From Tannerellaceae bacterium (GTDB lineage: Bacteria; Bacteroidota; Bacteroidia; Bacteroidales; Tannerellaceae): DNA of 64,000 nucleotides. Shown here piece after piece: positions 1 through 64,000 of the stretch. The DNA lies in NCBI GenBank assembly GCA_031288175.1, contig JAITRW010000031.1:1-64000 (forward strand), read 5' to 3'. Under the pieces are notes generated by a model. That model searched no databases. It had not been told where the DNA came from and saw only the letters and a list, made by a program, of their open reading frames with translations. The position numbers and the translations under genes are program-made. Position 1 is the first letter of the stretch; each line of letters starts with the position of its first letter.

Positions 1-612
1 CCTGTCAACAAGCGTCGTGTGGCGGCGGGGAAGGATGCGGCGAACAGTATCTGGCCATGGTCTCCGGGCTATCGTCCGGCGATGCGGACGCTGTCGGAGA
101 TGTATGGGTTTAAGTCGGGAGCGGTGATTTCGGCGGTGGATTTGATACGTGGTATAGGGGTGTATGCGGGGCTGACGCCTGTCTATGTAGAAAGAGCGAC
201 GGGATTGTACGATACGAATTATGAAGGTAAGGCGGCGTCGGCGGTAGAGGCGTTACGGGCACATGATTTTGTGTATCTGCACGTGGAAGCGAGCGATGAA
301 GCGGGTCACGAAGGAGATGTGGAGTTAAAGATACGGACGATAGAGTATCTGGACAGCCGTGTAGTGGGTCCTGTCTATGAGGCGGTGAAAGGTTGGCAAG
401 AGGGAGTGTCGATAGCGGTGCTGCCGGATCACCCTACACCCTGTGCGGTGCGTACACATACCAGCGACCCTGTGCCATTCCTGATCTATAAGCCCAGCTA
501 CCCGACCGATGAAGTGGCGTGTTTTGATGAGATGTCAGTGTTGAGAGGAGGGTATGGGCTGCTGGAGGGGGAAGGGTTTATGTGGAGGTTGGTAGAAGGA
601 AAAAATCTCTAA
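1..612 (+). CDS. apgM: 2,3-bisphosphoglycerate-independent phosphoglycerate mutase, archaeal type (3' part)
   Basis: The reading frame is open from base 1, so the gene starts left of the window and about 203 C-terminal residues are seen. The visible part reads KRRVAAGKDAANSIWPW..., then a segment with GLTPVYVERATG and YLHVEASDEAGHEGD, and ends with DHPTPCAVRTHTSDPVPFLIY. The DEAGH and DHPTP motifs carry metal-binding His and Asp residues of the alkaline-phosphatase-like superfamily and match the ApgM branch. The enzyme interconverts 3- and 2-phosphoglycerate in glycolysis in the cytoplasm. A GTG at 19 is inside the gene and is not the real start. Nothing looks damaged. Confidence 0.9.
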   Translation, partial: PVNKRRVAAGKDAANSIWPWSPGYRPAMRTLSEMYGFKSGAVISAVDLIRGIGVYAGLTPVYVERATGLYDTNYEGKAASAVEALRAHDFVYLHVEASDEAGHEGDVELKIRTIEYLDSRVVGPVYEAVKGWQEGVSIAVLPDHPTPCAVRTHTSDPVPFLIYKPSYPTDEVACFDEMSVLRGGYGLLEGEGFMWRLVEGKNL

Positions 613-816
613 GACCTTAAGTTATCGAAGATTATCATCGGGAAGCATTGAATTACGAATTTTTAATAATTCAACCTGATACTATTAATATTATTTACCA
701 TAAAACACCCCCCCCTATAATATTTTTATACACCTTTGTTGCCATCGTGAAAATAAGCGCCACCTGAGGTGTTTCCTTGACGTGGAGAAGTTTCTTAATT
801 AATAGTTATAAGTGCA
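613..816. other. Intergenic region with a C8 tract
   Basis: An AT-rich spacer between the phosphoglycerate mutase and the radical SAM cassette. It contains eight consecutive C bases (708-715) followed by an AT-rich stretch. No small coding frame with a convincing start and no clear TAnnTTTG box was found. It marks the change from the moderately GC-rich housekeeping gene to the visibly AT-rich cassette. Confidence 0.5.
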
Positions 817-1419
817 ATGATAGAACAATTATTACGACCTTATTCTGAAGAAGACAGGATTTCACTATTGATTCGCCATGCCGACAGGTATGATTTCAAA
901 GAAGGGACAGACGGAAACGAAGCGTTGCTAACAGAGCAAGGAAAAATAAATGCTTGTAAGCTGGGAGAAGATTTGTCAAAGTATAGAGTTAACAAAATCA
1001 TTACAACTCCTGTTCCTCGCTGTATTCAAACAGGTGAATGTATAGTAAAAGGTTACGGCAAACCTGTAGAAATATCACCTTCGAATCTTTTTGGAGGGTT
1101 ACATATTATCAATTGGGAACTTGCAAACGAATTTTTCAATGTTCACGGCTATGAAAAATGGTATCAAAATATTATTGACGATATACCAACGCCGGGAATA
1201 TATAGTACAGAAGAATATAGAAAGTCAATGACTGACTTTCTTGTAAGAAATACCAATAAAGGATTGACAATTTTTATTTCTCATGATTTTCCGATAGCTT
1301 TTTATCATTATTCTATCAATAAAACAATCTATACGATATTTTCAGATTGGGTAAAATATCTTTCAGGTTTAATCTTGAAAAATGGACAATATGTGGCTCG
1401 ATTTCAAAATAACGAATAG
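817..1419 (+). CDS. Histidine phosphatase superfamily protein
   Basis: 200 residues. The N-terminus carries LLIRHADRYD, the RHG-type motif (here Arg20-His21-Ala22) whose His forms the phosphohistidine intermediate. TTPVPRCIQTGECI and the later ISHDFPIAFYH (second catalytic-type His) follow at the usual places. The fold covers phosphoglycerate mutases, SixA and sugar or nucleotide phosphatases, so the substrate is not defined. It is the first gene of an AT-rich set and its 3' end overlaps the next gene by 38 bp, so it is probably translated together with the radical SAM genes. A role in dephosphorylating an intermediate of that pathway is inference. Confidence 0.75.
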   Translation: MIEQLLRPYSEEDRISLLIRHADRYDFKEGTDGNEALLTEQGKINACKLGEDLSKYRVNKIITTPVPRCIQTGECIVKGYGKPVEISPSNLFGGLHIINWELANEFFNVHGYEKWYQNIIDDIPTPGIYSTEEYRKSMTDFLVRNTNKGLTIFISHDFPIAFYHYSINKTIYTIFSDWVKYLSGLILKNGQYVARFQNNE

Positions 1420-2329
1420 GTGTAACAATAACTGTGCTTATTGTGGTGTGTCCCATAATGAAATAACAGCAAAAGAATTAATACCAACAAACAAAATTAT
1501 AGATACAATTAAATCTGCATTAGATATTGGATTTAAGAATTTCGCTTTTTTAGGTGGAGAACCGACTCTAAGAAAAAATATTGGAAATTTATTTCCTGTG
1601 TTTCAAGAATGTAAAGATGTGAATGTTTTAATCATAACGAATGGCCTTATCTTTAATGATATACTTGTAAATTCAGCATTTGCTTGTGGAGCAGGTAGTG
1701 TGCACATTGTTCAATCGTTTGATAGTTTTGAAGTGCCTAATTATAAACATCAAAATCCTCAGAAGATCCTTTCAAATATAGATAAAATACAGCAAATAGC
1801 AGAAAAATATTCAACCAAACAATTCAAACGAGGTGTTTGTATTCACAGCGTAATTTCAAGAGAAAACTATAAAAGAATCTATGAATTAGTGAGTTATTTT
1901 CATGAAAGAGAGATTGATATCAGCGTGGGGCTTGTTTGCCCTTCAAAGTTTGATGAAACAGAAATACCAACAGAATATAATCATTTTAATTTTATCGAAC
2001 TAAATGCAATTCTGAACCAACTTGAAAGATTAAAAAATGAAGGCAAACTTAATTTTGCAAATAGCGTATTGTATGAATATTTGCAATTATATCCATTTGG
2101 AAAAATTGACATTAAAGAGATTTGTAAAGCAGGAAAAGAGCATGTTATTATAAATCCTGATGGAGAGGTTTATCCTTGTATTACACAATCATACGCTTCT
2201 GGTAAAAAATATGGTAATATCAATGATGTTTCTTTTGAATGGATATATCAAAAGTTTCAAGGTTTTGTATGTATATCAGATTTTGCACCTGCGTGTTATG
2301 ACCATTATCTATGGAATAAATTGAATTAA
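1382..2329 (+). CDS. Radical SAM protein with SPASM-like C-terminus
   Basis: 315 residues. The start has KITNRCNNNCAYCG, the CX3CX2C motif (Cys14, Cys18, Cys21) that holds the [4Fe-4S] cluster of radical SAM enzymes, followed by FLGGEPTLRKN, the GGEP motif that contacts the SAM amino group. The C-terminal part (CKAGKEH, NPDGEVYPC and further Cys) resembles a SPASM/Twitch auxiliary cluster region, common in peptide- and sugar-modifying members. ATG 1382 lies inside the phosphatase gene; ATG 1391 is the alternative. The chemistry cannot be read from sequence. Its neighbours are a second radical SAM enzyme and a glycosyltransferase. Confidence 0.85.
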   Translation: MDNMWLDFKITNRCNNNCAYCGVSHNEITAKELIPTNKIIDTIKSALDIGFKNFAFLGGEPTLRKNIGNLFPVFQECKDVNVLIITNGLIFNDILVNSAFACGAGSVHIVQSFDSFEVPNYKHQNPQKILSNIDKIQQIAEKYSTKQFKRGVCIHSVISRENYKRIYELVSYFHEREIDISVGLVCPSKFDETEIPTEYNHFNFIELNAILNQLERLKNEGKLNFANSVLYEYLQLYPFGKIDIKEICKAGKEHVIINPDGEVYPCITQSYASGKKYGNINDVSFEWIYQKFQGFVCISDFAPACYDHYLWNKLN

Positions 2330-2335
2330 AACAGT

Positions 2336-3268
2336 ATGCGATTTAAAGAAATTATTATAGAATTAAGTTACAACTGTAATTTGAGTTGTACGATGTGTGG
2401 GTTTGGCAAGGATTCGAATCCATTTAACAAGAATAAGTTTTTATATTTTGAGAATTACAAAGAAATATTATGTCAAATAAACGATAAAACGGAAACGATT
2501 CGTCTGAATGGGCGAGGAGAAAGCACTATACACCCTGATTTTATAGGAGTTTTAAATTATACAAAACGGAATTTTCCACAACTCAATATTAATCTTTTCT
2601 CCAATTTTTCATTTAACAATAAAAACATTATTGACGCTTTAATTGTAAATTGTGTTCAGCTTTTCATTTCAATAGACAGTCCTTATATGAAAGAGTTGTC
2701 GACTATTAGAAAAGGCGCAAATTTTCAATATCTTGAGAATAACATCAAACAAGTGGAAGAGTTACAAAATAGACCGTTTGTTGTTTTCACAATTCAAGAG
2801 AGGAATATCCATCGTATTTATGAAATAGCCCAATTCGCCTTTGAAAATCATTGCCAAATTTTATATAATACCATTCGTCGAAATAAAGGTATTGAAATAT
2901 TTGTTGATGCGGTTAGGCGGAATTATCAATCAATTTTAGAACAATTTGAACAAGGTGAAAAGTTATATGCTAATTCAGGATTACAGTATTTGTATCCCGA
3001 TCAACTTGCAGGAATTAAATTGCGAATAAAAAAGTTTACACAAACGCATGGAACAATGAAACAATGCCCTGCGTTGGATAAAGAATTGTGTATTTTATAC
3101 GATGGCACAATAATACCTTGCAATATGTTCAATCCGTATGTTTACGGTAATATCTTCTGTCAATCATTGAATGAAATATGGGAAAGCAAAAAACGAAAGA
3201 TGTTTCTACGCTCCCATAAATATTGTTGTTATTGTCGCAACTGTGCAAATTTAGAATTTGAAGTATGA
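2336..3268 (+). CDS. Second radical SAM protein with SPASM-like C-terminus
   Basis: 310 residues. ELSYNCNLSCTMCGFG holds CX3CX2C (Cys14, Cys18, Cys21). RLNGRGESTIHPDF follows where GGEP-like residues are expected, so the SAM-contact motif is altered to NGRGE. The C-terminus is Cys-rich (LCILYDGTIIPCNMF, YGNIF, YCCYCRNC), as in SPASM domains that bind one or two extra iron-sulphur clusters. It starts 6 bp after the first radical SAM gene and its stop overlaps the next start by 4 bp, so the genes form an operon. It is not a close copy of the first enzyme, which suggests two separate steps. The substrate is unknown. Confidence 0.85.
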   Translation: MRFKEIIIELSYNCNLSCTMCGFGKDSNPFNKNKFLYFENYKEILCQINDKTETIRLNGRGESTIHPDFIGVLNYTKRNFPQLNINLFSNFSFNNKNIIDALIVNCVQLFISIDSPYMKELSTIRKGANFQYLENNIKQVEELQNRPFVVFTIQERNIHRIYEIAQFAFENHCQILYNTIRRNKGIEIFVDAVRRNYQSILEQFEQGEKLYANSGLQYLYPDQLAGIKLRIKKFTQTHGTMKQCPALDKELCILYDGTIIPCNMFNPYVYGNIFCQSLNEIWESKKRKMFLRSHKYCCYCRNCANLEFEV

Positions 3269-4224
3269 GTTCATTGTTGAATGTTTCCTACGGGAAGATT
3301 TTGGATTACTGGCGTAAAAAACTATCAAACAATCCCAATAAAACAATATTTTTAATAACTAAAATTATAGAAATCATTGTTTTCAAACGACATAGTGGTA
3401 AATGGAATAATAAGACATTTCAATATGTGGATTTTCCGCAATTGATCGCTAATAATGTTTCAAAAACCCTCATTATTAGTATAATTACACCTACTTATAT
3501 TGAAAGTCAAAAAGACATAAACGACATTGTGAATCTATTGCAATCTATTTCCAAACAAACAGTTAAACCTGATAATGTGATTATTATAGACGACTGTTCA
3601 CCTATTTCTTTTTCTTTCCCTGAACAAGTACAGATTTATCGACAAAATAAAAAAACGGGTCCTGCAAAAGCGAGAAATTATGGTAAAGAAATTGCACTTA
3701 AAAATAAATCTGATATAATTGCTTTTACAGATACTGATTGTATCCTTTCAGAAAATTGGATTGAAACAATAATCGAGACATTCAAAATATCAAAATATTT
3801 TCAAATATTATCAGGGAATACTATTTCTTATGATAAAAATTGGTTTGGACAATACCATGACATAAACGGAACTTTAAATGGTCGGAGATTCAAAGGTTGT
3901 AAACGACTTTTATATGGAACAACAGCAAATTTAGCAATAACTCGACAAGTTGCTGAAAATATTGATTTTAGCGAGAAATTTTCATTGGCAGCAGGTGAAG
4001 ATATTGAATTTTGTTTTCGAGCAAATCAAGGAGGTTTTGCTATAAAATACGTTTCTCAGATGGTTGTTTTTCACAACTATAGCTACACAAATAATCTTTG
4101 GCATAATCTCAAGTTGTTTAGTCGTCAGTTTGAAAAGTATGGACGAGGAGAAACTATATTGTTAAAAGAAATTCCAGAATATTACGTTTACTTTGAAGAG
4201 ACGGAAGAAATAACAGCTATTTGA
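3265..4224 (+). CDS. Glycosyltransferase family 2 protein
   Basis: 319 residues. A GT-A core starts near residue 70 with IISIITPTYIES, continues through IIIDDCSP and GPAKARNYG, and has the DxD-type motif FTDTDCILSENW for nucleotide-sugar and metal binding. AAGEDIEFCFRA near residue 245 is the usual ED acceptor-site motif of GT2 enzymes. No membrane segment is obvious, so it is probably cytoplasmic or peripheral. Its ATG overlaps the stop of the second radical SAM gene, which points to translational coupling. With the phosphatase and radical SAM genes it suggests making or decorating a small sugar- or peptide-derived molecule, but no precursor peptide was found. Confidence 0.85.
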   Translation: MSSLLNVSYGKILDYWRKKLSNNPNKTIFLITKIIEIIVFKRHSGKWNNKTFQYVDFPQLIANNVSKTLIISIITPTYIESQKDINDIVNLLQSISKQTVKPDNVIIIDDCSPISFSFPEQVQIYRQNKKTGPAKARNYGKEIALKNKSDIIAFTDTDCILSENWIETIIETFKISKYFQILSGNTISYDKNWFGQYHDINGTLNGRRFKGCKRLLYGTTANLAITRQVAENIDFSEKFSLAAGEDIEFCFRANQGGFAIKYVSQMVVFHNYSYTNNLWHNLKLFSRQFEKYGRGETILLKEIPEYYVYFEETEEITAI

Positions 4225-4284
4225 TTGGATAATGAAAATCCTGACCGAGAATCAATATAAATTGAGTTTTCTGTACTAAGATCT

Positions 4285-4293
4285 GGGGGGGGG
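4285..4293. repeat. G9 homopolymer tract
   Basis: Nine G bases in the AT-rich spacer between the glycosyltransferase and hipB. Similar C8 or G9 tracts lie at 708-715, 37167-37174 and 51023-51031. Such tracts can slip during replication, but this one is not placed where it would clearly switch a gene. The rest of 4225-4390 shows nothing recognisable. Confidence 0.6.
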
Positions 4294-4390
4294 TGAAATA
4301 TTTCATTGTTTCGTACATAATCATACTCGAAGCCGATTTAAATTACCAAAATACAATAAAGACCATCAAGCGGATCGTAATACCAGTATC

Positions 4391-4404
4391 TTAGATATAT
4401 CTAA
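4391..4404. promoter_or_regulatory. Palindromic operator candidate 1 upstream of hipBA
   Basis: TTAGATATATCTAA is a perfect 14-bp palindrome preceded by TATC. An identical copy starts 41 bp downstream, about four helical turns away, so dimers on both sites would face the same side of the DNA. HipB-type antitoxins autoregulate through paired palindromes, so these are probable HipB sites. Confidence 0.75.
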
Positions 4405-4431
4405 CGACAATGTCCTAAACGGGATGGTATC

Positions 4432-4445
4432 TTAGATATATCTAA
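4432..4445. promoter_or_regulatory. Palindromic operator candidate 2 upstream of hipBA
   Basis: Second perfect copy of TTAGATATATCTAA, again preceded by TATC. It ends 20 bp before the -7 box at 4466 and lies just upstream of the expected -33 region, where a bound repressor would be expected to interfere with RNA polymerase. Confidence 0.75.
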
Positions 4446-4465
4446 TGAAGTTGGGGCTAAAACCA

Positions 4466-4473
4466 TATCTTTG
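4466..4473 (+). promoter_or_regulatory. Promoter -7 box for hipBA
   Basis: TATCTTTG matches the Bacteroidota -7 consensus TAnnTTTG. It lies 25 nt before the proposed TTG start of hipB and downstream of both palindromes. No good -33 element is seen at the usual spacing. Confidence 0.55.
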
Positions 4474-4498
4474 CATTTGGTAAAGATAATGGTATGGA

Positions 4499-4780
4499 TT
4501 GGTATGGAAGGCAGATGCTGCAATAGCGTCTGAATTAGGTAGCAGAATGAAGGCCACACGGCTCAAGAAAAAATTCTCACAGGCAGAGGTTGCCCGGCGG
4601 GCAGGAATAAGTGTATTTACGGTCGGTCAGATGGAGAACGGTAAAAATACTTCGTTGTCCTCGCTGATATCCGTAATGCGTGTGCTGAAAGTATTGGAAA
4701 ATTTCGAGAACCTGATTCCGCAACCGGTAATTAGCCCCGTAGAATTGTTGGCGGAGAATAGTAAAAAACGGAGGAAATGA
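4499..4780 (+). CDS. hipB: HipB-like antitoxin, HTH_3 (XRE) regulator
   Basis: 93 residues from a TTG start; an in-frame stop at 4487 prevents a longer protein and the next in-frame ATG is at 4547. The HTH spans about residues 15-60 (RLKKKFSQAEVARRAGISVF, then MENGKNTSLSSLISVMRVL), the usual XRE arrangement. It is followed by a short linker and a basic tail (ENSKKRRK). Its stop overlaps the hipA start in ATGA, the typical coupling of antitoxin and toxin. It should dimerise, bind the palindromes at 4391 and 4432, and hold HipA inactive. Since hipA is frameshifted, the antitoxin may now be an orphan. Confidence 0.8.
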   Translation: MVWKADAAIASELGSRMKATRLKKKFSQAEVARRAGISVFTVGQMENGKNTSLSSLISVMRVLKVLENFENLIPQPVISPVELLAENSKKRRK

Positions 4781-6077
4781 CCGAGATAATTCTCAAAGTT
4801 TCTGTATGGGGAGAAGATGTTGCCGCCGTTGTGTGGGATAAGGAGAGGGAATATGCAGTATTTGAATTTTTCTCTGAATTTTCTGCCAAGGGTTTGGATA
4901 TGGCGCCTCTTATAATGCCTTTGGAAGATATTCGACGGGGTGTTAGGACATATTATTTCCCTTCTCACAGAAATAATAAGACATTCAAGGGGCTGCCGGG
5001 ACTTATTGCCGACTCCCTTCCAGATGCGTATGGGGATCAAATTTTGGAAGAGTATTTTGTCGGTAAAGGATTAAATGTCAGCGAGTTCAGTCCAGTTGAT
5101 CGACTATGTTACGTGGGTAAACGCGGTATGGGGGCTTTGGAATTTGAGCCTGCACAACGCAATCTGCAATTGGACGAATCTTCAATCATCGAAATTGCCC
5201 GCCTGACTGACATAGCCAAAGAGGCTCTGGGCAAGCGCGAGGAGTTTCAGCTCAAATCAGACGAAGGGGACGAATCTTTACTTGATATAATTAGAGTAGG
5301 AACCTCGGCGGGCGGAGCGAAACCCAAGGCGATTATTGCCGTTAACGGCGACATGTCGGAAGTGCGTTCAGGGCAGGTAAAGGCACCAGATGGGTTTACT
5401 TATTGGTTGCTCAAATTCGACGGGGTCGAGGCTGGGAGAGTTACGAACAATCCTCTCGGGATAGGCCGTATTGAGTATGCGTATTACAAAATGGCACTTG
5501 ATTGTGGTATTGAAATGACCGAATGCCGGTTATTCGAGGAAGGACAGTATGCCCATTTTATGACAAAGAGATTCGATAGGACGGATGCCGGAGATAAATT
5601 GCATACTCAAACGCTGTGTGCCATTGCCCATTTCGACCGCGATGCCCTCCACTCGTACGAACAGGCATTTCAAGTAATGAGGCGCATGAATCTGTCCTAT
5701 CCCGATATGGAGCAATTGTATCGCCGGATGGTATTCAATATTATAGCACGAAATCACGATGACCACACGAAAAATCATTCTTTTATCTTGAGCCGTGGCG
5801 GAGAGTGGAGCCTGGCTCCTGCCTATGACTTTGCTACTCCTATTCTTCGACGGGCAGATGGACTAACCGGCATCAGATGTCTGCAAATAACAAGCGTGAC
5901 GATTTCAGGCGGGAAGACCTGTTGGATGTAGCTCGGAATATGGGGATTAAAAACGCATTATCAATTGTAGATCAGACTGTTGAAATTGTAGCTAACTGGT
6001 ATAGATATGCGTCAGAGGCGGGAATTAAAGAGGCACACAAAGAACAGATAAGTAAAAACTTACGCGTTATGAGGTAG
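4777..6077 (+). pseudogene. hipA: HipA-like serine/threonine kinase toxin, frameshifted
   Basis: HipA toxins are kinases; E. coli HipA phosphorylates glutamyl-tRNA synthetase and causes growth arrest. The N-terminal region (LKVSVWGEDVAAVVWD, LPGLIADSLPDAYG) and the kinase core are visible, with the catalytic-type ARNHDDHTKNHSF and LAPAYDF metal motif. Just after AYDF, near 5835, the frame is lost. Restoring one base (GCTTAC instead of GCTAC) gives the family sequence SYSSTGRWTNRHQMSANNKRDDF, which continues to the stop at 6077. The net change is a one-base deletion, giving 384 residues with about 20 wrong ones at the end and losing about 80 native residues. A sequencing error cannot be excluded, but nearby accessory genes show similar lesions. 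Confidence 0.85.
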
Positions 6078-6110
6078 AAGATATATCGAACAATAGATAA
6101 AACTTGGATT

Positions 6111-6187
6111 TTGCTTAACTGAGTGAACGACAGAAAATACAAATAGTTGATTATCAGTTATATATTGCTTAATTAGGAAAACGACAT
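6111..6187. repeat. Left pair of 23-bp repeats flanking the AlbA gene
   Basis: Two imperfect copies begin at 6111 (TTGCTTAACTGAGTGAAC...) and 6165 (TTGCTTAATTAGGAAAAC...), 54 bp apart, each ending in GACA. The second abuts the ATG of the AlbA gene. A matching pair with 55-bp phasing lies right after that gene at 7650 and 7705. The sequence between the members also shares ATCAG...TTATTGCTT with the right pair. Confidence 0.7.
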
Positions 6188-7648
6188 GATAAAAAATTGG
6201 ATTGAAAAGGCAGTCGAATATCTTGAGTGCTCATTGACTCCTATCCCTCAAGAGATGAATGAATTGGATTGGAAAGCAGAACTTTCTCCTAATAATGAAA
6301 AACTATGTAAACACTTGTCTGCTTTTGCCAATCATCCAGGAGGAGGATTCCTTGTCTTTGGAGTAGAAGATAAAGCAGGGAGATTAATCGGAGTGTCTCA
6401 GGAGCAGGCTGAGTTGATAATGCAAAGATTAAGCAGTTTATGCAGAGATTCTATATTTCCGGTTGTAAGGTTGGATCATTCTATTCAAGAGTACAAAGGA
6501 ATACCACTTTTATTTGTATATATTAAAGAAAGTGCTGTTAAACCTGTTTCTATAAAGGAAAAATCCATAGAGGATTCATATATACGAAGTGGAGGAACAA
6601 CACGACTTGCATCAAGGCAAGAAATAGGAGCTTTAATGCTCAACAGCAAAACTCCTCATTATGAGGAACTTCACGCTAGTAAATTAAAGTCCCCCGCTGA
6701 AATACTTGACCTTCTTGATTTTCGAAGTGTCTTTAGGCTACTAAATAAACCAACACCACAAAGTCAAGAAGAAATCTTGAGATGGATGAAGGATGAAAAG
6801 ATGATAGAGAACGTTGATGATATTGGCTATTATATTACTATTTTGGAGCGTTGTGTTGTGCCTATAATCTTAATATGTTTGATGGATTGTCCCGAAAAAA
6901 CATAAGGGTTATCAAATACAAAGGGATAACCAAACGTGAAACAGAAAAAGAACAATTAGGAGTAAAGGGTTATGCTATCGGCTATGAGGGGTTAATAGAT
7001 TATATTAATTCTCTCCTTCCAAGTAGCGAAGTGATAAAGAATGCGTTGAGGTCAGAAACAACCGTTTATCCAGAAATAGCTCTGCGGGAACTTATAGCCA
7101 ATGCTTTAATACACCAAGATTTTTCAGTTAGAGGAACCAGCCCGATGATTGAAATATTTGATGATCGCATTGAGGTTTCAAATCCCGGGAGACTACTTCC
7201 ATCTAAAAAGATTGACCGATTAATACGAACTACTCCTGAATCAAGAAATGAGATTTTAGCATCTGCTTTCAGAAGATATGGTATTTGTGAAGAGCGAGGT
7301 TCTGGCTTTGAGAAAGCAGTTGTTGCAATAGAATTATATGGCTTACCCCCTCTCAAGTTTGAAGAATTAGAAAATTCTTTTCGGGTAACCATGTATAGCC
7401 CTAAGACATTTGCGGAACTAACACCAACAGAAAGAATAGAAGCTTGTTACCAACATAGTATTGTTAAATACTTTTCTATTGGAGGCATGACTAACGGTAG
7501 TTTACGAGAACGATTTAAGATGAGTGAACGGCAAAGACCACAAGTCTCGTTGGTAATAAAAGAAGCTTTGGCGCAAAATAAAATTAAACCAAAAGACCCT
7601 AATAATGCCTCAACAAAATATGTGGAATATATTCCTTTCTGGGGATAA
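6186..7648 (+). pseudogene. AlbA_2 / RecG-like ATP-binding DNA-binding protein, frameshifted
   Basis: The first segment (6186 to about 6840) is an AlbA_2 (Schlafen-type) domain: LDWKAELSPNNEKLCKHLSA, FANHPGGGFLVFGVED and YIRSGGTTRLAS. The second, in the next frame, has CCAYNLNMFDGLSRKNIRVIKY and a HATPase_c_4 domain (ALRELIANALIHQDF, IEVSNPGRLLP, EERGSGFEK), then a winged-helix-like tail. Reading on at GGAGCG restores FGALCCAYNL, so one base is missing near 6840. The intact protein would be about 487 residues. Such proteins are common in islands, often beside toxin-antitoxin or restriction genes, and their role is poorly defined. Short phased repeats sit on both sides, suggesting insertion as a unit. 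Confidence 0.85.
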
Positions 7649-7649
7649 T

Positions 7650-7727
7650 TTGCTTAAGTAGGAAACCGACACGGTAAGATTATACATTGGAAATCAGATT
7701 GTTATTGCTTAATTAGGAAACTAACAT
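7650..7727. repeat. Right pair of 23-bp repeats flanking the AlbA gene
   Basis: Copies start at 7650 (TTGCTTAAGTAGGAAACC...) and 7705 (TTGCTTAATTAGGAAACT...), 55 bp apart. They match the left pair at 6111 and 6165 in sequence and spacing. The copy at 7705 ends 25 bp before the 3' end of tRNA-Leu. Confidence 0.7.
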
Positions 7728-7751
7728 ACAACATTGTCATGGACTACAAGG

Positions 7752-7835
7752 TACCCGGAGCCGGGATCGAACCGGCATGGATGTGAATCCACTGGTGTTT
7801 GAGACCAGCGCGTCTACCGATTCCGCCATCCGGGC
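7752..7835 (-). tRNA. tRNA-Leu (anticodon CAA)
   Basis: On the minus strand the acceptor arms GCCCGGA and TCCGGGT pair fully. The anticodon stem CTGGT/ACCAG encloses CTCAAAC, giving anticodon CAA. A long variable arm and the T-loop TTCGATC are present, and CCA is not encoded. Length is 84 nt. The 3' end points left into the hipBA/AlbA block. Confidence 0.95.
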
Positions 7836-7871
7836 AACAACATATCAAAGAGCAGTCACATACAAACACAG

Positions 7872-7944
7872 TCGGGGTGAGAAGATTCGAACTTCCGGCC
7901 TCCACGTCCCGAACGTGGCGCGCTGCCAACTGCGCTACACCCCG
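7872..7944 (-). tRNA. tRNA-Pro (anticodon CGG)
   Basis: The minus-strand acceptor CGGGGTG pairs with CACCCCG. The anticodon stem CCACG/CGTGG encloses TTCGGGA, giving CGG. The T-loop is TTCGAAT. Length is 73 nt without encoded CCA. It lies 36 bp upstream of tRNA-Leu and 39 bp downstream of trxA on the same strand. Confidence 0.95.
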
Positions 7945-7983
7945 TTAATTCCGAGTGCCAAAAGTAGTCATTCTTTGTAGAGG

Positions 7984-8298
7984 TTAAAGGAGGGTGTCGA
8001 TTTTTTGGACGAACTTGTCTTTGGTAGCGGCGCCAACTATTTTATCGACGACTTCCCCTTCACGAAAGAAAAGTACAGTAGGAACATTACGAATACCGAA
8101 ACGATTTGTCAGCTCGTCGTTTTCATCCACGCTGACTTTTCCGATGATCACTTTGTCTCCATAAACCTGAGAAAGTTCCTCTATGACAGGGGTTATCATG
8201 CGGCAAGGCCCACACCACTCTGCCCAAAAGTCAAGTACAAGAGGTTTACCTTGGGCAAGGAAACTTTCGAAATTTGATTCGGTAATGTGTTGTACCAT
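7984..8298 (-). CDS. trxA: Thioredoxin
   Basis: 104 residues with ATG at 8298. The frame is open further upstream, but the family starts here (MVQHITESNF). FWAEWCGPCRMITP holds the redox-active Cys29 and Cys32; VDENDELTNRFGIRNVPTVLFF has the cis-proline loop (VPT). The length matches bacterial thioredoxin 1. It reduces protein disulphides in the cytoplasm. The gene is divergent from pyrG. On its own strand a -7-like TACCTTCG (8326-8333) lies about 28 nt upstream. The two tRNA genes follow without an obvious terminator. Confidence 0.95.
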   Translation of the reverse strand: MVQHITESNFESFLAQGKPLVLDFWAEWCGPCRMITPVIEELSQVYGDKVIIGKVSVDENDELTNRFGIRNVPTVLFFREGEVVDKIVGAATKDKFVQKIDTLL

Positions 8299-8315
8299 GT
8301 AAGTTGTATCTTTAA

Positions 8316-11883
<3,568 letters not shown>

Positions 11884-11914
11884 ACGGTTGCCCGTCCTAT
11901 TTGGGATTGTTTCC

Positions 11915-11922
11915 TATCTTTG
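11915..11922 (+). promoter_or_regulatory. Promoter -7 box for the T9SS cargo gene
   Basis: TATCTTTG fits TAnnTTTG and sits 74 nt before the ATG at 11997. It supports that start, because an in-frame start at 11901 would lie upstream of the promoter. Confidence 0.5.
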
Positions 11923-11996
11923 CCACACGGCATTGTACAACGTGTGTTGTGCACGTCCGCGCTTACACAAGTTGTTCGGCAAAGAAGCGATCCGCA

Positions 11997-14900
11997 ATGA
12001 AAACAAAACAACTGCTGACTCTCGTCGCATTATGGTTCCCACTCGTAGCTTTTCCCGCTCAGCGGGTGGTCCTTTCCACTGGAGCTTCGCTTCAGCGAGA
12101 AATAAAAAGGGCTGAGATTACTGTTGCCCGTACAGGTAAGGTAGACACTGTCTTCCTCCAAAAAGGCATCCACAGTGTGGTAGGGAACGCCGTTGTGTCG
12201 GAATCAATTTGCCTCATTGGAGACACATTGGATCCTTTAACTGTCTCTGTACGTCCCTATTATAATACCGAGGGCGGTGCGCCCCATCGTGTGATGCTTA
12301 TCCGTAACCTTACCAAACAGATACACGTCACCCTACGAGGCCTCACCATCACCAGTGGGAATGCATCTTATGATGATCTCTACCCTGGAAAGGGAGGAGG
12401 TATCTATAACTTTGGGGATACGCTTACGATAGAAAACGTCCGTATCATCGGTAATATAGCTTCTTCCGATAGCCTTTCTGTTGCTTCTGTAGGCTGGGGA
12501 GGGGGTATATACAACGGTGAAGGAGGTACTACCTTGGTTAGATATTCCTATATAGGTGACAATTTCGCTAAAAATAAAGGGCGAGATGGCGCTGGCTACG
12601 GCGGAGGTATTTACAATGCGCAAGGAAGTATCTTGAAAGTATTTAACTCGTCGGTTCAGAACAACATCGCTGTTCAGGGGCAAAGACAGGTTGGCTATGG
12701 GGGAGGATTGGCTAATTTCGGAGATACGCTTCTTATTGAACATTCCGACGTTACCTATAATTATGCAAACTACTCTACCATATTTTTTGAATCGGATACG
12801 GTAACAGGTTTTGGCGGTGGAATATATAATGACGGAACGGCCACGAAACAGGCTGTTTTGAAGTTGTTAGGTTCTACAATGCTGGCTGCAACCTCATCCA
12901 TGAGAATCAAAATGAACATAGCAGCCTATGTTTTCGGCAACGTGAATTACAAAAAAGCTTATGGTTATGGAGGAGGAATTGCGAACGGAGTAAACGGTCG
13001 TATTTTCTATACAGGGGAAACTCTCATTACCGGTAACTACGCCTTGGGTAACCAACATCCTGCCGTACCTGCGTCCGGAGAGGGATACGGAGGCGGAATG
13101 TATCAATATCAGGAAAGAGGGAATGGTGACAATAGTGCTTATTGGTATCCTGATCCGGATTCGGAAGCTTCGAAGGACACATTGTCCATCACAGGTAATC
13201 TTGCAGCTGATACTCTTACGGTGGGTGGAATACTTCCTCCTATATCATACGGGCATGAGATATGGGTGGGAAATTTGCTACCTCCTTCCCAACAGTTTAC
13301 TATTTATTGCGACGATGAAAATTCCGTAGAAATAATGAAGATATTTCAATTCTACGACAATTGGCATTGGGGTATCAACAGTGGAGCAAACGGGAATGTA
13401 CTCACTTTTAGGTTACCCTTCCCATACAACTACTTGCAACCGCAAATCTCCGTTGCAGGTGATGATTATTTGGATATGCAACCTGATGAAAATGATGTGT
13501 ATCGTTACCGTTTGCTGTCCAATGGCGAAGAAGGAACGGTGCGTGTGGATCTTCGAGTAAAGTCTTATTATAAGATTCCGGTACATGTTATAGGACAAGG
13601 TTTGACATTTGTAAGTGGAGATGGGGTGCTTCCCTACGGAAAAAAGGACACCGTATATGTCACGGAGGAGGGACAGTTTGGATTTGCTCTTCAGGTTGAT
13701 GAAAGTTTCCGTGGACTTACTCCTGCGGTGACTTACGGAAGGAGAGGAATTACAAGTCAACCGCATGAAGATGGTAGCTTCTATTACTCTCTGAGTGCAA
13801 AGAGCGATGAAGATGTAATATGTGCATGGGACGAAGATGGACAGCTCAACCTTGTGAGGGTGGAGTTTAAGTTTATCGGTGAAGCTTCTTCGCACATAAG
13901 TCTTGTATCCAAAGCCTATGGAGATCCTCCTGGAGATACTCCTATAGAATTCGAAGGTATCTCTTTCTATATGCCAAAGAACAACACTCTCACGTTCAGA
14001 TTGCAGGTTAACTACCCGTATCATGAAATTATACCGGTAGTACTATTGGAGGGAAGTAACGAGGTAGTGTCCGGAGAATCGGTGGGTGGAACCATTGGAA
14101 TATATAAATATCAGCAGAAGAATATTGCTAGAAACATGTCATTTCTCATCAAGAACGAATATAAAACAATTGTGCTACCTGAACCTCCTCGTGGATTTTT
14201 CATCTCCTCACCACATGCAACAGGTAAGCATTATATTCATTCGGATGTTGCCTTCTCTTTTACCTTGAAACCGGCTGATGTAGCGATGGACAATTTTCTT
14301 AAAAAGAATAGTGATTTATGGCCGGAAACACGTTCCTCTACACTTGATCCTGTACTAGTTTCACAGGGAACGTATGTCTTACCGAAAGGGAAAGATCATA
14401 TCCTCACTTTTGAAGCGAAACACCGGACAATACATCTCCCTGACCGTCTTCCTTCAGGCGTTGAATTGATGCTGGAAGAAGGTGTGACGTGGGGGAATAA
14501 TTACTGTCGTGTAGGAGGAATATTCCGATTCAAATTAAAATTGAACTCTTTCCCTGACTACCACTATCGTCCGAAAGTGGCCATAGACGGTTACGAGCAA
14601 TCCGGCAGTTTCGACGCTCAAAATAATATACTTCTCTATTCGATAGAGGATATCACGAAGGATGTGAATGTGACAATAGACCGGCATATTGTAGTGGTAC
14701 GTGCCGGTGAAGAGATAGAGTTGTTATCGCATCAACATCCCTGTGATACATTCCAAACTGCAAATGAAGAATTTATCATTGAATTCAGAAGGACGCATGA
14801 TTATCTGACGCCAAGAGTAACTGTGCAAAATGGGAAAGTGATCACCCTGACTGAGGGTGCGAATAATATCTTTTATTGTACAATAAAAGCCGGGGAATCC

Positions 14901-17900
14901 TTCAATGACAACGTCACCGGTATACACATCAAGGCCGAAGGAAGTACCGCATTCGACCTCCTCTGTCCGTCAGGAATAGAATTGGTTTATACAAGTGTTG
15001 ATCCGATACAAGGTGCTTATTGCGTGTCGGAAAACAGTCTTTTTACATTCAAGTTGAAGATAAAAGAACTTTATCAGGATGCCGTACCGGTTGTTTTTTA
15101 CGGAGGAAACAAGTTGACGGGAACAAAAGACGGTTTAGTTTGGACGTATAACATTACCGTTGCTCGTGACGCAGAAATTAAGATCGAATTGGATTATGTA
15201 GAAATCCGCTTTGACATCTTCTCTGCAATGGAGTTATTAGGGTTGAAGAAAGAGAGTAATCTTCTTAGACGTGATAGTATATATAAATTCTCTATAGAGG
15301 CTTATCGCCCGTATCACGATAGACAACCTATAATAGATTCGGATCAAGTAAAGTATGTGAGCGAAAGCCAGGAAGTACCTGGGTTCATGACTGTATACAA
15401 TTATGAATTGACCGTAAAAGAAGATGCCGTTATTAAAATTCATGCCAATTATCAAACGATATTTTTCCACATGTCGTCTACCGAATTAACGGTAAGGGAT
15501 AATAAAGGAAGAGATTTAAGGTCCGGAGACTCCATAACCGTATCGGAAAAGGACGGCAGTACTTTCTATGTGACGGTACCGAGCAAGTACGGAAGCGCTC
15601 TGCCCGGTGTTATTTTCAACAGTGCGCTGATTCAACCCATTGACAAACCTGTCCTCGACGAAGGAGGGCTTAAGTATCCGTACGTTGTGACGGCAAAGAG
15701 GAACGGTACCGTGAATATAGGTTTGAATTGTGCAAAAGTTGTCTTCAGCGGATTGGGAAACAGTATTTCTTTGCAATCTCCTGCTCCTGCCGACACGCAA
15801 TATGTTACACCCGGCACTATGTTCAAATTTCGCCTCAAAGTTGATCCTCTTTATAAGTCCATTGTCCCTGCGGTGAAAGTATCCCCTACCGGAGAATATC
15901 TGGTGCCGGAAGAGACAAGTATTGATGGCCTTTATGATTTCTCTGTGCCCGTAGGTAATGGTCTTATTTCCATAGACGCTAAACTCAGTTCCTATAAGGT
16001 CATATTATCTGTCCTTAATCCTGAATCTATTGAATTGGAGGGTGGACAGAATATCTTCTATTTTCCACAGGCAACAGAGGACAGTCCTAACGTATTAGTT
16101 TTTACCATAAAGGTGAAAGATGGTTTTGAATATGTCAGTCCTCGAGTAACGATAGGATCTACCCGTTTACGTGTAATAAGTAGGGATAAGGAAAAGTATA
16201 CTTACATCTTGGGGAATATTCGTGAAAATCTTCTTGTAGACATACAAATGGTTTACGCACGGTTGAAATTCACCCTCTCCAACGGCGTGGAGCTGGTAAA
16301 TACCGGACAGTCTATTCGTCCGGATGGCTATTATTACCTTCACACCGACAGCACCTTCACCTTCTCGCTACGTGCACCTGACGGTTCTCCAAACGCTGCG
16401 CCTGCTATAGTGGCCGGAGACGAAGCGTTGCTTCCACGTTCCCTCGGGGGCGGGGTCTTTGCTTACGCCTTCAAAGTAAAGTCCGGTGATACGGAAATAA
16501 AAGTAAGTCCTTACCGCGAGATAACTTTCGGCAATGATATCCCCGCTGACATTACTCTTCGCTCGCATAGACAGGGTATATACTATGCTCCTCTTGGTAG
16601 TCGCTTTGAATTTACTTTGGAAGTAAAAAGTTCGTATAAAAATGTTGTTCCCAACGTAACAGTAGAGGGGAATGCCGGTGTGCAGGTACAATTGATTGAT
16701 CGCGATGATGCAAAGAATATCTATAATTTCGCCATGGAGGTAAAAGATAATGCCACCTTGCACTTTTCCCTTCAGACATTAACTCTACGTTTTGCTGCTT
16801 TGCCCGAAGGTATAGTCTTTATTAACGACCCCGGTCCTTTTGCACAGGTAAAAGCCGATAGTGTATTCACCTTCGCTGTACAAGTGGACAAAGCTCACAG
16901 CAGTATACAACCTTACGTTTCTGCCGGTGGTAATTCTGTCACATTAGTCTCTGTAAACGAAAGCGACCATATTTATACTTATACCGTGACGACAAGTAAA
17001 AGTGCCACTGTCTTCGTTTCTCTTTCCGCAACTACAGTCTTTCTCTCTGCCGAATTACCCAAAGGGTTGGAACTTGCCGGAAACAATGGCGAAGGAACGT
17101 ATCATCTCTCCTACGGACAACCGTTCTCTTTCTCTGTCAGAAAGTCTTCTACACTTGACGTTCATGTCCGACCTACTGCTCATGCCCGTACAGAAGAACG
17201 GACGTGGAATATCTCTCCCGTCGTTAATGGTGAATATTTCAACTTCACCTTGCAGGAAGTCACTACGAACACGGAAATCCTTGTCGATGTCAATTACCGT
17301 ACCTTGACAATACCTGTCCCTGCTAACGATCTTATCCTCATCTATCCCACCGCCGGAACACGTGATGTCGCCACAGGCGACACTTTTAAATTCTCTTTAA
17401 AGGCTGTAAACAATACTTACGCATATGTACCACCTACCGTGACTTCTAAAAATAAAGTATCTTACACTTTTGATGAAGCTACCGGTGTATATAACTATAC
17501 ATTGACGGCTTTGTACGATGACGCAATTAGTATCAAATTAAACTATGTAGCCGTAACCGTTGACCTCGCCTCCGAAGAAATAGCTTTAGTTTCGCCAACG
17601 GGCCTTCTGTACGGTAAACAAATTGTCTATGCCCCAATGGGTGGTAACTGTACGCTTAATTTTCAATTGAGCGAATACACTGAGATAAAAACTTCTCCTA
17701 CTATCGTTGTAGATCAAGTCAAGTTACTCCCACCTACCGATATAACCGAAGTGAGTGCCAATGTTTACGAAACAACACTCCCTCAATTGACGGGAGACAA
17801 GTACATCAAAGTGCTCATACCAAGGCTTAGCAGTACAAACCAAATTGACATCTCTTTCATCATCGCTGATGGTATTATGGTCAGCCTTGCCGGTTACGAA

Positions 17901-18332
17901 TATCGTTCGACAGCACGGCATACTATCTATAAAGGTAACTTTTGCCAATTCTTCTTTCAAACCGATGAACCGTATCTGGATGCCGAAGTAGCTCTCCTCA
18001 TCAACGGAGCGCTCTACGATTTCACCACACTTGGTGGAGGTAACTATGCCGTTAATCTGGGTTCGGTCGTCTTTAATACTAATATCCAAATTCTCAGGGC
18101 AGCAAATAAGAATACAACTTTTCCTTCTGTTGCCAAAGTGAAGATTACTACCCAAGGTAATGACGTGACGGTAGAAAGCGAAGACGAAGTACCGGTATCC
18201 GTTTACACTCTGACAGGACAAATGCGATTCCAGCGTAAAATACAAGGAACCGACACTTTCACCCTACCTACCGGCATCTACGTACTACGGGTAGGCAACG
18301 AAGTCTTTAAACTCCGCCTCTCCTCCCGCTGA
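11997..18332 (+). CDS. Giant secreted beta-helix and repeat protein with T9SS C-terminal domain
   Basis: 2111 residues from ATG 11997. A signal peptide (MKTKQLLTLVALWFPLVAFP) is followed by a Gly-rich right-handed beta-helix region (about residues 50-440) with repeated GGGIYN motifs, as in pectate-lyase-like and polymorphic outer-membrane proteins. From about 465 to 2030 there are some 18 divergent modules of 80-100 residues, each with a strand pair such as FTFSLK...Y...P.V..G. The last ~75 residues (PVSVYTLTGQMRFQRKI, LPTGIYVLRVGNEVFKLRL) match a type A T9SS sorting domain, so the protein should cross the outer membrane by T9SS and be anchored or released. Function is probably adhesive or structural; no catalytic motif was recognised. 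Confidence 0.85.
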   Translation: MKTKQLLTLVALWFPLVAFPAQRVVLSTGASLQREIKRAEITVARTGKVDTVFLQKGIHSVVGNAVVSESICLIGDTLDPLTVSVRPYYNTEGGAPHRVMLIRNLTKQIHVTLRGLTITSGNASYDDLYPGKGGGIYNFGDTLTIENVRIIGNIASSDSLSVASVGWGGGIYNGEGGTTLVRYSYIGDNFAKNKGRDGAGYGGGIYNAQGSILKVFNSSVQNNIAVQGQRQVGYGGGLANFGDTLLIEHSDVTYNYANYSTIFFESDTVTGFGGGIYNDGTATKQAVLKLLGSTMLAATSSMRIKMNIAAYVFGNVNYKKAYGYGGGIANGVNGRIFYTGETLITGNYALGNQHPAVPASGEGYGGGMYQYQERGNGDNSAYWYPDPDSEASKDTLSITGNLAADTLTVGGILPPISYGHEIWVGNLLPPSQQFTIYCDDENSVEIMKIFQFYDNWHWGINSGANGNVLTFRLPFPYNYLQPQISVAGDDYLDMQPDENDVYRYRLLSNGEEGTVRVDLRVKSYYKIPVHVIGQGLTFVSGDGVLPYGKKDTVYVTEEGQFGFALQVDESFRGLTPAVTYGRRGITSQPHEDGSFYYSLSAKSDEDVICAWDEDGQLNLVRVEFKFIGEASSHISLVSKAYGDPPGDTPIEFEGISFYMPKNNTLTFRLQVNYPYHEIIPVVLLEGSNEVVSGESVGGTIGIYKYQQKNIARNMSFLIKNEYKTIVLPEPPRGFFISSPHATGKHYIHSDVAFSFTLKPADVAMDNFLKKNSDLWPETRSSTLDPVLVSQGTYVLPKGKDHILTFEAKHRTIHLPDRLPSGVELMLEEGVTWGNNYCRVGGIFRFKLKLNSFPDYHYRPKVAIDGYEQSGSFDAQNNILLYSIEDITKDVNVTIDRHIVVVRAGEEIELLSHQHPCDTFQTANEEFIIEFRRTHDYLTPRVTVQNGKVITLTEGANNIFYCTIKAGESFNDNVTGIHIKAEGSTAFDLLCPSGIELVYTSVDPIQGAYCVSENSLFTFKLKIKELYQDAVPVVFYGGNKLTGTKDGLVWTYNITVARDAEIKIELDYVEIRFDIFSAMELLGLKKESNLLRRDSIYKFSIEAYRPYHDRQPIIDSDQVKYVSESQEVPGFMTVYNYELTVKEDAVIKIHANYQTIFFHMSSTELTVRDNKGRDLRSGDSITVSEKDGSTFYVTVPSKYGSALPGVIFNSALIQPIDKPVLDEGGLKYPYVVTAKRNGTVNIGLNCAKVVFSGLGNSISLQSPAPADTQYVTPGTMFKFRLKVDPLYKSIVPAVKVSPTGEYLVPEETSIDGLYDFSVPVGNGLISIDAKLSSYKVILSVLNPESIELEGGQNIFYFPQATEDSPNVLVFTIKVKDGFEYVSPRVTIGSTRLRVISRDKEKYTYILGNIRENLLVDIQMVYARLKFTLSNGVELVNTGQSIRPDGYYYLHTDSTFTFSLRAPDGSPNAAPAIVAGDEALLPRSLGGGVFAYAFKVKSGDTEIKVSPYREITFGNDIPADITLRSHRQGIYYAPLGSRFEFTLEVKSSYKNVVPNVTVEGNAGVQVQLIDRDDAKNIYNFAMEVKDNATLHFSLQTLTLRFAALPEGIVFINDPGPFAQVKADSVFTFAVQVDKAHSSIQPYVSAGGNSVTLVSVNESDHIYTYTVTTSKSATVFVSLSATTVFLSAELPKGLELAGNNGEGTYHLSYGQPFSFSVRKSSTLDVHVRPTAHARTEERTWNISPVVNGEYFNFTLQEVTTNTEILVDVNYRTLTIPVPANDLILIYPTAGTRDVATGDTFKFSLKAVNNTYAYVPPTVTSKNKVSYTFDEATGVYNYTLTALYDDAISIKLNYVAVTVDLASEEIALVSPTGLLYGKQIVYAPMGGNCTLNFQLSEYTEIKTSPTIVVDQVKLLPPTDITEVSANVYETTLPQLTGDKYIKVLIPRLSSTNQIDISFIIADGIMVSLAGYEYRSTARHTIYKGNFCQFFFQTDEPYLDAEVALLINGALYDFTTLGGGNYAVNLGSVVFNTNIQILRAANKNTTFPSVAKVKITTQGNDVTVESEDEVPVSVYTLTGQMRFQRKIQGTDTFTLPTGIYVLRVGNEVFKLRLSSR

Positions 18333-18385
18333 TCCAAAGGCGACAAACCGAATGGATTGGGCCGAGATTTCAACTTTATTCAACA

Positions 18386-19066
18386 ATGAAAAGAATAAAA
18401 GTGCTATTGATCCGGTTTCGGAATGAGTTACACCGTAATGATATTCCCCTATTCAGAGGAGCGATTATCCATATGTTGCAAAACAACAACATCCTTTTTC
18501 ATAATCATGCAGAAAATGGCTTGCGTTACGCTTACCCATTGATACAGTATAAACGACTGAATAATAAGGCCGCTATCGTCTGCATGGAAGAAGGTACGGA
18601 AACTATAGGGGAGTTCTTCTCTTGCTTCTCCAAAGTTTTGCGCATCGGTGATAGCGAGATACAATTGGAGTTAGACAATATCAAAGCTGAACAAGTATTA
18701 GTTCAGGTATGGAGAAGTGATTTCATTTATTCCATTCGCAGATGGATACCTTTCAATAGTGAAAATCACGAGAGATATTCGAAAATGACCAGCCTGAGGG
18801 AGCAACTCGAACTTATGGAAAAGATATTAATTGGTAATGTACTTTCCTTTGCCAAAGGTATCGGAGTACAACTTCAGCAACAACTCTCGTGTTCCATTGT
18901 AAGCATGGAATCAAAGGGATTAATTACATTCAAACATGTTCGTTTTGAAACATTCGATATCCTTTTTAAAATAAATATATCTTTACCTGATTATATAGGT
19001 TTAGGGAAAGGGGTGAGTCATGGTTTCGGTACTATCGTCAGGATGAATACAAACGGACAAACGTAA
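18386..19066 (+). CDS. cas6: CRISPR-associated endoribonuclease Cas6
   Basis: 226 residues. The C-terminal LPDYIGLGKGVSHGFGTIVR is the glycine-rich loop of Cas6-type RAMP proteins, and the N-terminal VLLIRFRNELHRNDIPLFRG is a ferredoxin-like strand/helix pair. Cas6 cuts pre-crRNA in each repeat, leaving an 8-nt 5' handle. It is the first gene of the type III-A locus, just upstream of cas10. No clear promoter was found in the 53 bp after the T9SS cargo gene. Two different repeat sequences lie downstream of the operon; which one this Cas6 processes cannot be told from sequence. Confidence 0.8.
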   Translation: MKRIKVLLIRFRNELHRNDIPLFRGAIIHMLQNNNILFHNHAENGLRYAYPLIQYKRLNNKAAIVCMEEGTETIGEFFSCFSKVLRIGDSEIQLELDNIKAEQVLVQVWRSDFIYSIRRWIPFNSENHERYSKMTSLREQLELMEKILIGNVLSFAKGIGVQLQQQLSCSIVSMESKGLITFKHVRFETFDILFKINISLPDYIGLGKGVSHGFGTIVRMNTNGQT

Positions 19067-19079
19067 TAATATCTTAAAC

Positions 19080-21513
19080 ATGGAGCATCTACGGGATCGT
19101 AGTTGCACGACATCGGGAAGTTTTATCAAAGAGCAGATACCGGTAGCGTATCAACAAGCCGTTATTTGTCTCCTCAAAATAAGGTAGAGAGTACATTTCT
19201 TCCTTTGCATAAGGGTATATACAGCCACAAACATTGTCTCTGGACAGCACAATTCATTGATGACCATCGTGATATCTTTAATCAATTGAGTATAGGATTA
19301 GATGACACACAGAATGTAGATAACCTGCTCTATCTATCGGCACAACACCATTTGCAAAAGCAACAGCTATCTTCCTTAGGACAGATCTTAAAAGAAGCTG
19401 ATTGTTTGTCCTCTGGTATGGATAGAGATTCCGAGGAAGCATTGAAAGATGATCAAGATGTAACCGGATGGGATCAGTTTAGAAAAAAAAGAATGACTTC
19501 CGTACTTGAAACAATTTGTCTCGGAGAAGCGAAATTGAAGGAAAAGAAAGATTGGTGGCATTTACCCGTCGCTAAAATTTCTTTTCTAATCCGGATTATT
19601 CCCATCTGTGGGAGGCTTTTGTCACCGATTTCAAGTCTATACAGACGACAGAGTGCTGTGCCTTTGCTGAATCATTCCTAAATTTACTGTTTGAGTACAC
19701 AAGTTGTATACCTTCAAGTACAATCCACTTTCCGGACGTCTCCCTCTATGACCACGCTAAGACAACAGCTGCTCTATCTGTATGTTTGTATGACTACTAG
19801 AAAAGTGGAGAAACTGGGAAAGAACCGTTCTTATTAATCGGAGCAGATCTTAGCGGTATCCAATCTAAACATGCCGGAAAGAACTTAAAAGGACGTTCGT
19901 TTTTCCTGTGTATTCTTTCCGACGCAGTCGTTTGATATTTGTTGAAGGAATTAGACTTATTTCAGGCAAATATTATTTACAACTCTGGTGGAGGATTTTA
20001 TCTGATCGCTCCTAACACTGAGCACATCCGAGACGGTCTTCTGCGATCAATCAATCATATTGAACGTAAGTTTTTCGATGTCTTTGGAACAGCTCTCTTT
20101 ATGGCAATTGACTATGTTCCTGTTTCCAAGGAATCTTTAATGCATGTGGAAGGAAAAGATTTGAGAAAGATATGGTCCCAGTTATTTGACAAAAAGGACC
20201 AAAAGAAATCTTGCCGCTTCGCTTCTTTGATAAAAAACGAGTATCACCGTTTCTTTTCTCCTACCACACGAAGAGGTGATGCTTTACGTGATGTGATTAC
20301 AGGGGAAGAGTTCTTTCCAGATGAACGAAGTATAAATATAGATGCAGGTAATGTAAAACAAGAGACGAATATCCAGATACAATTAGGTAAAATACTCCGT
20401 GAGTCGGTAATTATGGTCGTTTCCACAGAAAAACTTCCTTATTGGAAAGGAACAGATATAGTGGTCGTCAATCCGGCTGAATTAGGGTTCTTCTATTATT
20501 TCTTGAGGGAAGAAAACTTAAAAGAGATGTCTCAAAGGTTACAGGCTTCTGTAGATAACGTACATATTGTTGTATTTAATAATAGGGACAAAGACTTTTC
20601 ATTGAAAGGAAAGAATAATATCTACAAAATGGAGTTTTACGGTGGAAATCAATTCAATGGGGACACTTTCGATGAGATGGCCAAGAATCCTAATTTTTCC
20701 CGAATGGGTATTTTACGCATGGATGTCGATAATTTAGGATCGGTATTTCGGTCCGGTATTCCGTCGTGTCGTGCCACATTATCTCGTTTCGCAGCTCTAA
20801 GTCGTTCGTTTGATTATTTCTTTTCCGGTTATTTGAATACGATATGGGAAGAGACGTCTCCTGAGAAATCATTCATCATTTACAGTGGAGGTGATGATCT
20901 CTTTATAGTAGGAGCTTGGGATATTACTATCCAAATAGCGAAAAAGATACGGAAAGAGTTTAAAGAATTCACCTGTTTTAATCCGGCTTTTACTATCTCT
21001 GGAGGTATTGCAATCTTTCCTGCTAAATTTCCTATCATGAGAGGTGCAAGTGAAAGTGCCAATGAAGAAAATCGAAGCAAAAAACATACTGTAAAATACA
21101 CAACAAATAAAAATGCCATTTCGTTTATGGGTATGCCTTTACACTGGGAAAAAGAATTTCCTGTGGTTGAGAAGTTAAAAGAGAACATAGTGAAGTTCCT
21201 CCAACAAAAGGTTATTTCTAAGTCATTTATCTCAAAAATAATGACATATGCCGACAATGCTAATATTAAAAATCATGAAATAACTCAATACAAAACCTAT
21301 TGGATAGTCTCCTACGACTTGACTCGTTTCAAGGAAGATATCAAAGAAGGTGAAGTTAAAAAATTGATAGACAATTGTATAGTGGAAATATGCGGAAATA
21401 AACCATGTCTAAATGGAGAAGCGATAGACACAGACTATCACGCCTTAGAATTGTGGACATTCGCTACACGATGGGCTGAATTGGAAACACGAATCAATAA
21501 CAGTAACAAATAA
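19080..21513 (+). pseudogene. cas10: Cas10/Csm1 with disrupted N-terminal half
   Basis: Cas10 is the type III signature subunit: an HD domain cuts DNA and Palm domains make cyclic oligoadenylates. ATG 19080 opens correctly, but a short deletion before LHDIGKFYQRAD shifts the frame and removes the usual residues before LHDIG. A second shift near 19575-19585 precedes NPDYSHLWEAF. TAG at 19798 follows CLYDY. About seven codons are missing inside GADLSGIQ/SKHAGKNLKGRSF. TGA at 19933 stands where VVRYLLKELDLF is expected. Downstream, 19939-21513 is open for 524 residues with an intact Palm2 cyclase motif GGDD (20887-20898). Two stops, two frameshifts and a deletion in one gene argue for real decay. 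A truncated product with a cyclase domain is possible but unproven. Confidence 0.9.
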
Positions 21514-21523
21514 AAGAAGGATT

Positions 21524-21994
21524 ATGGAAAATAGACATTCGAGGAATTCGTACCCTAGTCACAATGGTCGACCAGATTCCAACGAAAATTGGCAATCAGC
21601 CGAAACAGCCGAGAAATGGTTTCAGCAGCACATGTACAAATCCGAATGGATCACACAGCAGGCAGACAAAGATTTGGTAGCCTATGCGGAAGAAGCAGGA
21701 AAATTTATGGTAGAGAAAGAATTGACAAAATCTAAGATCCGAAATATTTACGGGGAAATCAAAAGAATTGATATAAAAGGGTTTGAAGAAGCAAAATCTT
21801 CTTTTTTTCTTCTGAAAGCCAAAATGGCTTATGCTGTAGGACGCGACAGAAAAAATGAAGGATTGAGACTCTTCCAGTTGATTTTTGACAGATGTTGGCA
21901 AGATGTATCAGACCAAGAAAAAAGTTACAAGAACTTTTGTAGATTCATTGAGGCTATCCTTGTATACCATCGCGCTCATGGAGGAAAAGATTAA
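21524..21994 (+). CDS. csm2: Type III-A effector small subunit Csm2
   Basis: 156 residues, mostly helical. ELTKSKIRNIYGEIKRID and the end FCRFIEAILVYHRAHGGKD match the Csm2 family. Csm2 lines the effector filament and contacts the crRNA-target duplex. The first ~30 residues are polar and probably disordered. The gene begins 10 bp after the cas10 stop and is undamaged. Confidence 0.9.
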   Translation: MENRHSRNSYPSHNGRPDSNENWQSAETAEKWFQQHMYKSEWITQQADKDLVAYAEEAGKFMVEKELTKSKIRNIYGEIKRIDIKGFEEAKSSFFLLKAKMAYAVGRDRKNEGLRLFQLIFDRCWQDVSDQEKSYKNFCRFIEAILVYHRAHGGKD

Positions 21995-22020
21995 GTGTAA
22001 CCAATAAAAAACATACGATT

Positions 22021-22650
22021 ATGTCACACAAATTGATAAAGAAGATTATTTACACCGGTACCATTACATTGAAAACAGGTATGCATATCGGTGGAACGAA
22101 TTCCGCGTTAAATATCGGAGGGCCTGATAAATTTGTAGTTCGCAATCCGATAAACAATATCCCATACATTCCGGGAAGTTCTCTGAAGGGGAAAATGCGT
22201 GCTCTCATAGAAATCGCTAATGGCGAAACAAATAACGGAAACCATTCCAGTGACCCAAAGTCGAAATCGGGCAAATTATTTGGCGTCGCCGGAGATAAAG
22301 GTGGTACCCCTTCTCGACTTATTGTAAGAGATACCGAGTTAGATATCCATGCCGTTGATTTCAGCAATACGGATTTACCTTATACGGAAAGTAAAACAGA
22401 GGTTAGTATTGACCGGATAACAGCTAAATCTAACCCGCGAACTCTCGAACGTGTTCCTGCCGGTGCAAAGTTTAAACTTAATATGGTACTGAATATATTT
22501 GAAGACGATGATGAAGAGGCATTGAAAACTATTTTGAAAGATGCTATCCAACTGTTGGAAGACGACTACTTAGGAGGCCACGGTTCGCGGGGTTATGGTC
22601 AAATATCTATTGACGATCTCAAGGATGAAGAAAAGACTTACAACGAATAG
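22021..22650 (+). CDS. csm3: Type III-A RAMP protein Csm3 (target RNA nuclease)
   Basis: 209 residues. TLKTGMHIGGTNSALNIGGPD matches the Csm3 start; Asp36 in IGGPD aligns with the catalytic Asp of characterised Csm3 (D33 in S. thermophilus), so target RNA cleavage should be retained. IPYIPGSSLKGKMRALIE is the crRNA-binding loop, and GGHGSRGYGQISI is the C-terminal glycine-rich RAMP motif. Csm3 forms the backbone of the Csm complex and cuts bound RNA every 6 nt. Confidence 0.93.
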   Translation: MSHKLIKKIIYTGTITLKTGMHIGGTNSALNIGGPDKFVVRNPINNIPYIPGSSLKGKMRALIEIANGETNNGNHSSDPKSKSGKLFGVAGDKGGTPSRLIVRDTELDIHAVDFSNTDLPYTESKTEVSIDRITAKSNPRTLERVPAGAKFKLNMVLNIFEDDDEEALKTILKDAIQLLEDDYLGGHGSRGYGQISIDDLKDEEKTYNE

Positions 22651-22652
22651 TC

Positions 22653-23642
22653 ATGGCCATCTATAACATCATCAAATTAAAAAAGATTTCTCCTTTTCAT
22701 ATCGGGACAGGTCGGGAAAATTATGACTCCTCTACCTCGGAATTACAAAGTGATACACTATCAGCCGCACTTGCAGCTTTGAGAGTACAGTATAAAGGGA
22801 AAAACGATGTAGATACTTTTCTTAATTCTTTCACGTTAAGTTCTGCTTTTCCTTTCTTGCGACAATCCTTTTTCTTCCCCGTTATGCGGGGAAAGATTAA
22901 TATCTCTGTGGAGGGAGACAAAGGACATGAGAGTGGAAAATATCTTAAGAAATTGAGATACATTGATTCGAGATTATGGAATGATTTGGTGAAAGGAGAA
23001 TCCATAAAAATTTCTCTATCCCAACTCAGAGGGAATTTGTTGATGAATAATGAAGAATCAAATTTTGATGTCTCTTTCAAATCACAGGTAAATCAACGTG
23101 TTTCCGTCTCAAGAGAGAATGAACAAGATAGTGATCCTTTCTTCTTTGAATGGACATTTTGTCATTCAGAGGCAGGATTATATTGTTTAACTGATGCCAC
23201 GGGTACCTTGTTTGATGAAATCGTATCTTTATTCGAAATCTTAGGAGAAGTTGGTATCGGTACTGATAAAAATATTGGTGGAGGAAAATTTGAGGTCGAA
23301 ATAGGTTCTTTGCTTTTACCCGAAATAAAGAATGCCGATCATCTCATGCTATTATCCCTCTACATCCCAACTCAGGAAGAACTCCCTCAGTTGCACCTCA
23401 AGGACTCTTGTTACGAACTCTTGTTACGCGGAGGTTATATCGCTGGGAGTCAGGAAGGCCATCTGCGTCACTTACGCAAGCGCTCTATTTACATGTTCAA
23501 CGTAGGCTCTTTATTTTCAACAACTTCTACACTCATGGGTAAGGTCGTCGATTTGGCGCCGGAATGGAATGATCCACAGATGCATGCCGTATATCGTAGT
23601 GGGCGGCCTTTTTATCTGCCCGTAAAGAAAAATGTACTATGA
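22653..23642 (+). CDS. csm4: Type III-A RAMP protein Csm4
   Basis: 329 residues. The start, IIKLKKISPFHIGTGRENYD, and the SDTLSAALAAL segment match Csm4, which holds the 5' handle of crRNA and contacts Cas10. GEVGIGTDKNIGGGKFEV is the glycine-rich RAMP loop. The gene starts 2 bp after csm3 and overlaps csm5 by 4 bp. It is intact, although its partner Cas10 is broken. Confidence 0.9.
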   Translation: MAIYNIIKLKKISPFHIGTGRENYDSSTSELQSDTLSAALAALRVQYKGKNDVDTFLNSFTLSSAFPFLRQSFFFPVMRGKINISVEGDKGHESGKYLKKLRYIDSRLWNDLVKGESIKISLSQLRGNLLMNNEESNFDVSFKSQVNQRVSVSRENEQDSDPFFFEWTFCHSEAGLYCLTDATGTLFDEIVSLFEILGEVGIGTDKNIGGGKFEVEIGSLLLPEIKNADHLMLLSLYIPTQEELPQLHLKDSCYELLLRGGYIAGSQEGHLRHLRKRSIYMFNVGSLFSTTSTLMGKVVDLAPEWNDPQMHAVYRSGRPFYLPVKKNVL

Positions 23643-24739
23643 GTACTCTGAAGATAGAAACACTCACACCTGTACATGTAGGTTCTGGAAATTTACTCTA
23701 TAATAACACGGATTTTGTAGAAGCCAAGATAAAAGGGAAGGATAAATACTTCCTTGCTATTATATCTGAAGAGAAGATTTGGGAACTGTTGGGAAAACGG
23801 GAAGAACACATGAATTTGTGGTTAACTGCTATCTCTAAACGGGAAAACATAAAAGAGTTTATCCGGCGATTCATCCCTGATGCCAAATCCTCTGACTATG
23901 CAAAACGTAAAATGAAGCTATTCTCCTCCTTGGGGAAAACAGATACACTAAAAGAGTTGATACATAATGGTATGGGATATCCGTACATTCCCGGAAGTTC
24001 CATCAAAGGGGCAATCCGCACTGCCGTCTTAGCTTCGTTAGTAAGCGGTAAACAATATCCATCCGCTCAGAAGGTTGAAAAAGAGTTATTTGGACAAAAT
24101 CCTAATAATGATATATTTCGTTTTCTACAAGTAGGTGATGCCTATTTTGAGAAAGGGAGTGAAATTGCTATTCGATTGATCAACTTGAATATCCGAGATT
24201 CTAAAGAAGAGTTGAAGGATATGTCCAAGTCACAACTTGTTGAAACCATTGGGGAAAAAGAATCAGCTACATTCCAATTAAAGTTTGCCCAAAATCATTA
24301 TCAATTATTCGCCGCCCAGAATAACAGACATCCTATGATCCTTCCTATTAAGGAAATACAAACAATAGAGAGTTTGTTTCACCTGATCAATACACATACC
24401 CTGAAACTTGTAGCAGAAGAGATAGAAATCTGGAAAAAGGTTGAGAAAACAGAAGGAAAAAGCTATGTGAAGAATATGGAATCTATTAAGAAAGAAATTG
24501 AAGCATGTGCTGATGGGAAATCTTGTATATTACGAATTGGGCATGCATCCGGCTGGCGATTTATTACCGGTGCCTGGACAGAAACCTTGAGTAACTTTCA
24601 ATCCGACATCGTCCCTGTCTCACGCCGAGATAAAGGGAACTATAAATATCAAGGATATCCATTTCCTAAAACTCGTCGTTTAGATGAAGGTGATTATTTA
24701 TTGGGATTTGTAAAATTATCTGTGCCAAATGATAAATAA
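23639..24739 (+). CDS. csm5: Type III-A RAMP protein Csm5
   Basis: 366 residues. LKIETLTPVHVGSGN and YPYIPGSSIKGAIRTAVL are family motifs. The C-terminal FPKTRRLDEGDYLLGFVKL is typical of Csm5. Csm5 caps the 3' end of the complex and helps mature the crRNA with host nucleases. No damage is visible. Confidence 0.9.
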   Translation: MSTLKIETLTPVHVGSGNLLYNNTDFVEAKIKGKDKYFLAIISEEKIWELLGKREEHMNLWLTAISKRENIKEFIRRFIPDAKSSDYAKRKMKLFSSLGKTDTLKELIHNGMGYPYIPGSSIKGAIRTAVLASLVSGKQYPSAQKVEKELFGQNPNNDIFRFLQVGDAYFEKGSEIAIRLINLNIRDSKEELKDMSKSQLVETIGEKESATFQLKFAQNHYQLFAAQNNRHPMILPIKEIQTIESLFHLINTHTLKLVAEEIEIWKKVEKTEGKSYVKNMESIKKEIEACADGKSCILRIGHASGWRFITGAWTETLSNFQSDIVPVSRRDKGNYKYQGYPFPKTRRLDEGDYLLGFVKLSVPNDK

Positions 24740-24740
24740 C

Positions 24741-25859
24741 ATGAACCGTACAATTGTAAATATCATTTCCGAACAAACAACTCCTAATTTCCTATTCATC
24801 AAGGAAATGTTTCAACCGGAGGATGAATTGCTTTTCATAACCTCTCGGAAATATGAAGAACGTATTACGTGGATTATGCAAGCCGTAGGTTATACGGAGC
24901 CTTTTCATAATATAAAGAAAATTATTTTAGGAGAGGGAGCCGAGGAAGACTGGACACAGATGTATACCAGTATTAACGGAAGCATATCGGATGTGAAACA
25001 TTATATAGTTAATCTTACTGGCGGTACTAAGTATATGAGTTTAGCCGTCCTTTCCATATTTGAAAAGTTAAACGCTAATTTCTACTACATTCCTTTCCCA
25101 AAAAACGTCATTTTGAGAATCTTTCCAGGCACTACTACTCACGTATCGGAAAAGTATTCATTAAAACATCGAATGACGGTGGAAGAATACATGAAAAACT
25201 ATAGCAACCCTGTAAAAGGAAGTCCACTTTCTCAAGATGTAGTGTATACAAAAAAATTCTTCGGTTGCTTTATTGAAGGCAAAGTAGAACATAAAATCAT
25301 CTCTTCTTTAAGAGAGTATCGTAACACAAATAAGAATCCAAAGACAACAGATATACATATAATACCAAAACTCAACGATCTATTACAAGCTATAGAATTC
25401 CCTATTAAAAAGGAAGATATCCTCTCTAAGGATGAAGTTAAGTATCTCATAGGTGGATGGTTTGAGGAATATATTTACAATCGAATCCTTGAAACATTAA
25501 ATCCTAATGATATTAAACTTGGCCTGCATATTTCTCCTCAAAAGAATCATCAAAATGAATTGGATGTTGTTTTTACCTATGGAAATAAATTGTTTGTGGT
25601 AGAGTGTAAAACTGGAATAGACGATGAAAGAATGTTTAAAGATACCGTATATAAAGCAACTTCGATAAAAAACGCCTTATTGGGACTATCTGCAAACACC
25701 TTTATCTTCTCCCTGTCTAAATCTGACTCCACTCAAATGAATAAATTTGGAGATACCGCGAAAGCCATGGGTATTTATTATTTCGATAGAGATTATTTTT
25801 TTGACGATCAAAAGTTTGAAGAACTTGTAAATACAATGAAGGGAATGGCCAAAAATTAA
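24741..25859 (+). CDS. Card1-like CARF-domain nuclease (DUF1887 type)
   Basis: 372 residues from ATG 24741, or 376 from ATG 24729 inside csm5. The N-terminal half is a CARF domain with HYIVNLTGGTKYMSLAVL, the segment that senses cyclic oligoadenylate. The C-terminal half is a PD-(D/E)XK nuclease: GGWFEEYIYN (Glu), NELDVVF (Asp279 in the longer numbering) and FVVECKTG (Glu292, Lys294). Card1/Can2 enzymes cut single-stranded DNA and RNA when the type III cyclase makes cA4. The locus has no Csm6, so this is the likely ancillary effector. Its activation depends on whether the damaged Cas10 makes any signal. Confidence 0.85.
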   Translation: MNRTIVNIISEQTTPNFLFIKEMFQPEDELLFITSRKYEERITWIMQAVGYTEPFHNIKKIILGEGAEEDWTQMYTSINGSISDVKHYIVNLTGGTKYMSLAVLSIFEKLNANFYYIPFPKNVILRIFPGTTTHVSEKYSLKHRMTVEEYMKNYSNPVKGSPLSQDVVYTKKFFGCFIEGKVEHKIISSLREYRNTNKNPKTTDIHIIPKLNDLLQAIEFPIKKEDILSKDEVKYLIGGWFEEYIYNRILETLNPNDIKLGLHISPQKNHQNELDVVFTYGNKLFVVECKTGIDDERMFKDTVYKATSIKNALLGLSANTFIFSLSKSDSTQMNKFGDTAKAMGIYYFDRDYFFDDQKFEELVNTMKGMAKN

Positions 25860-25863
25860 AGTC

Positions 25864-26226
25864 ATGTTGATAAATCTTTCCAATCACCCCTCGCATTTAT
25901 GGTCAGAAAAACAATGGAAAGCTGCTATGGTATATGGTGAAGTTGTAGATATTCCATTTCCTGATGTGGATCCGGAAGGAGATGAATTATATATTCACTC
26001 CCTATCTTTCGAATATGTAATGAAGATATTAAATATAAAAAAAGAAGAAGAAAATGTTACGGTACATATAATGGGAGAAATGACACTCTCGTATAGTCTA
26101 ATTCATGCTCTATCATCCGAGAACATTTCTTGTATAGCATCTACTACTCTACGAAATGTGATCTCTTTCAGCAATGATGTAAAAGAGACTCAATTCGTTT
26201 TCTCTCGTTTTAGGAAATACCAATAG
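25864..26226 (+). CDS. Small type III CRISPR ancillary protein, possible ring nuclease
   Basis: 120 residues. It has the pattern of a small Rossmann/CARF-like fold: strand MLINLSNHPS, then YGEVVDIPFPDVDP, VTVHIMGEMTLSYSLIHAL and ISCIASTTLRNVISF. Small stand-alone proteins of this kind accompany type III loci with CARF nucleases and several families (Crn-type, Csx15/16/20-type) cleave cyclic oligoadenylates to switch the response off. I cannot assign it to one named family. It directly follows the Card1-like gene (4 bp), which fits an off-switch role, but that is inference. Confidence 0.6.
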   Translation: MLINLSNHPSHLWSEKQWKAAMVYGEVVDIPFPDVDPEGDELYIHSLSFEYVMKILNIKKEEENVTVHIMGEMTLSYSLIHALSSENISCIASTTLRNVISFSNDVKETQFVFSRFRKYQ

Positions 26227-26241
26227 ACTTTATTCAATAAG

Positions 26242-27222
26242 ATGGATCTGGTTTTGAATACATTTGGTACTTGTTTAACGAAAGATAACGAAACTTTCGT
26301 TGTACTCCACAAGGATGGTCGTCAACGAATAGCGCCGAATGATGTTCGTAGTATATTAGTCAATCGTGGCGTACAGATCTCCAGTGATGCTATTTTATTA
26401 GCCATAGAACACGAAATTGAAATATTATTTATTGAGAAATCCGGCAATTCGGTAGGAAGAATTTGGAGTGCTCGTTATGGCTCCGTCTCTACTATTCGAA
26501 AAGGACAGGTCCAGTTCACACATTCTTCGGATGCCGTAAACTGGATAAAAGATATCATCATCCATAAAATAGAGAATCAACAAGCTTTATTATGGACGTT
26601 CACCGCTTCCTATCCGGAATTAACCACTCCAGTAGAGCAAACTGTTGGGAAAATTGAAAAATATCGACTGAAAATAAAAGAGTTACATGGAGAGCAGATC
26701 GTTGATATTGCATCCAAACTCCGAGGATGGGAAGGAATTGTTTCCCGCCTTTATTTTGAACAGATAAATATGTTTTTACCGGAATGTTACCGTTTCCTTC
26801 AGCGTAGTCAACATCCTGCTTTGGATATAGTCAATGCAATGTTAAATTACGGCTATGGCATTTTATATGGTAAAATTGAAGGGTCATTAATTCGGGCAGG
26901 TATAGATCCGTATGTTGGTATATTTCATCGGGATGAATATAACCGTCCTGTTTTGGTTTACGACATCATTGAACGATATAGAGTATGGGTAGATTATGTG
27001 GTATTTATGTTAGTCATACAAAATGCGCTTAGCGAAGAGTTTTACTCTATACGAACGGATAAGTCTTGCTGGTTGGAGAGTTTAGGGCGGAGAGCGTTGA
27101 TTCAGTCGATGAATGATTACCTCGTAGAAATTATTTCTTATCAAGGTATTGAACGTTCGAGAATGACGCACATTGATTTATATACACAAAATCTTGCACA
27201 ACAGTTTAAGAAAATGATCTAA
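26242..27222 (+). CDS. cas1: CRISPR integrase Cas1
   Basis: 326 residues, normal length. The metal ligands are visible: Glu164 in RGWEGIVSRLYF, His229 in IFHRDEYNRP and Glu244 in VYDIIERYR. The N-terminal beta domain precedes the all-helical catalytic domain. Cas1 with Cas2 inserts new spacers at the leader end of the array. The gene is undamaged and is followed by the primase-like gene 12 bp later. Confidence 0.95.
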   Translation: MDLVLNTFGTCLTKDNETFVVLHKDGRQRIAPNDVRSILVNRGVQISSDAILLAIEHEIEILFIEKSGNSVGRIWSARYGSVSTIRKGQVQFTHSSDAVNWIKDIIIHKIENQQALLWTFTASYPELTTPVEQTVGKIEKYRLKIKELHGEQIVDIASKLRGWEGIVSRLYFEQINMFLPECYRFLQRSQHPALDIVNAMLNYGYGILYGKIEGSLIRAGIDPYVGIFHRDEYNRPVLVYDIIERYRVWVDYVVFMLVIQNALSEEFYSIRTDKSCWLESLGRRALIQSMNDYLVEIISYQGIERSRMTHIDLYTQNLAQQFKKMI

Positions 27223-27234
27223 TTTTTGTATGCC

Positions 27235-28251
27235 ATGTTACAAATAGGGAGATCCATGATGCAAAAGAATGATGTATTACAAAACATTAGTCTTGAAAAA
27301 TTGGTTTCTCTACTCAAAAATCCTGTTCCCGAAATTTCTTTACTTATCCGTAGGATGCAAGTTATCCGATTAATTGATCAAAAACAATATACTGTAACCC
27401 TACAACGGTTACCTTACATGGTATGTGGAATATTCCAACCTCCTTATCGAAGTGTTGAAAATTTTGGATACATTCAGTTTTTTATGGTCGATATCAACCA
27501 TATAGCAGAGAAACAATTATCTATAGATGTAATTAGACGGCAGATGATACAGGATCCTCGCGTCTGGGTATGTTTTACTTCTCCCGATGAAGATAGTTTG
27601 AACGTATTATTCTGTTTAAAGGATAAATGTTACGATGCAGGACAATATTCGCTCTTTTATAGAAGTTTTGTTCGCTCATTATCGACACAATATCTTTTAG
27701 ATCAAGTCGTCGATAATTACTGCGCAGATGTAACTAAAATTTGTTTCCTGAGTGAAGACATTGATGTCTATTATAATCCAAAAGCGGAGTTGATCGAAAT
27801 AAACTCTTTTGTCAATTTTGAAAATTCTTTGGAGACTCATGAGCTGAAATCGCTTATAGATAAAGAAACAAAAGAACTCTATCCACAAAAGAAAAATACA
27901 CTATCCGTACCTGATGATATAGCCATTGCGTTCATAAAAGAGAGGTTGCGCCCTAAGTCATCAACAAGACCTCAAATTCCCACCTATGTACCTCAAGAAG
28001 TAGAGCAACTATTAGAGAAGCTAGTTGACTATATTAAAGAAGCAGGTATTGAAGTATCCGAAGTAATAGATATACAATATGGGAAAAAATTGAAATTCCG
28101 TTTGGGAGTAAAACAGGCAGAAATAAACTTGTTTTGGGGTAAACGCGGTTTTTCTGCCGTTAAGTCACCACGTAAAGGAACATCACCGGAGTTTAATGAT
28201 TTAATGCAACAATATATTTCCTCATTCATTGGAGGATTGTACGATATATAA
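27235..28251 (+). CDS. CRISPR-associated primase-polymerase-like protein (AEP fold)
   Basis: About 338 residues from ATG 27235 (TTG 27226 is possible). Residues 60-180 follow the BT4734/BF3469-type archaeo-eukaryotic primase pattern: YMVCGIFQPP, FGYIQFFMVDINHI at motif I, CFTSPDEDSLNVLF at motif II, and DVTKICFLSEDIDVYYNPKAE at motif III. In the active family motif I is DxD; here it is Asp86-Ile-Asn88. The usual SGxGLK of motif II is PDEDSLN. The polymerase site may be altered or lost. The C-terminal ~80 residues (INLFWGKRGFSAVKSPRKGT) look like a separate nucleic-acid-binding domain. Prim-pols encoded with cas1 and cas2 are implicated in spacer acquisition, so a role there is likely. Confidence 0.65.
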   Translation: MLQIGRSMMQKNDVLQNISLEKLVSLLKNPVPEISLLIRRMQVIRLIDQKQYTVTLQRLPYMVCGIFQPPYRSVENFGYIQFFMVDINHIAEKQLSIDVIRRQMIQDPRVWVCFTSPDEDSLNVLFCLKDKCYDAGQYSLFYRSFVRSLSTQYLLDQVVDNYCADVTKICFLSEDIDVYYNPKAELIEINSFVNFENSLETHELKSLIDKETKELYPQKKNTLSVPDDIAIAFIKERLRPKSSTRPQIPTYVPQEVEQLLEKLVDYIKEAGIEVSEVIDIQYGKKLKFRLGVKQAEINLFWGKRGFSAVKSPRKGTSPEFNDLMQQYISSFIGGLYDI

Positions 28252-28252
28252 C

Positions 28253-28726
28253 ATGGGAAACAAACATTCTATCTCGTTTGTACCACACCTGTTAAAATTA
28301 CATCGTTCGGGATTGGCTAATAATCCACGTCCATCTCCAAATCAATCATTTCCGGATGACCTACCCTCAATTGAAGCACGTACACAAAAAATACTCAATA
28401 TTGTAAATGATACACGTAAAAATAATCGTATGTTGTTTTTTGTAATGTATGATATAGAAAACAATCGTGTGCGGAGACAAGTCGTAAATTATTTACTACG
28501 AAAAGGTTGTATTCGCGTACAGAAATCAGTTTTTCTCGCGAATACGGAACATGTGATACATAAGGAAATAAAAAACGATCTCGCAGCCGTTCAAGAATGT
28601 TATGAAAATAACGACAGTATCCTAATTATCCCTATTTCAACCGATTATTTACAGGCTATGCGTATTATTGGAAAGAATTTAGATATTGATGTTATCCTGA
28701 AGAATAAAAACACTTTGTTCTTTTGA
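28253..28726 (+). CDS. cas2: CRISPR adaptation protein Cas2 with N-terminal extension
   Basis: 157 residues from ATG 28253, one base after the stop of the primase-like gene. The Cas2 core is residues ~60-157: MLFFVMYDIENNRVRRQVVN with the conserved Asp, LLRKGCIRVQKSVFLAN and NDSILIIPIS. Cas2 normally has 80-100 residues; here about 60 extra polar residues (starting MGNKHSISFVPHLLKLHRSG) precede the core. The role of the extension is unknown; it could contact the primase-like neighbour. Confidence 0.85.
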   Translation: MGNKHSISFVPHLLKLHRSGLANNPRPSPNQSFPDDLPSIEARTQKILNIVNDTRKNNRMLFFVMYDIENNRVRRQVVNYLLRKGCIRVQKSVFLANTEHVIHKEIKNDLAAVQECYENNDSILIIPISTDYLQAMRIIGKNLDIDVILKNKNTLFF

Positions 28727-28747
28727 ATTATTAATATATATAAGATC

Positions 28748-28775
28748 TTTGACATATTGATAATTCATACCTTTG
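28748..28775 (+). promoter_or_regulatory. Promoter in the CRISPR leader
   Basis: TTTG (28748-28751), 16 nt, then TACCTTTG (28768-28775): a full Bacteroidota -33/-7 pair. It lies between cas2 and the first repeat and points into the array. The leader (28727-28862) is otherwise AT-rich. Confidence 0.75.
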
Positions 28776-28862
28776 CGCTCCCAAAAAATATATCAAAAAC
28801 TCCGTGGAAATCCTGTCGGATGATAGGTATCCCTCTATTAATCAGTCTATTATAAGTATACT

Positions 28863-28965
28863 ATCCCATACCTTCTTCCAACAAAACAAGGATTAAGACA
28901 CAAACTGCGCTCGACGCAACGAGTAATGACAATCCGATCCCATACCTTCTTCCAACAAAACAAGG
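28863..28965 (+). CRISPR. CRISPR array 1 with a single spacer
   Basis: The first repeat is 37 nt (28863-28899): it starts ATCCCATACCTTCTTCC and ends GGATTAAGAC, giving a type III-like 8-nt handle ATTAAGAC. A 37-nt spacer (28900-28936) follows. The second repeat (28937-28965) is identical for 29 nt and then diverges (TTTTT), as leader-distal terminal repeats do. Leader, promoter and direction agree with + strand transcription. The array lies about 135 bp after cas2. A single spacer is very little for a locus with intact cas1 and cas2. Confidence 0.85.
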
Positions 28966-29566
28966 TTTTTCTGGAGCATTCTATACTTCTATATTCAGGT
29001 TTTTGTAAAATCTTCATTCATTAGGAGACGATGAATAATCCTATAACTTATCATATCTCCGTGTATAGATAAGCCGTCTTTTTCATTTCATGACACTGTG
29101 ATTTTTTAGAATTAATACTCTGATGGAGTGAGTATTATGATAAGAATGGAATTTATATTTTGGTGAAAGTTTCTTTATATCCTTATACTCGGAAACGGTA
29201 AAGTTGTTAATATGACTACGGTTTAATTACCGAAAATTCGGTCGCCTAATTGTTTTTTTTGCTTTAAACTGAATAATATGTTAATATATGCTTTTATAAT
29301 AGTTGCTAATATTCTTCTTTATCCTTGACGATAGAGGGGAAAAATGCATCTCACTCATCTATCAATTCATTATCAGTATTTTAATCCCAATCATACCATA
29401 AAGACAATGATTTGGTAATGTCTCCAAAAGATGCTATTTTGTTTTCATCGGGCAAAAATGACTATAAATGACTATAAATGACGTATGGAAAGTTGCAGCT
29501 TATTTTTGAAAAACAACACGTGCTGGATAAAGATCTTTTACGTTGAATGCAAGGTGGGGAGAGTAT
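28966..29566. other. AT-rich intergenic region between two CRISPR arrays
   Basis: About 600 bp without a convincing gene on either strand. It holds a two-copy tandem of TGACTATAAA (29459-29478). Nothing else was recognised. Confidence 0.5.
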
Positions 29567-29727
29567 ATATAGCTTATACTAAGGTACAATTATAACAGTG
29601 ATTTCTATCGTTTGAGAAGCCTCTTCATACGTATTTCAATTCCACTAAGGTACAATTATAACGAGGCGATTAATAAGTATTCAGAAGTTGACAAAAAATT
29701 TCAATTCCACATGGTATTGGAATTAGC
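29567..29727 (-). CRISPR. CRISPR array 2, short, 30-nt repeats unrelated to array 1
   Basis: The central repeat is complete (29633-29662, 30 nt, starting ATTTCAATTCCACTAAGG on the + strand). The left copy (29567-29596) keeps only its last ~19 nt, and the right copy (29698-29727) only its first ~13 nt. The spacers are 36 nt (29597-29632) and 35 nt (29663-29697). Read on the minus strand the repeat starts GTTATAATTG and ends ATTGAAAT, a common 5' handle, so transcription is probably leftward. Degenerate repeats on both ends suggest an old fragment. A third fragment with the same repeat is at 51499. Confidence 0.8.
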
Positions 29728-29754
29728 CGATAAACGAATCTAAAAAAGTATCTT

Positions 29755-29898
29755 ATGAGCAAGGCGATTACTCCAGATCAGAACAGAGCCAACCAGTCTA
29801 ACCCCAATAAGGGTACGCCTGGTGTAAATCGGCAAAATGCTCAAAATCAAGGGACTCGGGGCAAACAACTCAACCCGAATCAATCAACGAAGAAGTAG
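29755..29898 (+). CDS. Small Asn/Gln-rich protein of unknown function
   Basis: 47 residues from ATG 29755: it begins MSKAITPDQNRANQSNPNKG, is rich in Asn, Gln and Pro, ends STKK, and has no hydrophobic core. Codon structure and the clean stop suggest a real gene; small polar proteins of this look occur in Bacteroidota, but I know no function. It lies 27 bp after the last repeat of array 2. A hairpin (AGAAGAGG/CCTCTTCT, 29927-29948) and the terminator at 30088 follow. Confidence 0.5.
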   Translation: MSKAITPDQNRANQSNPNKGTPGVNRQNAQNQGTRGKQLNPNQSTKK

Positions 29899-30087
29899 AA
29901 AACTTCTTTTGTTGATCATTTAACTCAGAAGAGGTCGTCTCCTCTTCTTATGCTGATTATGCTGAAAGTAGGCTGTTATCCCTTACTTATTCTTAGTGAA
30001 TTCTTTATGTTCTTATTATTATCAAGGGAAGATGATACTTCCTTCTGCTAATTCTACTAAAAAGGTAGATTTTATTCTGCGCTTCTT

Positions 30088-30120
30088 CCCCCAATGTGTT
30101 AACTCACATTGGGGGATTTT
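30088..30120 (+). terminator. Rho-independent terminator
   Basis: CCCCCAATGTG pairs with CACATTGGGGG across a 6-nt loop (TTAACT) and is followed by ATTTTTGTTG on the + strand. It would stop transcription from the small gene or the CRISPR region before the convergent SusCD operon. The minus side has no T tract. Confidence 0.85.
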
Positions 30121-30142
30121 TGTTGTATACTGTTTTAGTATA

Positions 30143-30772
30143 TCATTTCAAATTAAGTTCCATACCCACCGTAAGTGTCGCAGTAAACACTTGGCTATTG
30201 AATCTATTAAAGCCAGACCGGGCGAATTCATTGAGATGATAGATGTATGCAACGTTTATACCTGCATATAGTTTATCTGTAAGATGTGAATTGATACCCA
30301 CTTCCGATTTTACTCCATACAGGCATTTATTGATACGGTAATCCGACAACCCTTCGTGTTTAAATTTGTCTGCTCCTATCAATAGGTTCAATGAAGGCCC
30401 TATTCCAACATACGCAGATTGATATTTCCTCGATGTTTTGACCCTAACGGTTGTAGCGAACCGTATATATTCTCCTTTTTCTTTTATTATTGTAACCCTT
30501 TCTTCCGGACTGTTCTGGCGAAAATCTCCTTTCCCGCCTATTCCCATATAACCTATCTCCGTGGATAAGTTCCACAGACGCTCCTCAATATAATCAATCC
30601 CTAACGATACATGATACGGCGTAATATAGCTGTCAAGCAGATTGAATTTACTGTCGTCTTTCAGGGATAGCGATGTAATGGATACCCCATTATTGATCCT
30701 TATTACCTGTCCATAAAGCCCACTCGTGGCGCCACAGTAGAAAATAAGCAAGATAATACATCCCTTTCTCAT
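30143..30772 (-). CDS. Outer-membrane beta-barrel protein
   Basis: 209 residues. A signal peptide (MRKGCIILLIFYCGATSGLYG) is followed by alternating strands (YVGIGPSLNLLIGA, LYAGINVAYIYHL, FTATLTVGMELNL), as in small 8-stranded barrels of the PorT / OMP_b-brl type. The last gene of the SusC-SusD-lipoprotein set on the minus strand, 51 bp after the lipoprotein gene. Function is unknown; barrels beside SusCD pairs may be accessory. The final residue is Lys, not the Phe common in barrels. Confidence 0.65.
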   Translation of the reverse strand: MRKGCIILLIFYCGATSGLYGQVIRINNGVSITSLSLKDDSKFNLLDSYITPYHVSLGIDYIEERLWNLSTEIGYMGIGGKGDFRQNSPEERVTIIKEKGEYIRFATTVRVKTSRKYQSAYVGIGPSLNLLIGADKFKHEGLSDYRINKCLYGVKSEVGINSHLTDKLYAGINVAYIYHLNEFARSGFNRFNSQVFTATLTVGMELNLK

Positions 30773-30823
30773 ACCTATCCGATTGATGTTGATACAACGG
30801 GATAGGCCTGTATTTATTATAAT

Positions 30824-31393
30824 CTATTCCGCCAACACCGTACGGATGGGGCGAACCAAATATTCTGCGTGTTGATTCAAGTCGGTTTGTCGGCGGGTAT
30901 AGACGCCCGGACGGAAGTTGTAATTAATGGAGTAGCCTCCGCCTATATACCCGCCATCAATAGCCGAAGAGCTCCAATATACCGCCTCAGAGAAGTTGCC
31001 GATAAGTTCGCGGCGTTCGTAGAGTACCTCTAACTGCTCAATATCGGGTAGATACCAGTCGTCATAACCGTCAAGGACAAGGTTATCGGCCAGGTGGGCG
31101 GCGAAGTCGTTGGTATCTTCTTTTTTTGCTTCGACAATAATGGCCGTATTGGTGGCGCCGGAGCCGAAAGTCAACCCCGTAGGGATTACCACACGCTCCG
31201 TACTCCAAGCAACAGGACCAAGATCGACACTAGCAGCCACGAGAGCTGTATCCTTGTTAGGGGAAATATAGAACACGATACCGCCTTCTGCCTCTTCGCC
31301 AAGCGTGAGTCCAAGGGGTTTGCGAGCCTCCTCGTTACCCTGGCAACCGGCCAGAGTAACGAGGAGTGCAAAGCAAATATTTTTGTGTTTCAT
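30824..31393 (-). CDS. Lipoprotein with DUF1566 (Lcl C-terminal-like) domain
   Basis: 189 residues. The lipobox LVTLAGC places the modified Cys at residue 17. The remainder has GGIVFYIS, GYDDWYLPDIEQLEVLYERR, YWSSSA and the ending VRPIRTV, which match the DUF1566 pattern. It is probably surface-exposed on the outer membrane and may bind a glycan or protein. It starts 6 bp after susD in the same operon. Confidence 0.75.
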   Translation of the reverse strand: MKHKNICFALLVTLAGCQGNEEARKPLGLTLGEEAEGGIVFYISPNKDTALVAASVDLGPVAWSTERVVIPTGLTFGSGATNTAIIVEAKKEDTNDFAAHLADNLVLDGYDDWYLPDIEQLEVLYERRELIGNFSEAVYWSSSAIDGGYIGGGYSINYNFRPGVYTRRQTDLNQHAEYLVRPIRTVLAE

Positions 31394-31399
31394 AATTTA

Positions 31400-32998
31400 T
31401 CAATATCCGGGATTCTGGGGTGTAATATGCAAATCTTCCCCTTTTAACCCTGTGGGGATAGGGAAGCGGTAATGCTTACCCCTTACATTGTCATACTTCG
31501 CATGGAGGTGCTTGTGTACCTTGGCAAAGAACGGACTAACCACTTCGCCATCGCGACCGATTCCTCCGGATACCGCATAAGAATCGTCAAAATGTTCAAA
31601 ACCCGCAATCTTCTTCACCGAAGCAATCAGTGTACGCCACCGTACGAGGTTCAACCAATGTTTCTGTTCGTAGACAAACTCATACCCCCATTCACGTTGT
31701 ATATCTTCCGGCGTTATCGTCGTCAGCAGGGTCGCTCCGGCACGTTGGCGGATTTGATTCACTGTGGACAACGCTTCAGCATTCCGTCCCAGTTGAGCGA
31801 GGGCTTCGGCACGGATAAGAAGTACTTCGGCGTAACGGAGTTCGATACGGTCTACCTCGTTAGTGGTAATAGCATGATTGACGGAGTTTTCATAGCTACG
31901 GTCTACGCCTTTACCGAAACGGGCGAGGGTGACGGGAGGTACATAATGATATCCTTTGTTGTCTTCAAGTGGATTTTCGACATAGGTGGTGTATGACCAG
32001 TCACGGCGCACAACATCGGCAGGATCGGCAGTAGTCCACTCCTGATAGAGGTTAACATCCGAAGGACCTATGTGATTATCCTGCTCAAGTTCGAAAGCAA
32101 ACGTGAACGCGCAATGCGTCTGGTGGTTACCCTGGGCATCGTACGCATCCCCATCGTGATGAATGGTAATAATGTGTTCAGGCGCTTTACTCTCATTTTC
32201 GCGTCCGAACAGTTGAGTGAAATCTCCCAGCAAACTGTATTTGCCGCTATTGATTACATTATCGGCATGTTCGACGGCTTTTTGGAGCAGTGAGGCTTCT
32301 GGAGTAACAGGGGCGGGATCTACGCTACCGGAAGCGATAGACGATACCTCCCCTTGGCTGAGAGGCTTGTACGACCACACAAGGTAAACGCGAGCCAGCA
32401 ACGCATCGGCAGCCAGGGCGGAGGGGGTAATAGGGCTGGCGTCATACTCGGGCAGCAACTCTTTGGCCTCCGTAAGGTCGTTGACAATCTGTGTATAGAC
32501 GTCATCTATGGAAGCGCGGGTAGTGGAGGCCTCACCGGGATTCAGGATTAACGGCACTTCACCGAAAAGTTGGACCAGGTAGAGGTAGTCCAGCGCACGG
32601 ACAAACTTAGCCCTGCCTACCGCCAGCTTCTTGGTAGCCTCACTTACTGCCTCGGCTTTCGGCACGCGCTCAATCGCATCATTAGCAGCTGATATGCTGA
32701 TGTAGAGATTATTGAAAATCTTGACAGGATACCATGTCGTGGGTTCCGTCTCAAAACGGCTCACCACAGGCCCCGGTTCTTCTTCGGCGCCCTCAAAGGA
32801 GATAGTTCCTTCCGTAGCCGATTCTATCACGAAAGAGAATGACGACGACAGGACTTGCAACGACGGATATACTCCCGCAGATACCGCAAGAGCCTCAGCA
32901 TCGTTCTTAATCTCCCCCGTCACCACCTCAGGGGTGTCATCTTTATCGCAAGCGACCAGCGCAGTGACGATCCCAAGTAACCAGAACTTTGTCTTCAT
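31400..32998 (-). CDS. SusD/RagB-family nutrient-binding lipoprotein
   Basis: 532 residues. The lipobox TALVAC puts the lipid-bearing Cys at residue 17. ATKKLAVGRAKFVRALDYLYLVQLFGEVPLI is the TPR-rich SusD core, and the C-terminal RIELRYAEVLLIRAEALAQLG and FEHFDDSYAVSGGIG fit the family. SusD caps the SusC channel and captures the substrate, usually a glycan or peptide. No glycoside hydrolase or peptidase is next to it, so the substrate is not indicated. Confidence 0.93.
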   Translation of the reverse strand: MKTKFWLLGIVTALVACDKDDTPEVVTGEIKNDAEALAVSAGVYPSLQVLSSSFSFVIESATEGTISFEGAEEEPGPVVSRFETEPTTWYPVKIFNNLYISISAANDAIERVPKAEAVSEATKKLAVGRAKFVRALDYLYLVQLFGEVPLILNPGEASTTRASIDDVYTQIVNDLTEAKELLPEYDASPITPSALAADALLARVYLVWSYKPLSQGEVSSIASGSVDPAPVTPEASLLQKAVEHADNVINSGKYSLLGDFTQLFGRENESKAPEHIITIHHDGDAYDAQGNHQTHCAFTFAFELEQDNHIGPSDVNLYQEWTTADPADVVRRDWSYTTYVENPLEDNKGYHYVPPVTLARFGKGVDRSYENSVNHAITTNEVDRIELRYAEVLLIRAEALAQLGRNAEALSTVNQIRQRAGATLLTTITPEDIQREWGYEFVYEQKHWLNLVRWRTLIASVKKIAGFEHFDDSYAVSGGIGRDGEVVSPFFAKVHKHLHAKYDNVRGKHYRFPIPTGLKGEDLHITPQNPGY

Positions 32999-33032
32999 AC
33001 TACTTTTTAATTAGGTTTTAATAGCTTACATT

Positions 33033-35819
33033 TTATAAGGAAAGAGCTAGCGTAAAGGAAAGGACACGTGACGTGGGATAAGTGCCCAGATCGGTGCCGG
33101 AGGAGAGTTCGGGGTCGTATCCCTGATAGCGGGTGAAGGTGAAAAGGTTTTGTGCCGTAACGGTGAAATCAACCGCAGCATCGGAATACCCACGACCTAA
33201 CGGCTGGCTATATGTCAGCGATAGGTTACGGAGACGTACAAACGAAGCGTCTTCCACATAACGGCTGTCAAGAAAGGAATAGGGGCGCGACCGACCCACA
33301 GGCGTTGCGCTCCCCAATAGTGCCGATGATCCGTTGTAACTCTCCCGTGGTAATTCAAGAAAACGACGCAACTGGTTATACACCGAAACGCCTGCCATAC
33401 CTTGAACTTGAAGATAAAGGCGGAATCGCCCCTGACGCCACGTACCGCTGACGCCTCCTGTATACTCAGCCTGTTTGTTCCCCAAAACCGTACGGTCGTG
33501 TTCATCTATAACGCCGTCAGGTTTCCCCTCCGGACCGCCCAGATCCGCAAACTTGAGGTCTCCGACCTGAGGTGTACCGTAAACGGTTTTGGGAAGTGTG
33601 GACACATCTTCTCCAGACTGTACGGTACCTTGATAAACAAGCCCATAGAAGCTCCCAAGAGCTTCTCCTTCACGAAGTATCTGTTCCTGATTGCGCCCCT
33701 GTAACAAGTTATTGTTGGCTCCCAGATTCCACAACCGGTTAACGTTTCGGGAGAGATGGGCTGACAGGATAACATTTGTAGTAGGACTATACTTAACGAC
33801 GACTTCAATACCCTTATTCGTAACCTTGCCGACATTTTCTAATTGTATACCCCCGCCTTCAAGCGGCGAGACAGGGATTTCGAGCAGTAAATCCCGCGTA
33901 CGTTTGTAGTAGACGTCCCCCGTCACGATGAATACCCCGGAAAATAGAAACGCATCGACCCCCACGTTATACTGTTCCGTGCTTTCCCACCCCAATCGGT
34001 CATTGCCCCTATTGTTACGGTAATAGAGCGTTTGCCCGTTGTAATGGCCTGCACTATAGCTTTGAACAGCCTCGTAATCGCCTATCTCCTGATTGCCCAC
34101 ACTACCTCCGGTAACACGGAGTTTGAGACACTCATACACATTCCACGAAAGACCCACGGAAGGGAAAAAGCCCCACCGATGGTTGACGGCAAACCGGGAG
34201 GAGTTGTCCCCACGAAACGTGGCTGTGAGATGATAACGGTTACGGAACGTATAGTTCACGCGGCCTAACACCGAATGGAGCGTTGAACGGGTCAGACCCG
34301 ACAGGGGAGGATACGATGTAGCCCCGTCGGAAAGGTTGTGATGTTTCAGCTCCTCGTTCGTGAAGTGAGACGCATAGCTGATAGCATAGGACGTGGACGT
34401 CTGTTCGAACGTATAGCCGCCAAGGATATTAAGACGGTGTGCATGGCCTAAGGCAGTAGTATATTCGAGACTATATTCGGTTTGCAAGTCCTCATGTCGT
34501 TTGTTGCCTATACCGCCCTTTCCTTGGGTCTCCAGGCCGAGTGCCGAACTGGAGGGAGCGAAGAAGTTCTGCGTGGTATGTGCAATGTGTGTGCCGAGGC
34601 TTACCTTGGCGGTAAGAGCGTCGCTGAGAGGGTACTTGGCCTGCACTCCCATGAGTACCTGGCTATGAATCGTCTCCGCTACACTGCTCTCCAAGTCTGA
34701 CAACGGATTGACGGAACGGCCGCCGAGACTCAAGTATCCGTGTTCGTATGGGTTGTGGTAATTGTAACTGCCGTCTTCATTGTAGATAGGTATCACAGGG
34801 GGAATATAGAGCGCATACGCCAGAGGACTGCTGATGCCGTACGAATACGGTGACGAGTTGTAAGCCTCCGGAGTAAACGTAGTGAGTGCTCCCTGAGTGG
34901 ACTTGACGCCCGTGAGGGTGACCAGCAGAGCTAAGTCCTTAATTTTCTCCTCAAGGTTGAGACGTCCGTGAGACCTCTGAAAAGAGGAACCCATAACGAT
35001 ACCCTCCTGACCCACATGGCCTCCCGAAACGTGAAATTGGTGGCTTTCACGCCCTCCAAAGAAGCTCAACTCATGGCTTTGTACTAAACCCCTACGGAGC
35101 ACCGCATTCTGCCAGTCTGTGCCGACACCCAGTAGTTCCGGCTCCGGAAAAGAGTGGATCCCTATCTCGTTCTGCAAACTGCCCCACTCAGCGGCGTTGA
35201 GGAGCGACAGACGATGCGCGATGTGCTGGACGCCTACGTGGTAACGGTAATGAACACGCGCACCCTCGTGACTTCCTCGTTTGGTGGTGATAAGGATGAC
35301 CCCGTTGGCGCCGCGTGAACCGTAGATAGCCGTGGCGGAAACGTCTTTGAGCACATCAATACTTTCTATATCCGAAGGATTGATGGCGGCAAGGGGATTC
35401 AAGTTACTTTCAAACCCGCCGAGACCCGTCTGGGTGGAACTCTTGTCATTGTAAAATATAAATCCGTCCACAACATACAACGGATCATTGTTGGCATGAA
35501 CGGAATTGCCGCCGCGTATACGGATTGAGGCGCCGCTACCCGGTTGACCCGATTCTTGACTGACCGACACGCCAGGAACAGTCCCCGACAGTACACCCTC
35601 AAGAGAAACAGAATATTGCCCTAAACTCTCTCTGGAAATGCTTGATATTGAGCCTGTCAATTCCCGACGACGCTGACGACCATAACCTACCACCACGATC
35701 TCCGCAAGCTCTTGCTCACCAATAAGGGTCGTATCAACAATAGCCGTCCCGCTCACGACCGAACCGAACGCCTCACAGAACAATCCGCCTATCACCGCCA
35801 GGATACCCTTTCTTCTCAT
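33033..35819 (-). CDS. SusC/RagA-family TonB-linked outer-membrane transporter
   Basis: 928 residues from ATG 35819. A signal peptide (MRRKGILAVIGGLFCEAFG) is followed by LAEIVVVGYGRQRRRELTGS, the TonB box and plug start, then SGTVPGVSVSQESGQPGSG and IRGGNSV. The YVVDGFIF segment and SIDVLKDVSATAIYGSRGANGVILITTKRG are plug signatures; the rest is the 22-strand barrel. The carboxypeptidase-regulatory-like domain found at the N-terminus of most SusC proteins is absent. A -7 box ends only 4 nt before this ATG, so the mRNA may be nearly leaderless. Confidence 0.92.
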   Translation of the reverse strand: MRRKGILAVIGGLFCEAFGSVVSGTAIVDTTLIGEQELAEIVVVGYGRQRRRELTGSISSISRESLGQYSVSLEGVLSGTVPGVSVSQESGQPGSGASIRIRGGNSVHANNDPLYVVDGFIFYNDKSSTQTGLGGFESNLNPLAAINPSDIESIDVLKDVSATAIYGSRGANGVILITTKRGSHEGARVHYRYHVGVQHIAHRLSLLNAAEWGSLQNEIGIHSFPEPELLGVGTDWQNAVLRRGLVQSHELSFFGGRESHQFHVSGGHVGQEGIVMGSSFQRSHGRLNLEEKIKDLALLVTLTGVKSTQGALTTFTPEAYNSSPYSYGISSPLAYALYIPPVIPIYNEDGSYNYHNPYEHGYLSLGGRSVNPLSDLESSVAETIHSQVLMGVQAKYPLSDALTAKVSLGTHIAHTTQNFFAPSSSALGLETQGKGGIGNKRHEDLQTEYSLEYTTALGHAHRLNILGGYTFEQTSTSYAISYASHFTNEELKHHNLSDGATSYPPLSGLTRSTLHSVLGRVNYTFRNRYHLTATFRGDNSSRFAVNHRWGFFPSVGLSWNVYECLKLRVTGGSVGNQEIGDYEAVQSYSAGHYNGQTLYYRNNRGNDRLGWESTEQYNVGVDAFLFSGVFIVTGDVYYKRTRDLLLEIPVSPLEGGGIQLENVGKVTNKGIEVVVKYSPTTNVILSAHLSRNVNRLWNLGANNNLLQGRNQEQILREGEALGSFYGLVYQGTVQSGEDVSTLPKTVYGTPQVGDLKFADLGGPEGKPDGVIDEHDRTVLGNKQAEYTGGVSGTWRQGRFRLYLQVQGMAGVSVYNQLRRFLELPRESYNGSSALLGSATPVGRSRPYSFLDSRYVEDASFVRLRNLSLTYSQPLGRGYSDAAVDFTVTAQNLFTFTRYQGYDPELSSGTDLGTYPTSRVLSFTLALSL

Positions 35820-35823
35820 ACCC

Positions 35824-35871
35824 GCAAAGGTATATCCCCGCCTCCCGCCCCAAAATACCATTTTTATGGTA
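35824..35871 (-). promoter_or_regulatory. susC promoter with adjacent inverted repeat
   Basis: On the minus strand TACCTTTG (35824-35831) is a -7 box 4 nt before the susC ATG. About 25 bp upstream lies TACCAT-TTTT-ATGGTA (35856-35871), a 6-bp inverted repeat near the expected -33 region, which may be an operator. Confidence 0.55.
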
Positions 35872-35882
35872 ATTCCCCCTCC

Positions 35883-36977
35883 TTAAAGCAATATCCAATG
35901 TCCTGTCTTATCAGAACCGACACGGGTAAGGAGGCACTTCTCTTTTAGTTTCTTAATATTGTTCTCTATTGCGGTTTCTGATACAGATAGCTGTTTGGAC
36001 ATTTCTACTATTGTAACTTTGGGATTAGACACTATCAACTCAAGTATCTTCTCTTGATTCTTATTTAGGTTTATACCCAATCTTTTGACGTCGTTTACAC
36101 TTAACCCATTGGCGGCATCTTTGCTTACACCCAACTTATTGGTGTCTTTTATCGCAGCCATAAAGCGAATATGCAATTCCCGATTTCTCAGTATATGAGG
36201 CCTTCCCAACAGTAAATTTTCAAAGAAACGATTCAGATACTCCATGCTTGCATAGATATTCTTTGTATAATCGTTGTAGTTAGCCCGCACAAGTGCATTG
36301 CGGAAATACCGGCTGTGGTTAGCAAACGCCTCATTTTCAACTTGAAATCCAAAAGTTCGCAAGTATCTAATGGAAAAAACGGCAGTCGTCCGAGTATTCC
36401 CTTCTCCAAATGCATGGATTTGCCATAGTCCGGAAATAAATCGGGCGATATGCGCTATCTGCTCTTCCTTTGACAATCCCGCATAACGGAAGCGTTTTTC
36501 TTCCCTGAAATCGTAGGCAAGTGTCTCTTCTATCACCGCAGCAGAGCCGTAAAACACCGTCTTCCCTTCCAACACCCACTCGGACTTGGTGATATTGTAG
36601 TCGCGGATTTTTCCCGCAAATTTGTAAATCCCCTTAAATAGCCGACGGTGTATCCCGATATATTCACTGGGTGAAAACGAAAAAGTCGCCTCCGAGAGTA
36701 TCTCGACTATTCTTGCAGAAACTTTATCGGCTTCTTCTGTTCGATCCTTCTCCGATACATCCTGCCTGGACGACTGCGTTTTATAGTAAATCTCAAGGCG
36801 TTTTTTTACCTCTTCGATAGTGATACCTCCTTCTATATGCTCCCTGGCTGTCTCTATCAGATACGGAGAAGGAATAAGATCGTCCACCTGCTGCAACCCA
36901 ATGGACGTTTGCCAGATAACCCCCTTTTCTTTCCTCCCAGGCTCCCCTTGCTTTATATATTCCTCAAATTCCTTCAT
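35883..36977 (-). CDS. Fic-domain AMP-transferase-type protein with C-terminal winged helix
   Basis: 364 residues from ATG 36977, which has AGGAG a few bases upstream; ATG 37040 is possible but less supported. The Fic motif reads HAFGEGNTRTTAVF (HxFxEGNxR, with Thr in place of Gly), preceded by IHRRLFKGIYKFAGKIR. The N-terminal GGITIEEVKKRLEIYY helix resembles the antitoxin-like helix of self-inhibited Fic proteins. The C-terminal VEMSKQLSVSETAIENNIKKLKE is a winged helix, so DNA binding or autoregulation is possible. Fic proteins usually AMPylate proteins; the target is unknown. It is a stand-alone gene. Confidence 0.88.
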   Translation of the reverse strand: MKEFEEYIKQGEPGRKEKGVIWQTSIGLQQVDDLIPSPYLIETAREHIEGGITIEEVKKRLEIYYKTQSSRQDVSEKDRTEEADKVSARIVEILSEATFSFSPSEYIGIHRRLFKGIYKFAGKIRDYNITKSEWVLEGKTVFYGSAAVIEETLAYDFREEKRFRYAGLSKEEQIAHIARFISGLWQIHAFGEGNTRTTAVFSIRYLRTFGFQVENEAFANHSRYFRNALVRANYNDYTKNIYASMEYLNRFFENLLLGRPHILRNRELHIRFMAAIKDTNKLGVSKDAANGLSVNDVKRLGINLNKNQEKILELIVSNPKVTIVEMSKQLSVSETAIENNIKKLKEKCLLTRVGSDKTGHWILL

Positions 36978-37561
36978 CTCCTCTCCCTTTGTTGATAATA
37001 GGAATTGACATAGATACTGGTAAACAGATCGGTATTGCAATCCACAATCTTCCTATATTGCACATGAAACAAAGATACCAAATGTTGCTCCACTATACAA
37101 TACATTCCTTGTTTGGCCTCTGGTTCTCTTCGAATTCAGGGCAGCGATAGATGGATAACCGCTAATCCCCCCCCTGGTGACTGTGACTCGCCTTTTTGAG
37201 CCGATTAGACACCCTTAATCGGCTCACGATACCCCTCTCTTCCCTCTCAAGACCCCTCTTTTTTCCTATTTCCTTCTAATACCCAAATTTTTCTACGTAT
37301 TCTTTCCATTCTCAAAACACCCTTCAATACTCATTTTTCTACACTCTTCCACCAAAAAATTCGCTTGATCAGCAAAAAAAATTCCAAAATACTTGTTCTA
37401 TATAAATTTATTACACCACCTTTGTCCCCTGTTAGTAGTAGTCATTAATATTAAACGATCCTGTATTAATGAACTACACCCTTAACTGCGCTCTTTGACT
37501 TATTGATTGCTTACCCCGCCCCGCCCAACAGCTGCTTATGTACGTAGCTCAGCTGTCCCGC
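36978..37561. other. Intergenic region with a C8 tract
   Basis: About 580 bp between the Fic gene and the sugar transferase, with a C8 run (37167-37174) and AT-rich flanks. Reading frames here are short and have no family signal. GATTAG...CTAATC-like pieces around 37203-37225 (GCCGATTAGACACCCTTAATCGGC) form a hairpin, possibly a terminator. No gene is called. Confidence 0.5.
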
Positions 37562-38260
37562 TCATATCCCTTTTCCTCCTATAATGGTCCGAACCGTATA
37601 GACCAAAATGCCCAAATCAAGGAAAAGGCTGCGGTGCTCGTAATAGAGGAGGTCGTATTTGAGTCGGAGGAGCATTTGAGAGAGGGTGGAGGCGTAGCCG
37701 TATTTGACCATGCCGAGGGAGGTGATGCCGGGACGGAGATTATACAGGAGGTGGTAGGCAGGCACCTGTTCGGCGAGGAGGGCGGCGAAGTAACGTCGCT
37801 CCGGACGGGGGCCGACGAGGGACATATCTCCTTTCAATACGTTCCAGAACTGAGGCAGCTCATCCAAACGGTACCGACGCAGAAAAGCGCCGAAGGGCGT
37901 GATGCGGGGGTCGGAAGCGGTGGAAAGGAGAGGCAAGCCTTCGGCTTCGGCTTCGGCATACATGGTGCGGAACTTATAAATCATGAACGGCTGCTCACCA
38001 TAACCGAGCCGTTCTTGCCGGAAAATGATGCTGCCGGAGGTGGTGAGGCGTATACGGAGGGCTATGTACAAAAGGAGAGGGGAGAGGAAGAGGAGGGCAA
38101 GGAAGGCGACGACTTTATCAATAGCCGGTTTGATACACACGGGATGTATCCGTGTTTCCGATTGCGTGTCCAAAGGTCGGGGGTTGGCCAGGAAGCGTTC
38201 GAAGGTGGCTTGCGCCTTGGCGTCCGTTCCTTTGAGGATAAGGATACTGCGTATACTCAT
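37562..38260 (-). CDS. Bacterial sugar transferase (undecaprenyl-phosphate sugar-phosphate transferase type)
   Basis: 232 residues. The core has KPAIDKVVAFLALLFLSPLLLY (membrane segment), IIFRQERLGYGEQPFMIYKFRTM, RRYRLDELPQFWNVLKGDMSLVGPRPE: the motifs of PF02397 enzymes such as WcaJ. They load the first sugar-phosphate onto undecaprenyl phosphate for exopolysaccharide or O-antigen. The N-terminal ~60 residues resemble the short extension of EpsL-like forms. It overlaps tsaC by 4 bp. No other polysaccharide genes are nearby, which is unusual. Confidence 0.93.
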   Translation of the reverse strand: MSIRSILILKGTDAKAQATFERFLANPRPLDTQSETRIHPVCIKPAIDKVVAFLALLFLSPLLLYIALRIRLTTSGSIIFRQERLGYGEQPFMIYKFRTMYAEAEAEGLPLLSTASDPRITPFGAFLRRYRLDELPQFWNVLKGDMSLVGPRPERRYFAALLAEQVPAYHLLYNLRPGITSLGMVKYGYASTLSQMLLRLKYDLLYYEHRSLFLDLGILVYTVRTIIGGKGI

Positions 38261-38850
38261 GGAAGCGGGTCACGGATGATGCGGAAAAGGCCGCCTTCTC
38301 CAAGCTCAATGATGGCGGAAGGGTGGCCTTGGGTCAGGTCGTCCTGCCGATACCGGACGATGTAGTCCACCCCTTGCCGGACCACTTCGGATATCTGTTC
38401 AAAGATGGAAGGAGAAGGCTCGTCGCTGATGTTGGCCGAGGTGGAGACGATGGGTTTGCCGAAACGATGACAGAGGGCTTGAGAGAAAGGTTCCCGAGTG
38501 ATACGGATACCGATACTGCCGTTTTCAGGAATAAGTTCCGGGGTAAGGTTTTTCGCACCCGGGAGGATGAGGGTTAACGGCTTGTCGGCGGCTTCGAGCA
38601 GGTCATAGGCAATGTCGGGAACGTGTTCTACATAGAGGCCAAGCCTGTCGGGGGAGTCCATCAAAACAAGCATAGGCCTCCCCAACTCCCGCCGTTTAAG
38701 TGCATAGAGACGGCGCACAGCCTCCCCACGAGTAGCATCACAACCTATACCCCATACCGTATCTGTGGGGTATAAGATTAGACCGCCCTGACGTAGGACT
38801 TGACAAGCCTTGGCGACATCTTCCTCCATCTTGATTGATGACATCCGCAT
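38257..38850 (-). CDS. tsaC: L-threonylcarbamoyladenylate synthase (TsaC/YrdC/Sua5)
   Basis: 197 residues from ATG 38850. An upstream ATG at 38868 overlaps the -7 box TACCTTTG (38866-38873, minus strand) and is therefore unlikely. GGLILYPTDTVWGIGCDA, LKRRELGRPMLVLM and PIVSTSANISDEPSP are the ATP/threonine-binding motifs. It makes threonylcarbamoyl-AMP for the t6A37 modification of ANN-decoding tRNAs. It seems to have its own promoter at the end of nadD. Confidence 0.93.
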   Translation of the reverse strand: MRMSSIKMEEDVAKACQVLRQGGLILYPTDTVWGIGCDATRGEAVRRLYALKRRELGRPMLVLMDSPDRLGLYVEHVPDIAYDLLEAADKPLTLILPGAKNLTPELIPENGSIGIRITREPFSQALCHRFGKPIVSTSANISDEPSPSIFEQISEVVRQGVDYIVRYRQDDLTQGHPSAIIELGEGGLFRIIRDPLP

Positions 38851-38874
38851 GTAGTTTTCAGCCCTCAAAGGTAG

Positions 38875-39480
38875 TCACTTTTGACCGGTGAACGCTTGGA
38901 ACACAGAGTGCCGTATCCCTTCCGGTAGGAAGTACCGTACGTCCTTTCCTTGACGGATACTTTCCCTGATGAACGAAGAGGATATATCGAACTGTGGTGC
39001 ACTCACGGTTCGAAGCCTTGCCTTCGATGGTTGAGGAAAACGCCCATCAATGGAGGAAAGGGGATAACCGGGACGGGGGAAAATGACGACTGGGTACCGC
39101 ACGAGAAATTCATAGTAGTCCTTCCATTGGTCGAATACCTCCCAATTGTCGGAACCGATAAGTAAAGAAAATTGTTTGTCGGGCTCTGACTGGGACAACT
39201 CCTCGAATGTGCGAAGGGTGTACGAAGGACGGGGAAGGTGGAATTCTACGTCACTGACACTGATCTTCGGATAATCGGCCGTGGCGCTACGCACCCAACC
39301 CAACCGTTGTTGGCCGTCAACGAGGATCTCCTCCTCTTTGAGTGGATTATGGGGAGAAACTACGAAACGCACCTCATCCATATCTCCGAACTCCGCCATC
39401 CAGTTCGCCAAAGCTAAATGGCCGACATGGATAGGGTTGAAGGAACCGGCAAACACCCCTACACGCAGAGGTGATTTCAT
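38875..39480 (-). CDS. nadD: Nicotinate-nucleotide adenylyltransferase
   Basis: 201 residues, normal length. GVFAGSFNPIHVGHLAL holds the HxGH nucleotidyltransferase motif, and SSFIRESIRQGKDVRYFLP is the C-terminal ISSTxIR-like motif. It makes nicotinate adenine dinucleotide from nicotinate mononucleotide and ATP. Its ATG overlaps the yicC stop by 4 bp. In many Bacteroidota gmk lies between yicC and nadD; it is absent here. Confidence 0.95.
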   Translation of the reverse strand: MKSPLRVGVFAGSFNPIHVGHLALANWMAEFGDMDEVRFVVSPHNPLKEEEILVDGQQRLGWVRSATADYPKISVSDVEFHLPRPSYTLRTFEELSQSEPDKQFSLLIGSDNWEVFDQWKDYYEFLVRYPVVIFPRPGYPLSSIDGRFPQPSKARLRTVSAPQFDISSSFIRESIRQGKDVRYFLPEGIRHSVFQAFTGQK

Positions 39481-40352
39481 AGTATATTCAGAATTTGCTC
39501 TTTGATTTGCTCAAGCTCATCCTTCATCTGCACAACGAGCTTTTGCATCTCAGCGTGGTTACTTTTCGAGCCGAGGGTATTGATTTCGCGCCCTATCTCT
39601 TGGGCGATAAAACCTAATTTCCGCCCCTGTGTGTGTTCCCGCTCAATAGTATCCACAAAGTAAGCAAGATGGTTGGACAAGCGACTTTTCTCTTCGCTGA
39701 TGTCAAGTTTCTCAATATAAAAAATGAACTCCTGTTCGAAACGGTTCTTATCGTAGCCTACTGTGGTAGAGATCTTTTCCAGATTGTCACTGATACGTGT
39801 CTTGACGCGCTCTATACGTTCCCCTTCATAGTGTTCTATTTCTTTTAGCAGGCGGCCGATGTTATCAATCTTTGTTTTCAGCAAGATTTCTAACATCTCT
39901 CCCTCCTGACGACGGAATTCCCGCAGACATTGGAGGGCCTCCTCTACGGCGCCTATGATCACCTGCCATTCCTTTTCATCAGGTGCCACAGTATCGGTCT
40001 TCACGATGTCGGGCAATCTTAAAAGAACCTGCAACCAATCTGTGGGGGGAACGATTCCTAAATCGTCGGCTATCTCCCGCAATTGTTGATAGTATTGCTC
40101 TATGGCGCCGCGGTTCACTCCTACCGAAGTATCCTGCCCTATATCTTCCACAGAGATGCTAAACTCTACCTTCCCTCTCCCTAAACCTTGGAAAAGGAGG
40201 GCACGCAACTCCATCTCTTTTTCGCGATAAATTTGCGGAAGTCGGGTATAGATGTCAAGCTGCTTACTATTCAGTGCCTTTATTTCTATGGTCAGCTTTT
40301 TGGTGGAAAGTTCGGCGGTTACTTTGCCGAATCCCGTCATAGAGTATATCAT
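39477..40352 (-). CDS. YicC/YloC-family endoribonuclease
   Basis: 291 residues. The family start MIYSMTGFGKVTAE and the end (KLGFIAQEIGREINTLGSKS, VVQMKDELEQIKEQILNI) are both present. YicC-type proteins are endoribonucleases acting on small RNAs and mRNAs. The ATG lies two bases after the 3' end of tRNA-Val on the same strand, so there is no normal leader or ribosome-binding site outside the tRNA. Processing of the tRNA would leave a nearly leaderless yicC mRNA. Confidence 0.92.
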   Translation of the reverse strand: MIYSMTGFGKVTAELSTKKLTIEIKALNSKQLDIYTRLPQIYREKEMELRALLFQGLGRGKVEFSISVEDIGQDTSVGVNRGAIEQYYQQLREIADDLGIVPPTDWLQVLLRLPDIVKTDTVAPDEKEWQVIIGAVEEALQCLREFRRQEGEMLEILLKTKIDNIGRLLKEIEHYEGERIERVKTRISDNLEKISTTVGYDKNRFEQEFIFYIEKLDISEEKSRLSNHLAYFVDTIEREHTQGRKLGFIAQEIGREINTLGSKSNHAEMQKLVVQMKDELEQIKEQILNIL

Positions 40353-40354
40353 AG

Positions 40355-40429
40355 TGAACTGTGGCGGATTCGAACCGTCGACCTCTGCCCTGTCAAGGCA
40401 GCGCTCTAAACCAGCTGAGCTAACAGTTC
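40355..40429 (-). tRNA. tRNA-Val (anticodon GAC)
   Basis: Minus-strand acceptor GAACTGT pairs with ACAGTTC. The anticodon stem CTGCC/GGCAG encloses TTGACAG, giving GAC. The T-loop is TTCGAAT; the T-stem has one A-C mismatch. 75 nt, no CCA. It is followed after two bases by the yicC ATG. Confidence 0.9.
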
Positions 40430-40499
40430 AAAAAAGACGGGTAGGCCTTTATGTCCACGCCGGGGGGATGACGTATTGGACACTACAGCGCTACCCGTC
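40430..40499 (-). terminator. Rho-independent terminator after pckA
   Basis: On the minus strand GACGGGTAG (40491-40499) pairs with CTACCCGTC (40436-40444), with an inner TGTCC/GGACA pair, and is followed by six T (40430-40435). It lies between the pckA stop and tRNA-Val. Confidence 0.8.
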
Positions 40500-40514
40500 A
40501 GAATCTTTATATCT

Positions 40515-42122
40515 TTAAAGCTTCGGCCCAGCGGCTACGAGATTCTTTCCCGTGGCATTTCCCGTGAACTTGTCAAAATTCTTGATGAAGCGCGAAGACA
40601 AATCCTTAGCTTTTTCTTCCCATTGCCCCGCCTTAGCGTAGGTGTCGCGTGGGTCAAGGATATGAGGATCTACTCCCGGTAAGGCGGTGGGGACGGCGAA
40701 GTCGAAGAAGGGTATCTTTTTCGTGGGAGCGGAATCAATAGCGCCACTGAGGATGGCGTCTATAATACCGCGCGTATCTTTGATGGAAATACGTTTGCCC
40801 GTGCCATTCCAACCGGTATTCACTAAATAGGCGGTCGCCCCGGAAAGTTTCATCTTCTTCACCAATTCTTCGCCGTATTTAGTGGGATGGAGTGAGAGGA
40901 AAGCAGCGCCGAAACAGGCAGAAAACGTAGGTGTCGGCTCAGTGATACCCCGCTCGGTGCCTGCAAGCTTGGCAGTGAAACCCGACAGGAAGTAGTATTG
41001 TGTCTGCTCAGGCGTCAGGATAGAGACGGGAGGAAGTACCCCGAAAGCATCCGCTGAAAGGAAGATGACCTTTTTCGCATGCCCAGCCTTGGATACAGGC
41101 TTTACGATATTGTTGATGTGGTAAATGGGGTAAGAAACACGTGTGTTCTCGGTAACGGATTTGTCACTGAAATCAATCTTCCCGCCAGCTTCTATCGTGA
41201 CGTTTTCGAGAAGAGCGTCTTTCTTGATGGCATTGTAAATATCCGGCTCGGCTTCCTTACTGAGGTTAATGACCTTGGCATAACAACCTCCCTCAAAGTT
41301 AAAGACGCCGTCATCGTCCCATCCGTGTTCGTCGTCCCCGATGAGCAGACGTTTGGGATCTGTGGAGAGAGTGGTTTTTCCTGTGCCGGAAAGCCCGAAA
41401 AAGATAGCCGTGTTAGAACCGTCAGTAGCCGTGTTGGCGGAGCAATGCATGGAAGCAATGCCTTGCAGGGGGAGCAGGTAGTTCATGTAAGAAAACATAC
41501 CTTTCTTCATCTCCCCACCATACCAGGTATTCAGAATCACCTGAATCTTTTCCGTCAGGTTGAAGACGACGGCTGTTTCGGAGTTAAGCCCAAGTTCCTT
41601 AAAATTAGCCACTTTCGCCTTAGAGGCGTTCATGACCACAAAGTCCGGCTCTCCATATGTGGACAACTCTTCAGCCGTTGGACGGATGAACATGTTAGTG
41701 ACGAAATGTGCCTGCCACGCCACCTCCATAATGAAACGGATTTTCAAGCGGGTATTCACATTTGCCCCACAAAAAGTGTCGACCACGAAAAGACGTTTAC
41801 CGGAAAGTTGATCAACGGCAAGTTTCTTTAGTGTCTTCCATGCTTCGGGGGTTACAGGTTTGTTGTCGTTCTTGTAGGTATCCGACGTCCACCAAACGGT
41901 ATCCTTCGTCGTTTTATCCATTACAAAGAACTTGTCTTTGGGAGAACGTCCCGTGTAGACGCCTGTCATCACGTTCACAGCGCCCAATTCGGTGATTTGC
42001 CCTTTCTCAAAGCCTTCAAGCCCTGCCTTAGTCTCCTCCTTATATAGGTCGTCAAACGAGGGATTATAGACGACTTCCTTTATACCGTTAATCCCGTACT
42101 TACTTAGATCCACTTTGCTCAT
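40515..42122 (-). CDS. pckA: Phosphoenolpyruvate carboxykinase (ATP)
   Basis: 535 residues from ATG 42122 ([11 protein letters not shown]); ATG 42146 is in frame but less like the family. [28 protein letters not shown] is the kinase P-loop and metal-binding block; [11 protein letters not shown] and [18 protein letters not shown] are further signatures. It interconverts oxaloacetate and phosphoenolpyruvate; in anaerobic Bacteroidota it often works in the CO2-fixing direction toward succinate. It is a single gene with its own terminator. Confidence 0.97.
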
Positions 42123-42215
42123 TTTGCCAATCTTTTTAATAGTCATTCATCCTTAGTACTCTAACCCCGACGAAGGTGCTTCCTCCATCCCGAACCGTGC
42201 CGCCAAAGGTAGCAC

Positions 42216-44126
42216 TTATTTTATACCTGTATCCATATCCGCAAAAAAACTACGGATATTGTTTGCGATGCCTTCCACATTCATGTGAACCAAACGGTAT
42301 AATTCTTCCACAGATCCGTGCTGTATAAAGTTATCCGGTATGCCGATCCGTGATAGTCTACCCTTGTATCCATGCGCGGTTAAGTACTCTGCCACAGCAC
42401 TTCCGAGACCTCCATCAATAACACCGTCTTCTACCGTTAAGATGACGTCGAAGGTTTGAGCTACTTCGCAGAGGATGGATTCATCCAAAGGTTTGAGGTA
42501 TCGCATATCATAGTGCGCGGGTTGTATCTTTTCTTGGGACAAATTGTCTAACGCCTGCCTCACGGTGTTACCTATGGGACCAATGGAAAGGACGGCAAGT
42601 TTTTTGCCTTTACGGAGTATCTTCCCTTTGCCGATAGGAACAGGCATAGGGACGTTCTGCCAATCCGTACGGCTACCCCGTCCGCGGGGGTAACGTATTA
42701 TAAAAGGTGTCTGTGCTACCTCACAAGCGGTGTACATCAGATTACGCAACTCATGTTCGTCCATGGGAGAGGCAATGATCAGGTTCGGGATAGGACGGAA
42801 GGCCGCAAGATCGAACACACCGTGATGGGTAGGGCCGTCTTCGCCCACCAGACCGGCGCGATCAAGGCAGAGCACGACATGCAGTCGCTGTAAGGCGACG
42901 TCGTGGATAAGCATATCGAAAGCTCGCTGTACGAAGGAAGAGTAAATGACGCATACGGGTATCATCCCTCCACGGGCAAGGCCGGCCGCAAAGGTCAGCG
43001 CATGACCCTCGGCGATACCTACGTCGAAGGTGCGTTCCGGGAAAGCACGCATCATGTAACAAAGGGAGCTGCCTGTGGGCATCGCAGGGGTGATACCGGC
43101 AATACGCGGATTGTCTCCTGCCAATTCCACGAGAGTGTGTCCGAAGACATCCTGATAGAGCGGCACGTCGGAGGGCGCAGAGGTGTTGGTTCGCTGTCCG
43201 GCTTGCTTATTGAATCGTCCTGGTGCATGCCAATCTACGGCGTCGTGCTCGGCAGGGGCAAAGCCTTTGCCCTTGACAGTCTTTACGTGCAAAAGCGTGG
43301 GACCGCGGAATTCTTTGATAGCGTTCAAAACGCGAACAAGGTGACGTACGTCATGGCCATCGACAGGGCCGAAATAACGTATACCAAAACCCTCGAAAAG
43401 ATTTCGCCGCCCGAGTAACAGTGCTTTAAGACTATTGTTAAAACGGAGGATAACTCTCCGACTGTTTTCGGAGAGGAGGCCGACTCGGCGGAGGAGGCAG
43501 AAAATGTCGTAACGCAGATTGTTGTAAAAGCGGCTGATCGTGACGTTTGTAAGATAGCGGCTAAGCCCTCCGACAGAAGGTTCGATGCTCATATCGTTAT
43601 CGTTAAGTATAACGAGGAGATTGTTTGGCGTCGAAGCGGCATTGTTCAGTCCTTCGTAAGCAAGGCCGCCTGTCATGGCGCCATCGCCGATGACGGCTAT
43701 CGTTTTGCGTTCTTCGCCGGATAATTGCGAGGCCACGTCAAGACCGAGGGCAGCAGAGATAGAATTGGAAGCATGGCCTGCGATAAAAGCGTCATATTCG
43801 CTCTCAGCAGGATTAGGGAAACCGCTGATGCCCCCAAAGGAACGCAGAGAACGGAAAACATTCCGGCGGCCGGTGAGAATTTTATGAGCATAGGCTTGGT
43901 GTCCTACATCCCAAACGATACGGTCATGTGGGGTATGGAACACGTAGTGAAGCGCAACGGTAAGCTCCACCGTGCCGAGGCTGGCGGCGAGATGTCCGGG
44001 ACGTTCGGAGAGTACATCTATAATATATTGCCGGAGATCTGCACATACCTCCTCAAGTTCCGTCACTTTCAATTCTTTCAGTTCTTCAGGAGTATTTATA
44101 CTCCGCTCTGTCACCCTTTTTTCCAT
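42216..44126 (-). CDS. dxs: 1-deoxy-D-xylulose-5-phosphate synthase
   Basis: 636 residues. VWDVGHQAYAHKILTGRR and VIGDGAMTGGLAYEGLNNA (the thiamine diphosphate motif) and the central FDVGIAEGHALTFAAGLA are characteristic. The C-terminal transketolase domain has LKPLDESILCEVAQTFDVILTVEDGVIDGG. It makes DXP from pyruvate and glyceraldehyde 3-phosphate, the first step of the MEP isoprenoid pathway. Its -7 box lies only 8 bases before the ATG. Confidence 0.97.
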   Translation of the reverse strand: MEKRVTERSINTPEELKELKVTELEEVCADLRQYIIDVLSERPGHLAASLGTVELTVALHYVFHTPHDRIVWDVGHQAYAHKILTGRRNVFRSLRSFGGISGFPNPAESEYDAFIAGHASNSISAALGLDVASQLSGEERKTIAVIGDGAMTGGLAYEGLNNAASTPNNLLVILNDNDMSIEPSVGGLSRYLTNVTISRFYNNLRYDIFCLLRRVGLLSENSRRVILRFNNSLKALLLGRRNLFEGFGIRYFGPVDGHDVRHLVRVLNAIKEFRGPTLLHVKTVKGKGFAPAEHDAVDWHAPGRFNKQAGQRTNTSAPSDVPLYQDVFGHTLVELAGDNPRIAGITPAMPTGSSLCYMMRAFPERTFDVGIAEGHALTFAAGLARGGMIPVCVIYSSFVQRAFDMLIHDVALQRLHVVLCLDRAGLVGEDGPTHHGVFDLAAFRPIPNLIIASPMDEHELRNLMYTACEVAQTPFIIRYPRGRGSRTDWQNVPMPVPIGKGKILRKGKKLAVLSIGPIGNTVRQALDNLSQEKIQPAHYDMRYLKPLDESILCEVAQTFDVILTVEDGVIDGGLGSAVAEYLTAHGYKGRLSRIGIPDNFIQHGSVEELYRLVHMNVEGIANNIRSFFADMDTGIK

Positions 44127-44134
44127 TGCGGCGG

Positions 44135-44142
44135 CAAAGGTA
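44135..44142 (-). promoter_or_regulatory. Promoter -7 box for dxs
   Basis: Minus-strand TACCTTTG, 8 bases upstream of the dxs ATG, so the transcript would have a leader of only a few bases. It overlaps the spacer between the TonB receptor and dxs. Confidence 0.55.
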
Positions 44143-44153
44143 ACAGAAAGGCT

Positions 44154-46223
44154 TTATAGGAGGCGAAAGCGGAGGCCGAGGTAGATACGCCGTCCCCATA
44201 GGGGCGCCCATACCTGAGAAGCATCGAAGTCTTGTGCGAAAGGTGTTTCGAAATAAGAGATAGGGTCAGACTGAGTATAACCGAGTATGTTTTCGACGCC
44301 GCCGTAAATGTCAAGGTATTTCCCGTTCTTAGTCAACTGGGCAAAGTAAATAGGGTAGGAGGGGGTAAGTATAGTTTCGGGAGAATCATAGCCGTTTGGA
44401 GATGGGAGACGTACGGGTCCGTTCAACTGTGCGGTGAGGTCGATTACCCATTTCCTTAACGGCGTGGCATAAGATACGTTGACCAGCCCCCTGTACCTTG
44501 AAATAAGGGCTTGTTCGAGGCTATACGATTTGTTCCCATCAATGTAATCAATATGGTTGGTATTGTACCGGAAGGCGGCGAACACTTCTACCCCGCGCAA
44601 AGGACTGAGGGTAAGGTCGGCCTGGAGGGCTTCGGCGGAAGAATGATCGGTGTTATAGAAATAAACGGTGTAACGGTTTCGCTCTATATCCGCCACAAAG
44701 CGGTTCTGAAAAGCGGTACGGAAGTAATCCAGACTAAGGACGGCATTGCGTTCATCGGTAAGGGGCAGGGTGAGGGTGAGGTTAGCACCGAAATTCCATG
44801 CGCGTTCGATGTCAAGCTGGTCAATATTGGTGAGGTCAAAACGGCGAGAGGAGGCCATGAGGCCGAAGTTTTCGGAGATAGCATTGGGGGAGCGGTAGCC
44901 GCGTCCGGCGGAGGCACGGAGTGCGAGGTAAGACAAGGGGGCATATTTGAGGTTCAAGCGGGGAGTGAAGAGCCAACCGAACCGGCTGTTGTAATCGGTA
45001 CGAATACCAGCGACGAGGGTGATGCCGACAGGGTCTTCCCACGTATATTCCCCGAAGACGCCGGGGACAAGCTCGGTACGGTCTATACGGGTCAGCGGCG
45101 CTTGGTTGAAAGGGAGGTTGTCTTCGAAGGCGGTACGATAGATGTCTCCCGTAAAGCTCGCCCCTGCGGTATAACGATGCACCGCTTCGGCAGGGGAGGA
45201 TAAAAGGATGTTGGCATACCAAGTATTTTGTATCCCTTCGAAATGCTTACGCCCGAAACGCAATCCCTGTTCATGGTGGGTGAAGGAACTGATGAGGGCG
45301 AGGCTATGTAGTTGATCGCTGCCAATGGCAATACCGGTTTTGTTTTCCACCGTGAAGTTACGGTTCAAGGTAGCGGTTTCAAACAGCTCAATGCGCTGGC
45401 CGTTTTTATAGAGGTCGGTACCGTGTTTAATGTGGCAAAGAGAGTCCTGTCCGGCACGCCGGTCTTCATAAAGGAACTTGATACCGGTACGGGACTGTAT
45501 ATTCCCATCGGGATCAAGATAGATCCAACGGTTGTAGAGGTTGATGTAAGCCGTTTTTGGCATGTCGAGGAAGTTGTCATTGTTCTCGTCATGAACTTCC
45601 TGTCCATATACCCCGCTAAGGAAAAGGGCTGTCCACCAACGTGGATTGAGCTGTACGGCGGAGGTCAGGTTCCCTTCCAGATGTTTGTCGTCATCGACGT
45701 AAAGATTCAGATTCAGGGGCTCTGTGGCTTCCGGCTTGACAAATTCAAGGTTGATCTGCCCCGTCACCGATTCGTAGCCGTTGACTACCGAGGAGGCTCC
45801 CTTGGAGATATGTATCGATTCCAGCCAGCGCGAGGGGATGTGGCTCCATCCGAAGGAGGCGGCCAAACCCCGCAAGGTGGGGATATTCTCGGCCAGCATC
45901 CGGCTGTATACCCCCGATAGTCCCAATAGCTGTATCTGTTTGGCTCCCGAGACGGCATCAGTGAAACCGACTGTGACCGAGGCGCTGTTCTCGAAACTTT
46001 CGGAGAGGTTACAACAGGCCATCTTCATCAGCCCTGTACTTGTGATGATCTCTCTTTTACCTACCGAGGAAGATGACAATAAAGTACCACTTTGGTGTGC
46101 GCCAACCAAGACTTCGTCCAACCTCACTTCTACATCCGTCGTATCGGGTACGGCTGCCCTGGTGACACTGCAAACCGCCACCAATATCCATACAATCTGT
46201 TTCCGGCTAATGCGTCCCGTCAT
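44154..46223 (-). CDS. TonB-dependent outer-membrane receptor
   Basis: 689 residues from ATG 46223. A signal peptide (MTGRISRKQIVWILVAVCSV) is followed by VRLDEVLVGAHQSGTLL (TonB box region) and the plug with MACCNLSESFENSASVTVGF, IQLLGLSGVYSRMLAENIP and ISKGASSVVNGYESVTGQINLEF. The barrel ends in GRRIYLGLRFRLL. The plug resembles receptors for siderophores or metal chelates, including the conserved CCNLSESF segment, but the ligand is uncertain. A -7 box TACCTTTG lies at 46274-46281. Confidence 0.9.
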   Translation of the reverse strand: MTGRISRKQIVWILVAVCSVTRAAVPDTTDVEVRLDEVLVGAHQSGTLLSSSSVGKREIITSTGLMKMACCNLSESFENSASVTVGFTDAVSGAKQIQLLGLSGVYSRMLAENIPTLRGLAASFGWSHIPSRWLESIHISKGASSVVNGYESVTGQINLEFVKPEATEPLNLNLYVDDDKHLEGNLTSAVQLNPRWWTALFLSGVYGQEVHDENNDNFLDMPKTAYINLYNRWIYLDPDGNIQSRTGIKFLYEDRRAGQDSLCHIKHGTDLYKNGQRIELFETATLNRNFTVENKTGIAIGSDQLHSLALISSFTHHEQGLRFGRKHFEGIQNTWYANILLSSPAEAVHRYTAGASFTGDIYRTAFEDNLPFNQAPLTRIDRTELVPGVFGEYTWEDPVGITLVAGIRTDYNSRFGWLFTPRLNLKYAPLSYLALRASAGRGYRSPNAISENFGLMASSRRFDLTNIDQLDIERAWNFGANLTLTLPLTDERNAVLSLDYFRTAFQNRFVADIERNRYTVYFYNTDHSSAEALQADLTLSPLRGVEVFAAFRYNTNHIDYIDGNKSYSLEQALISRYRGLVNVSYATPLRKWVIDLTAQLNGPVRLPSPNGYDSPETILTPSYPIYFAQLTKNGKYLDIYGGVENILGYTQSDPISYFETPFAQDFDASQVWAPLWGRRIYLGLRFRLL

Positions 46224-46273
46224 TTCAATTGTTATAGTCCTCAACCTGAACAATCGGTTATTTAAATGCGTCC

Positions 46274-46281
46274 CAAAGGTA
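46274..46281 (-). promoter_or_regulatory. Promoter -7 box for the TonB receptor
   Basis: Minus-strand TACCTTTG about 50 bases upstream of the receptor ATG. No metal-responsive operator such as a Fur box was recognised around it. Confidence 0.5.
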
Positions 46282-46360
46282 AAGAGTTTTCCCCATAAGG
46301 AAAATAGCCTATTTGTGGGATGCTTTTACCATAGTCGACGTATTGTTATAAATAACTTTT

Positions 46361-46368
46361 TACTTTTG
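46361..46368 (+). promoter_or_regulatory. Promoter -7 box for arginine decarboxylase
   Basis: TACTTTTG fits TAnnTTTG, 45 bases before the ATG at 46414. A TTG at 46343-46345 lies upstream at a rather short spacing of 15 bases. Confidence 0.5.
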
Positions 46369-46413
46369 CCCCGAGAATATGTGCACATTCAATTTCAACG
46401 CACGCGTACACTA

Positions 46414-46974
46414 ATGAGTAACTTTTTCGGTAACCTTATCCCTCATACTTTCTTTGTGACCAAGGGAAGTGGGGATTCAGACCTTGAGATGCATGCCGGG
46501 TCCTATCACATGGCACTCTTTGATGCAGGTATCTCCGACTACAACATCATGTCTTACTCCTCTGTGATCCCAGCCACAGCTCACCTAACATCAATTGACG
46601 AAATTGACCTCCCTCCTTTCGGTTCCGAGTTGAAAACTATTATGGCTGTGGCTCACGGACAACAAGATGAGTTCGTCTCGGCCGGTGTGGTCTACGCATG
46701 GATGTATGAGGATGAAGATTTCAATAAAAAGGTCGGAGGGTTGGTCTGTGAAGTTAGCGGCCGTTACCGTATTGAGGAGTTGGAAGGACGCCTTATACGG
46801 GTGATCAACGATCTGCACCAGCGCACTTATGGGAAATATTTCCTCGGCGAGTTGAATTTTATTACAGAAGGTATCACTATTACCAAGCGGTACGGTACAG
46901 CCCTCGCCGCCCTCTGTTTTGTGGATTTTGTCCACCCCCAATCAACTATAGCTGTGACTTCCGCTTCCGAATAG
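46414..46974 (+). CDS. Pyruvoyl-dependent arginine decarboxylase
   Basis: 186 residues. IPHTFFVTKGSGDSDLEMHAGSYHMAL and DYNIMSYSSVIPATA match the PvlArgDC family; Ser49-Ser50 is the expected self-cleavage site, with Ser50 becoming the pyruvoyl group. GFxE-type acid and VSAGVVYAWMYEDEDF follow. It converts arginine to agmatine, for polyamines or acid resistance, without PLP. The 3' end overlaps the convergent ComEC-like gene by 29 bp. An open frame extends far upstream, but it is only the antisense of the TonB receptor gene. Confidence 0.9.
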   Translation: MSNFFGNLIPHTFFVTKGSGDSDLEMHAGSYHMALFDAGISDYNIMSYSSVIPATAHLTSIDEIDLPPFGSELKTIMAVAHGQQDEFVSAGVVYAWMYEDEDFNKKVGGLVCEVSGRYRIEELEGRLIRVINDLHQRTYGKYFLGELNFITEGITITKRYGTALAALCFVDFVHPQSTIAVTSASE

Positions 46975-48193
46975 CTATGGCAAGCAGGGCGCTCCCCATC
47001 GCGGCATAAGCAAGGATAACTTCCATAAGGCTGAATCGGCAGGGATATGCTGCCCAGGGTAACGTTCCAAAAAGATCTGTTGTGGAAACAAGATAATGAG
47101 ACAATACTTCTACTACACGCTGTAAAAACCCATCGCCAATAGGCAACAACAACCAAACCAGCGCTACCGGTATTAGGAGGGAGGCAAAAAAGATCACAGG
47201 CACGTTGGTAAAAAGGAAAGTTAATGGAAAAACCCCAAAGTAATATACACAGAGAAAGGCTGTCCCTGCCTGTGCAGCTATTGAAACGGTCACCCATCCC
47301 CAAGGCTTTGCCAGAAGGGGATTCTGTACGTGGATAATGTCCCTTAATGGCGGTTGTAAATAGAGGATAAAAAAAACAGCTATAAAACTTAACTGAAAAC
47401 CGATATCAAAAAGGTAAGCGGGATGACAGGCCAGCATACAGAAAGCCGTTGCCGCCAGGGTATTGTAACTGTCTGTCCGTCGTCTCACCAGATATTTGCC
47501 CGTCAGGTAGACCGTCAACATACAACCTGCCCGAATAGAAGCAGCAGCCATACCACTGACCGCTACGAAAATCCATATTGCACCTACTGTGAACATCCAC
47601 CGCACTGGTCGTAGCGAGAAATGGCTGGGTATTAATACACTCAGTAATAATGACACGAAACTACAGACTACCGCTACATGAAAACCGCTTACCGACAAAA
47701 TGTGGGCGACACCCGATACGGCAAAACGTTTGCGGACTTCTCTTGGCAAAGCTTTTTTATACCCTATCGTCAAAGCTGCCAGTACGGACTTTTCTCCATT
47801 TGTCAGCGACAAGCGATCAATTTTTTCTACCAGGCGTTGTTGCGACTGTTCCGCTATGGTCATGATGATACTCGGCTCTCTTTTAGAATGGTGCAGACTT
47901 CGCCATTCAGCCATCTCTGCTACTGCCATTGCCAGCAATACCGTTAACACGGCACATACTGCACCCCATTGCCACCGGTGTTCATATATTTTGCTTTCTC
48001 CGGCAGTAGAATTACCGACTAACAGCCCCCCTAAGAGGATTACCAATATTGCAAATCCACCCCATCCTAACGAAAAACAATGCTGACACACCAGCCCGCC
48101 GATCCACCACACTAACAACCGTACGAAGGGTCTCGCTCGTATCTCCTCGTCAATAGGTAGTAATTTTCTCTGCCAATGCCACCCTTCATTCAT
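46946..48193 (-). CDS. ComEC/Rec2-family membrane protein, short form
   Basis: 415 residues with many membrane segments. SLTNGEKSVLAALTIGYKKALP and FAVSGVAHILSVSGFHVAVV are the signature of the ComEC 'competence' domain, followed by GMAAASIRAGCMLTVYLTGK. The C-terminal metallo-beta-lactamase domain of full-length ComEC is absent, and the N-terminal soluble part is short. ComEC forms the inner-membrane channel for single-stranded DNA uptake; this may be a channel-only version. It follows rpe by 10 bp on the same strand. Confidence 0.85.
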   Translation of the reverse strand: MNEGWHWQRKLLPIDEEIRARPFVRLLVWWIGGLVCQHCFSLGWGGFAILVILLGGLLVGNSTAGESKIYEHRWQWGAVCAVLTVLLAMAVAEMAEWRSLHHSKREPSIIMTIAEQSQQRLVEKIDRLSLTNGEKSVLAALTIGYKKALPREVRKRFAVSGVAHILSVSGFHVAVVCSFVSLLLSVLIPSHFSLRPVRWMFTVGAIWIFVAVSGMAAASIRAGCMLTVYLTGKYLVRRRTDSYNTLAATAFCMLACHPAYLFDIGFQLSFIAVFFILYLQPPLRDIIHVQNPLLAKPWGWVTVSIAAQAGTAFLCVYYFGVFPLTFLFTNVPVIFFASLLIPVALVWLLLPIGDGFLQRVVEVLSHYLVSTTDLFGTLPWAAYPCRFSLMEVILAYAAMGSALLAIAIRKRKSQL

Positions 48194-48203
48194 TGGCTGT
48201 CGG

Positions 48204-48860
48204 CTACAATGTCTTTAAATCCCTGATTGTCCGTAAAGGGTCCGGTGAATGAAAAATACAACTACCTGCCACTATTACATTGGCGCCCGCCTGTACCAGC
48301 TGTTTCCCCGTTTCCATCGTCACTCCACCATCTACTTCGATCAAAACCCTTCCTCCTCCCTGCGACAGAATCAACTCTTTCAATTGCTCTACTTTTTTCA
48401 ACGATCCTTCGATGAAGGATTGTCCTCCAAAACCGGGATTAACCGTCATCAATAATACCATATCCACATCGGCAATGATATTTTCCAACATACTGACAGG
48501 TGTGTGCGGATTCAAAGTAACACCGGCTTTCATTCCCGCTTCATGAATGGCTGTTACGGTTCTGTGCAAATGCGTACAAGTTTCGCAGTGTACATTCATC
48601 ATGTATGCCCCTATTTCCGCTACCTCTTTGATAAACTTGTGCGGTTCCACGATCATCAAATGGATGTCCAACGGTTTATGGCAAATACCTGAAATGGCCT
48701 CTATGACAGGGAAACCGAAAGAGATGTTCGGGACAAATACTCCATCCATCACATCCAGATGCAACCAGTCGGCATCACTCCTGTTCACCATCTCTACCGC
48801 CTCTTGTAAGTGCAAAAAGTCAGCGGACAACAACGAAGGGGCTACCAAATGCTGTTTCAT
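48204..48860 (-). CDS. rpe: Ribulose-phosphate 3-epimerase
   Basis: 218 residues. VAPSLLSADFLHLQEAVEM, WLHLDVMDGVFVPNISFGFPVIEAI, DIHLMI and LLMTVNPGFGGQSF are all family motifs with the catalytic Asp and metal-binding His residues. It interconverts ribulose 5-phosphate and xylulose 5-phosphate. Its start overlaps the stop of the DUF4301 gene by 4 bp. Confidence 0.97.
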   Translation of the reverse strand: MKQHLVAPSLLSADFLHLQEAVEMVNRSDADWLHLDVMDGVFVPNISFGFPVIEAISGICHKPLDIHLMIVEPHKFIKEVAEIGAYMMNVHCETCTHLHRTVTAIHEAGMKAGVTLNPHTPVSMLENIIADVDMVLLMTVNPGFGGQSFIEGSLKKVEQLKELILSQGGGRVLIEVDGGVTMETGKQLVQAGANVIVAGSCIFHSPDPLRTIRDLKTL

Positions 48861-50380
48861 ACTGCCGATTGGTGTTCTGGTCGTAGCAAGTCATTCACCG
48901 TTTTTACAGGATTGAATGTGTCTATAGGGACTTCTACAAAAGCCGTGTTCCAATCACTCATCGCTCCGTTCCATAGTCCCGGTAATTCTAGGGCTTTCAG
49001 TGTGTGACCATCTTTGCTCTTTATGGAAATAAACCCTGTATCGGGATCTATGTAATCAAGCAAATGGAATTTCTTTCCTTCAAAGTTTTTCAAAGCGCAT
49101 ACTAAGTCCACGGGATTAAAATGTGTCCCTAATTCAAACAGACTGCGTTTTACTTCGTTGGAAGTGTCTATCTGTGAACTTTCCAATATCTGCGGTGACC
49201 ATGTACCATCGGGATTGATAGCGATAAACGGCCCTCCCCCCGGCTCACCGGTATTACGCACCATACCACATACACGCAAGGGACGATTCAGTTTATCACG
49301 AATATAGAGGATAAGTTCTGCATCTTCGAGATGTTTGATATTTGGATTGCGGGTACACAATTCGTTATGCAGGAAGTGAATCATCTCCTGTATTTGCTCG
49401 CGAGTGTATTGTCCTCTCTCAATGAGGCGGAGATAATCGAAGATACGTCTCTGCAAACTGATTAGAACTCCGGCCAACGTTTTTTTATAAATGACAGTAG
49501 AATGGCGGTTATTGTCCGGCACTACATTGTCAATATTTTTGATAAAAACGATATCTGCATCTAAAGCATTCAAGTTCTCAATGAGTGCACCATGTCCTCC
49601 GGGTCGAAATAACAGACTTCCGTCGGCGTTGCGGACAGGCTGATTCGTCTCATCCACCGCAAGTGTGTCCGTCGAAAGTTTTTGTTCACTGAAAATGATA
49701 CGATAACGAACGGAAAAACGCTTCTCATAGATTGGCAACACCTTGGTTACAAATTGCTCGAATGGAGTCCTGTGTTCAGCTGAAATTGTAAAATGGATGT
49801 TTATCTCTCCTTGACCGCTCTGCGCATATTCAATTCCTTCTGCCAAATGCTCTTCCAAAGCTGTCCGTACTTGCCCGTCCGCATAACAATGAAAGGGCAA
49901 CAACCCTTTCGGTACCTGCCCGTAGTTCAATCCTTTCGCCCCCAACAAAACAGATAGTACTGTCTTGTGTCGCCCTGAACCCATCAAGTTTTCGGTTCCC
50001 ATTCCTTCGTGTTCGCGGCATTTCGCATCCAATGCCTCATAAAAAGCAAAATTCCGGATACCGGCAAAGAACGACTGTATCGCAGAAGTAAAAATCCCTT
50101 CGTTCAAAAAAGCGAATAAGTCTTTGAACATTCTGCTTGCAGCCCCGGAAGCTGGAACGAACTTCACTATCTTTTTCCCTGAGGCTAAATAATTGTCCCA
50201 AACCTGCGTATATGTTTCCACCCTGTCTTGGGGTACCAACCGGACTCCTCGTCCTATCGTTGCCGTATCTACGATATTTAAAAAAGGGAATCCTTTTTCA
50301 AATCTTGCCAATTGTTCCTCCGCTTGTTCGGGTGTTATTCCCCGTTTCGCCAAGGTCTCGTGGTCTTTAGTTTGCCACAT
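48857..50380 (-). CDS. DUF4301 family protein
   Basis: 507 residues from ATG 50380 (MWQTKDHETLAKRGI); the frame is open 57 bp further, but a tRNA promoter lies there on the other strand. FVPASGAASRMFKDLFAFL, FRPGGHGALIENLNALDADIVFIKNIDNVV and MVRNTGEPGGGPF are conserved in this Bacteroidota family. The GGHGALI and GEPGGGPF motifs recall nucleotide-sugar-binding folds; function is unknown. It heads the DUF4301-rpe-comEC operon. Confidence 0.88.
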   Translation of the reverse strand: MWQTKDHETLAKRGITPEQAEEQLARFEKGFPFLNIVDTATIGRGVRLVPQDRVETYTQVWDNYLASGKKIVKFVPASGAASRMFKDLFAFLNEGIFTSAIQSFFAGIRNFAFYEALDAKCREHEGMGTENLMGSGRHKTVLSVLLGAKGLNYGQVPKGLLPFHCYADGQVRTALEEHLAEGIEYAQSGQGEINIHFTISAEHRTPFEQFVTKVLPIYEKRFSVRYRIIFSEQKLSTDTLAVDETNQPVRNADGSLLFRPGGHGALIENLNALDADIVFIKNIDNVVPDNNRHSTVIYKKTLAGVLISLQRRIFDYLRLIERGQYTREQIQEMIHFLHNELCTRNPNIKHLEDAELILYIRDKLNRPLRVCGMVRNTGEPGGGPFIAINPDGTWSPQILESSQIDTSNEVKRSLFELGTHFNPVDLVCALKNFEGKKFHLLDYIDPDTGFISIKSKDGHTLKALELPGLWNGAMSDWNTAFVEVPIDTFNPVKTVNDLLRPEHQSAV

Positions 50381-50422
50381 ACATATCCCCGATGATTTCA
50401 GAGCAAAGATAGGCAAAATCCC

Positions 50423-50451
50423 TTGTTTATTAAGCAAAAATCTTACTTTTG
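50423..50451 (+). promoter_or_regulatory. Promoter of tRNA-Arg
   Basis: TTG (50423-50425), 18 bases, then TACTTTTG (50444-50451): a good Bacteroidota promoter 58 bases upstream of the tRNA. Confidence 0.65.
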
Positions 50452-50509
50452 TCTTTCCCTTGGGAGAGACATAGAAAGATGCTTCAGGGGTGCAAGATCA
50501 GGTAAGAAG

Positions 50510-50581
50510 GGTCTCGTAGTTCAACGGATAGAATAGAAGTTTCCTAAACTTTTGATTCGGGTTCGATTCCCGACGAGACTA
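50510..50581 (+). tRNA. tRNA-Arg (anticodon CCT)
   Basis: Acceptor GGTCTCG pairs with CGAGACT (first pair G-T). Anticodon stem GAAGT/ACTTT encloses TTCCTAA, giving CCT. T-stem TCGGG/CCCGA with loop TTCGATT. 72 nt; CCA is not encoded. Its 3' end faces the accessory block at 50.6-56 kb. Confidence 0.92.
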
Positions 50582-50742
50582 CAATAAATACTATAAATTA
50601 GTAAATATACTAATAAATATCTGTATATCATAGAGTTTTTGATAAAGTATTTTACATTTGTGGTGATTTCAGGATATGCCACTTTTGCGGAGATATCGTG
50701 ATAATCTGGACGCTAAATAATAGTTGTAAAAAAGATCGAATT

Positions 50743-51141
50743 ATGCACAGTGAAGCTGAAGACAGAGGAAGTAGAAAACAAATTTCTTCGACAAATGAAG
50801 TAAAGGGATCAGATATTGCTAATACCTCTTCTCCTACGCAGGTGGTACGGTTTGAGTTAGTGGACGCGTATACCTTGAACAAATTGGTGTTCCCGAATGA
50901 TTTTTTCTTTTATCCGCCAGACAATGCCTATCATCTGCATAGGAAGTTAATCTCTACCTTTGATGGAGTACGGGGTGAGACGCCTTTCGTTTGGTTCGAT
51001 TCCGGCACTCCACTTGCACATTGGGGGGGGGCTTGGTGCTTTAATCCGGGTCCTACGTCTACCGACAACTTCCGGTTGGACTTTCAAACCGTACCCGGTA
51101 CGAAACCTTTCGTGACAGAGAGTTGGACTATGTTCATTTGA
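50743..51141 (+). CDS. Hypothetical protein, possibly a degenerate fragment
   Basis: 132 residues from ATG 50743 (GTG 50698 gives 147). I do not recognise it. The first 35 residues are polar; then come FELVDAYTLNKLVFPNDFFF, YHLHRKLISTFDG, FVWFDSGTPLAHWGGAWCFN and FRLDFQTVPGTKPFVTESW. It looks like a folded domain with Trp and Phe, but there is no signal peptide. A G9 run (51023-51031) lies inside the frame. After the stop, short frames such as GTESFTVQVNNAVKRFR suggest remains of further coding sequence, so this may be the front of a decayed gene. Confidence 0.4.
   Translation: MHSEAEDRGSRKQISSTNEVKGSDIANTSSPTQVVRFELVDAYTLNKLVFPNDFFFYPPDNAYHLHRKLISTFDGVRGETPFVWFDSGTPLAHWGGAWCFNPGPTSTDNFRLDFQTVPGTKPFVTESWTMFI
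51023..51031. repeat. G9 homopolymer inside a reading frame
   Basis: Nine G bases encode part of HWGGAW in the hypothetical protein. Slippage by one base would change the reading frame for the last ~40 residues. Confidence 0.6.
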
Positions 51142-51180
51142 CAGCCTGAGACAGGCAGTGTACTTACTGTACCTGTCAAA
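51137..51180. other. Branched hairpin overlapping a stop codon
   Basis: TTTGACAG (51137-51144) pairs with CTGTCAAA (51173-51180). Inside are CCTG-AGA-CAGG and the direct repeat GTAC.TTACTGTAC. It covers the stop of the hypothetical gene. No T tract follows on either strand, so it is not a standard terminator. Confidence 0.5.
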
Positions 51181-51498
51181 AATATACGTTTGTAGAGACG
51201 GTATGAGGTGTACGGCGACTAACGGTTGCTTTTCATATAACCGTTGTTGCCGTACACAGTTGATAACAGGGACTGAGAGTTTTACAGTCCAGGTAAATAA
51301 TGCCGTTAAACGTTTCAGGTGTATTGTATCTGTTTGATACCTTGTTCGGACTGTGCGTCCGAAACGGTAAAGGTGATACCCTTGTTGATCGTTACATAAT
51401 ACGTTGATTGTCAGTGGCCTTAATTTCATAAAGAGTGATTCAAACAATGTAGCCAATGATGAGCTGAAGAGGGGCTTAGTCTTATTCCATAAGGGATG
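51181..51498. other. Region with decayed coding remnants
   Basis: No intact gene. Short translated pieces on the + strand (GTESFTVQVNNAVKRFRCIVSV, KVIPLLIV) resemble secreted-domain sequence broken by stops, so this may be the rest of the upstream hypothetical gene. The long minus-strand frame here (50947-51456) has no family signal. Confidence 0.35.
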
Positions 51499-51593
51499 AT
51501 TACAATTCCACTAAGTACAATTATAACACGAGGACGTGGTCTCCTCCGTGACGGCGTCTGCTAATTTCAATTCTACTACGGAGAAAATAAATT
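51499..51593 (-). CRISPR. CRISPR remnant, one spacer, same repeat as array 2
   Basis: The left repeat (51499-51527) matches the array 2 repeat with one G missing and one other change (CAATTCCACTAAG, TACAATTATAAC). A 36-nt spacer (51528-51563) follows. The right repeat starts ATTTCAATTCTACTACGG at 51564 and then loses similarity. Spacer length equals that of array 2, about 22 kb away. No cas gene is near. It ends right before the promoter of the TetR gene. Confidence 0.75.
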
Positions 51594-51596
51594 CTT

Positions 51597-51620
51597 TATC
51601 TTTGTAGTCCGAACGGTCGG
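51597..51620 (+). promoter_or_regulatory. tetR promoter with palindromic operator
   Basis: TATCTTTG (51597-51604) is a -7 box; 4 bases later comes CCGAACGGTCGG (51609-51620), an inverted repeat CCGA-N4-TCGG that covers the expected transcription start. The same 12-mer stands before the ABC genes at 52302. Confidence 0.75.
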
Positions 51621-51638
51621 TTTTTAATTCGTGGTTTC

Positions 51639-52266
51639 ATGAAAGAAGTTAAAGAACATATACTCAAAACGGCTTTGACGCTTTTTCTTCAAAAGAGCTT
51701 CAAGGAGGTAATAATGAATGATATTGTCGAAAAAACGGGAATGTCCAAAGGTGCTTTTTATCACTATTATAGTAGTAAAGAAAAAGTATTTGAATAGGTA
51801 GTAAATAACTTCTTTTCTGGAATTATGATAAGTAATTATGATAAGTAATTATGATGCATTTTCCGAGACGTCGCTTAAAGATTTTTATGAAGGATACCTG
51901 AATGAACTCGAAGGACATGGAAAGATGCTAAAGGCTATCAACAGAGAGAGAAAAGGAGAATTTAACGTTAATCATTTCTTGCTGATTTTTGAAGCAATCC
52001 GTATCCTGCCATCTTTTTCAAAGAACATTGAAAATCAATATAAAAAAGAGCTGAAAGCATGGATGAATGTCGTCAGTGCAGCACGTGTCAATAGAGAGAT
52101 TAAAACAAAAATGAGCGATGAGCAAATCGCCAAGCATTTCATCTATTTGAACGATGGCATTGAGCTTAATCTGACTATGGACGGACAAGCACAAAAGGTG
52201 CGCAAAGAATTACAAACAGCGTGGGATGCGTTTTATGCAATGATTAAAAATAACAACCTATCGTAA
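51639..52266 (+). pseudogene. TetR-family regulator, broken
   Basis: ATG 51639 opens MKEVKEHILKTALTLFLQKS and the HTH (MNDIVEKTGMSKGAFYHYYS), a clear TetR N-terminus. TAG at 51795 follows KVFE, where CAG (Gln) is likely ancestral. Further on, 13 bp are duplicated in tandem (ATTATGATAAGTA twice near 51821-51846), shifting the frame. The ligand-binding half continues as an open frame from 51838 (MISNYDAFSETSLKDFYEGY...) to 52266. Removing the duplication and the stop restores one protein. Loss of the repressor would be expected to derepress both operator-bearing promoters. Confidence 0.88.
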
Positions 52267-52301
52267 AAACTTGTTTTCTATTTTTTTTGAAAACAAATAA
52301 A

Positions 52302-52313
52302 CCGAACGGTCGG
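52302..52313. promoter_or_regulatory. Second TetR-type operator, before the ABC genes
   Basis: CCGAACGGTCGG, identical to the operator at 51609. It lies 36 bases upstream of the ABC ATPase start. A hairpin TTGTTTTC/GAAAACAA (about 52271-52296) just before it may end the tetR transcript. Confidence 0.75.
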
Positions 52314-52348
52314 GGTTTTTTAAATAATATGAATCGATTGATAATTAA

Positions 52349-53260
52349 ATGAATATGGCAATGAATGATTATGTATTACGAACAGCAGGTCTTACTAAAA
52401 AATATGGAGATACCTGTGCATTACGGGATGTGAACGTTGAAATTAGGCGCGGACAGATATACGGCTTGATTGGTCAAAACGGTGCGGGGAAGACAACTTT
52501 GATGCGTGCTGTAACCGGATTAATATCCGTGTCGGACGGCGAAATTAAATTGTTCGGTAAAAAAAGCAAATTCAACTTGCAAGCGGAACGGCGCAAGGTT
52601 GGGTAAATCATTGAAACACCGTCGCAAAATTTAGAGATTCAGCGTATCATCAGCGGCAATCCATATAGGGGAGCGGTTAAGTGCTGTCTGGAAAAAGTCA
52701 ACCTTACGGATACGAGGCAGAAAAAGGTAAGGGATTTTTCGATGGGAATGAAACAACGGCTGGCTTTAGCAATGGCCTTGATTTCCAAACCGGAACTTTT
52801 AATTCTGGATGAACTCGTCAACGGTCTCGACCCGAAAGGGATAGTCGAGACACGCGAGTTCCTGCGTCATCTGGCGCAAGACAAAGGTCTCACCATTATG
52901 TTGTCGAGCCATTTGCTGGACGAACTCTCGCAAACTGCCACACACTACGGCATCATTGACAACGGCAGACTTGTCAGGCAACTTTCGGCTGTAGAACTCT
53001 CGTGGGAATCGCGCCGTAGCATTCGCCTCGTTATTGATGGTGAGATTGAAAAAACAGTCCGATTCTTAAAAGAAGGATTTGATATTGTTGATTTGGAAAC
53101 AGTGTCGGCAAACGAACTTCGGATATATGACAAAATCAATCAAATACGTGATATTAATCGGTTTTTGGTTCAACATGGCATCGGCGTAGAAACCATTTCC
53201 ATAAACGAACAGCGACTGGAAGAATACTTTGTAAATTTAACAGGAGGAATAAAAGCATGA
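52349..53260 (+). pseudogene. ABC transporter ATP-binding protein, interrupted
   Basis: The N-terminal part (52349-52603) has the Walker A motif GQNGAGKTTL. TAA at 52604 stops it after RRKVG. The same frame then continues IIETPSQNLEIQRI, where family members have about eight more residues between ETP and SQN, so there is also an in-frame deletion. Next come the ABC signature FSMGMKQRL and Walker B LLILDELVNGLDP (Leu where Pro is usual after DE). With the stop, only an 85-residue piece and a separate C-terminal half could be made. The ATPase resembles Firmicutes-type exporters (bacteriocin-immunity style), so transfer is possible. Confidence 0.85.
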
Positions 53261-54108
53261 AAGATTTGATAAACAAATTCCGGGCGTCCAGAGCAGTGAA
53301 ATCGAACTGGATTGCCGGTATAAAAGAACTTATAAAAGCTGAATGGTATAAACTTTACTGTAGTAAGTTGTTTTTGATAATACTTACTAGCGTAGCTATA
53401 TATTCGGCGATTCAGGTTGGATTAGTTTATTTTGTCCATTCGAGCGATATGACTGCCCAACAGGATGCTCATCTGTCGGACATGTTTAATTTTGAGCCGC
53501 TGGGACAAAACGGCATACTGATGATTGGAAATGCTTCCCTGATACTGTCCATCTGTATTGCCGCTTTCTCGAGTTTGTTTGTAGCGTCCGAATTTCAGCA
53601 AAATACCATCAGGGCTGCGCTTGCGCTTGGCAAGAAGCGGATTTATGTGTATCTGTCCAAACTGATTGTGCTTTGTATTGCGGTTGTTTTGTTCGTTATA
53701 GCATCAGCCGCTGTCAGTACGGCGGGTTTAACATTGTTGTACGGGTTCGGCGAAGTTCCGATTTTGGAATACGTCCGGCAGGTCTTGAGCGTGTTTTCGA
53801 CACAGATGAAATTGTACTGTACCTTTGCGTCGGTGTTCTGCATGATTGCCTTCCTTTGCCGGAATGTAGGCGTAACGGTTGTATTAAATGTGGCTTACGC
53901 TTTGCTCACATCAATTTTGATGTCGTTTTTAGCGTCTTTCGATGCGCTGGCTTTTATCGTGAAAGGCTTTCCGCAATATTACATTATGGTGCTTAATCAA
54001 TCCAATGACTTATCATTTTATGTGACTGCAACGGTAGTTAGCCTGTTTTATATCATTGTTCCGTGTATTATCGGACTTTACGTTTTCCAGAGAACGGATA
54101 TAAAATAA
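53257..54108 (+). CDS. ABC-2 type transporter permease
   Basis: 283 residues, six predicted membrane segments (e.g. LFLIILTSVAIYSAIQVGLVYF, LILSICIAAFSSLFVA, LIVLCIAVVLFVIASAAV). AEWYKLYCSKLF at the start and SEFQQNTIRAALALGKKR are typical of ABC-2 permeases paired with BcrA-like ATPases. It overlaps the ATPase stop by 4 bp and is intact, but without a working ATPase it should be idle. Confidence 0.85.
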   Translation: MKDLINKFRASRAVKSNWIAGIKELIKAEWYKLYCSKLFLIILTSVAIYSAIQVGLVYFVHSSDMTAQQDAHLSDMFNFEPLGQNGILMIGNASLILSICIAAFSSLFVASEFQQNTIRAALALGKKRIYVYLSKLIVLCIAVVLFVIASAAVSTAGLTLLYGFGEVPILEYVRQVLSVFSTQMKLYCTFASVFCMIAFLCRNVGVTVVLNVAYALLTSILMSFLASFDALAFIVKGFPQYYIMVLNQSNDLSFYVTATVVSLFYIIVPCIIGLYVFQRTDIK

Positions 54109-54124
54109 AGAACAATGATCCGAT

Positions 54125-55981
54125 TTATTTTAAATTTGTATAAGATTTAGTGCTCCAAATGGATTCACAAATGGCCTGATATAGCTTTTGTCTATCTGAA
54201 ATGTCTGCCTTCCTAAATTCTTTGTGAGCCTTGAAGGGGAAGGTCAATTTGTTGTTCATGGAAAGAAAATTTGGATTGTTTTGGTAGGTTAGTGGACAAA
54301 GACTTTGAACCAACAAATTTTCTTTTATGTAATGGTTTAGCTTATCATTGTATGGTTTAGCACCATAAGATTGATTCGTTCCTCTTGGTAAAAGAACCAA
54401 TGCACCAATCCTATTACGGTATTTCTGGAAATCTGATTCCTGTTCAAATTCTTCTTTGTGATCAGCATATTTATCAGCCCATATGTGTTCCACTTCAAAA
54501 GATTTACCACCAGGATTGTGATAATATTTCTCGAATGAAGAATTCAAACCGGATTGTTGCTCTACGTAAGATGTAATTCTTGAAAGTAAAAACTTTACAA
54601 ACACCCCGTTTTGACTATGTAGACGAAAATTTTGTACTCCCACCCAAGGTTCTTCCATTTCATCTAATTTCCGTTTTAAAATGTCCTTGAGTTTATGCAC
54701 TTCGGTTCTTCTGATTTCTTTAACCAGCGTATACATAGTATAACGGATGGAACTCGAAGCAAACTTTCTAAAGTTAACAGACCTGCGAACTACGAATATT
54801 TCAATATACCGTGCCACTAAATCAATTTTTTCAAGTACGGTATCTGAATTATCAGTTGTTTGCAGTGAAGCAAGTAGTAAAGGGTAGCTGAGTGAGTTTG
54901 CAATACCCCATCTCTTGATATAAAATACATGTGAAAGTGTATCCGTTAATTTTCGTTCAGCAGTCAATATATGTTTGTAGGCATTCAAAAAGAATTTGAA
55001 GTCTTTATCAATAAACGACTGAAAACCTTCCGAATCTTCCTGTTTGATTCCAACTTTATTTAAATTATCTCTAAACCAACTATGAAAATGAGTTCCTATT
55101 TTCTCGAAATCTTCATTTTTTGAACCTGCCTTCGCCTGTCTGATGCTTTCTGCATACTGTGCCCTGAACCATGCCTGAATAAAGCGTTGGTCTTCATCTT
55201 TATCGTAAGTATGAAGTTCTTGTATAGCTATTTTCCAAAGCTCATTTGCTTTTTGACGTTTCTTGCTGTCTTCAAATTTGGATAAGATGAACCCTTTGAA
55301 CATTTCTGTGGGAGTAAGATTCAACCCCCTGTCGTTCATGGTTTCAAAAATGGTGTAGGCATTTTCATCCGAATAGGCGATAATTTCCACTAAAATTACA
55401 TTATATCTCAACCAGTCTATAAAAAAGGGAAGTATTATATGTTTTTTTATTTCCTCCGGAAATGCTTTTTCAATATCACCATAACGAGATATCATATTTA
55501 GAGTAGATTCATCATCAGTTTCTTTCGCTTCATATACTCCTGATTTAAACAGCGATTCCATACAAGAGATGCGTTCATCTACTTGAATGTTGAAGGACAT
55601 CTCTCCGTATTTTTCAGAGAAAACTAAAGGTTCCAACTTTTCCTTCAAACCAAGTTCCTTCTGTAAATTATTCAAATAGATAAGAAGTAGCGTCAAAGAA
55701 GTAAGGCGTTGCTGACCATCTATAATGCTTCGCTGTCCGTCTTTCTCGCTCACTACAAATGACCCCAAATAGTAAGAGTTGTAATTTTCAATATCCTTAC
55801 GTTTGTGTTCGGGCTTATATTCATTCAAGAAGGAGGCTGTCAAGTCCGATACTAACTGTTCAATATGGCGTTCTTCCCATTGGTATTCACGTTGAAAGTA
55901 ATCCACTGTGTATTTCTTATCGTCCAATACTTCTGTGATGGAACGATGGTGTGCTTCTACTTTATTGTTTAGTTTACTCAT
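54125..55981 (-). CDS. DUF262/DUF1524 protein (GmrSD-like, probable phage defence)
   Basis: 618 residues. The N-terminal DUF262 domain carries FQREYQWEERHIEQLVSDL and RSIIDGQQRLTSLTLLLIYL (the DGQQR motif, ParB/Srx-like NTPase). The middle is helical (AYTIFETMNDRGLNLTPTEMFKGFIL). The C-terminal DUF1524 HNH-type nuclease has GGKSFEVEHIWADKY and RNRIGALVLLPRGTN. In one chain this matches GmrSD-like type IV restriction enzymes, which cut modified phage DNA. The target is not known. It starts just after the tRNA-Asp terminator and is intact, unlike its island neighbours. Confidence 0.85.
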   Translation of the reverse strand: MSKLNNKVEAHHRSITEVLDDKKYTVDYFQREYQWEERHIEQLVSDLTASFLNEYKPEHKRKDIENYNSYYLGSFVVSEKDGQRSIIDGQQRLTSLTLLLIYLNNLQKELGLKEKLEPLVFSEKYGEMSFNIQVDERISCMESLFKSGVYEAKETDDESTLNMISRYGDIEKAFPEEIKKHIILPFFIDWLRYNVILVEIIAYSDENAYTIFETMNDRGLNLTPTEMFKGFILSKFEDSKKRQKANELWKIAIQELHTYDKDEDQRFIQAWFRAQYAESIRQAKAGSKNEDFEKIGTHFHSWFRDNLNKVGIKQEDSEGFQSFIDKDFKFFLNAYKHILTAERKLTDTLSHVFYIKRWGIANSLSYPLLLASLQTTDNSDTVLEKIDLVARYIEIFVVRRSVNFRKFASSSIRYTMYTLVKEIRRTEVHKLKDILKRKLDEMEEPWVGVQNFRLHSQNGVFVKFLLSRITSYVEQQSGLNSSFEKYYHNPGGKSFEVEHIWADKYADHKEEFEQESDFQKYRNRIGALVLLPRGTNQSYGAKPYNDKLNHYIKENLLVQSLCPLTYQNNPNFLSMNNKLTFPFKAHKEFRKADISDRQKLYQAICESIWSTKSYTNLK

Positions 55982-56000
55982 GGCATTTCGGATTCAAAAT

Positions 56001-56030
56001 AAAAGCCTGTTAATCAATTTATTAACAGGC
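56001..56030 (-). terminator. Terminator after tRNA-Asp
   Basis: GCCTGTTAAT and ATTAACAGGC form a perfect 10-bp stem with a 6-base loop; on the minus strand it is followed by TTTTATTTTG. It lies between tRNA-Asp and the DUF262 gene. Confidence 0.85.
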
Positions 56031-56037
56031 CTCCGAG

Positions 56038-56111
56038 CGGTATGGACGGGACTCGAACCCGCGACCCCCTGCGTGACAGGCAGGTATTCTAACCAGCTGA
56101 ACTACCACACC
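56038..56111 (-). tRNA. tRNA-Asp (anticodon GTC)
   Basis: Minus-strand acceptor GGTGTGG pairs with CCATACC (one G-T pair). The anticodon stem CCTGC/GCAGG encloses CTGTCAC, giving GTC. The T-loop is TTCGAGT, discriminator G. 74 nt. Its 3' end faces the accessory block on the left. Confidence 0.95.
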
Positions 56112-56142
56112 AACTCTAATACTTCTCCCTCCAAATACACCG

Positions 56143-56172
56143 CAAAGATACTACTTTTCTTGAACTCGCAAA
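56143..56172 (-). promoter_or_regulatory. Promoter of tRNA-Asp
   Basis: On the minus strand TTTG (56169-56172), 18 bases, then TATCTTTG (56143-56150). It is divergent from and close to the metF promoter. Confidence 0.7.
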
Positions 56173-56184
56173 AAAAGGAACTTT

Positions 56185-56192
56185 TATCTTTG
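56185..56192 (+). promoter_or_regulatory. Promoter -7 box for metF
   Basis: TATCTTTG, 48 bases upstream of the metF ATG at 56241. A TTG at 56160-56162 could be the -33 part at a long spacing. Confidence 0.55.
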
Positions 56193-56240
56193 CATCCGCC
56201 TCTGCGGAAAGGAGGTAGTATATCATTGTAAGTGTGTCAC

Positions 56241-57191
56241 ATGAGAGTAACAGATTTGATTACCTGTGGAGGCAAGACAGCCTTCTCCTTTGAAGTGTTG
56301 CCTCCTTTGAAAGGAAACAGTATTGACAACGTCTACGGGATCATAGATCAACTGTTGGACTTTGACCCTCAATACGTCAACATCACATCGCATCACAGTG
56401 AGGCGATCTATAAAGAATTAGCAAACGGTTCCGTACAGAAAGTAAACGTCCGGAAACGTCCGGGTTCGGTAGCCATCGCATCGGCTATTCAGAATAAGTA
56501 CCACATTCCGGCAGTCCCGCATATCCTCTGCAAGGGATTCACTAAAGAGGAGACAGAGTATGCACTGATAGATCTGAGTTTTTTAGGTGTATTTAACCTT
56601 TTATTGTTACGAGGAGATGACAAATCAACAGAAAGAATGTCACATCCTGAGCAATACCATAGCCATGCCACGGATTTACAGAAGCAGGTAAATGATTTTA
56701 ACCGGGGAATAGCCCTTGATGGTTCGACTTTCAAAGTCAGCGAGAGTTCTTTCTCCTACGGCATGGCTTGTTATCCGGAAAAGCACGAAGAAGCCCCAAA
56801 CAGAGCGTCGGATCTGTTTTATGCGAAAGAAAAAGTGAGGCAAGGGGCAGAGTATCTGGTCACACAGATGTTCTTTGACAATACCAAATACTACACTTTT
56901 GTAGAAGATTGCCGGGCGGCCGGTATTACCGTACCTATTGTTCCGGGTATCAAGCCTGTAGTATTTAAAAACCAATTGACCGTGTTGCCGCGAGTATTCC
57001 GTTCCGATATACCGGAAATCTTTGCTGCCGAGTTACGCAAGTGCAAGGACGACAGTGAAGCTAAGGCGGTAGGCATAGAATGGTGCATTCAGCAATGTCA
57101 AGATCTGATAGCCCATGGCGTGCCGAGTCTTCATTTTTATACTTTACTAGCTGCCGAGAGTGTCTACAAAGTAGCGAAGGAAGTGTTTTGA
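56241..57191 (+). CDS. metF: Methylenetetrahydrofolate reductase
   Basis: 316 residues from ATG 56241; an in-frame GTG at 56232 is the alternative. FSFEVLPPLKGN (Glu for catalysis), YVNITSHHSEAIYKEL, VPHILCKGFTKEETEYALIDL and NLLLLRGDDK are family motifs, with FDNTKYYTFVEDCRAAGITVPIVPGIKPV near the end. It reduces 5,10-methylene-THF to 5-methyl-THF for methionine synthesis using a flavin. No S-adenosylmethionine riboswitch was recognised upstream. Confidence 0.95.
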   Translation: MRVTDLITCGGKTAFSFEVLPPLKGNSIDNVYGIIDQLLDFDPQYVNITSHHSEAIYKELANGSVQKVNVRKRPGSVAIASAIQNKYHIPAVPHILCKGFTKEETEYALIDLSFLGVFNLLLLRGDDKSTERMSHPEQYHSHATDLQKQVNDFNRGIALDGSTFKVSESSFSYGMACYPEKHEEAPNRASDLFYAKEKVRQGAEYLVTQMFFDNTKYYTFVEDCRAAGITVPIVPGIKPVVFKNQLTVLPRVFRSDIPEIFAAELRKCKDDSEAKAVGIEWCIQQCQDLIAHGVPSLHFYTLLAAESVYKVAKEVF

Positions 57192-57214
57192 AACCGCTAA
57201 ATTATGTACGTTTG
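57188..57214 (+). promoter_or_regulatory. Promoter upstream of the DksA-like gene
   Basis: TTTTG (ending 57190), 16 bases, then TACGTTTG (57207-57214). It starts at the metF stop and lies about 50 bases before the ATG at 57265. Confidence 0.65.
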
Positions 57215-57264
57215 CATTCTCATAGAGAAATGGGCTGTAATGTTTTACGTTAATCTAAACAGCT

Positions 57265-57642
57265 ATGGCAGAAAAGACTAGATACTCAGATGCCGAATTA
57301 GAGGAGTTCCGTGCTATCATACAAGCGAAACTTGATAAGGCAAAGAAAGATTACGACGAGTTAAAATCCGGAGTGAGCAATGAGGGAAATGACGTAGAAG
57401 ATACTTCTCCCACCTTCAAAGTGTTGGAAGAAGGAGCTTCTACCTTATCAAAAGAAGAATCAGGGCGATTGGCGCAGCGACAGATGAAATTCATACAGTC
57501 CCTGCAGGCCGCTTTGGTACGTATCGAAAATAAGACTTACGGAATTTGCCGTGAGACGGGAAAGTTGATTCCTAAGGAACGTTTACGTGCTGTACCTCAT
57601 GCTACGCTAAGTATTGAAGCTAAAGAGGGCGGTATCCGCTAA
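57265..57642 (+). CDS. DksA/TraR-family protein without zinc-finger cysteines
   Basis: 125 residues. A helical coiled-coil N-terminus (AELEEFRAIIQAKLDKAKKD) leads to ALVRIENKTYGICRETGKLIPKERLRAVPHATL. This is the DksA/TraR zinc-finger segment, but only one Cys (in GICRETGK) remains of the usual four, so no zinc is expected. This variant is common in Bacteroidota. DksA relatives bind RNA polymerase through the secondary channel; the exact role here is unknown. lspA follows 3 bp after the stop. Confidence 0.9.
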   Translation: MAEKTRYSDAELEEFRAIIQAKLDKAKKDYDELKSGVSNEGNDVEDTSPTFKVLEEGASTLSKEESGRLAQRQMKFIQSLQAALVRIENKTYGICRETGKLIPKERLRAVPHATLSIEAKEGGIR

Positions 57643-57645
57643 CGT

Positions 57646-58284
57646 ATGGCGAAATGTTCGAAAGGGAGAGGAGCGTTAGGCGTAATTACGCTGATACTCT
57701 TTTTTGACCAGTTATCGAAGTTCTGGGTAAAGACACACATGGAGTTGCATGAAAGCATCGTTGTGACCCCTTGGTTTCAGATCTATTTTACAGAAAACCC
57801 TGGAATGGCATTCGGGATGGAAGTGGTAGATAAGTTGTTTTTAACCCTCTTCCGGATCGTAGCGATGGTTGCCATCGGATGGTTCTTATATAAATTGGTC
57901 AAGAGAAATGTTTCTTTTGGCTTAGTAGCCTGTTTTGCAATGATCTTGGCGGGGGCAATAGGTAATATCGTTGACTCTATTTGCTATGGAGTAATTTTCA
58001 ATAGCAGCGTAGGGCAGGTAGCCGCCTTTCTTCCACTCAATGGAGGTTATGGGGAGTGGTTACATGGCAAAGTGGTGGACATGCTTTATTTTCCTTTGAT
58101 ACAAACCCGTTTCCCCGACTGGTTTCCACTATGGGGCGGGGCGGAATTCATATTTTTCCGTCCCGTTTTCAACCTGGCAGATTCCTCAATATGCGTCAGC
58201 GTCTTTCTGCTCCTTATCTTCTATCGCAAGTCGCTTTCCACGTTGACGGTATTCGATAAAAAGAAAGCCAATGGTAAACGGTAA
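57646..58284 (+). CDS. lspA: Lipoprotein signal peptidase
   Basis: 212 residues, four membrane segments. FFDQLSKFWVKTHM, YFTENPGMAFGM and AGAIGNIVDSICYG and FNLADSSICVSVF carry the two catalytic Asp residues of signal peptidase II. It removes signal peptides from lipoproteins at the inner membrane. Such enzymes are needed for the SusD and DUF1566 lipoproteins seen here. A long loop with HGKVVDMLYFPLIQTRFPDW is typical of Bacteroidota. It overlaps the next gene by 14 bp. Confidence 0.95.
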   Translation: MAKCSKGRGALGVITLILFFDQLSKFWVKTHMELHESIVVTPWFQIYFTENPGMAFGMEVVDKLFLTLFRIVAMVAIGWFLYKLVKRNVSFGLVACFAMILAGAIGNIVDSICYGVIFNSSVGQVAAFLPLNGGYGEWLHGKVVDMLYFPLIQTRFPDWFPLWGGAEFIFFRPVFNLADSSICVSVFLLLIFYRKSLSTLTVFDKKKANGKR

Positions 58285-58612
58285 AAGCGCCCGACTTTCC
58301 GTTCTCCTCTTTTTTGTTGTCTTTTTTGGTTGCGGACGAGTACCGAAGGGAATATTGTCGGAAAAAGAGATGGAAGCAGTGCTTACGGACATGTTAAAGG
58401 CGGAGGCTTGGATAGGTTTAGAGCCGACGGTTTATCGAAATGATACTGTAAAGGCAATGGTATATGAATCTGTCTTTCACAAATACAATATCAGTCGGGA
58501 AATCTACGATACTTCGTTAGTTTGGTATGGGCGTAACATAGACGTCTATTTGCAGGTCTGCGAACAAGTCTTGACAAATTTGGAAAAGCAAATAAACTCG
58601 GATTCTTCATAG
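58271..58612 (+). CDS. DUF4296 lipoprotein
   Basis: 113 residues. The lipobox FVVFFGC makes Cys21 the lipidation site. KGILSEKEMEAVLTDMLKAEAW and VYESVFHKYNISREIYDTSLVWYGRN match DUF4296, common right after lspA in Bacteroidota. Function is unknown. Overlap with lspA suggests coupled translation. Confidence 0.85.
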   Translation: MVNGKSARLSVLLFFVVFFGCGRVPKGILSEKEMEAVLTDMLKAEAWIGLEPTVYRNDTVKAMVYESVFHKYNISREIYDTSLVWYGRNIDVYLQVCEQVLTNLEKQINSDSS

Positions 58613-58655
58613 TTTCACCCTACCGGTTCACAGATGTGAGACAGGTCTGTTTGGT

Positions 58656-58663
58656 TACATTTG
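58656..58663 (+). promoter_or_regulatory. Promoter -7 box for the BadF-type kinase
   Basis: TACATTTG ends 4 bases before the ATG at 58668, so the transcript would start at or near the start codon. Confidence 0.5.
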
Positions 58664-58667
58664 TAGC

Positions 58668-59507
58668 ATGATACTTTTAGTAGACGGGGGTTCCACAAAA
58701 ACGGATTGGTGTCTTACGGAAGCTGGAAGGCAGATAGCACGCACGTTGACACAAGGAGCCAATCCCTTGTTTCATACGGTGATGGATTTACAAGCCGAAT
58801 GGAAAGCAACGGTAGTGCCCCTTTCAGAAGGTTATTCTATAGAAACAATATACTTCTACGGAGCCGGTTGTTTCTCTGAGAAAACGAAAAATGTCGTGCA
58901 GGCGGCTTTAAAGGAATGTTGGCCTGACACTATAATCAAAATCGAAAGTGATTTACTCGGAGCGGCAAGAGGTCTCTGTGGACACGAAGCGGGCATTGCC
59001 TGTATACTCGGCACAGGATCTAATACCTGTGCCTATGACGGGCAGAAGATCTGTAAACGCATACTTCCCTTAGGTTATATACTCGGAGATGAAGGAAGCG
59101 GATCCGCCTTGGGAAAACTTCTGATAGGAGCTTGTTTAAGAGATCAATTAACACCGGAACTAAAAGAAAAATTTTTCGACCACTTTGGGTTGACCACAGA
59201 AACAATTCTCCACAAGGTATACCGTGATTCCATGCCCAATCAATTTCTGGCCTCGCTTTCTCCTTTTCTCCTTTACCATTTATCGGATGTAACCGTCTAC
59301 ACACTGGTACGTGATGCCTTTCGTGACTTTTTTCTGAAAACTGTCCATCACTACGATTATTCTCACCTGTCTGTACATTTTACCGGATCCATCGCTTTCC
59401 ATTACAGTACAGTTCTGCAAGAGGTCGCCTCCAGCTTGTATATTCCCATTGCCTCTATTTGCCCTTCTCCTATGGAAGGACTTATTCGTTTCCATTCGTC
59501 GCTTTAA
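58668..59507 (+). CDS. BadF/BadG/BcrA/BcrD-type ATPase, N-acetylglucosamine kinase-like
   Basis: 279 residues. MILLVDGGSTKTDW is the phosphate-1 motif of the ASKHA fold; GIACILGTGSNTCAYDG is the phosphate-2 motif; GDEGSGSALG and VHFTGSIAFHYS follow. The closest functional group is eukaryotic-like GlcNAc kinases, so a role in amino-sugar recycling is likely. It overlaps the convergent DJ-1 gene by 26 bp. Confidence 0.85.
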   Translation: MILLVDGGSTKTDWCLTEAGRQIARTLTQGANPLFHTVMDLQAEWKATVVPLSEGYSIETIYFYGAGCFSEKTKNVVQAALKECWPDTIIKIESDLLGAARGLCGHEAGIACILGTGSNTCAYDGQKICKRILPLGYILGDEGSGSALGKLLIGACLRDQLTPELKEKFFDHFGLTTETILHKVYRDSMPNQFLASLSPFLLYHLSDVTVYTLVRDAFRDFFLKTVHHYDYSHLSVHFTGSIAFHYSTVLQEVASSLYIPIASICPSPMEGLIRFHSSL

Positions 59508-60042
59508 GGAGAGCTGCTTGCGCGGTCTTGTCGGCCACAGATCGGCCGAGGAGAACCTCTACAATAGCCAGTGCAAAGGGAAAAACATAGGCTGGCCCAC
59601 GTGCCGTGATGAAAGGGATATCCACCTCGACAGGAACGTGTGTAACGGTAGCGCCTTCGAGCTGCATCTCAAAACCAGGGTAACAAGTAGCGCGCCGACC
59701 TTTGAGAAGTTTGAGTTTACCGAGTATAAACGGGGCAGCACAGATAGCAGCGATAAGTTTATTTTGTGCATGATGAGTAAGAAGTCGTTGACATAAGTCA
59801 ACGTTATTGAAGAGGTTGTCTGCACCCGGTAGACCGCCGGGTAAAATAAAGGCATCAGCATCGGTAATCTTGTTAAGAAAGATATCTGCCGAAATCGTCA
59901 GAGAATGATTACCGGTGACTTGGAGATCTTTACACGTGGACACAATAATCGTTTCAATTCCACTCCGTCGGAGAATGTCAATAGTGCCAACGGCTTCTAT
60001 CTCTTCAAATCCTTCGGCCAAGAATACATAAGCTTTTTTCAT
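59482..60042 (-). CDS. DJ-1/PfpI family protein
   Basis: 186 residues. FLAEGFEEIEAVGTID supplies Glu15 and AAICAAPFILGKLKLLKG the nucleophile Cys101 on the elbow. This is the DJ-1/YajL/ThiJ type, linked to glyoxal detoxification or protein repair; substrate uncertain. It stands where mrdA and rodA follow mreD in many Bacteroidota. Confidence 0.92.
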   Translation of the reverse strand: MKKAYVFLAEGFEEIEAVGTIDILRRSGIETIIVSTCKDLQVTGNHSLTISADIFLNKITDADAFILPGGLPGADNLFNNVDLCQRLLTHHAQNKLIAAICAAPFILGKLKLLKGRRATCYPGFEMQLEGATVTHVPVEVDIPFITARGPAYVFPFALAIVEVLLGRSVADKTAQAALLKATNGNE

Positions 60043-60053
60043 TGAAAATCAGA

Positions 60054-60572
60054 TTAAGATAAATCAGTATCTTTTCCAAAACCAAACAACTCAACGATAC
60101 AAAGTAAGAAAACTGTTACGACCGTATTGATGAAAATACGCAGACAGAAGAATACAAGGTCGGGGAAAGTAAAAGACTCAACAATCGCAAGAGTAACATG
60201 GTGTACACTAACAAAAATGAGTACGTATTTGATAAAACCCGCGTGTCCCAAGTTTCGGTACGAAGGTATTGATTCGTCAGGCAGACTTCTCTCGTGAAGT
60301 CCGGAAATGATGTATGGGCGGACGAATCCTGCAACCGTACAAGCCGCAGCGTGCATACCTTGGGTATTACCGAATGCATCAATTACCAAGCCCAGAAAGA
60401 AAGCAAAGAAGAGCATATAGTTGTGAGCTAATCCAAAAGGCAGTTTGAGCAAGAAGTAAAGATAGAAAAAGGGCGTAACAATGCGCAATACGTAAAGTTG
60501 GTTAAAAACAAATACCTGGACAACTACGCAAAAGACAAAAATGAAAATCGGAAGAAGTAAACGGTTTACCAT
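60054..60572 (-). CDS. mreD: Rod shape-determining protein MreD
   Basis: 172 residues with five or six membrane segments (LLPIFIFVFCVVVQVFVFN, YLLF and later FINTVVTVFLLCIVELFG). The PFGLAHNYMLFFAFFLGLVIDAFGNTQGMHAAACT segment is typical. It overlaps the mreC stop by 7 bp. It connects MreC and the elongasome in the inner membrane. Confidence 0.85.
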   Translation of the reverse strand: MVNRLLLPIFIFVFCVVVQVFVFNQLYVLRIVTPFFYLYFLLKLPFGLAHNYMLFFAFFLGLVIDAFGNTQGMHAAACTVAGFVRPYIISGLHERSLPDESIPSYRNLGHAGFIKYVLIFVSVHHVTLAIVESFTFPDLVFFCLRIFINTVVTVFLLCIVELFGFGKDTDLS

Positions 60573-61399
60573 AATTGCGCCTCCTGCTCAATATCGGACT
60601 GTTCTATGTTCAGGCTGTTGATGATCACATGTACGTCGCTAAGCCCACTGAAATTGACCGAAAGTGCTACTTCGGCAGCATAAAAGTTGTTATCATAGTG
60701 CGGATGGTGGTCATTTATCGTACCCACAATAATACCGGAAGGAAAAATAGCCGAGAAACCGCTTGTTATTACCGTGTCTCCTTTTCGCACTTGCATGTGA
60801 CGAGGTAATTCTTCCAAACGTGCATGGCGGATACTTCGTCCATCCCATACCAGCGAACCAAAAAAACTTGTCCCTGCAAGACGACAACTGAGGCGGTGAC
60901 GAGGATTAAGGATCGGAAGGACAACTGCAAAACGGGCAGACACGTTAGAAACAATGCCCACCACACCTTCAGGAGAAATAACCCCCATACCGGCAGTAAT
61001 ACCGTCTCTTGTTCCTTTATCTATAGTGATGTAGTTATTGGCTTGCGAGACACTGTTACGCACCACCTTCGCCATCACGAAACGGTAAGGCGAGATTTCC
61101 ATACTATCCACATGGTGAGGTACTTGTTGGCGATTTAATTGCGATTGCAGGTCAATAACCTGCTTTTCCAGTATTCCGTTACGCACTGCCAACACTTGAT
61201 TGGTCTCTTTGAGGTTCATGTGGGAAGATATACTTCCTACCGCCGATGAAATCCTCCCCACAACCGTATTAGCGGAGCCGACAAAGACCGCACGCCGATA
61301 AGGTGTATTGTAGAACATCAACACACCCGAAAACGAAAGCAACAACAGCAATAACGTCCAATGCCGTCGTTCTATGAGGAAATCCAAAAACTTGCGCAT
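60566..61399 (-). CDS. mreC: Rod shape-determining protein MreC
   Basis: 277 residues. A single N-terminal membrane anchor (HWTLLLLLLSFSGVLMFY) is followed by a coiled coil (about 60-95) and the MreC beta domain: NYITIDKGTRDGITAGMGVISPEGVVGIV and GDTVITSGFSAIFPSGIIVGTI. It scaffolds the cell-wall elongation complex in the periplasm. Confidence 0.95.
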   Translation of the reverse strand: MRKFLDFLIERRHWTLLLLLLSFSGVLMFYNTPYRRAVFVGSANTVVGRISSAVGSISSHMNLKETNQVLAVRNGILEKQVIDLQSQLNRQQVPHHVDSMEISPYRFVMAKVVRNSVSQANNYITIDKGTRDGITAGMGVISPEGVVGIVSNVSARFAVVLPILNPRHRLSCRLAGTSFFGSLVWDGRSIRHARLEELPRHMQVRKGDTVITSGFSAIFPSGIIVGTINDHHPHYDNNFYAAEVALSVNFSGLSDVHVIINSLNIEQSDIEQEAQLW

Positions 61400-61460
61400 C
61401 CTCGTCTATCTTCCTACCGCCACAGATACCGATGAGGATAACCCTGTTCCACGCTACACT

Positions 61461-62480
61461 TTAACGGATGAGGAAATTGAACTTTTCGATATTTTTAAGT
61501 GCAATCCCTGTTCCGCGAGCTACCGCATGCAAAGGATCATCCGCTACATGAAATTGTATTCCTATCTTATCTGTCAGCCGTTTATCAAGTCCTCGCATTA
61601 AAGCCCCTCCTCCTGCAAGATAGATCCCGTTGCGTACGATGTCGGCATATAACTCCGGCGGAGTTTGTTCCAAGGCGCCGAGTATGGCCGTTTCCATCTT
61701 CGAGATGGATTTTTCCATGCAATGAGCTATCTCTTGATAAGAAACCGGTACTTCCATCGGGAGAGCTGTCATCTGATTCGGACCATGGACAAGATAGTCT
61801 TCAGGAGGACTATCTAACGTAGCCAATGCCGATCCGACATTTATTTTCACCATTTCCGCCGTACGTTCCCCTACTTTCACATTATGTTGACGCCGCATGT
61901 ATTCCATGATGTCCGCCGTCAGATCATCCCCCGCCACCCGGATAGACTTGTTTGAAACAATACCTCCAAGAGAAATGACAGCAATTTCTGTCGTTCCACC
62001 CCCGATATCTACAATCATATTCCCTTCGGGAGCTTCCACGTCAATACCGATGCCAATAGCCGCAGCCATGGGTTCATAGATCATGTACACATCCCTTCCT
62101 CCCGCATGTTCGGCAGAGTCCCGTACAGCCCGTAGTTCTACCTCCGTACTCCCTGACGGTATACAAATTACGATCCGTAAAGACGGCGTATACCAACGGT
62201 TTTTATCACTAATCATTTTGACCAACCCCCGTATCATCTGTTCGGCAGCGAAAAAATCCGCGATTACCCCATCACGCAAAGGCCGTATCGTTCGGATATT
62301 TTCGTGCGTTTTCCCGTGCATTTGCCGTGCTCGCTCCCCTACTGCCAATACCTTATCCGTACGTTGGTCAAGCGCTACCACCGAAGGCTCGTCCACCACA
62401 ATTTTCCCATTACGGATAATAATCGTATTCGCTGTCCCTAAGTCAATGGCCAACTCTTGAGTAAATGAAAATAGTCCCAT
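61461..62480 (-). CDS. mreB: Rod shape-determining protein MreB
   Basis: 339 residues. AIDLGTANTIIIRNGKIVVDEPSVVA is the actin-like phosphate-1 motif; IVDIGGGTTEIAVISLGGIV the phosphate-2 motif; NGIYLAGGGALMRGLDKRL the adenosine motif. It polymerises along the inner membrane and guides wall synthesis. It is downstream of purH by 21 bp and upstream of mreC by 61 bp. Its presence suggests a rod-shaped cell. Confidence 0.97.
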   Translation of the reverse strand: MGLFSFTQELAIDLGTANTIIIRNGKIVVDEPSVVALDQRTDKVLAVGERARQMHGKTHENIRTIRPLRDGVIADFFAAEQMIRGLVKMISDKNRWYTPSLRIVICIPSGSTEVELRAVRDSAEHAGGRDVYMIYEPMAAAIGIGIDVEAPEGNMIVDIGGGTTEIAVISLGGIVSNKSIRVAGDDLTADIMEYMRRQHNVKVGERTAEMVKINVGSALATLDSPPEDYLVHGPNQMTALPMEVPVSYQEIAHCMEKSISKMETAILGALEQTPPELYADIVRNGIYLAGGGALMRGLDKRLTDKIGIQFHVADDPLHAVARGTGIALKNIEKFNFLIR

Positions 62481-62501
62481 AATGAGTGTCTATAAATTAT
62501 G

Positions 62502-64000
62502 CTAATGTTTGAAGTGGCGCACTCCCGTTTTGACCATCGCTAATCCATGTTTGTCACAACTGCCCACAGACAAGGCATCATTGACCGAACCTCCCGGTTG
62601 TATTACAGCCGTGATACCAACTTCAGCGGCTATTTCCACACAATCCGGAAAAGGGAAGAATGCATCAGAGGCCATTACTGCCCCTTGAAGGTCAAATCCA
62701 AAAGATTTCGCTTTTTCAATAGCCTGGCGGAGCGCATCTACCCGCGATGTCTGTCCAACTCCCGACGCACACAATTGTTTATTCTTCACCAGCGTGATCG
62801 CGTTTGATTTACTGTGCTTCACTACCTTGTTAGCAAAAAGCAGATCCTCTATTTCCCGCGCATCAGGTTTACGTACTGTAAGAATCTGTAAATCGGATGA
62901 TGTCTGTATTGAATCGTCTCGATCCTGTACTAACGCTCCGTTCAACAAACTGCGGTACTGCTTATGGGGTAATTCTACCTGCGAATTATATACTAAGATG
63001 ATCCGATTCTTTTTCTGTTTGAGTATTGTCAGGGCATTTTCCGTATAGGCTGGAGCCAGAATGATTTCAAAGAAAATAGTATGGATAGATTCGGCCGCTT
63101 TGCCCGTCACTTCGGTATTGGTCACGAGAATTCCTCCAAACGCAGAAACCGAATCACAGGCCAACGCATCCGTCCACGCCTCTTCCACTGTAGTGCGAGA
63201 AGCAATGCCGCAAGCATTGTTGTGCTTGATGACCGCAAATGTCGTTTCTTTGAAATCTCCAATCAAACAGAGGGCAGCCTCAATATCCAACATATTATTG
63301 TAAGAGATCTCCTTCCCATGAAATTGAGACAGCACTCCTGCAAGATTCCCATAAAAACATGCCTGCTGATGGGGATTCTCCCCATAACGCAAGGGTAACG
63401 GATTGTCTATGGCCATTCGAAAATACCCCTCCTCGAAAACTTGCCTCTCTCCTTCACTAAAATAACGATAAATAGCTGTGTCATAACCTGATGTCACTGC
63501 AAAGGCTTCCTGCGCTAACATACGTCGTTCCGCCCAGGTAGAAACCGCACCGCTATGTTCGAGTATTTTTCCTAACGTCTCATATTGCCCCTTTGAAGCT
63601 ATTACCACTACGTCCGCAAAATTTTTCGCCGCCGCTCGAATGAGAGAAACCCCTCCGATGTCAATTTTTTCAATAATCTCTTCCGTCGGAGCGCCCGTTG
63701 CAACAGTCTGCTCAAAGGGATAAAGATCGGTGATCACCAAATCAATCTCCGGAATGCCATAATGCTGTAACTGAAGCCCATCTTCTTGCTCACCACGTCG
63801 CGATAAAATACCTCCAAATACTTTTGGATGCAATGTCTTGACCCTGCCACCAAGTATTGACGGATAACCCGTCAAATCCTCTACCACTTCGCAAGGAAAC
63901 CCTAACGAACGGATAAATGTCTGTGTCCCTCCTGTCGAAATGAATGTAACACCCTCCTCATGAAGCTTTTTGAGAAGCCCGTCCAATCCTCCTTTGTCGT
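62502..64000 (-). CDS. purH: Bifunctional AICAR formyltransferase/IMP cyclohydrolase (5' end outside window)
   Basis: The frame is open to the right edge, so a few dozen N-terminal residues are missing. The visible part starts KGGLDGLLKKLHEEGVTFISTGGTQTF. The MGS-like IMP cyclohydrolase domain has VEDLTGYPSILGGRVKTLHPKVFGGIL. The transformylase domain has LRYGENPHQQACFYG, AFGGILVTN, KHSKSNAITLVKNKQLCASGVGQTSRVDA and SDAFFPFPD. It catalyses the last two steps of IMP synthesis. Confidence 0.97.
   Translation of the reverse strand, partial: DKGGLDGLLKKLHEEGVTFISTGGTQTFIRSLGFPCEVVEDLTGYPSILGGRVKTLHPKVFGGILSRRGEQEDGLQLQHYGIPEIDLVITDLYPFEQTVATGAPTEEIIEKIDIGGVSLIRAAAKNFADVVVIASKGQYETLGKILEHSGAVSTWAERRMLAQEAFAVTSGYDTAIYRYFSEGERQVFEEGYFRMAIDNPLPLRYGENPHQQACFYGNLAGVLSQFHGKEISYNNMLDIEAALCLIGDFKETTFAVIKHNNACGIASRTTVEEAWTDALACDSVSAFGGILVTNTEVTGKAAESIHTIFFEIILAPAYTENALTILKQKKNRIILVYNSQVELPHKQYRSLLNGALVQDRDDSIQTSSDLQILTVRKPDAREIEDLLFANKVVKHSKSNAITLVKNKQLCASGVGQTSRVDALRQAIEKAKSFGFDLQGAVMASDAFFPFPDCVEIAAEVGITAVIQPGGSVNDALSVGSCDKHGLAMVKTGVRHFKH

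What the first reader, a model, noticed from the sequence alone, without database searches (positions are those of the whole stretch)
19080..21513. Type III-A locus with a decayed cas10 but intact csm2-5, Card1-like nuclease, cas1 and cas2
cas10 carries two frameshifts, two in-frame stops (TAG 19798, TGA 19933) and a small in-frame deletion, all before a 524-residue open part that keeps the GGDD cyclase motif. Every other gene of the locus is open. Multiple independent lesions argue against sequencing error. The system may be dead, or a truncated cyclase may still be made from a start near 19939 or later.
Basis: partly seen in the sequence, partly recalled or inferred. Interest (0 to 1): 0.75.

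Follow-up and report, generated by a model that had tools for sequence, protein, structure and literature searches.

The report
Decaying type III-A CRISPR locus
A Bacteroidales bacterium carries a CRISPR immune system whose central gene, cas10, is broken in five places, whose own spacer memory has shrunk to one entry and whose primase has lost a catalytic residue; it is most likely an ordinary dead defence system in a genome that is losing other genes too.

Summary
Against intact relatives, cas10 (19080-21513) has a 16-nt deletion, a net 34-nt loss, an in-frame 21-nt deletion and two stop codons (TAG 19798, TGA 19933). All lie upstream of a 524-codon open stretch that keeps GGDD. Of 34 relatives found in a scan of 84,980 species, two have a single frameshift and none has several. 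The genome bin (Tannerellaceae by its relatives, 77% complete) holds no second Csm1.

The native array is down to one full and one clipped repeat, against 6 to over 40 in relatives. The CRISPR primase-polymerase between cas1 and cas2 has lost the second Asp of its DxD motif (D91N; 11 of 11 relatives keep it) and has 11 private changes at 74 otherwise invariant sites (p about 1e-6).

The other genes (cas6, csm2-5, Card1, Csx20, cas1, cas2) are open. The open 3' part of cas10 starts inside Palm1 and is no better conserved than the broken 5' part, so a working truncated cyclase is unlikely. Other accessory genes of this genome are broken too. Best reading: a recently dead III-A system in an eroding genome. 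Ordinary biology, low interest.

The parts
18386..19066 (+). cas6 (226 aa), open
   Evidence: PF17262 and PF17955 over cut-off
19080..21513 (+). cas10/csm1 pseudogene: 16-nt deletion near 19100, net 34-nt loss near 19572-19595, TAG 19798, 21-nt in-frame deletion near 19867, TGA 19933
   Evidence: alignment with intact relatives; family search in the own genome
19939..21513 (+). 524-codon open 3' remnant of cas10: part of Palm1, Palm2 with GGDD, C-terminal domain
   Evidence: TIGR02578 positions 273-753, PF22335, PF18211 from position 29 of 94
21524..21994 (+). csm2, open
   Evidence: PF03750, TIGR01870
22021..22650 (+). csm3, open
   Evidence: TIGR02582 E 1.7e-63
22653..23642 (+). csm4, open
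   Evidence: TIGR01903 E 3.8e-53
23639..24739 (+). csm5, open
   Evidence: TIGR01899 E 6.8e-23
24729..25859 (+). Card1-like CARF nuclease, open, nuclease core D, E, K kept
   Evidence: PF23400, PF09002; alignment to PDB 6wxw
25864..26226 (+). Csx20-like ring nuclease candidate, open
   Evidence: PADLOC Csx20 E 7.3e-33; below the NCBIfam cut-off
26242..27222 (+). cas1, open
   Evidence: PF01867, TIGR00287
27226..28251 (+). CRISPR-associated primase-polymerase type B, open but with DxD changed to DxN (residue 91, codon 27496-27498)
   Evidence: NF040562 E 4.6e-100; 11 of 11 relatives have Asp
28229..28726 (+). cas2, open
   Evidence: TIGR01573
28862..28965 (+). remnant of the native array: one full repeat, one spacer, one repeat clipped at its 3' end
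   Evidence: relatives' arrays

Best explanation
This is a type III-A (Csm) CRISPR-Cas locus of a Tannerellaceae bacterium that has lost function recently and is decaying along with other accessory genes. In its working form a Cas6-processed crRNA in a Csm complex would sense target RNA, Cas10 would make cyclic oligoadenylate (and may cut DNA), Card1 would be activated, Csx20 would clear the signal, and Cas1, primase-polymerase and Cas2 would add spacers (inferred from the families). Shown here: Cas10 cannot be made whole, its HD part and Palm1 are broken, the primase-polymerase has lost a conserved catalytic-motif Asp, and the native array holds one spacer. Inferred: no cyclic oligoadenylate is made, so Card1 and Csx20 are idle, and no new spacers are gained. 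The remaining genes are open because the decay is recent.
For: Five lesions against intact relatives; multiple lesions are unique among 34 relatives. No other Csm1, Cas1 or RAMP gene in the bin. Native repeat found only twice in the bin against 6 to over 40 copies beside relatives' loci. Primase-polymerase D91N where 11 of 11 relatives have Asp; 11 of 74 private changes against 11 of 684 in the others, p 1.1e-6. Other broken accessory genes: ABC ATPase 52349-53257 with in-frame TGA, AlbA/recG-like 6177-7645 frameshift, ABC exporter in L060, receptor paralogs on C20. The 3' part of cas10 is not more constrained than its 5' part.
Against: Cas10 codons between the lesions show no excess of changes at conserved sites (2 of 133 private, p 0.81), and most other genes look constrained. 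All five lesions fall in the 5' 35% of the gene (post hoc chance about 0.005). Both would also be expected if part of the locus were still used. The short array could be a metagenome assembly collapse. The bin is 77% complete, so a helper cas10 or a longer array could be missing.
Confidence: 0.83

Rival explanations
1. A truncated Cas10 (Palm2 plus C-terminal domain) is translated from 19939 or a later start, joins Csm2-5, and keeps a partial function: signalling to Card1, or only holding together a complex that cuts RNA through Csm3.
For: The 3' 524 codons are open with GGDD; all lesions lie upstream (post hoc chance about 0.005); csm2-5, Card1 and Csx20 are open.
Against: [quoted passage not shown] Constraint on the N, middle and C parts is alike (0 of 28, 0 of 27, 2 of 78 private changes). 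The native array has one spacer.
Confidence: 0.06
2. Assembly or strain-mixture artefact: the consensus carries lesions or a collapsed array that no living cell has.
For: Metagenome bin in 45 contigs; arrays are hard to assemble; reads not available.
Against: Lesions are three deletions of 16 to 34 nt and two stop codons, not homopolymer slips. Long neighbouring genes on the same contig are open. Independent missense loss in the primase-polymerase fits real decay.
Confidence: 0.06
3. The locus is kept as an accessory module: Cas6 and the adaptation genes serve the second CRISPR repeat found at 29578-29712 and on contig C20, so cas10 was free to decay while the rest stays under selection.
For: The second repeat sits in two short arrays; the only Cas1 found in the bin is the one in this locus; a second Cas2 fragment lies at the edge of C20.
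Against: The primase-polymerase is damaged; csm2-5 and Card1 would not be kept by this; the effector genes of the second system were not found (one search found no Cas3 core over its cut-off); the bin is incomplete.
Confidence: 0.05

Closest known systems
Type III-A CRISPR-Cas locus of Parabacteroides sp. Marseille-P3160 (L018/L044)
   Same: Same gene order cas6-cas10-csm2-5-card1-csx20-cas1-primase-polymerase-cas2-array, 43-71% protein identity.
   Different: Intact 835-aa Cas10, primase-polymerase with DxD, 30 or more repeats in the array, an extra AAA ATPase gene between csm5 and card1.
CRISPR-associated primase-polymerase type B (DbCAPP; PMC8211822)
   Same: NF040562 E 4.6e-100 and position between cas1 and cas2, as described for DbCAPP.
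   Different: DxD is DxN here; in the paper an AxA catalytic mutant of the related MpCAPP had no detectable activity.
Card1 (PDB 6wxw)
   Same: CARF plus PD-(D/E)xK nuclease, E 2.4e-25, core D, E and K aligned.
   Different: No working maker of cyclic oligoadenylate in this locus.
Type III subtypes with natural loss of the Cas10 cyclase (III-C, III-G, III-H, III-I; PMC12669027)
   Same: Cyclase function lost.
   Different: In III-G and III-H catalytic residues are replaced and the loss goes with loss of genes for cOA-binding ancillary proteins; here the reading frame is broken and Card1 and Csx20 remain.

Membership tests
Type III-A (Csm) CRISPR-Cas | csm2 to csm5 next to a Cas10/Csm1 gene | tested here: met
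   TIGR01870, TIGR02582, TIGR01903, TIGR01899 and TIGR02578 matched; Cas10 only as a pseudogene.
Type III-A (Csm) CRISPR-Cas | Continuous Cas10 with Palm1 and Palm2 | tested here: not met
   Two frameshifts, two stops and an in-frame deletion; it is a broken descendant of the family, not a working member.
Type III-A (Csm) CRISPR-Cas | Associated CRISPR array | tested here: inconclusive
   One full and one clipped repeat with one spacer; assembly collapse not excluded.
Card1 | CARF domain plus PD-(D/E)xK nuclease core | tested here: met
   PF23400 and PF09002 over cut-off; alignment to 6wxw.
Card1 | Activation by cyclic oligoadenylate | not testable with these tools
   Needs biochemistry.
CRISPR-associated primase-polymerase type B | Profile match over the curated cut-off | tested here: met
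   NF040562 335 bits, cut-off 200.
CRISPR-associated primase-polymerase type B | Catalytic DxD | tested here: not met
   D91N; 11 of 11 relatives have Asp.
Csx20 ring nuclease | Profile match | tested here: inconclusive
   PADLOC Csx20 E 7.3e-33, but NCBIfam Csx20 gives 24 bits against a cut-off of 70.

The most novel reading that the evidence does not exclude
A Csm complex without HD and with only part of Palm1, built on the 3' remnant of Cas10, still senses RNA and drives Card1 or only cuts RNA, so that a minimal Cas10 is functional.
Probability: 0.04. Interest if true: 0.7.

Novelty: new member of a known kind. Interest (0 to 1): 0.2.

Why it matters
It is a clear snapshot of how a type III-A system dies: the central enzyme, the spacer memory and the spacer-copying polymerase are hit while the rest is still open. 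It warns that profile-based annotation, which scores this cas10 far over its cut-off, can count a dead locus as active. It does not change how type III systems are understood.

Tried and rejected
Second cas10 elsewhere in the bin: none. Cas3 core search: only two matches below cut-off. Self-targeting by the remaining native spacer as the cause of loss: no second match in the bin at up to 3 mismatches. Exact matches of two spacers in viral contigs: none. Cas10 relatives in viral contigs: none; on plasmids only distant ones under 30% identity among those listed. Relaxed selection in cas10 as a clock: no excess of changes in its N, middle or C part, so the loss looks recent. Cas1 at first looked relaxed (14 of 158 conserved columns), but L021 has 14 of 156, and only 3 of 119 changes are private, so this was dropped. 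No structure prediction was run, since sequence alone shows that the remnant starts inside Palm1.

Full report
Setting. The window lies on contig C31 (99 kb) of a genome bin of 1.60 Mb in 45 contigs, 77% complete, the only genome held for its genus. The closest relative by Cas10 identity is a Dysgonamonadaceae bin (L021, 62%).

Observation. The locus reads cas6 - cas10 (broken) - csm2 - csm3 - csm4 - csm5 - Card1-like - Csx20-like - cas1 - primase-polymerase - cas2 - array remnant. An alignment of cas10 with six intact relatives shows a 16-nt deletion near 19100, a net 34-nt loss near 19572-19595, TAG at 19798, a 21-nt in-frame deletion near 19867 and TGA at 19933. The frameshifts are small deletions rather than single-base slips. 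The family search in the own genome shows the same gene as two separate matches with stops inside.

Is it unusual? A scan of 84,980 species genomes returned 34 loci. L029 and L039 have one cas10 frameshift each; the others have open frames of 741 to 888 codons. None shows several lesions. A recent survey states that about 97% of Cas10s are predicted to be active (PMC12669027).

First, relatives have an array of 36-37-nt repeats near cas2, with 6 to over 40 copies. Here one full repeat, one spacer and one repeat clipped at its 3' end remain (28862-28965), and the repeat occurs nowhere else in the bin at up to 3 mismatches. Second, the primase-polymerase (NF040562, E 4.6e-100) is open, but the second Asp of its DxD motif is Asn, while 11 of 11 relatives have Asp. 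It has 11 private changes at 74 sites invariant in the others, against 11 of 684 for the others together (Fisher p 1.1e-6). An AxA catalytic mutant of the related MpCAPP had no detectable activity (PMC8211822). That this Asp is a metal ligand is inferred from the motif.

State of the other genes. Mean identity of cas6, cas10, csm2-5 and csx20 to six complete loci is close to that among those loci. Card1 keeps the D, E and K of its nuclease core by alignment to 6wxw. Cas1 is more divergent, but only 3 of 119 of its invariant-site changes are private.

Does the 3' part of cas10 still work? It is open from TTG 19939 with GGDD intact. However, the Pfam Csm1_B match starts at position 29 of 94, so much of Palm1 and all of HD are missing; that Csm1_B corresponds to Palm1 is my knowledge of the family. 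[quoted passage not shown] If the 3' part alone had long been under selection, the 5' and middle parts should have drifted more. They have not: private changes are 0 of 28, 0 of 27 and 2 of 78 for the N, middle and C parts. The simplest reading is that the whole gene was functional until recently. Two stops would predict about ten missense changes at conserved sites under neutrality (ratio about 5), and none is seen in excess; with only two events this is weak. The clustering of all lesions in the first 35% of the gene (about 0.005, post hoc) is the one point that favours a retained 3' part, and I leave it open.

Genome context. The same genome has other broken accessory genes: an ABC transporter ATPase with an in-frame TGA (52349-53257), an AlbA/recG-like protein split by a frameshift (6177-7645), an ABC exporter at the end of the contig (L060), and outer-membrane receptor paralogs in pieces on contig C20. 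Long housekeeping-type genes, such as those at 8397-10001 (CTP synthase) and 9994-11883 (YidC; both named from sequence recall), are open. The bin size scaled by completeness is about 2.1 Mb, while the listed relatives of the family have 2 to 5 Mb. This fits a genome that is shedding accessory functions, defence among them.

Cause. A working type III-A system can be costly: in staphylococcal lysogens the cost of a prophage-targeting spacer was abolished by a cas10 palm mutation (PMC5754349), so loss of cas10 can be selected. The remaining native spacer has no second match in the bin, so there is no direct sign of self-targeting here.

Verdict. A real, recently inactivated type III-A locus; ordinary decay, with a small chance that parts are still used.

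Noticed in passing
window 29578-29712 and L011 1-760 (contig C20): A second CRISPR repeat (core CTAAGGTACAATTATAAC) in two short arrays, one beside a cas2 fragment at a contig end; trace of another CRISPR system whose effector genes were not found in the bin.
   Followed up: partly
window 52349-53257: ABC transporter ATPase gene with an in-frame TGA and an apparent internal deletion.
   Followed up: partly
window 6177-7645: AlbA_2/recG C-terminal-like gene split by a frameshift.
   Followed up: partly
L060 13938-15357: ABC exporter gene broken by frameshifts near the contig end.
   Followed up: partly
L011 5344-12307: Neighbouring outer-membrane beta-barrel receptor paralogs in pieces in different frames.
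   Followed up: partly
L019 5386-5760 (same contig as L025): Tannerella sp. Gx481_bin75: cas6 with an internal deletion of about 110 codons and no cas1, primase-polymerase or cas2 found in the 20 kb, but cas10 open; another III-A locus in partial decay or of a reduced kind.
   Followed up: partly
L033 3385-4920: Prevotellaceae Kf353_bin96 Cas10 has 13 private changes at 89 invariant columns; possibly inactive.
   Followed up: no
L038, L041, L042, L045: Cas10 relatives of about 741-765 codons without a detectable match to the N-terminal (HD) part.
   Followed up: no
L018 12057-13418: AAA ATPase-like gene inserted between csm5 and card1 in Parabacteroides sp. Marseille-P3160.
   Followed up: no
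window 11901-18332: Very long ORF (about 2143 codons) of a repetitive, surface-protein-like product directly upstream of the CRISPR locus.
   Followed up: no
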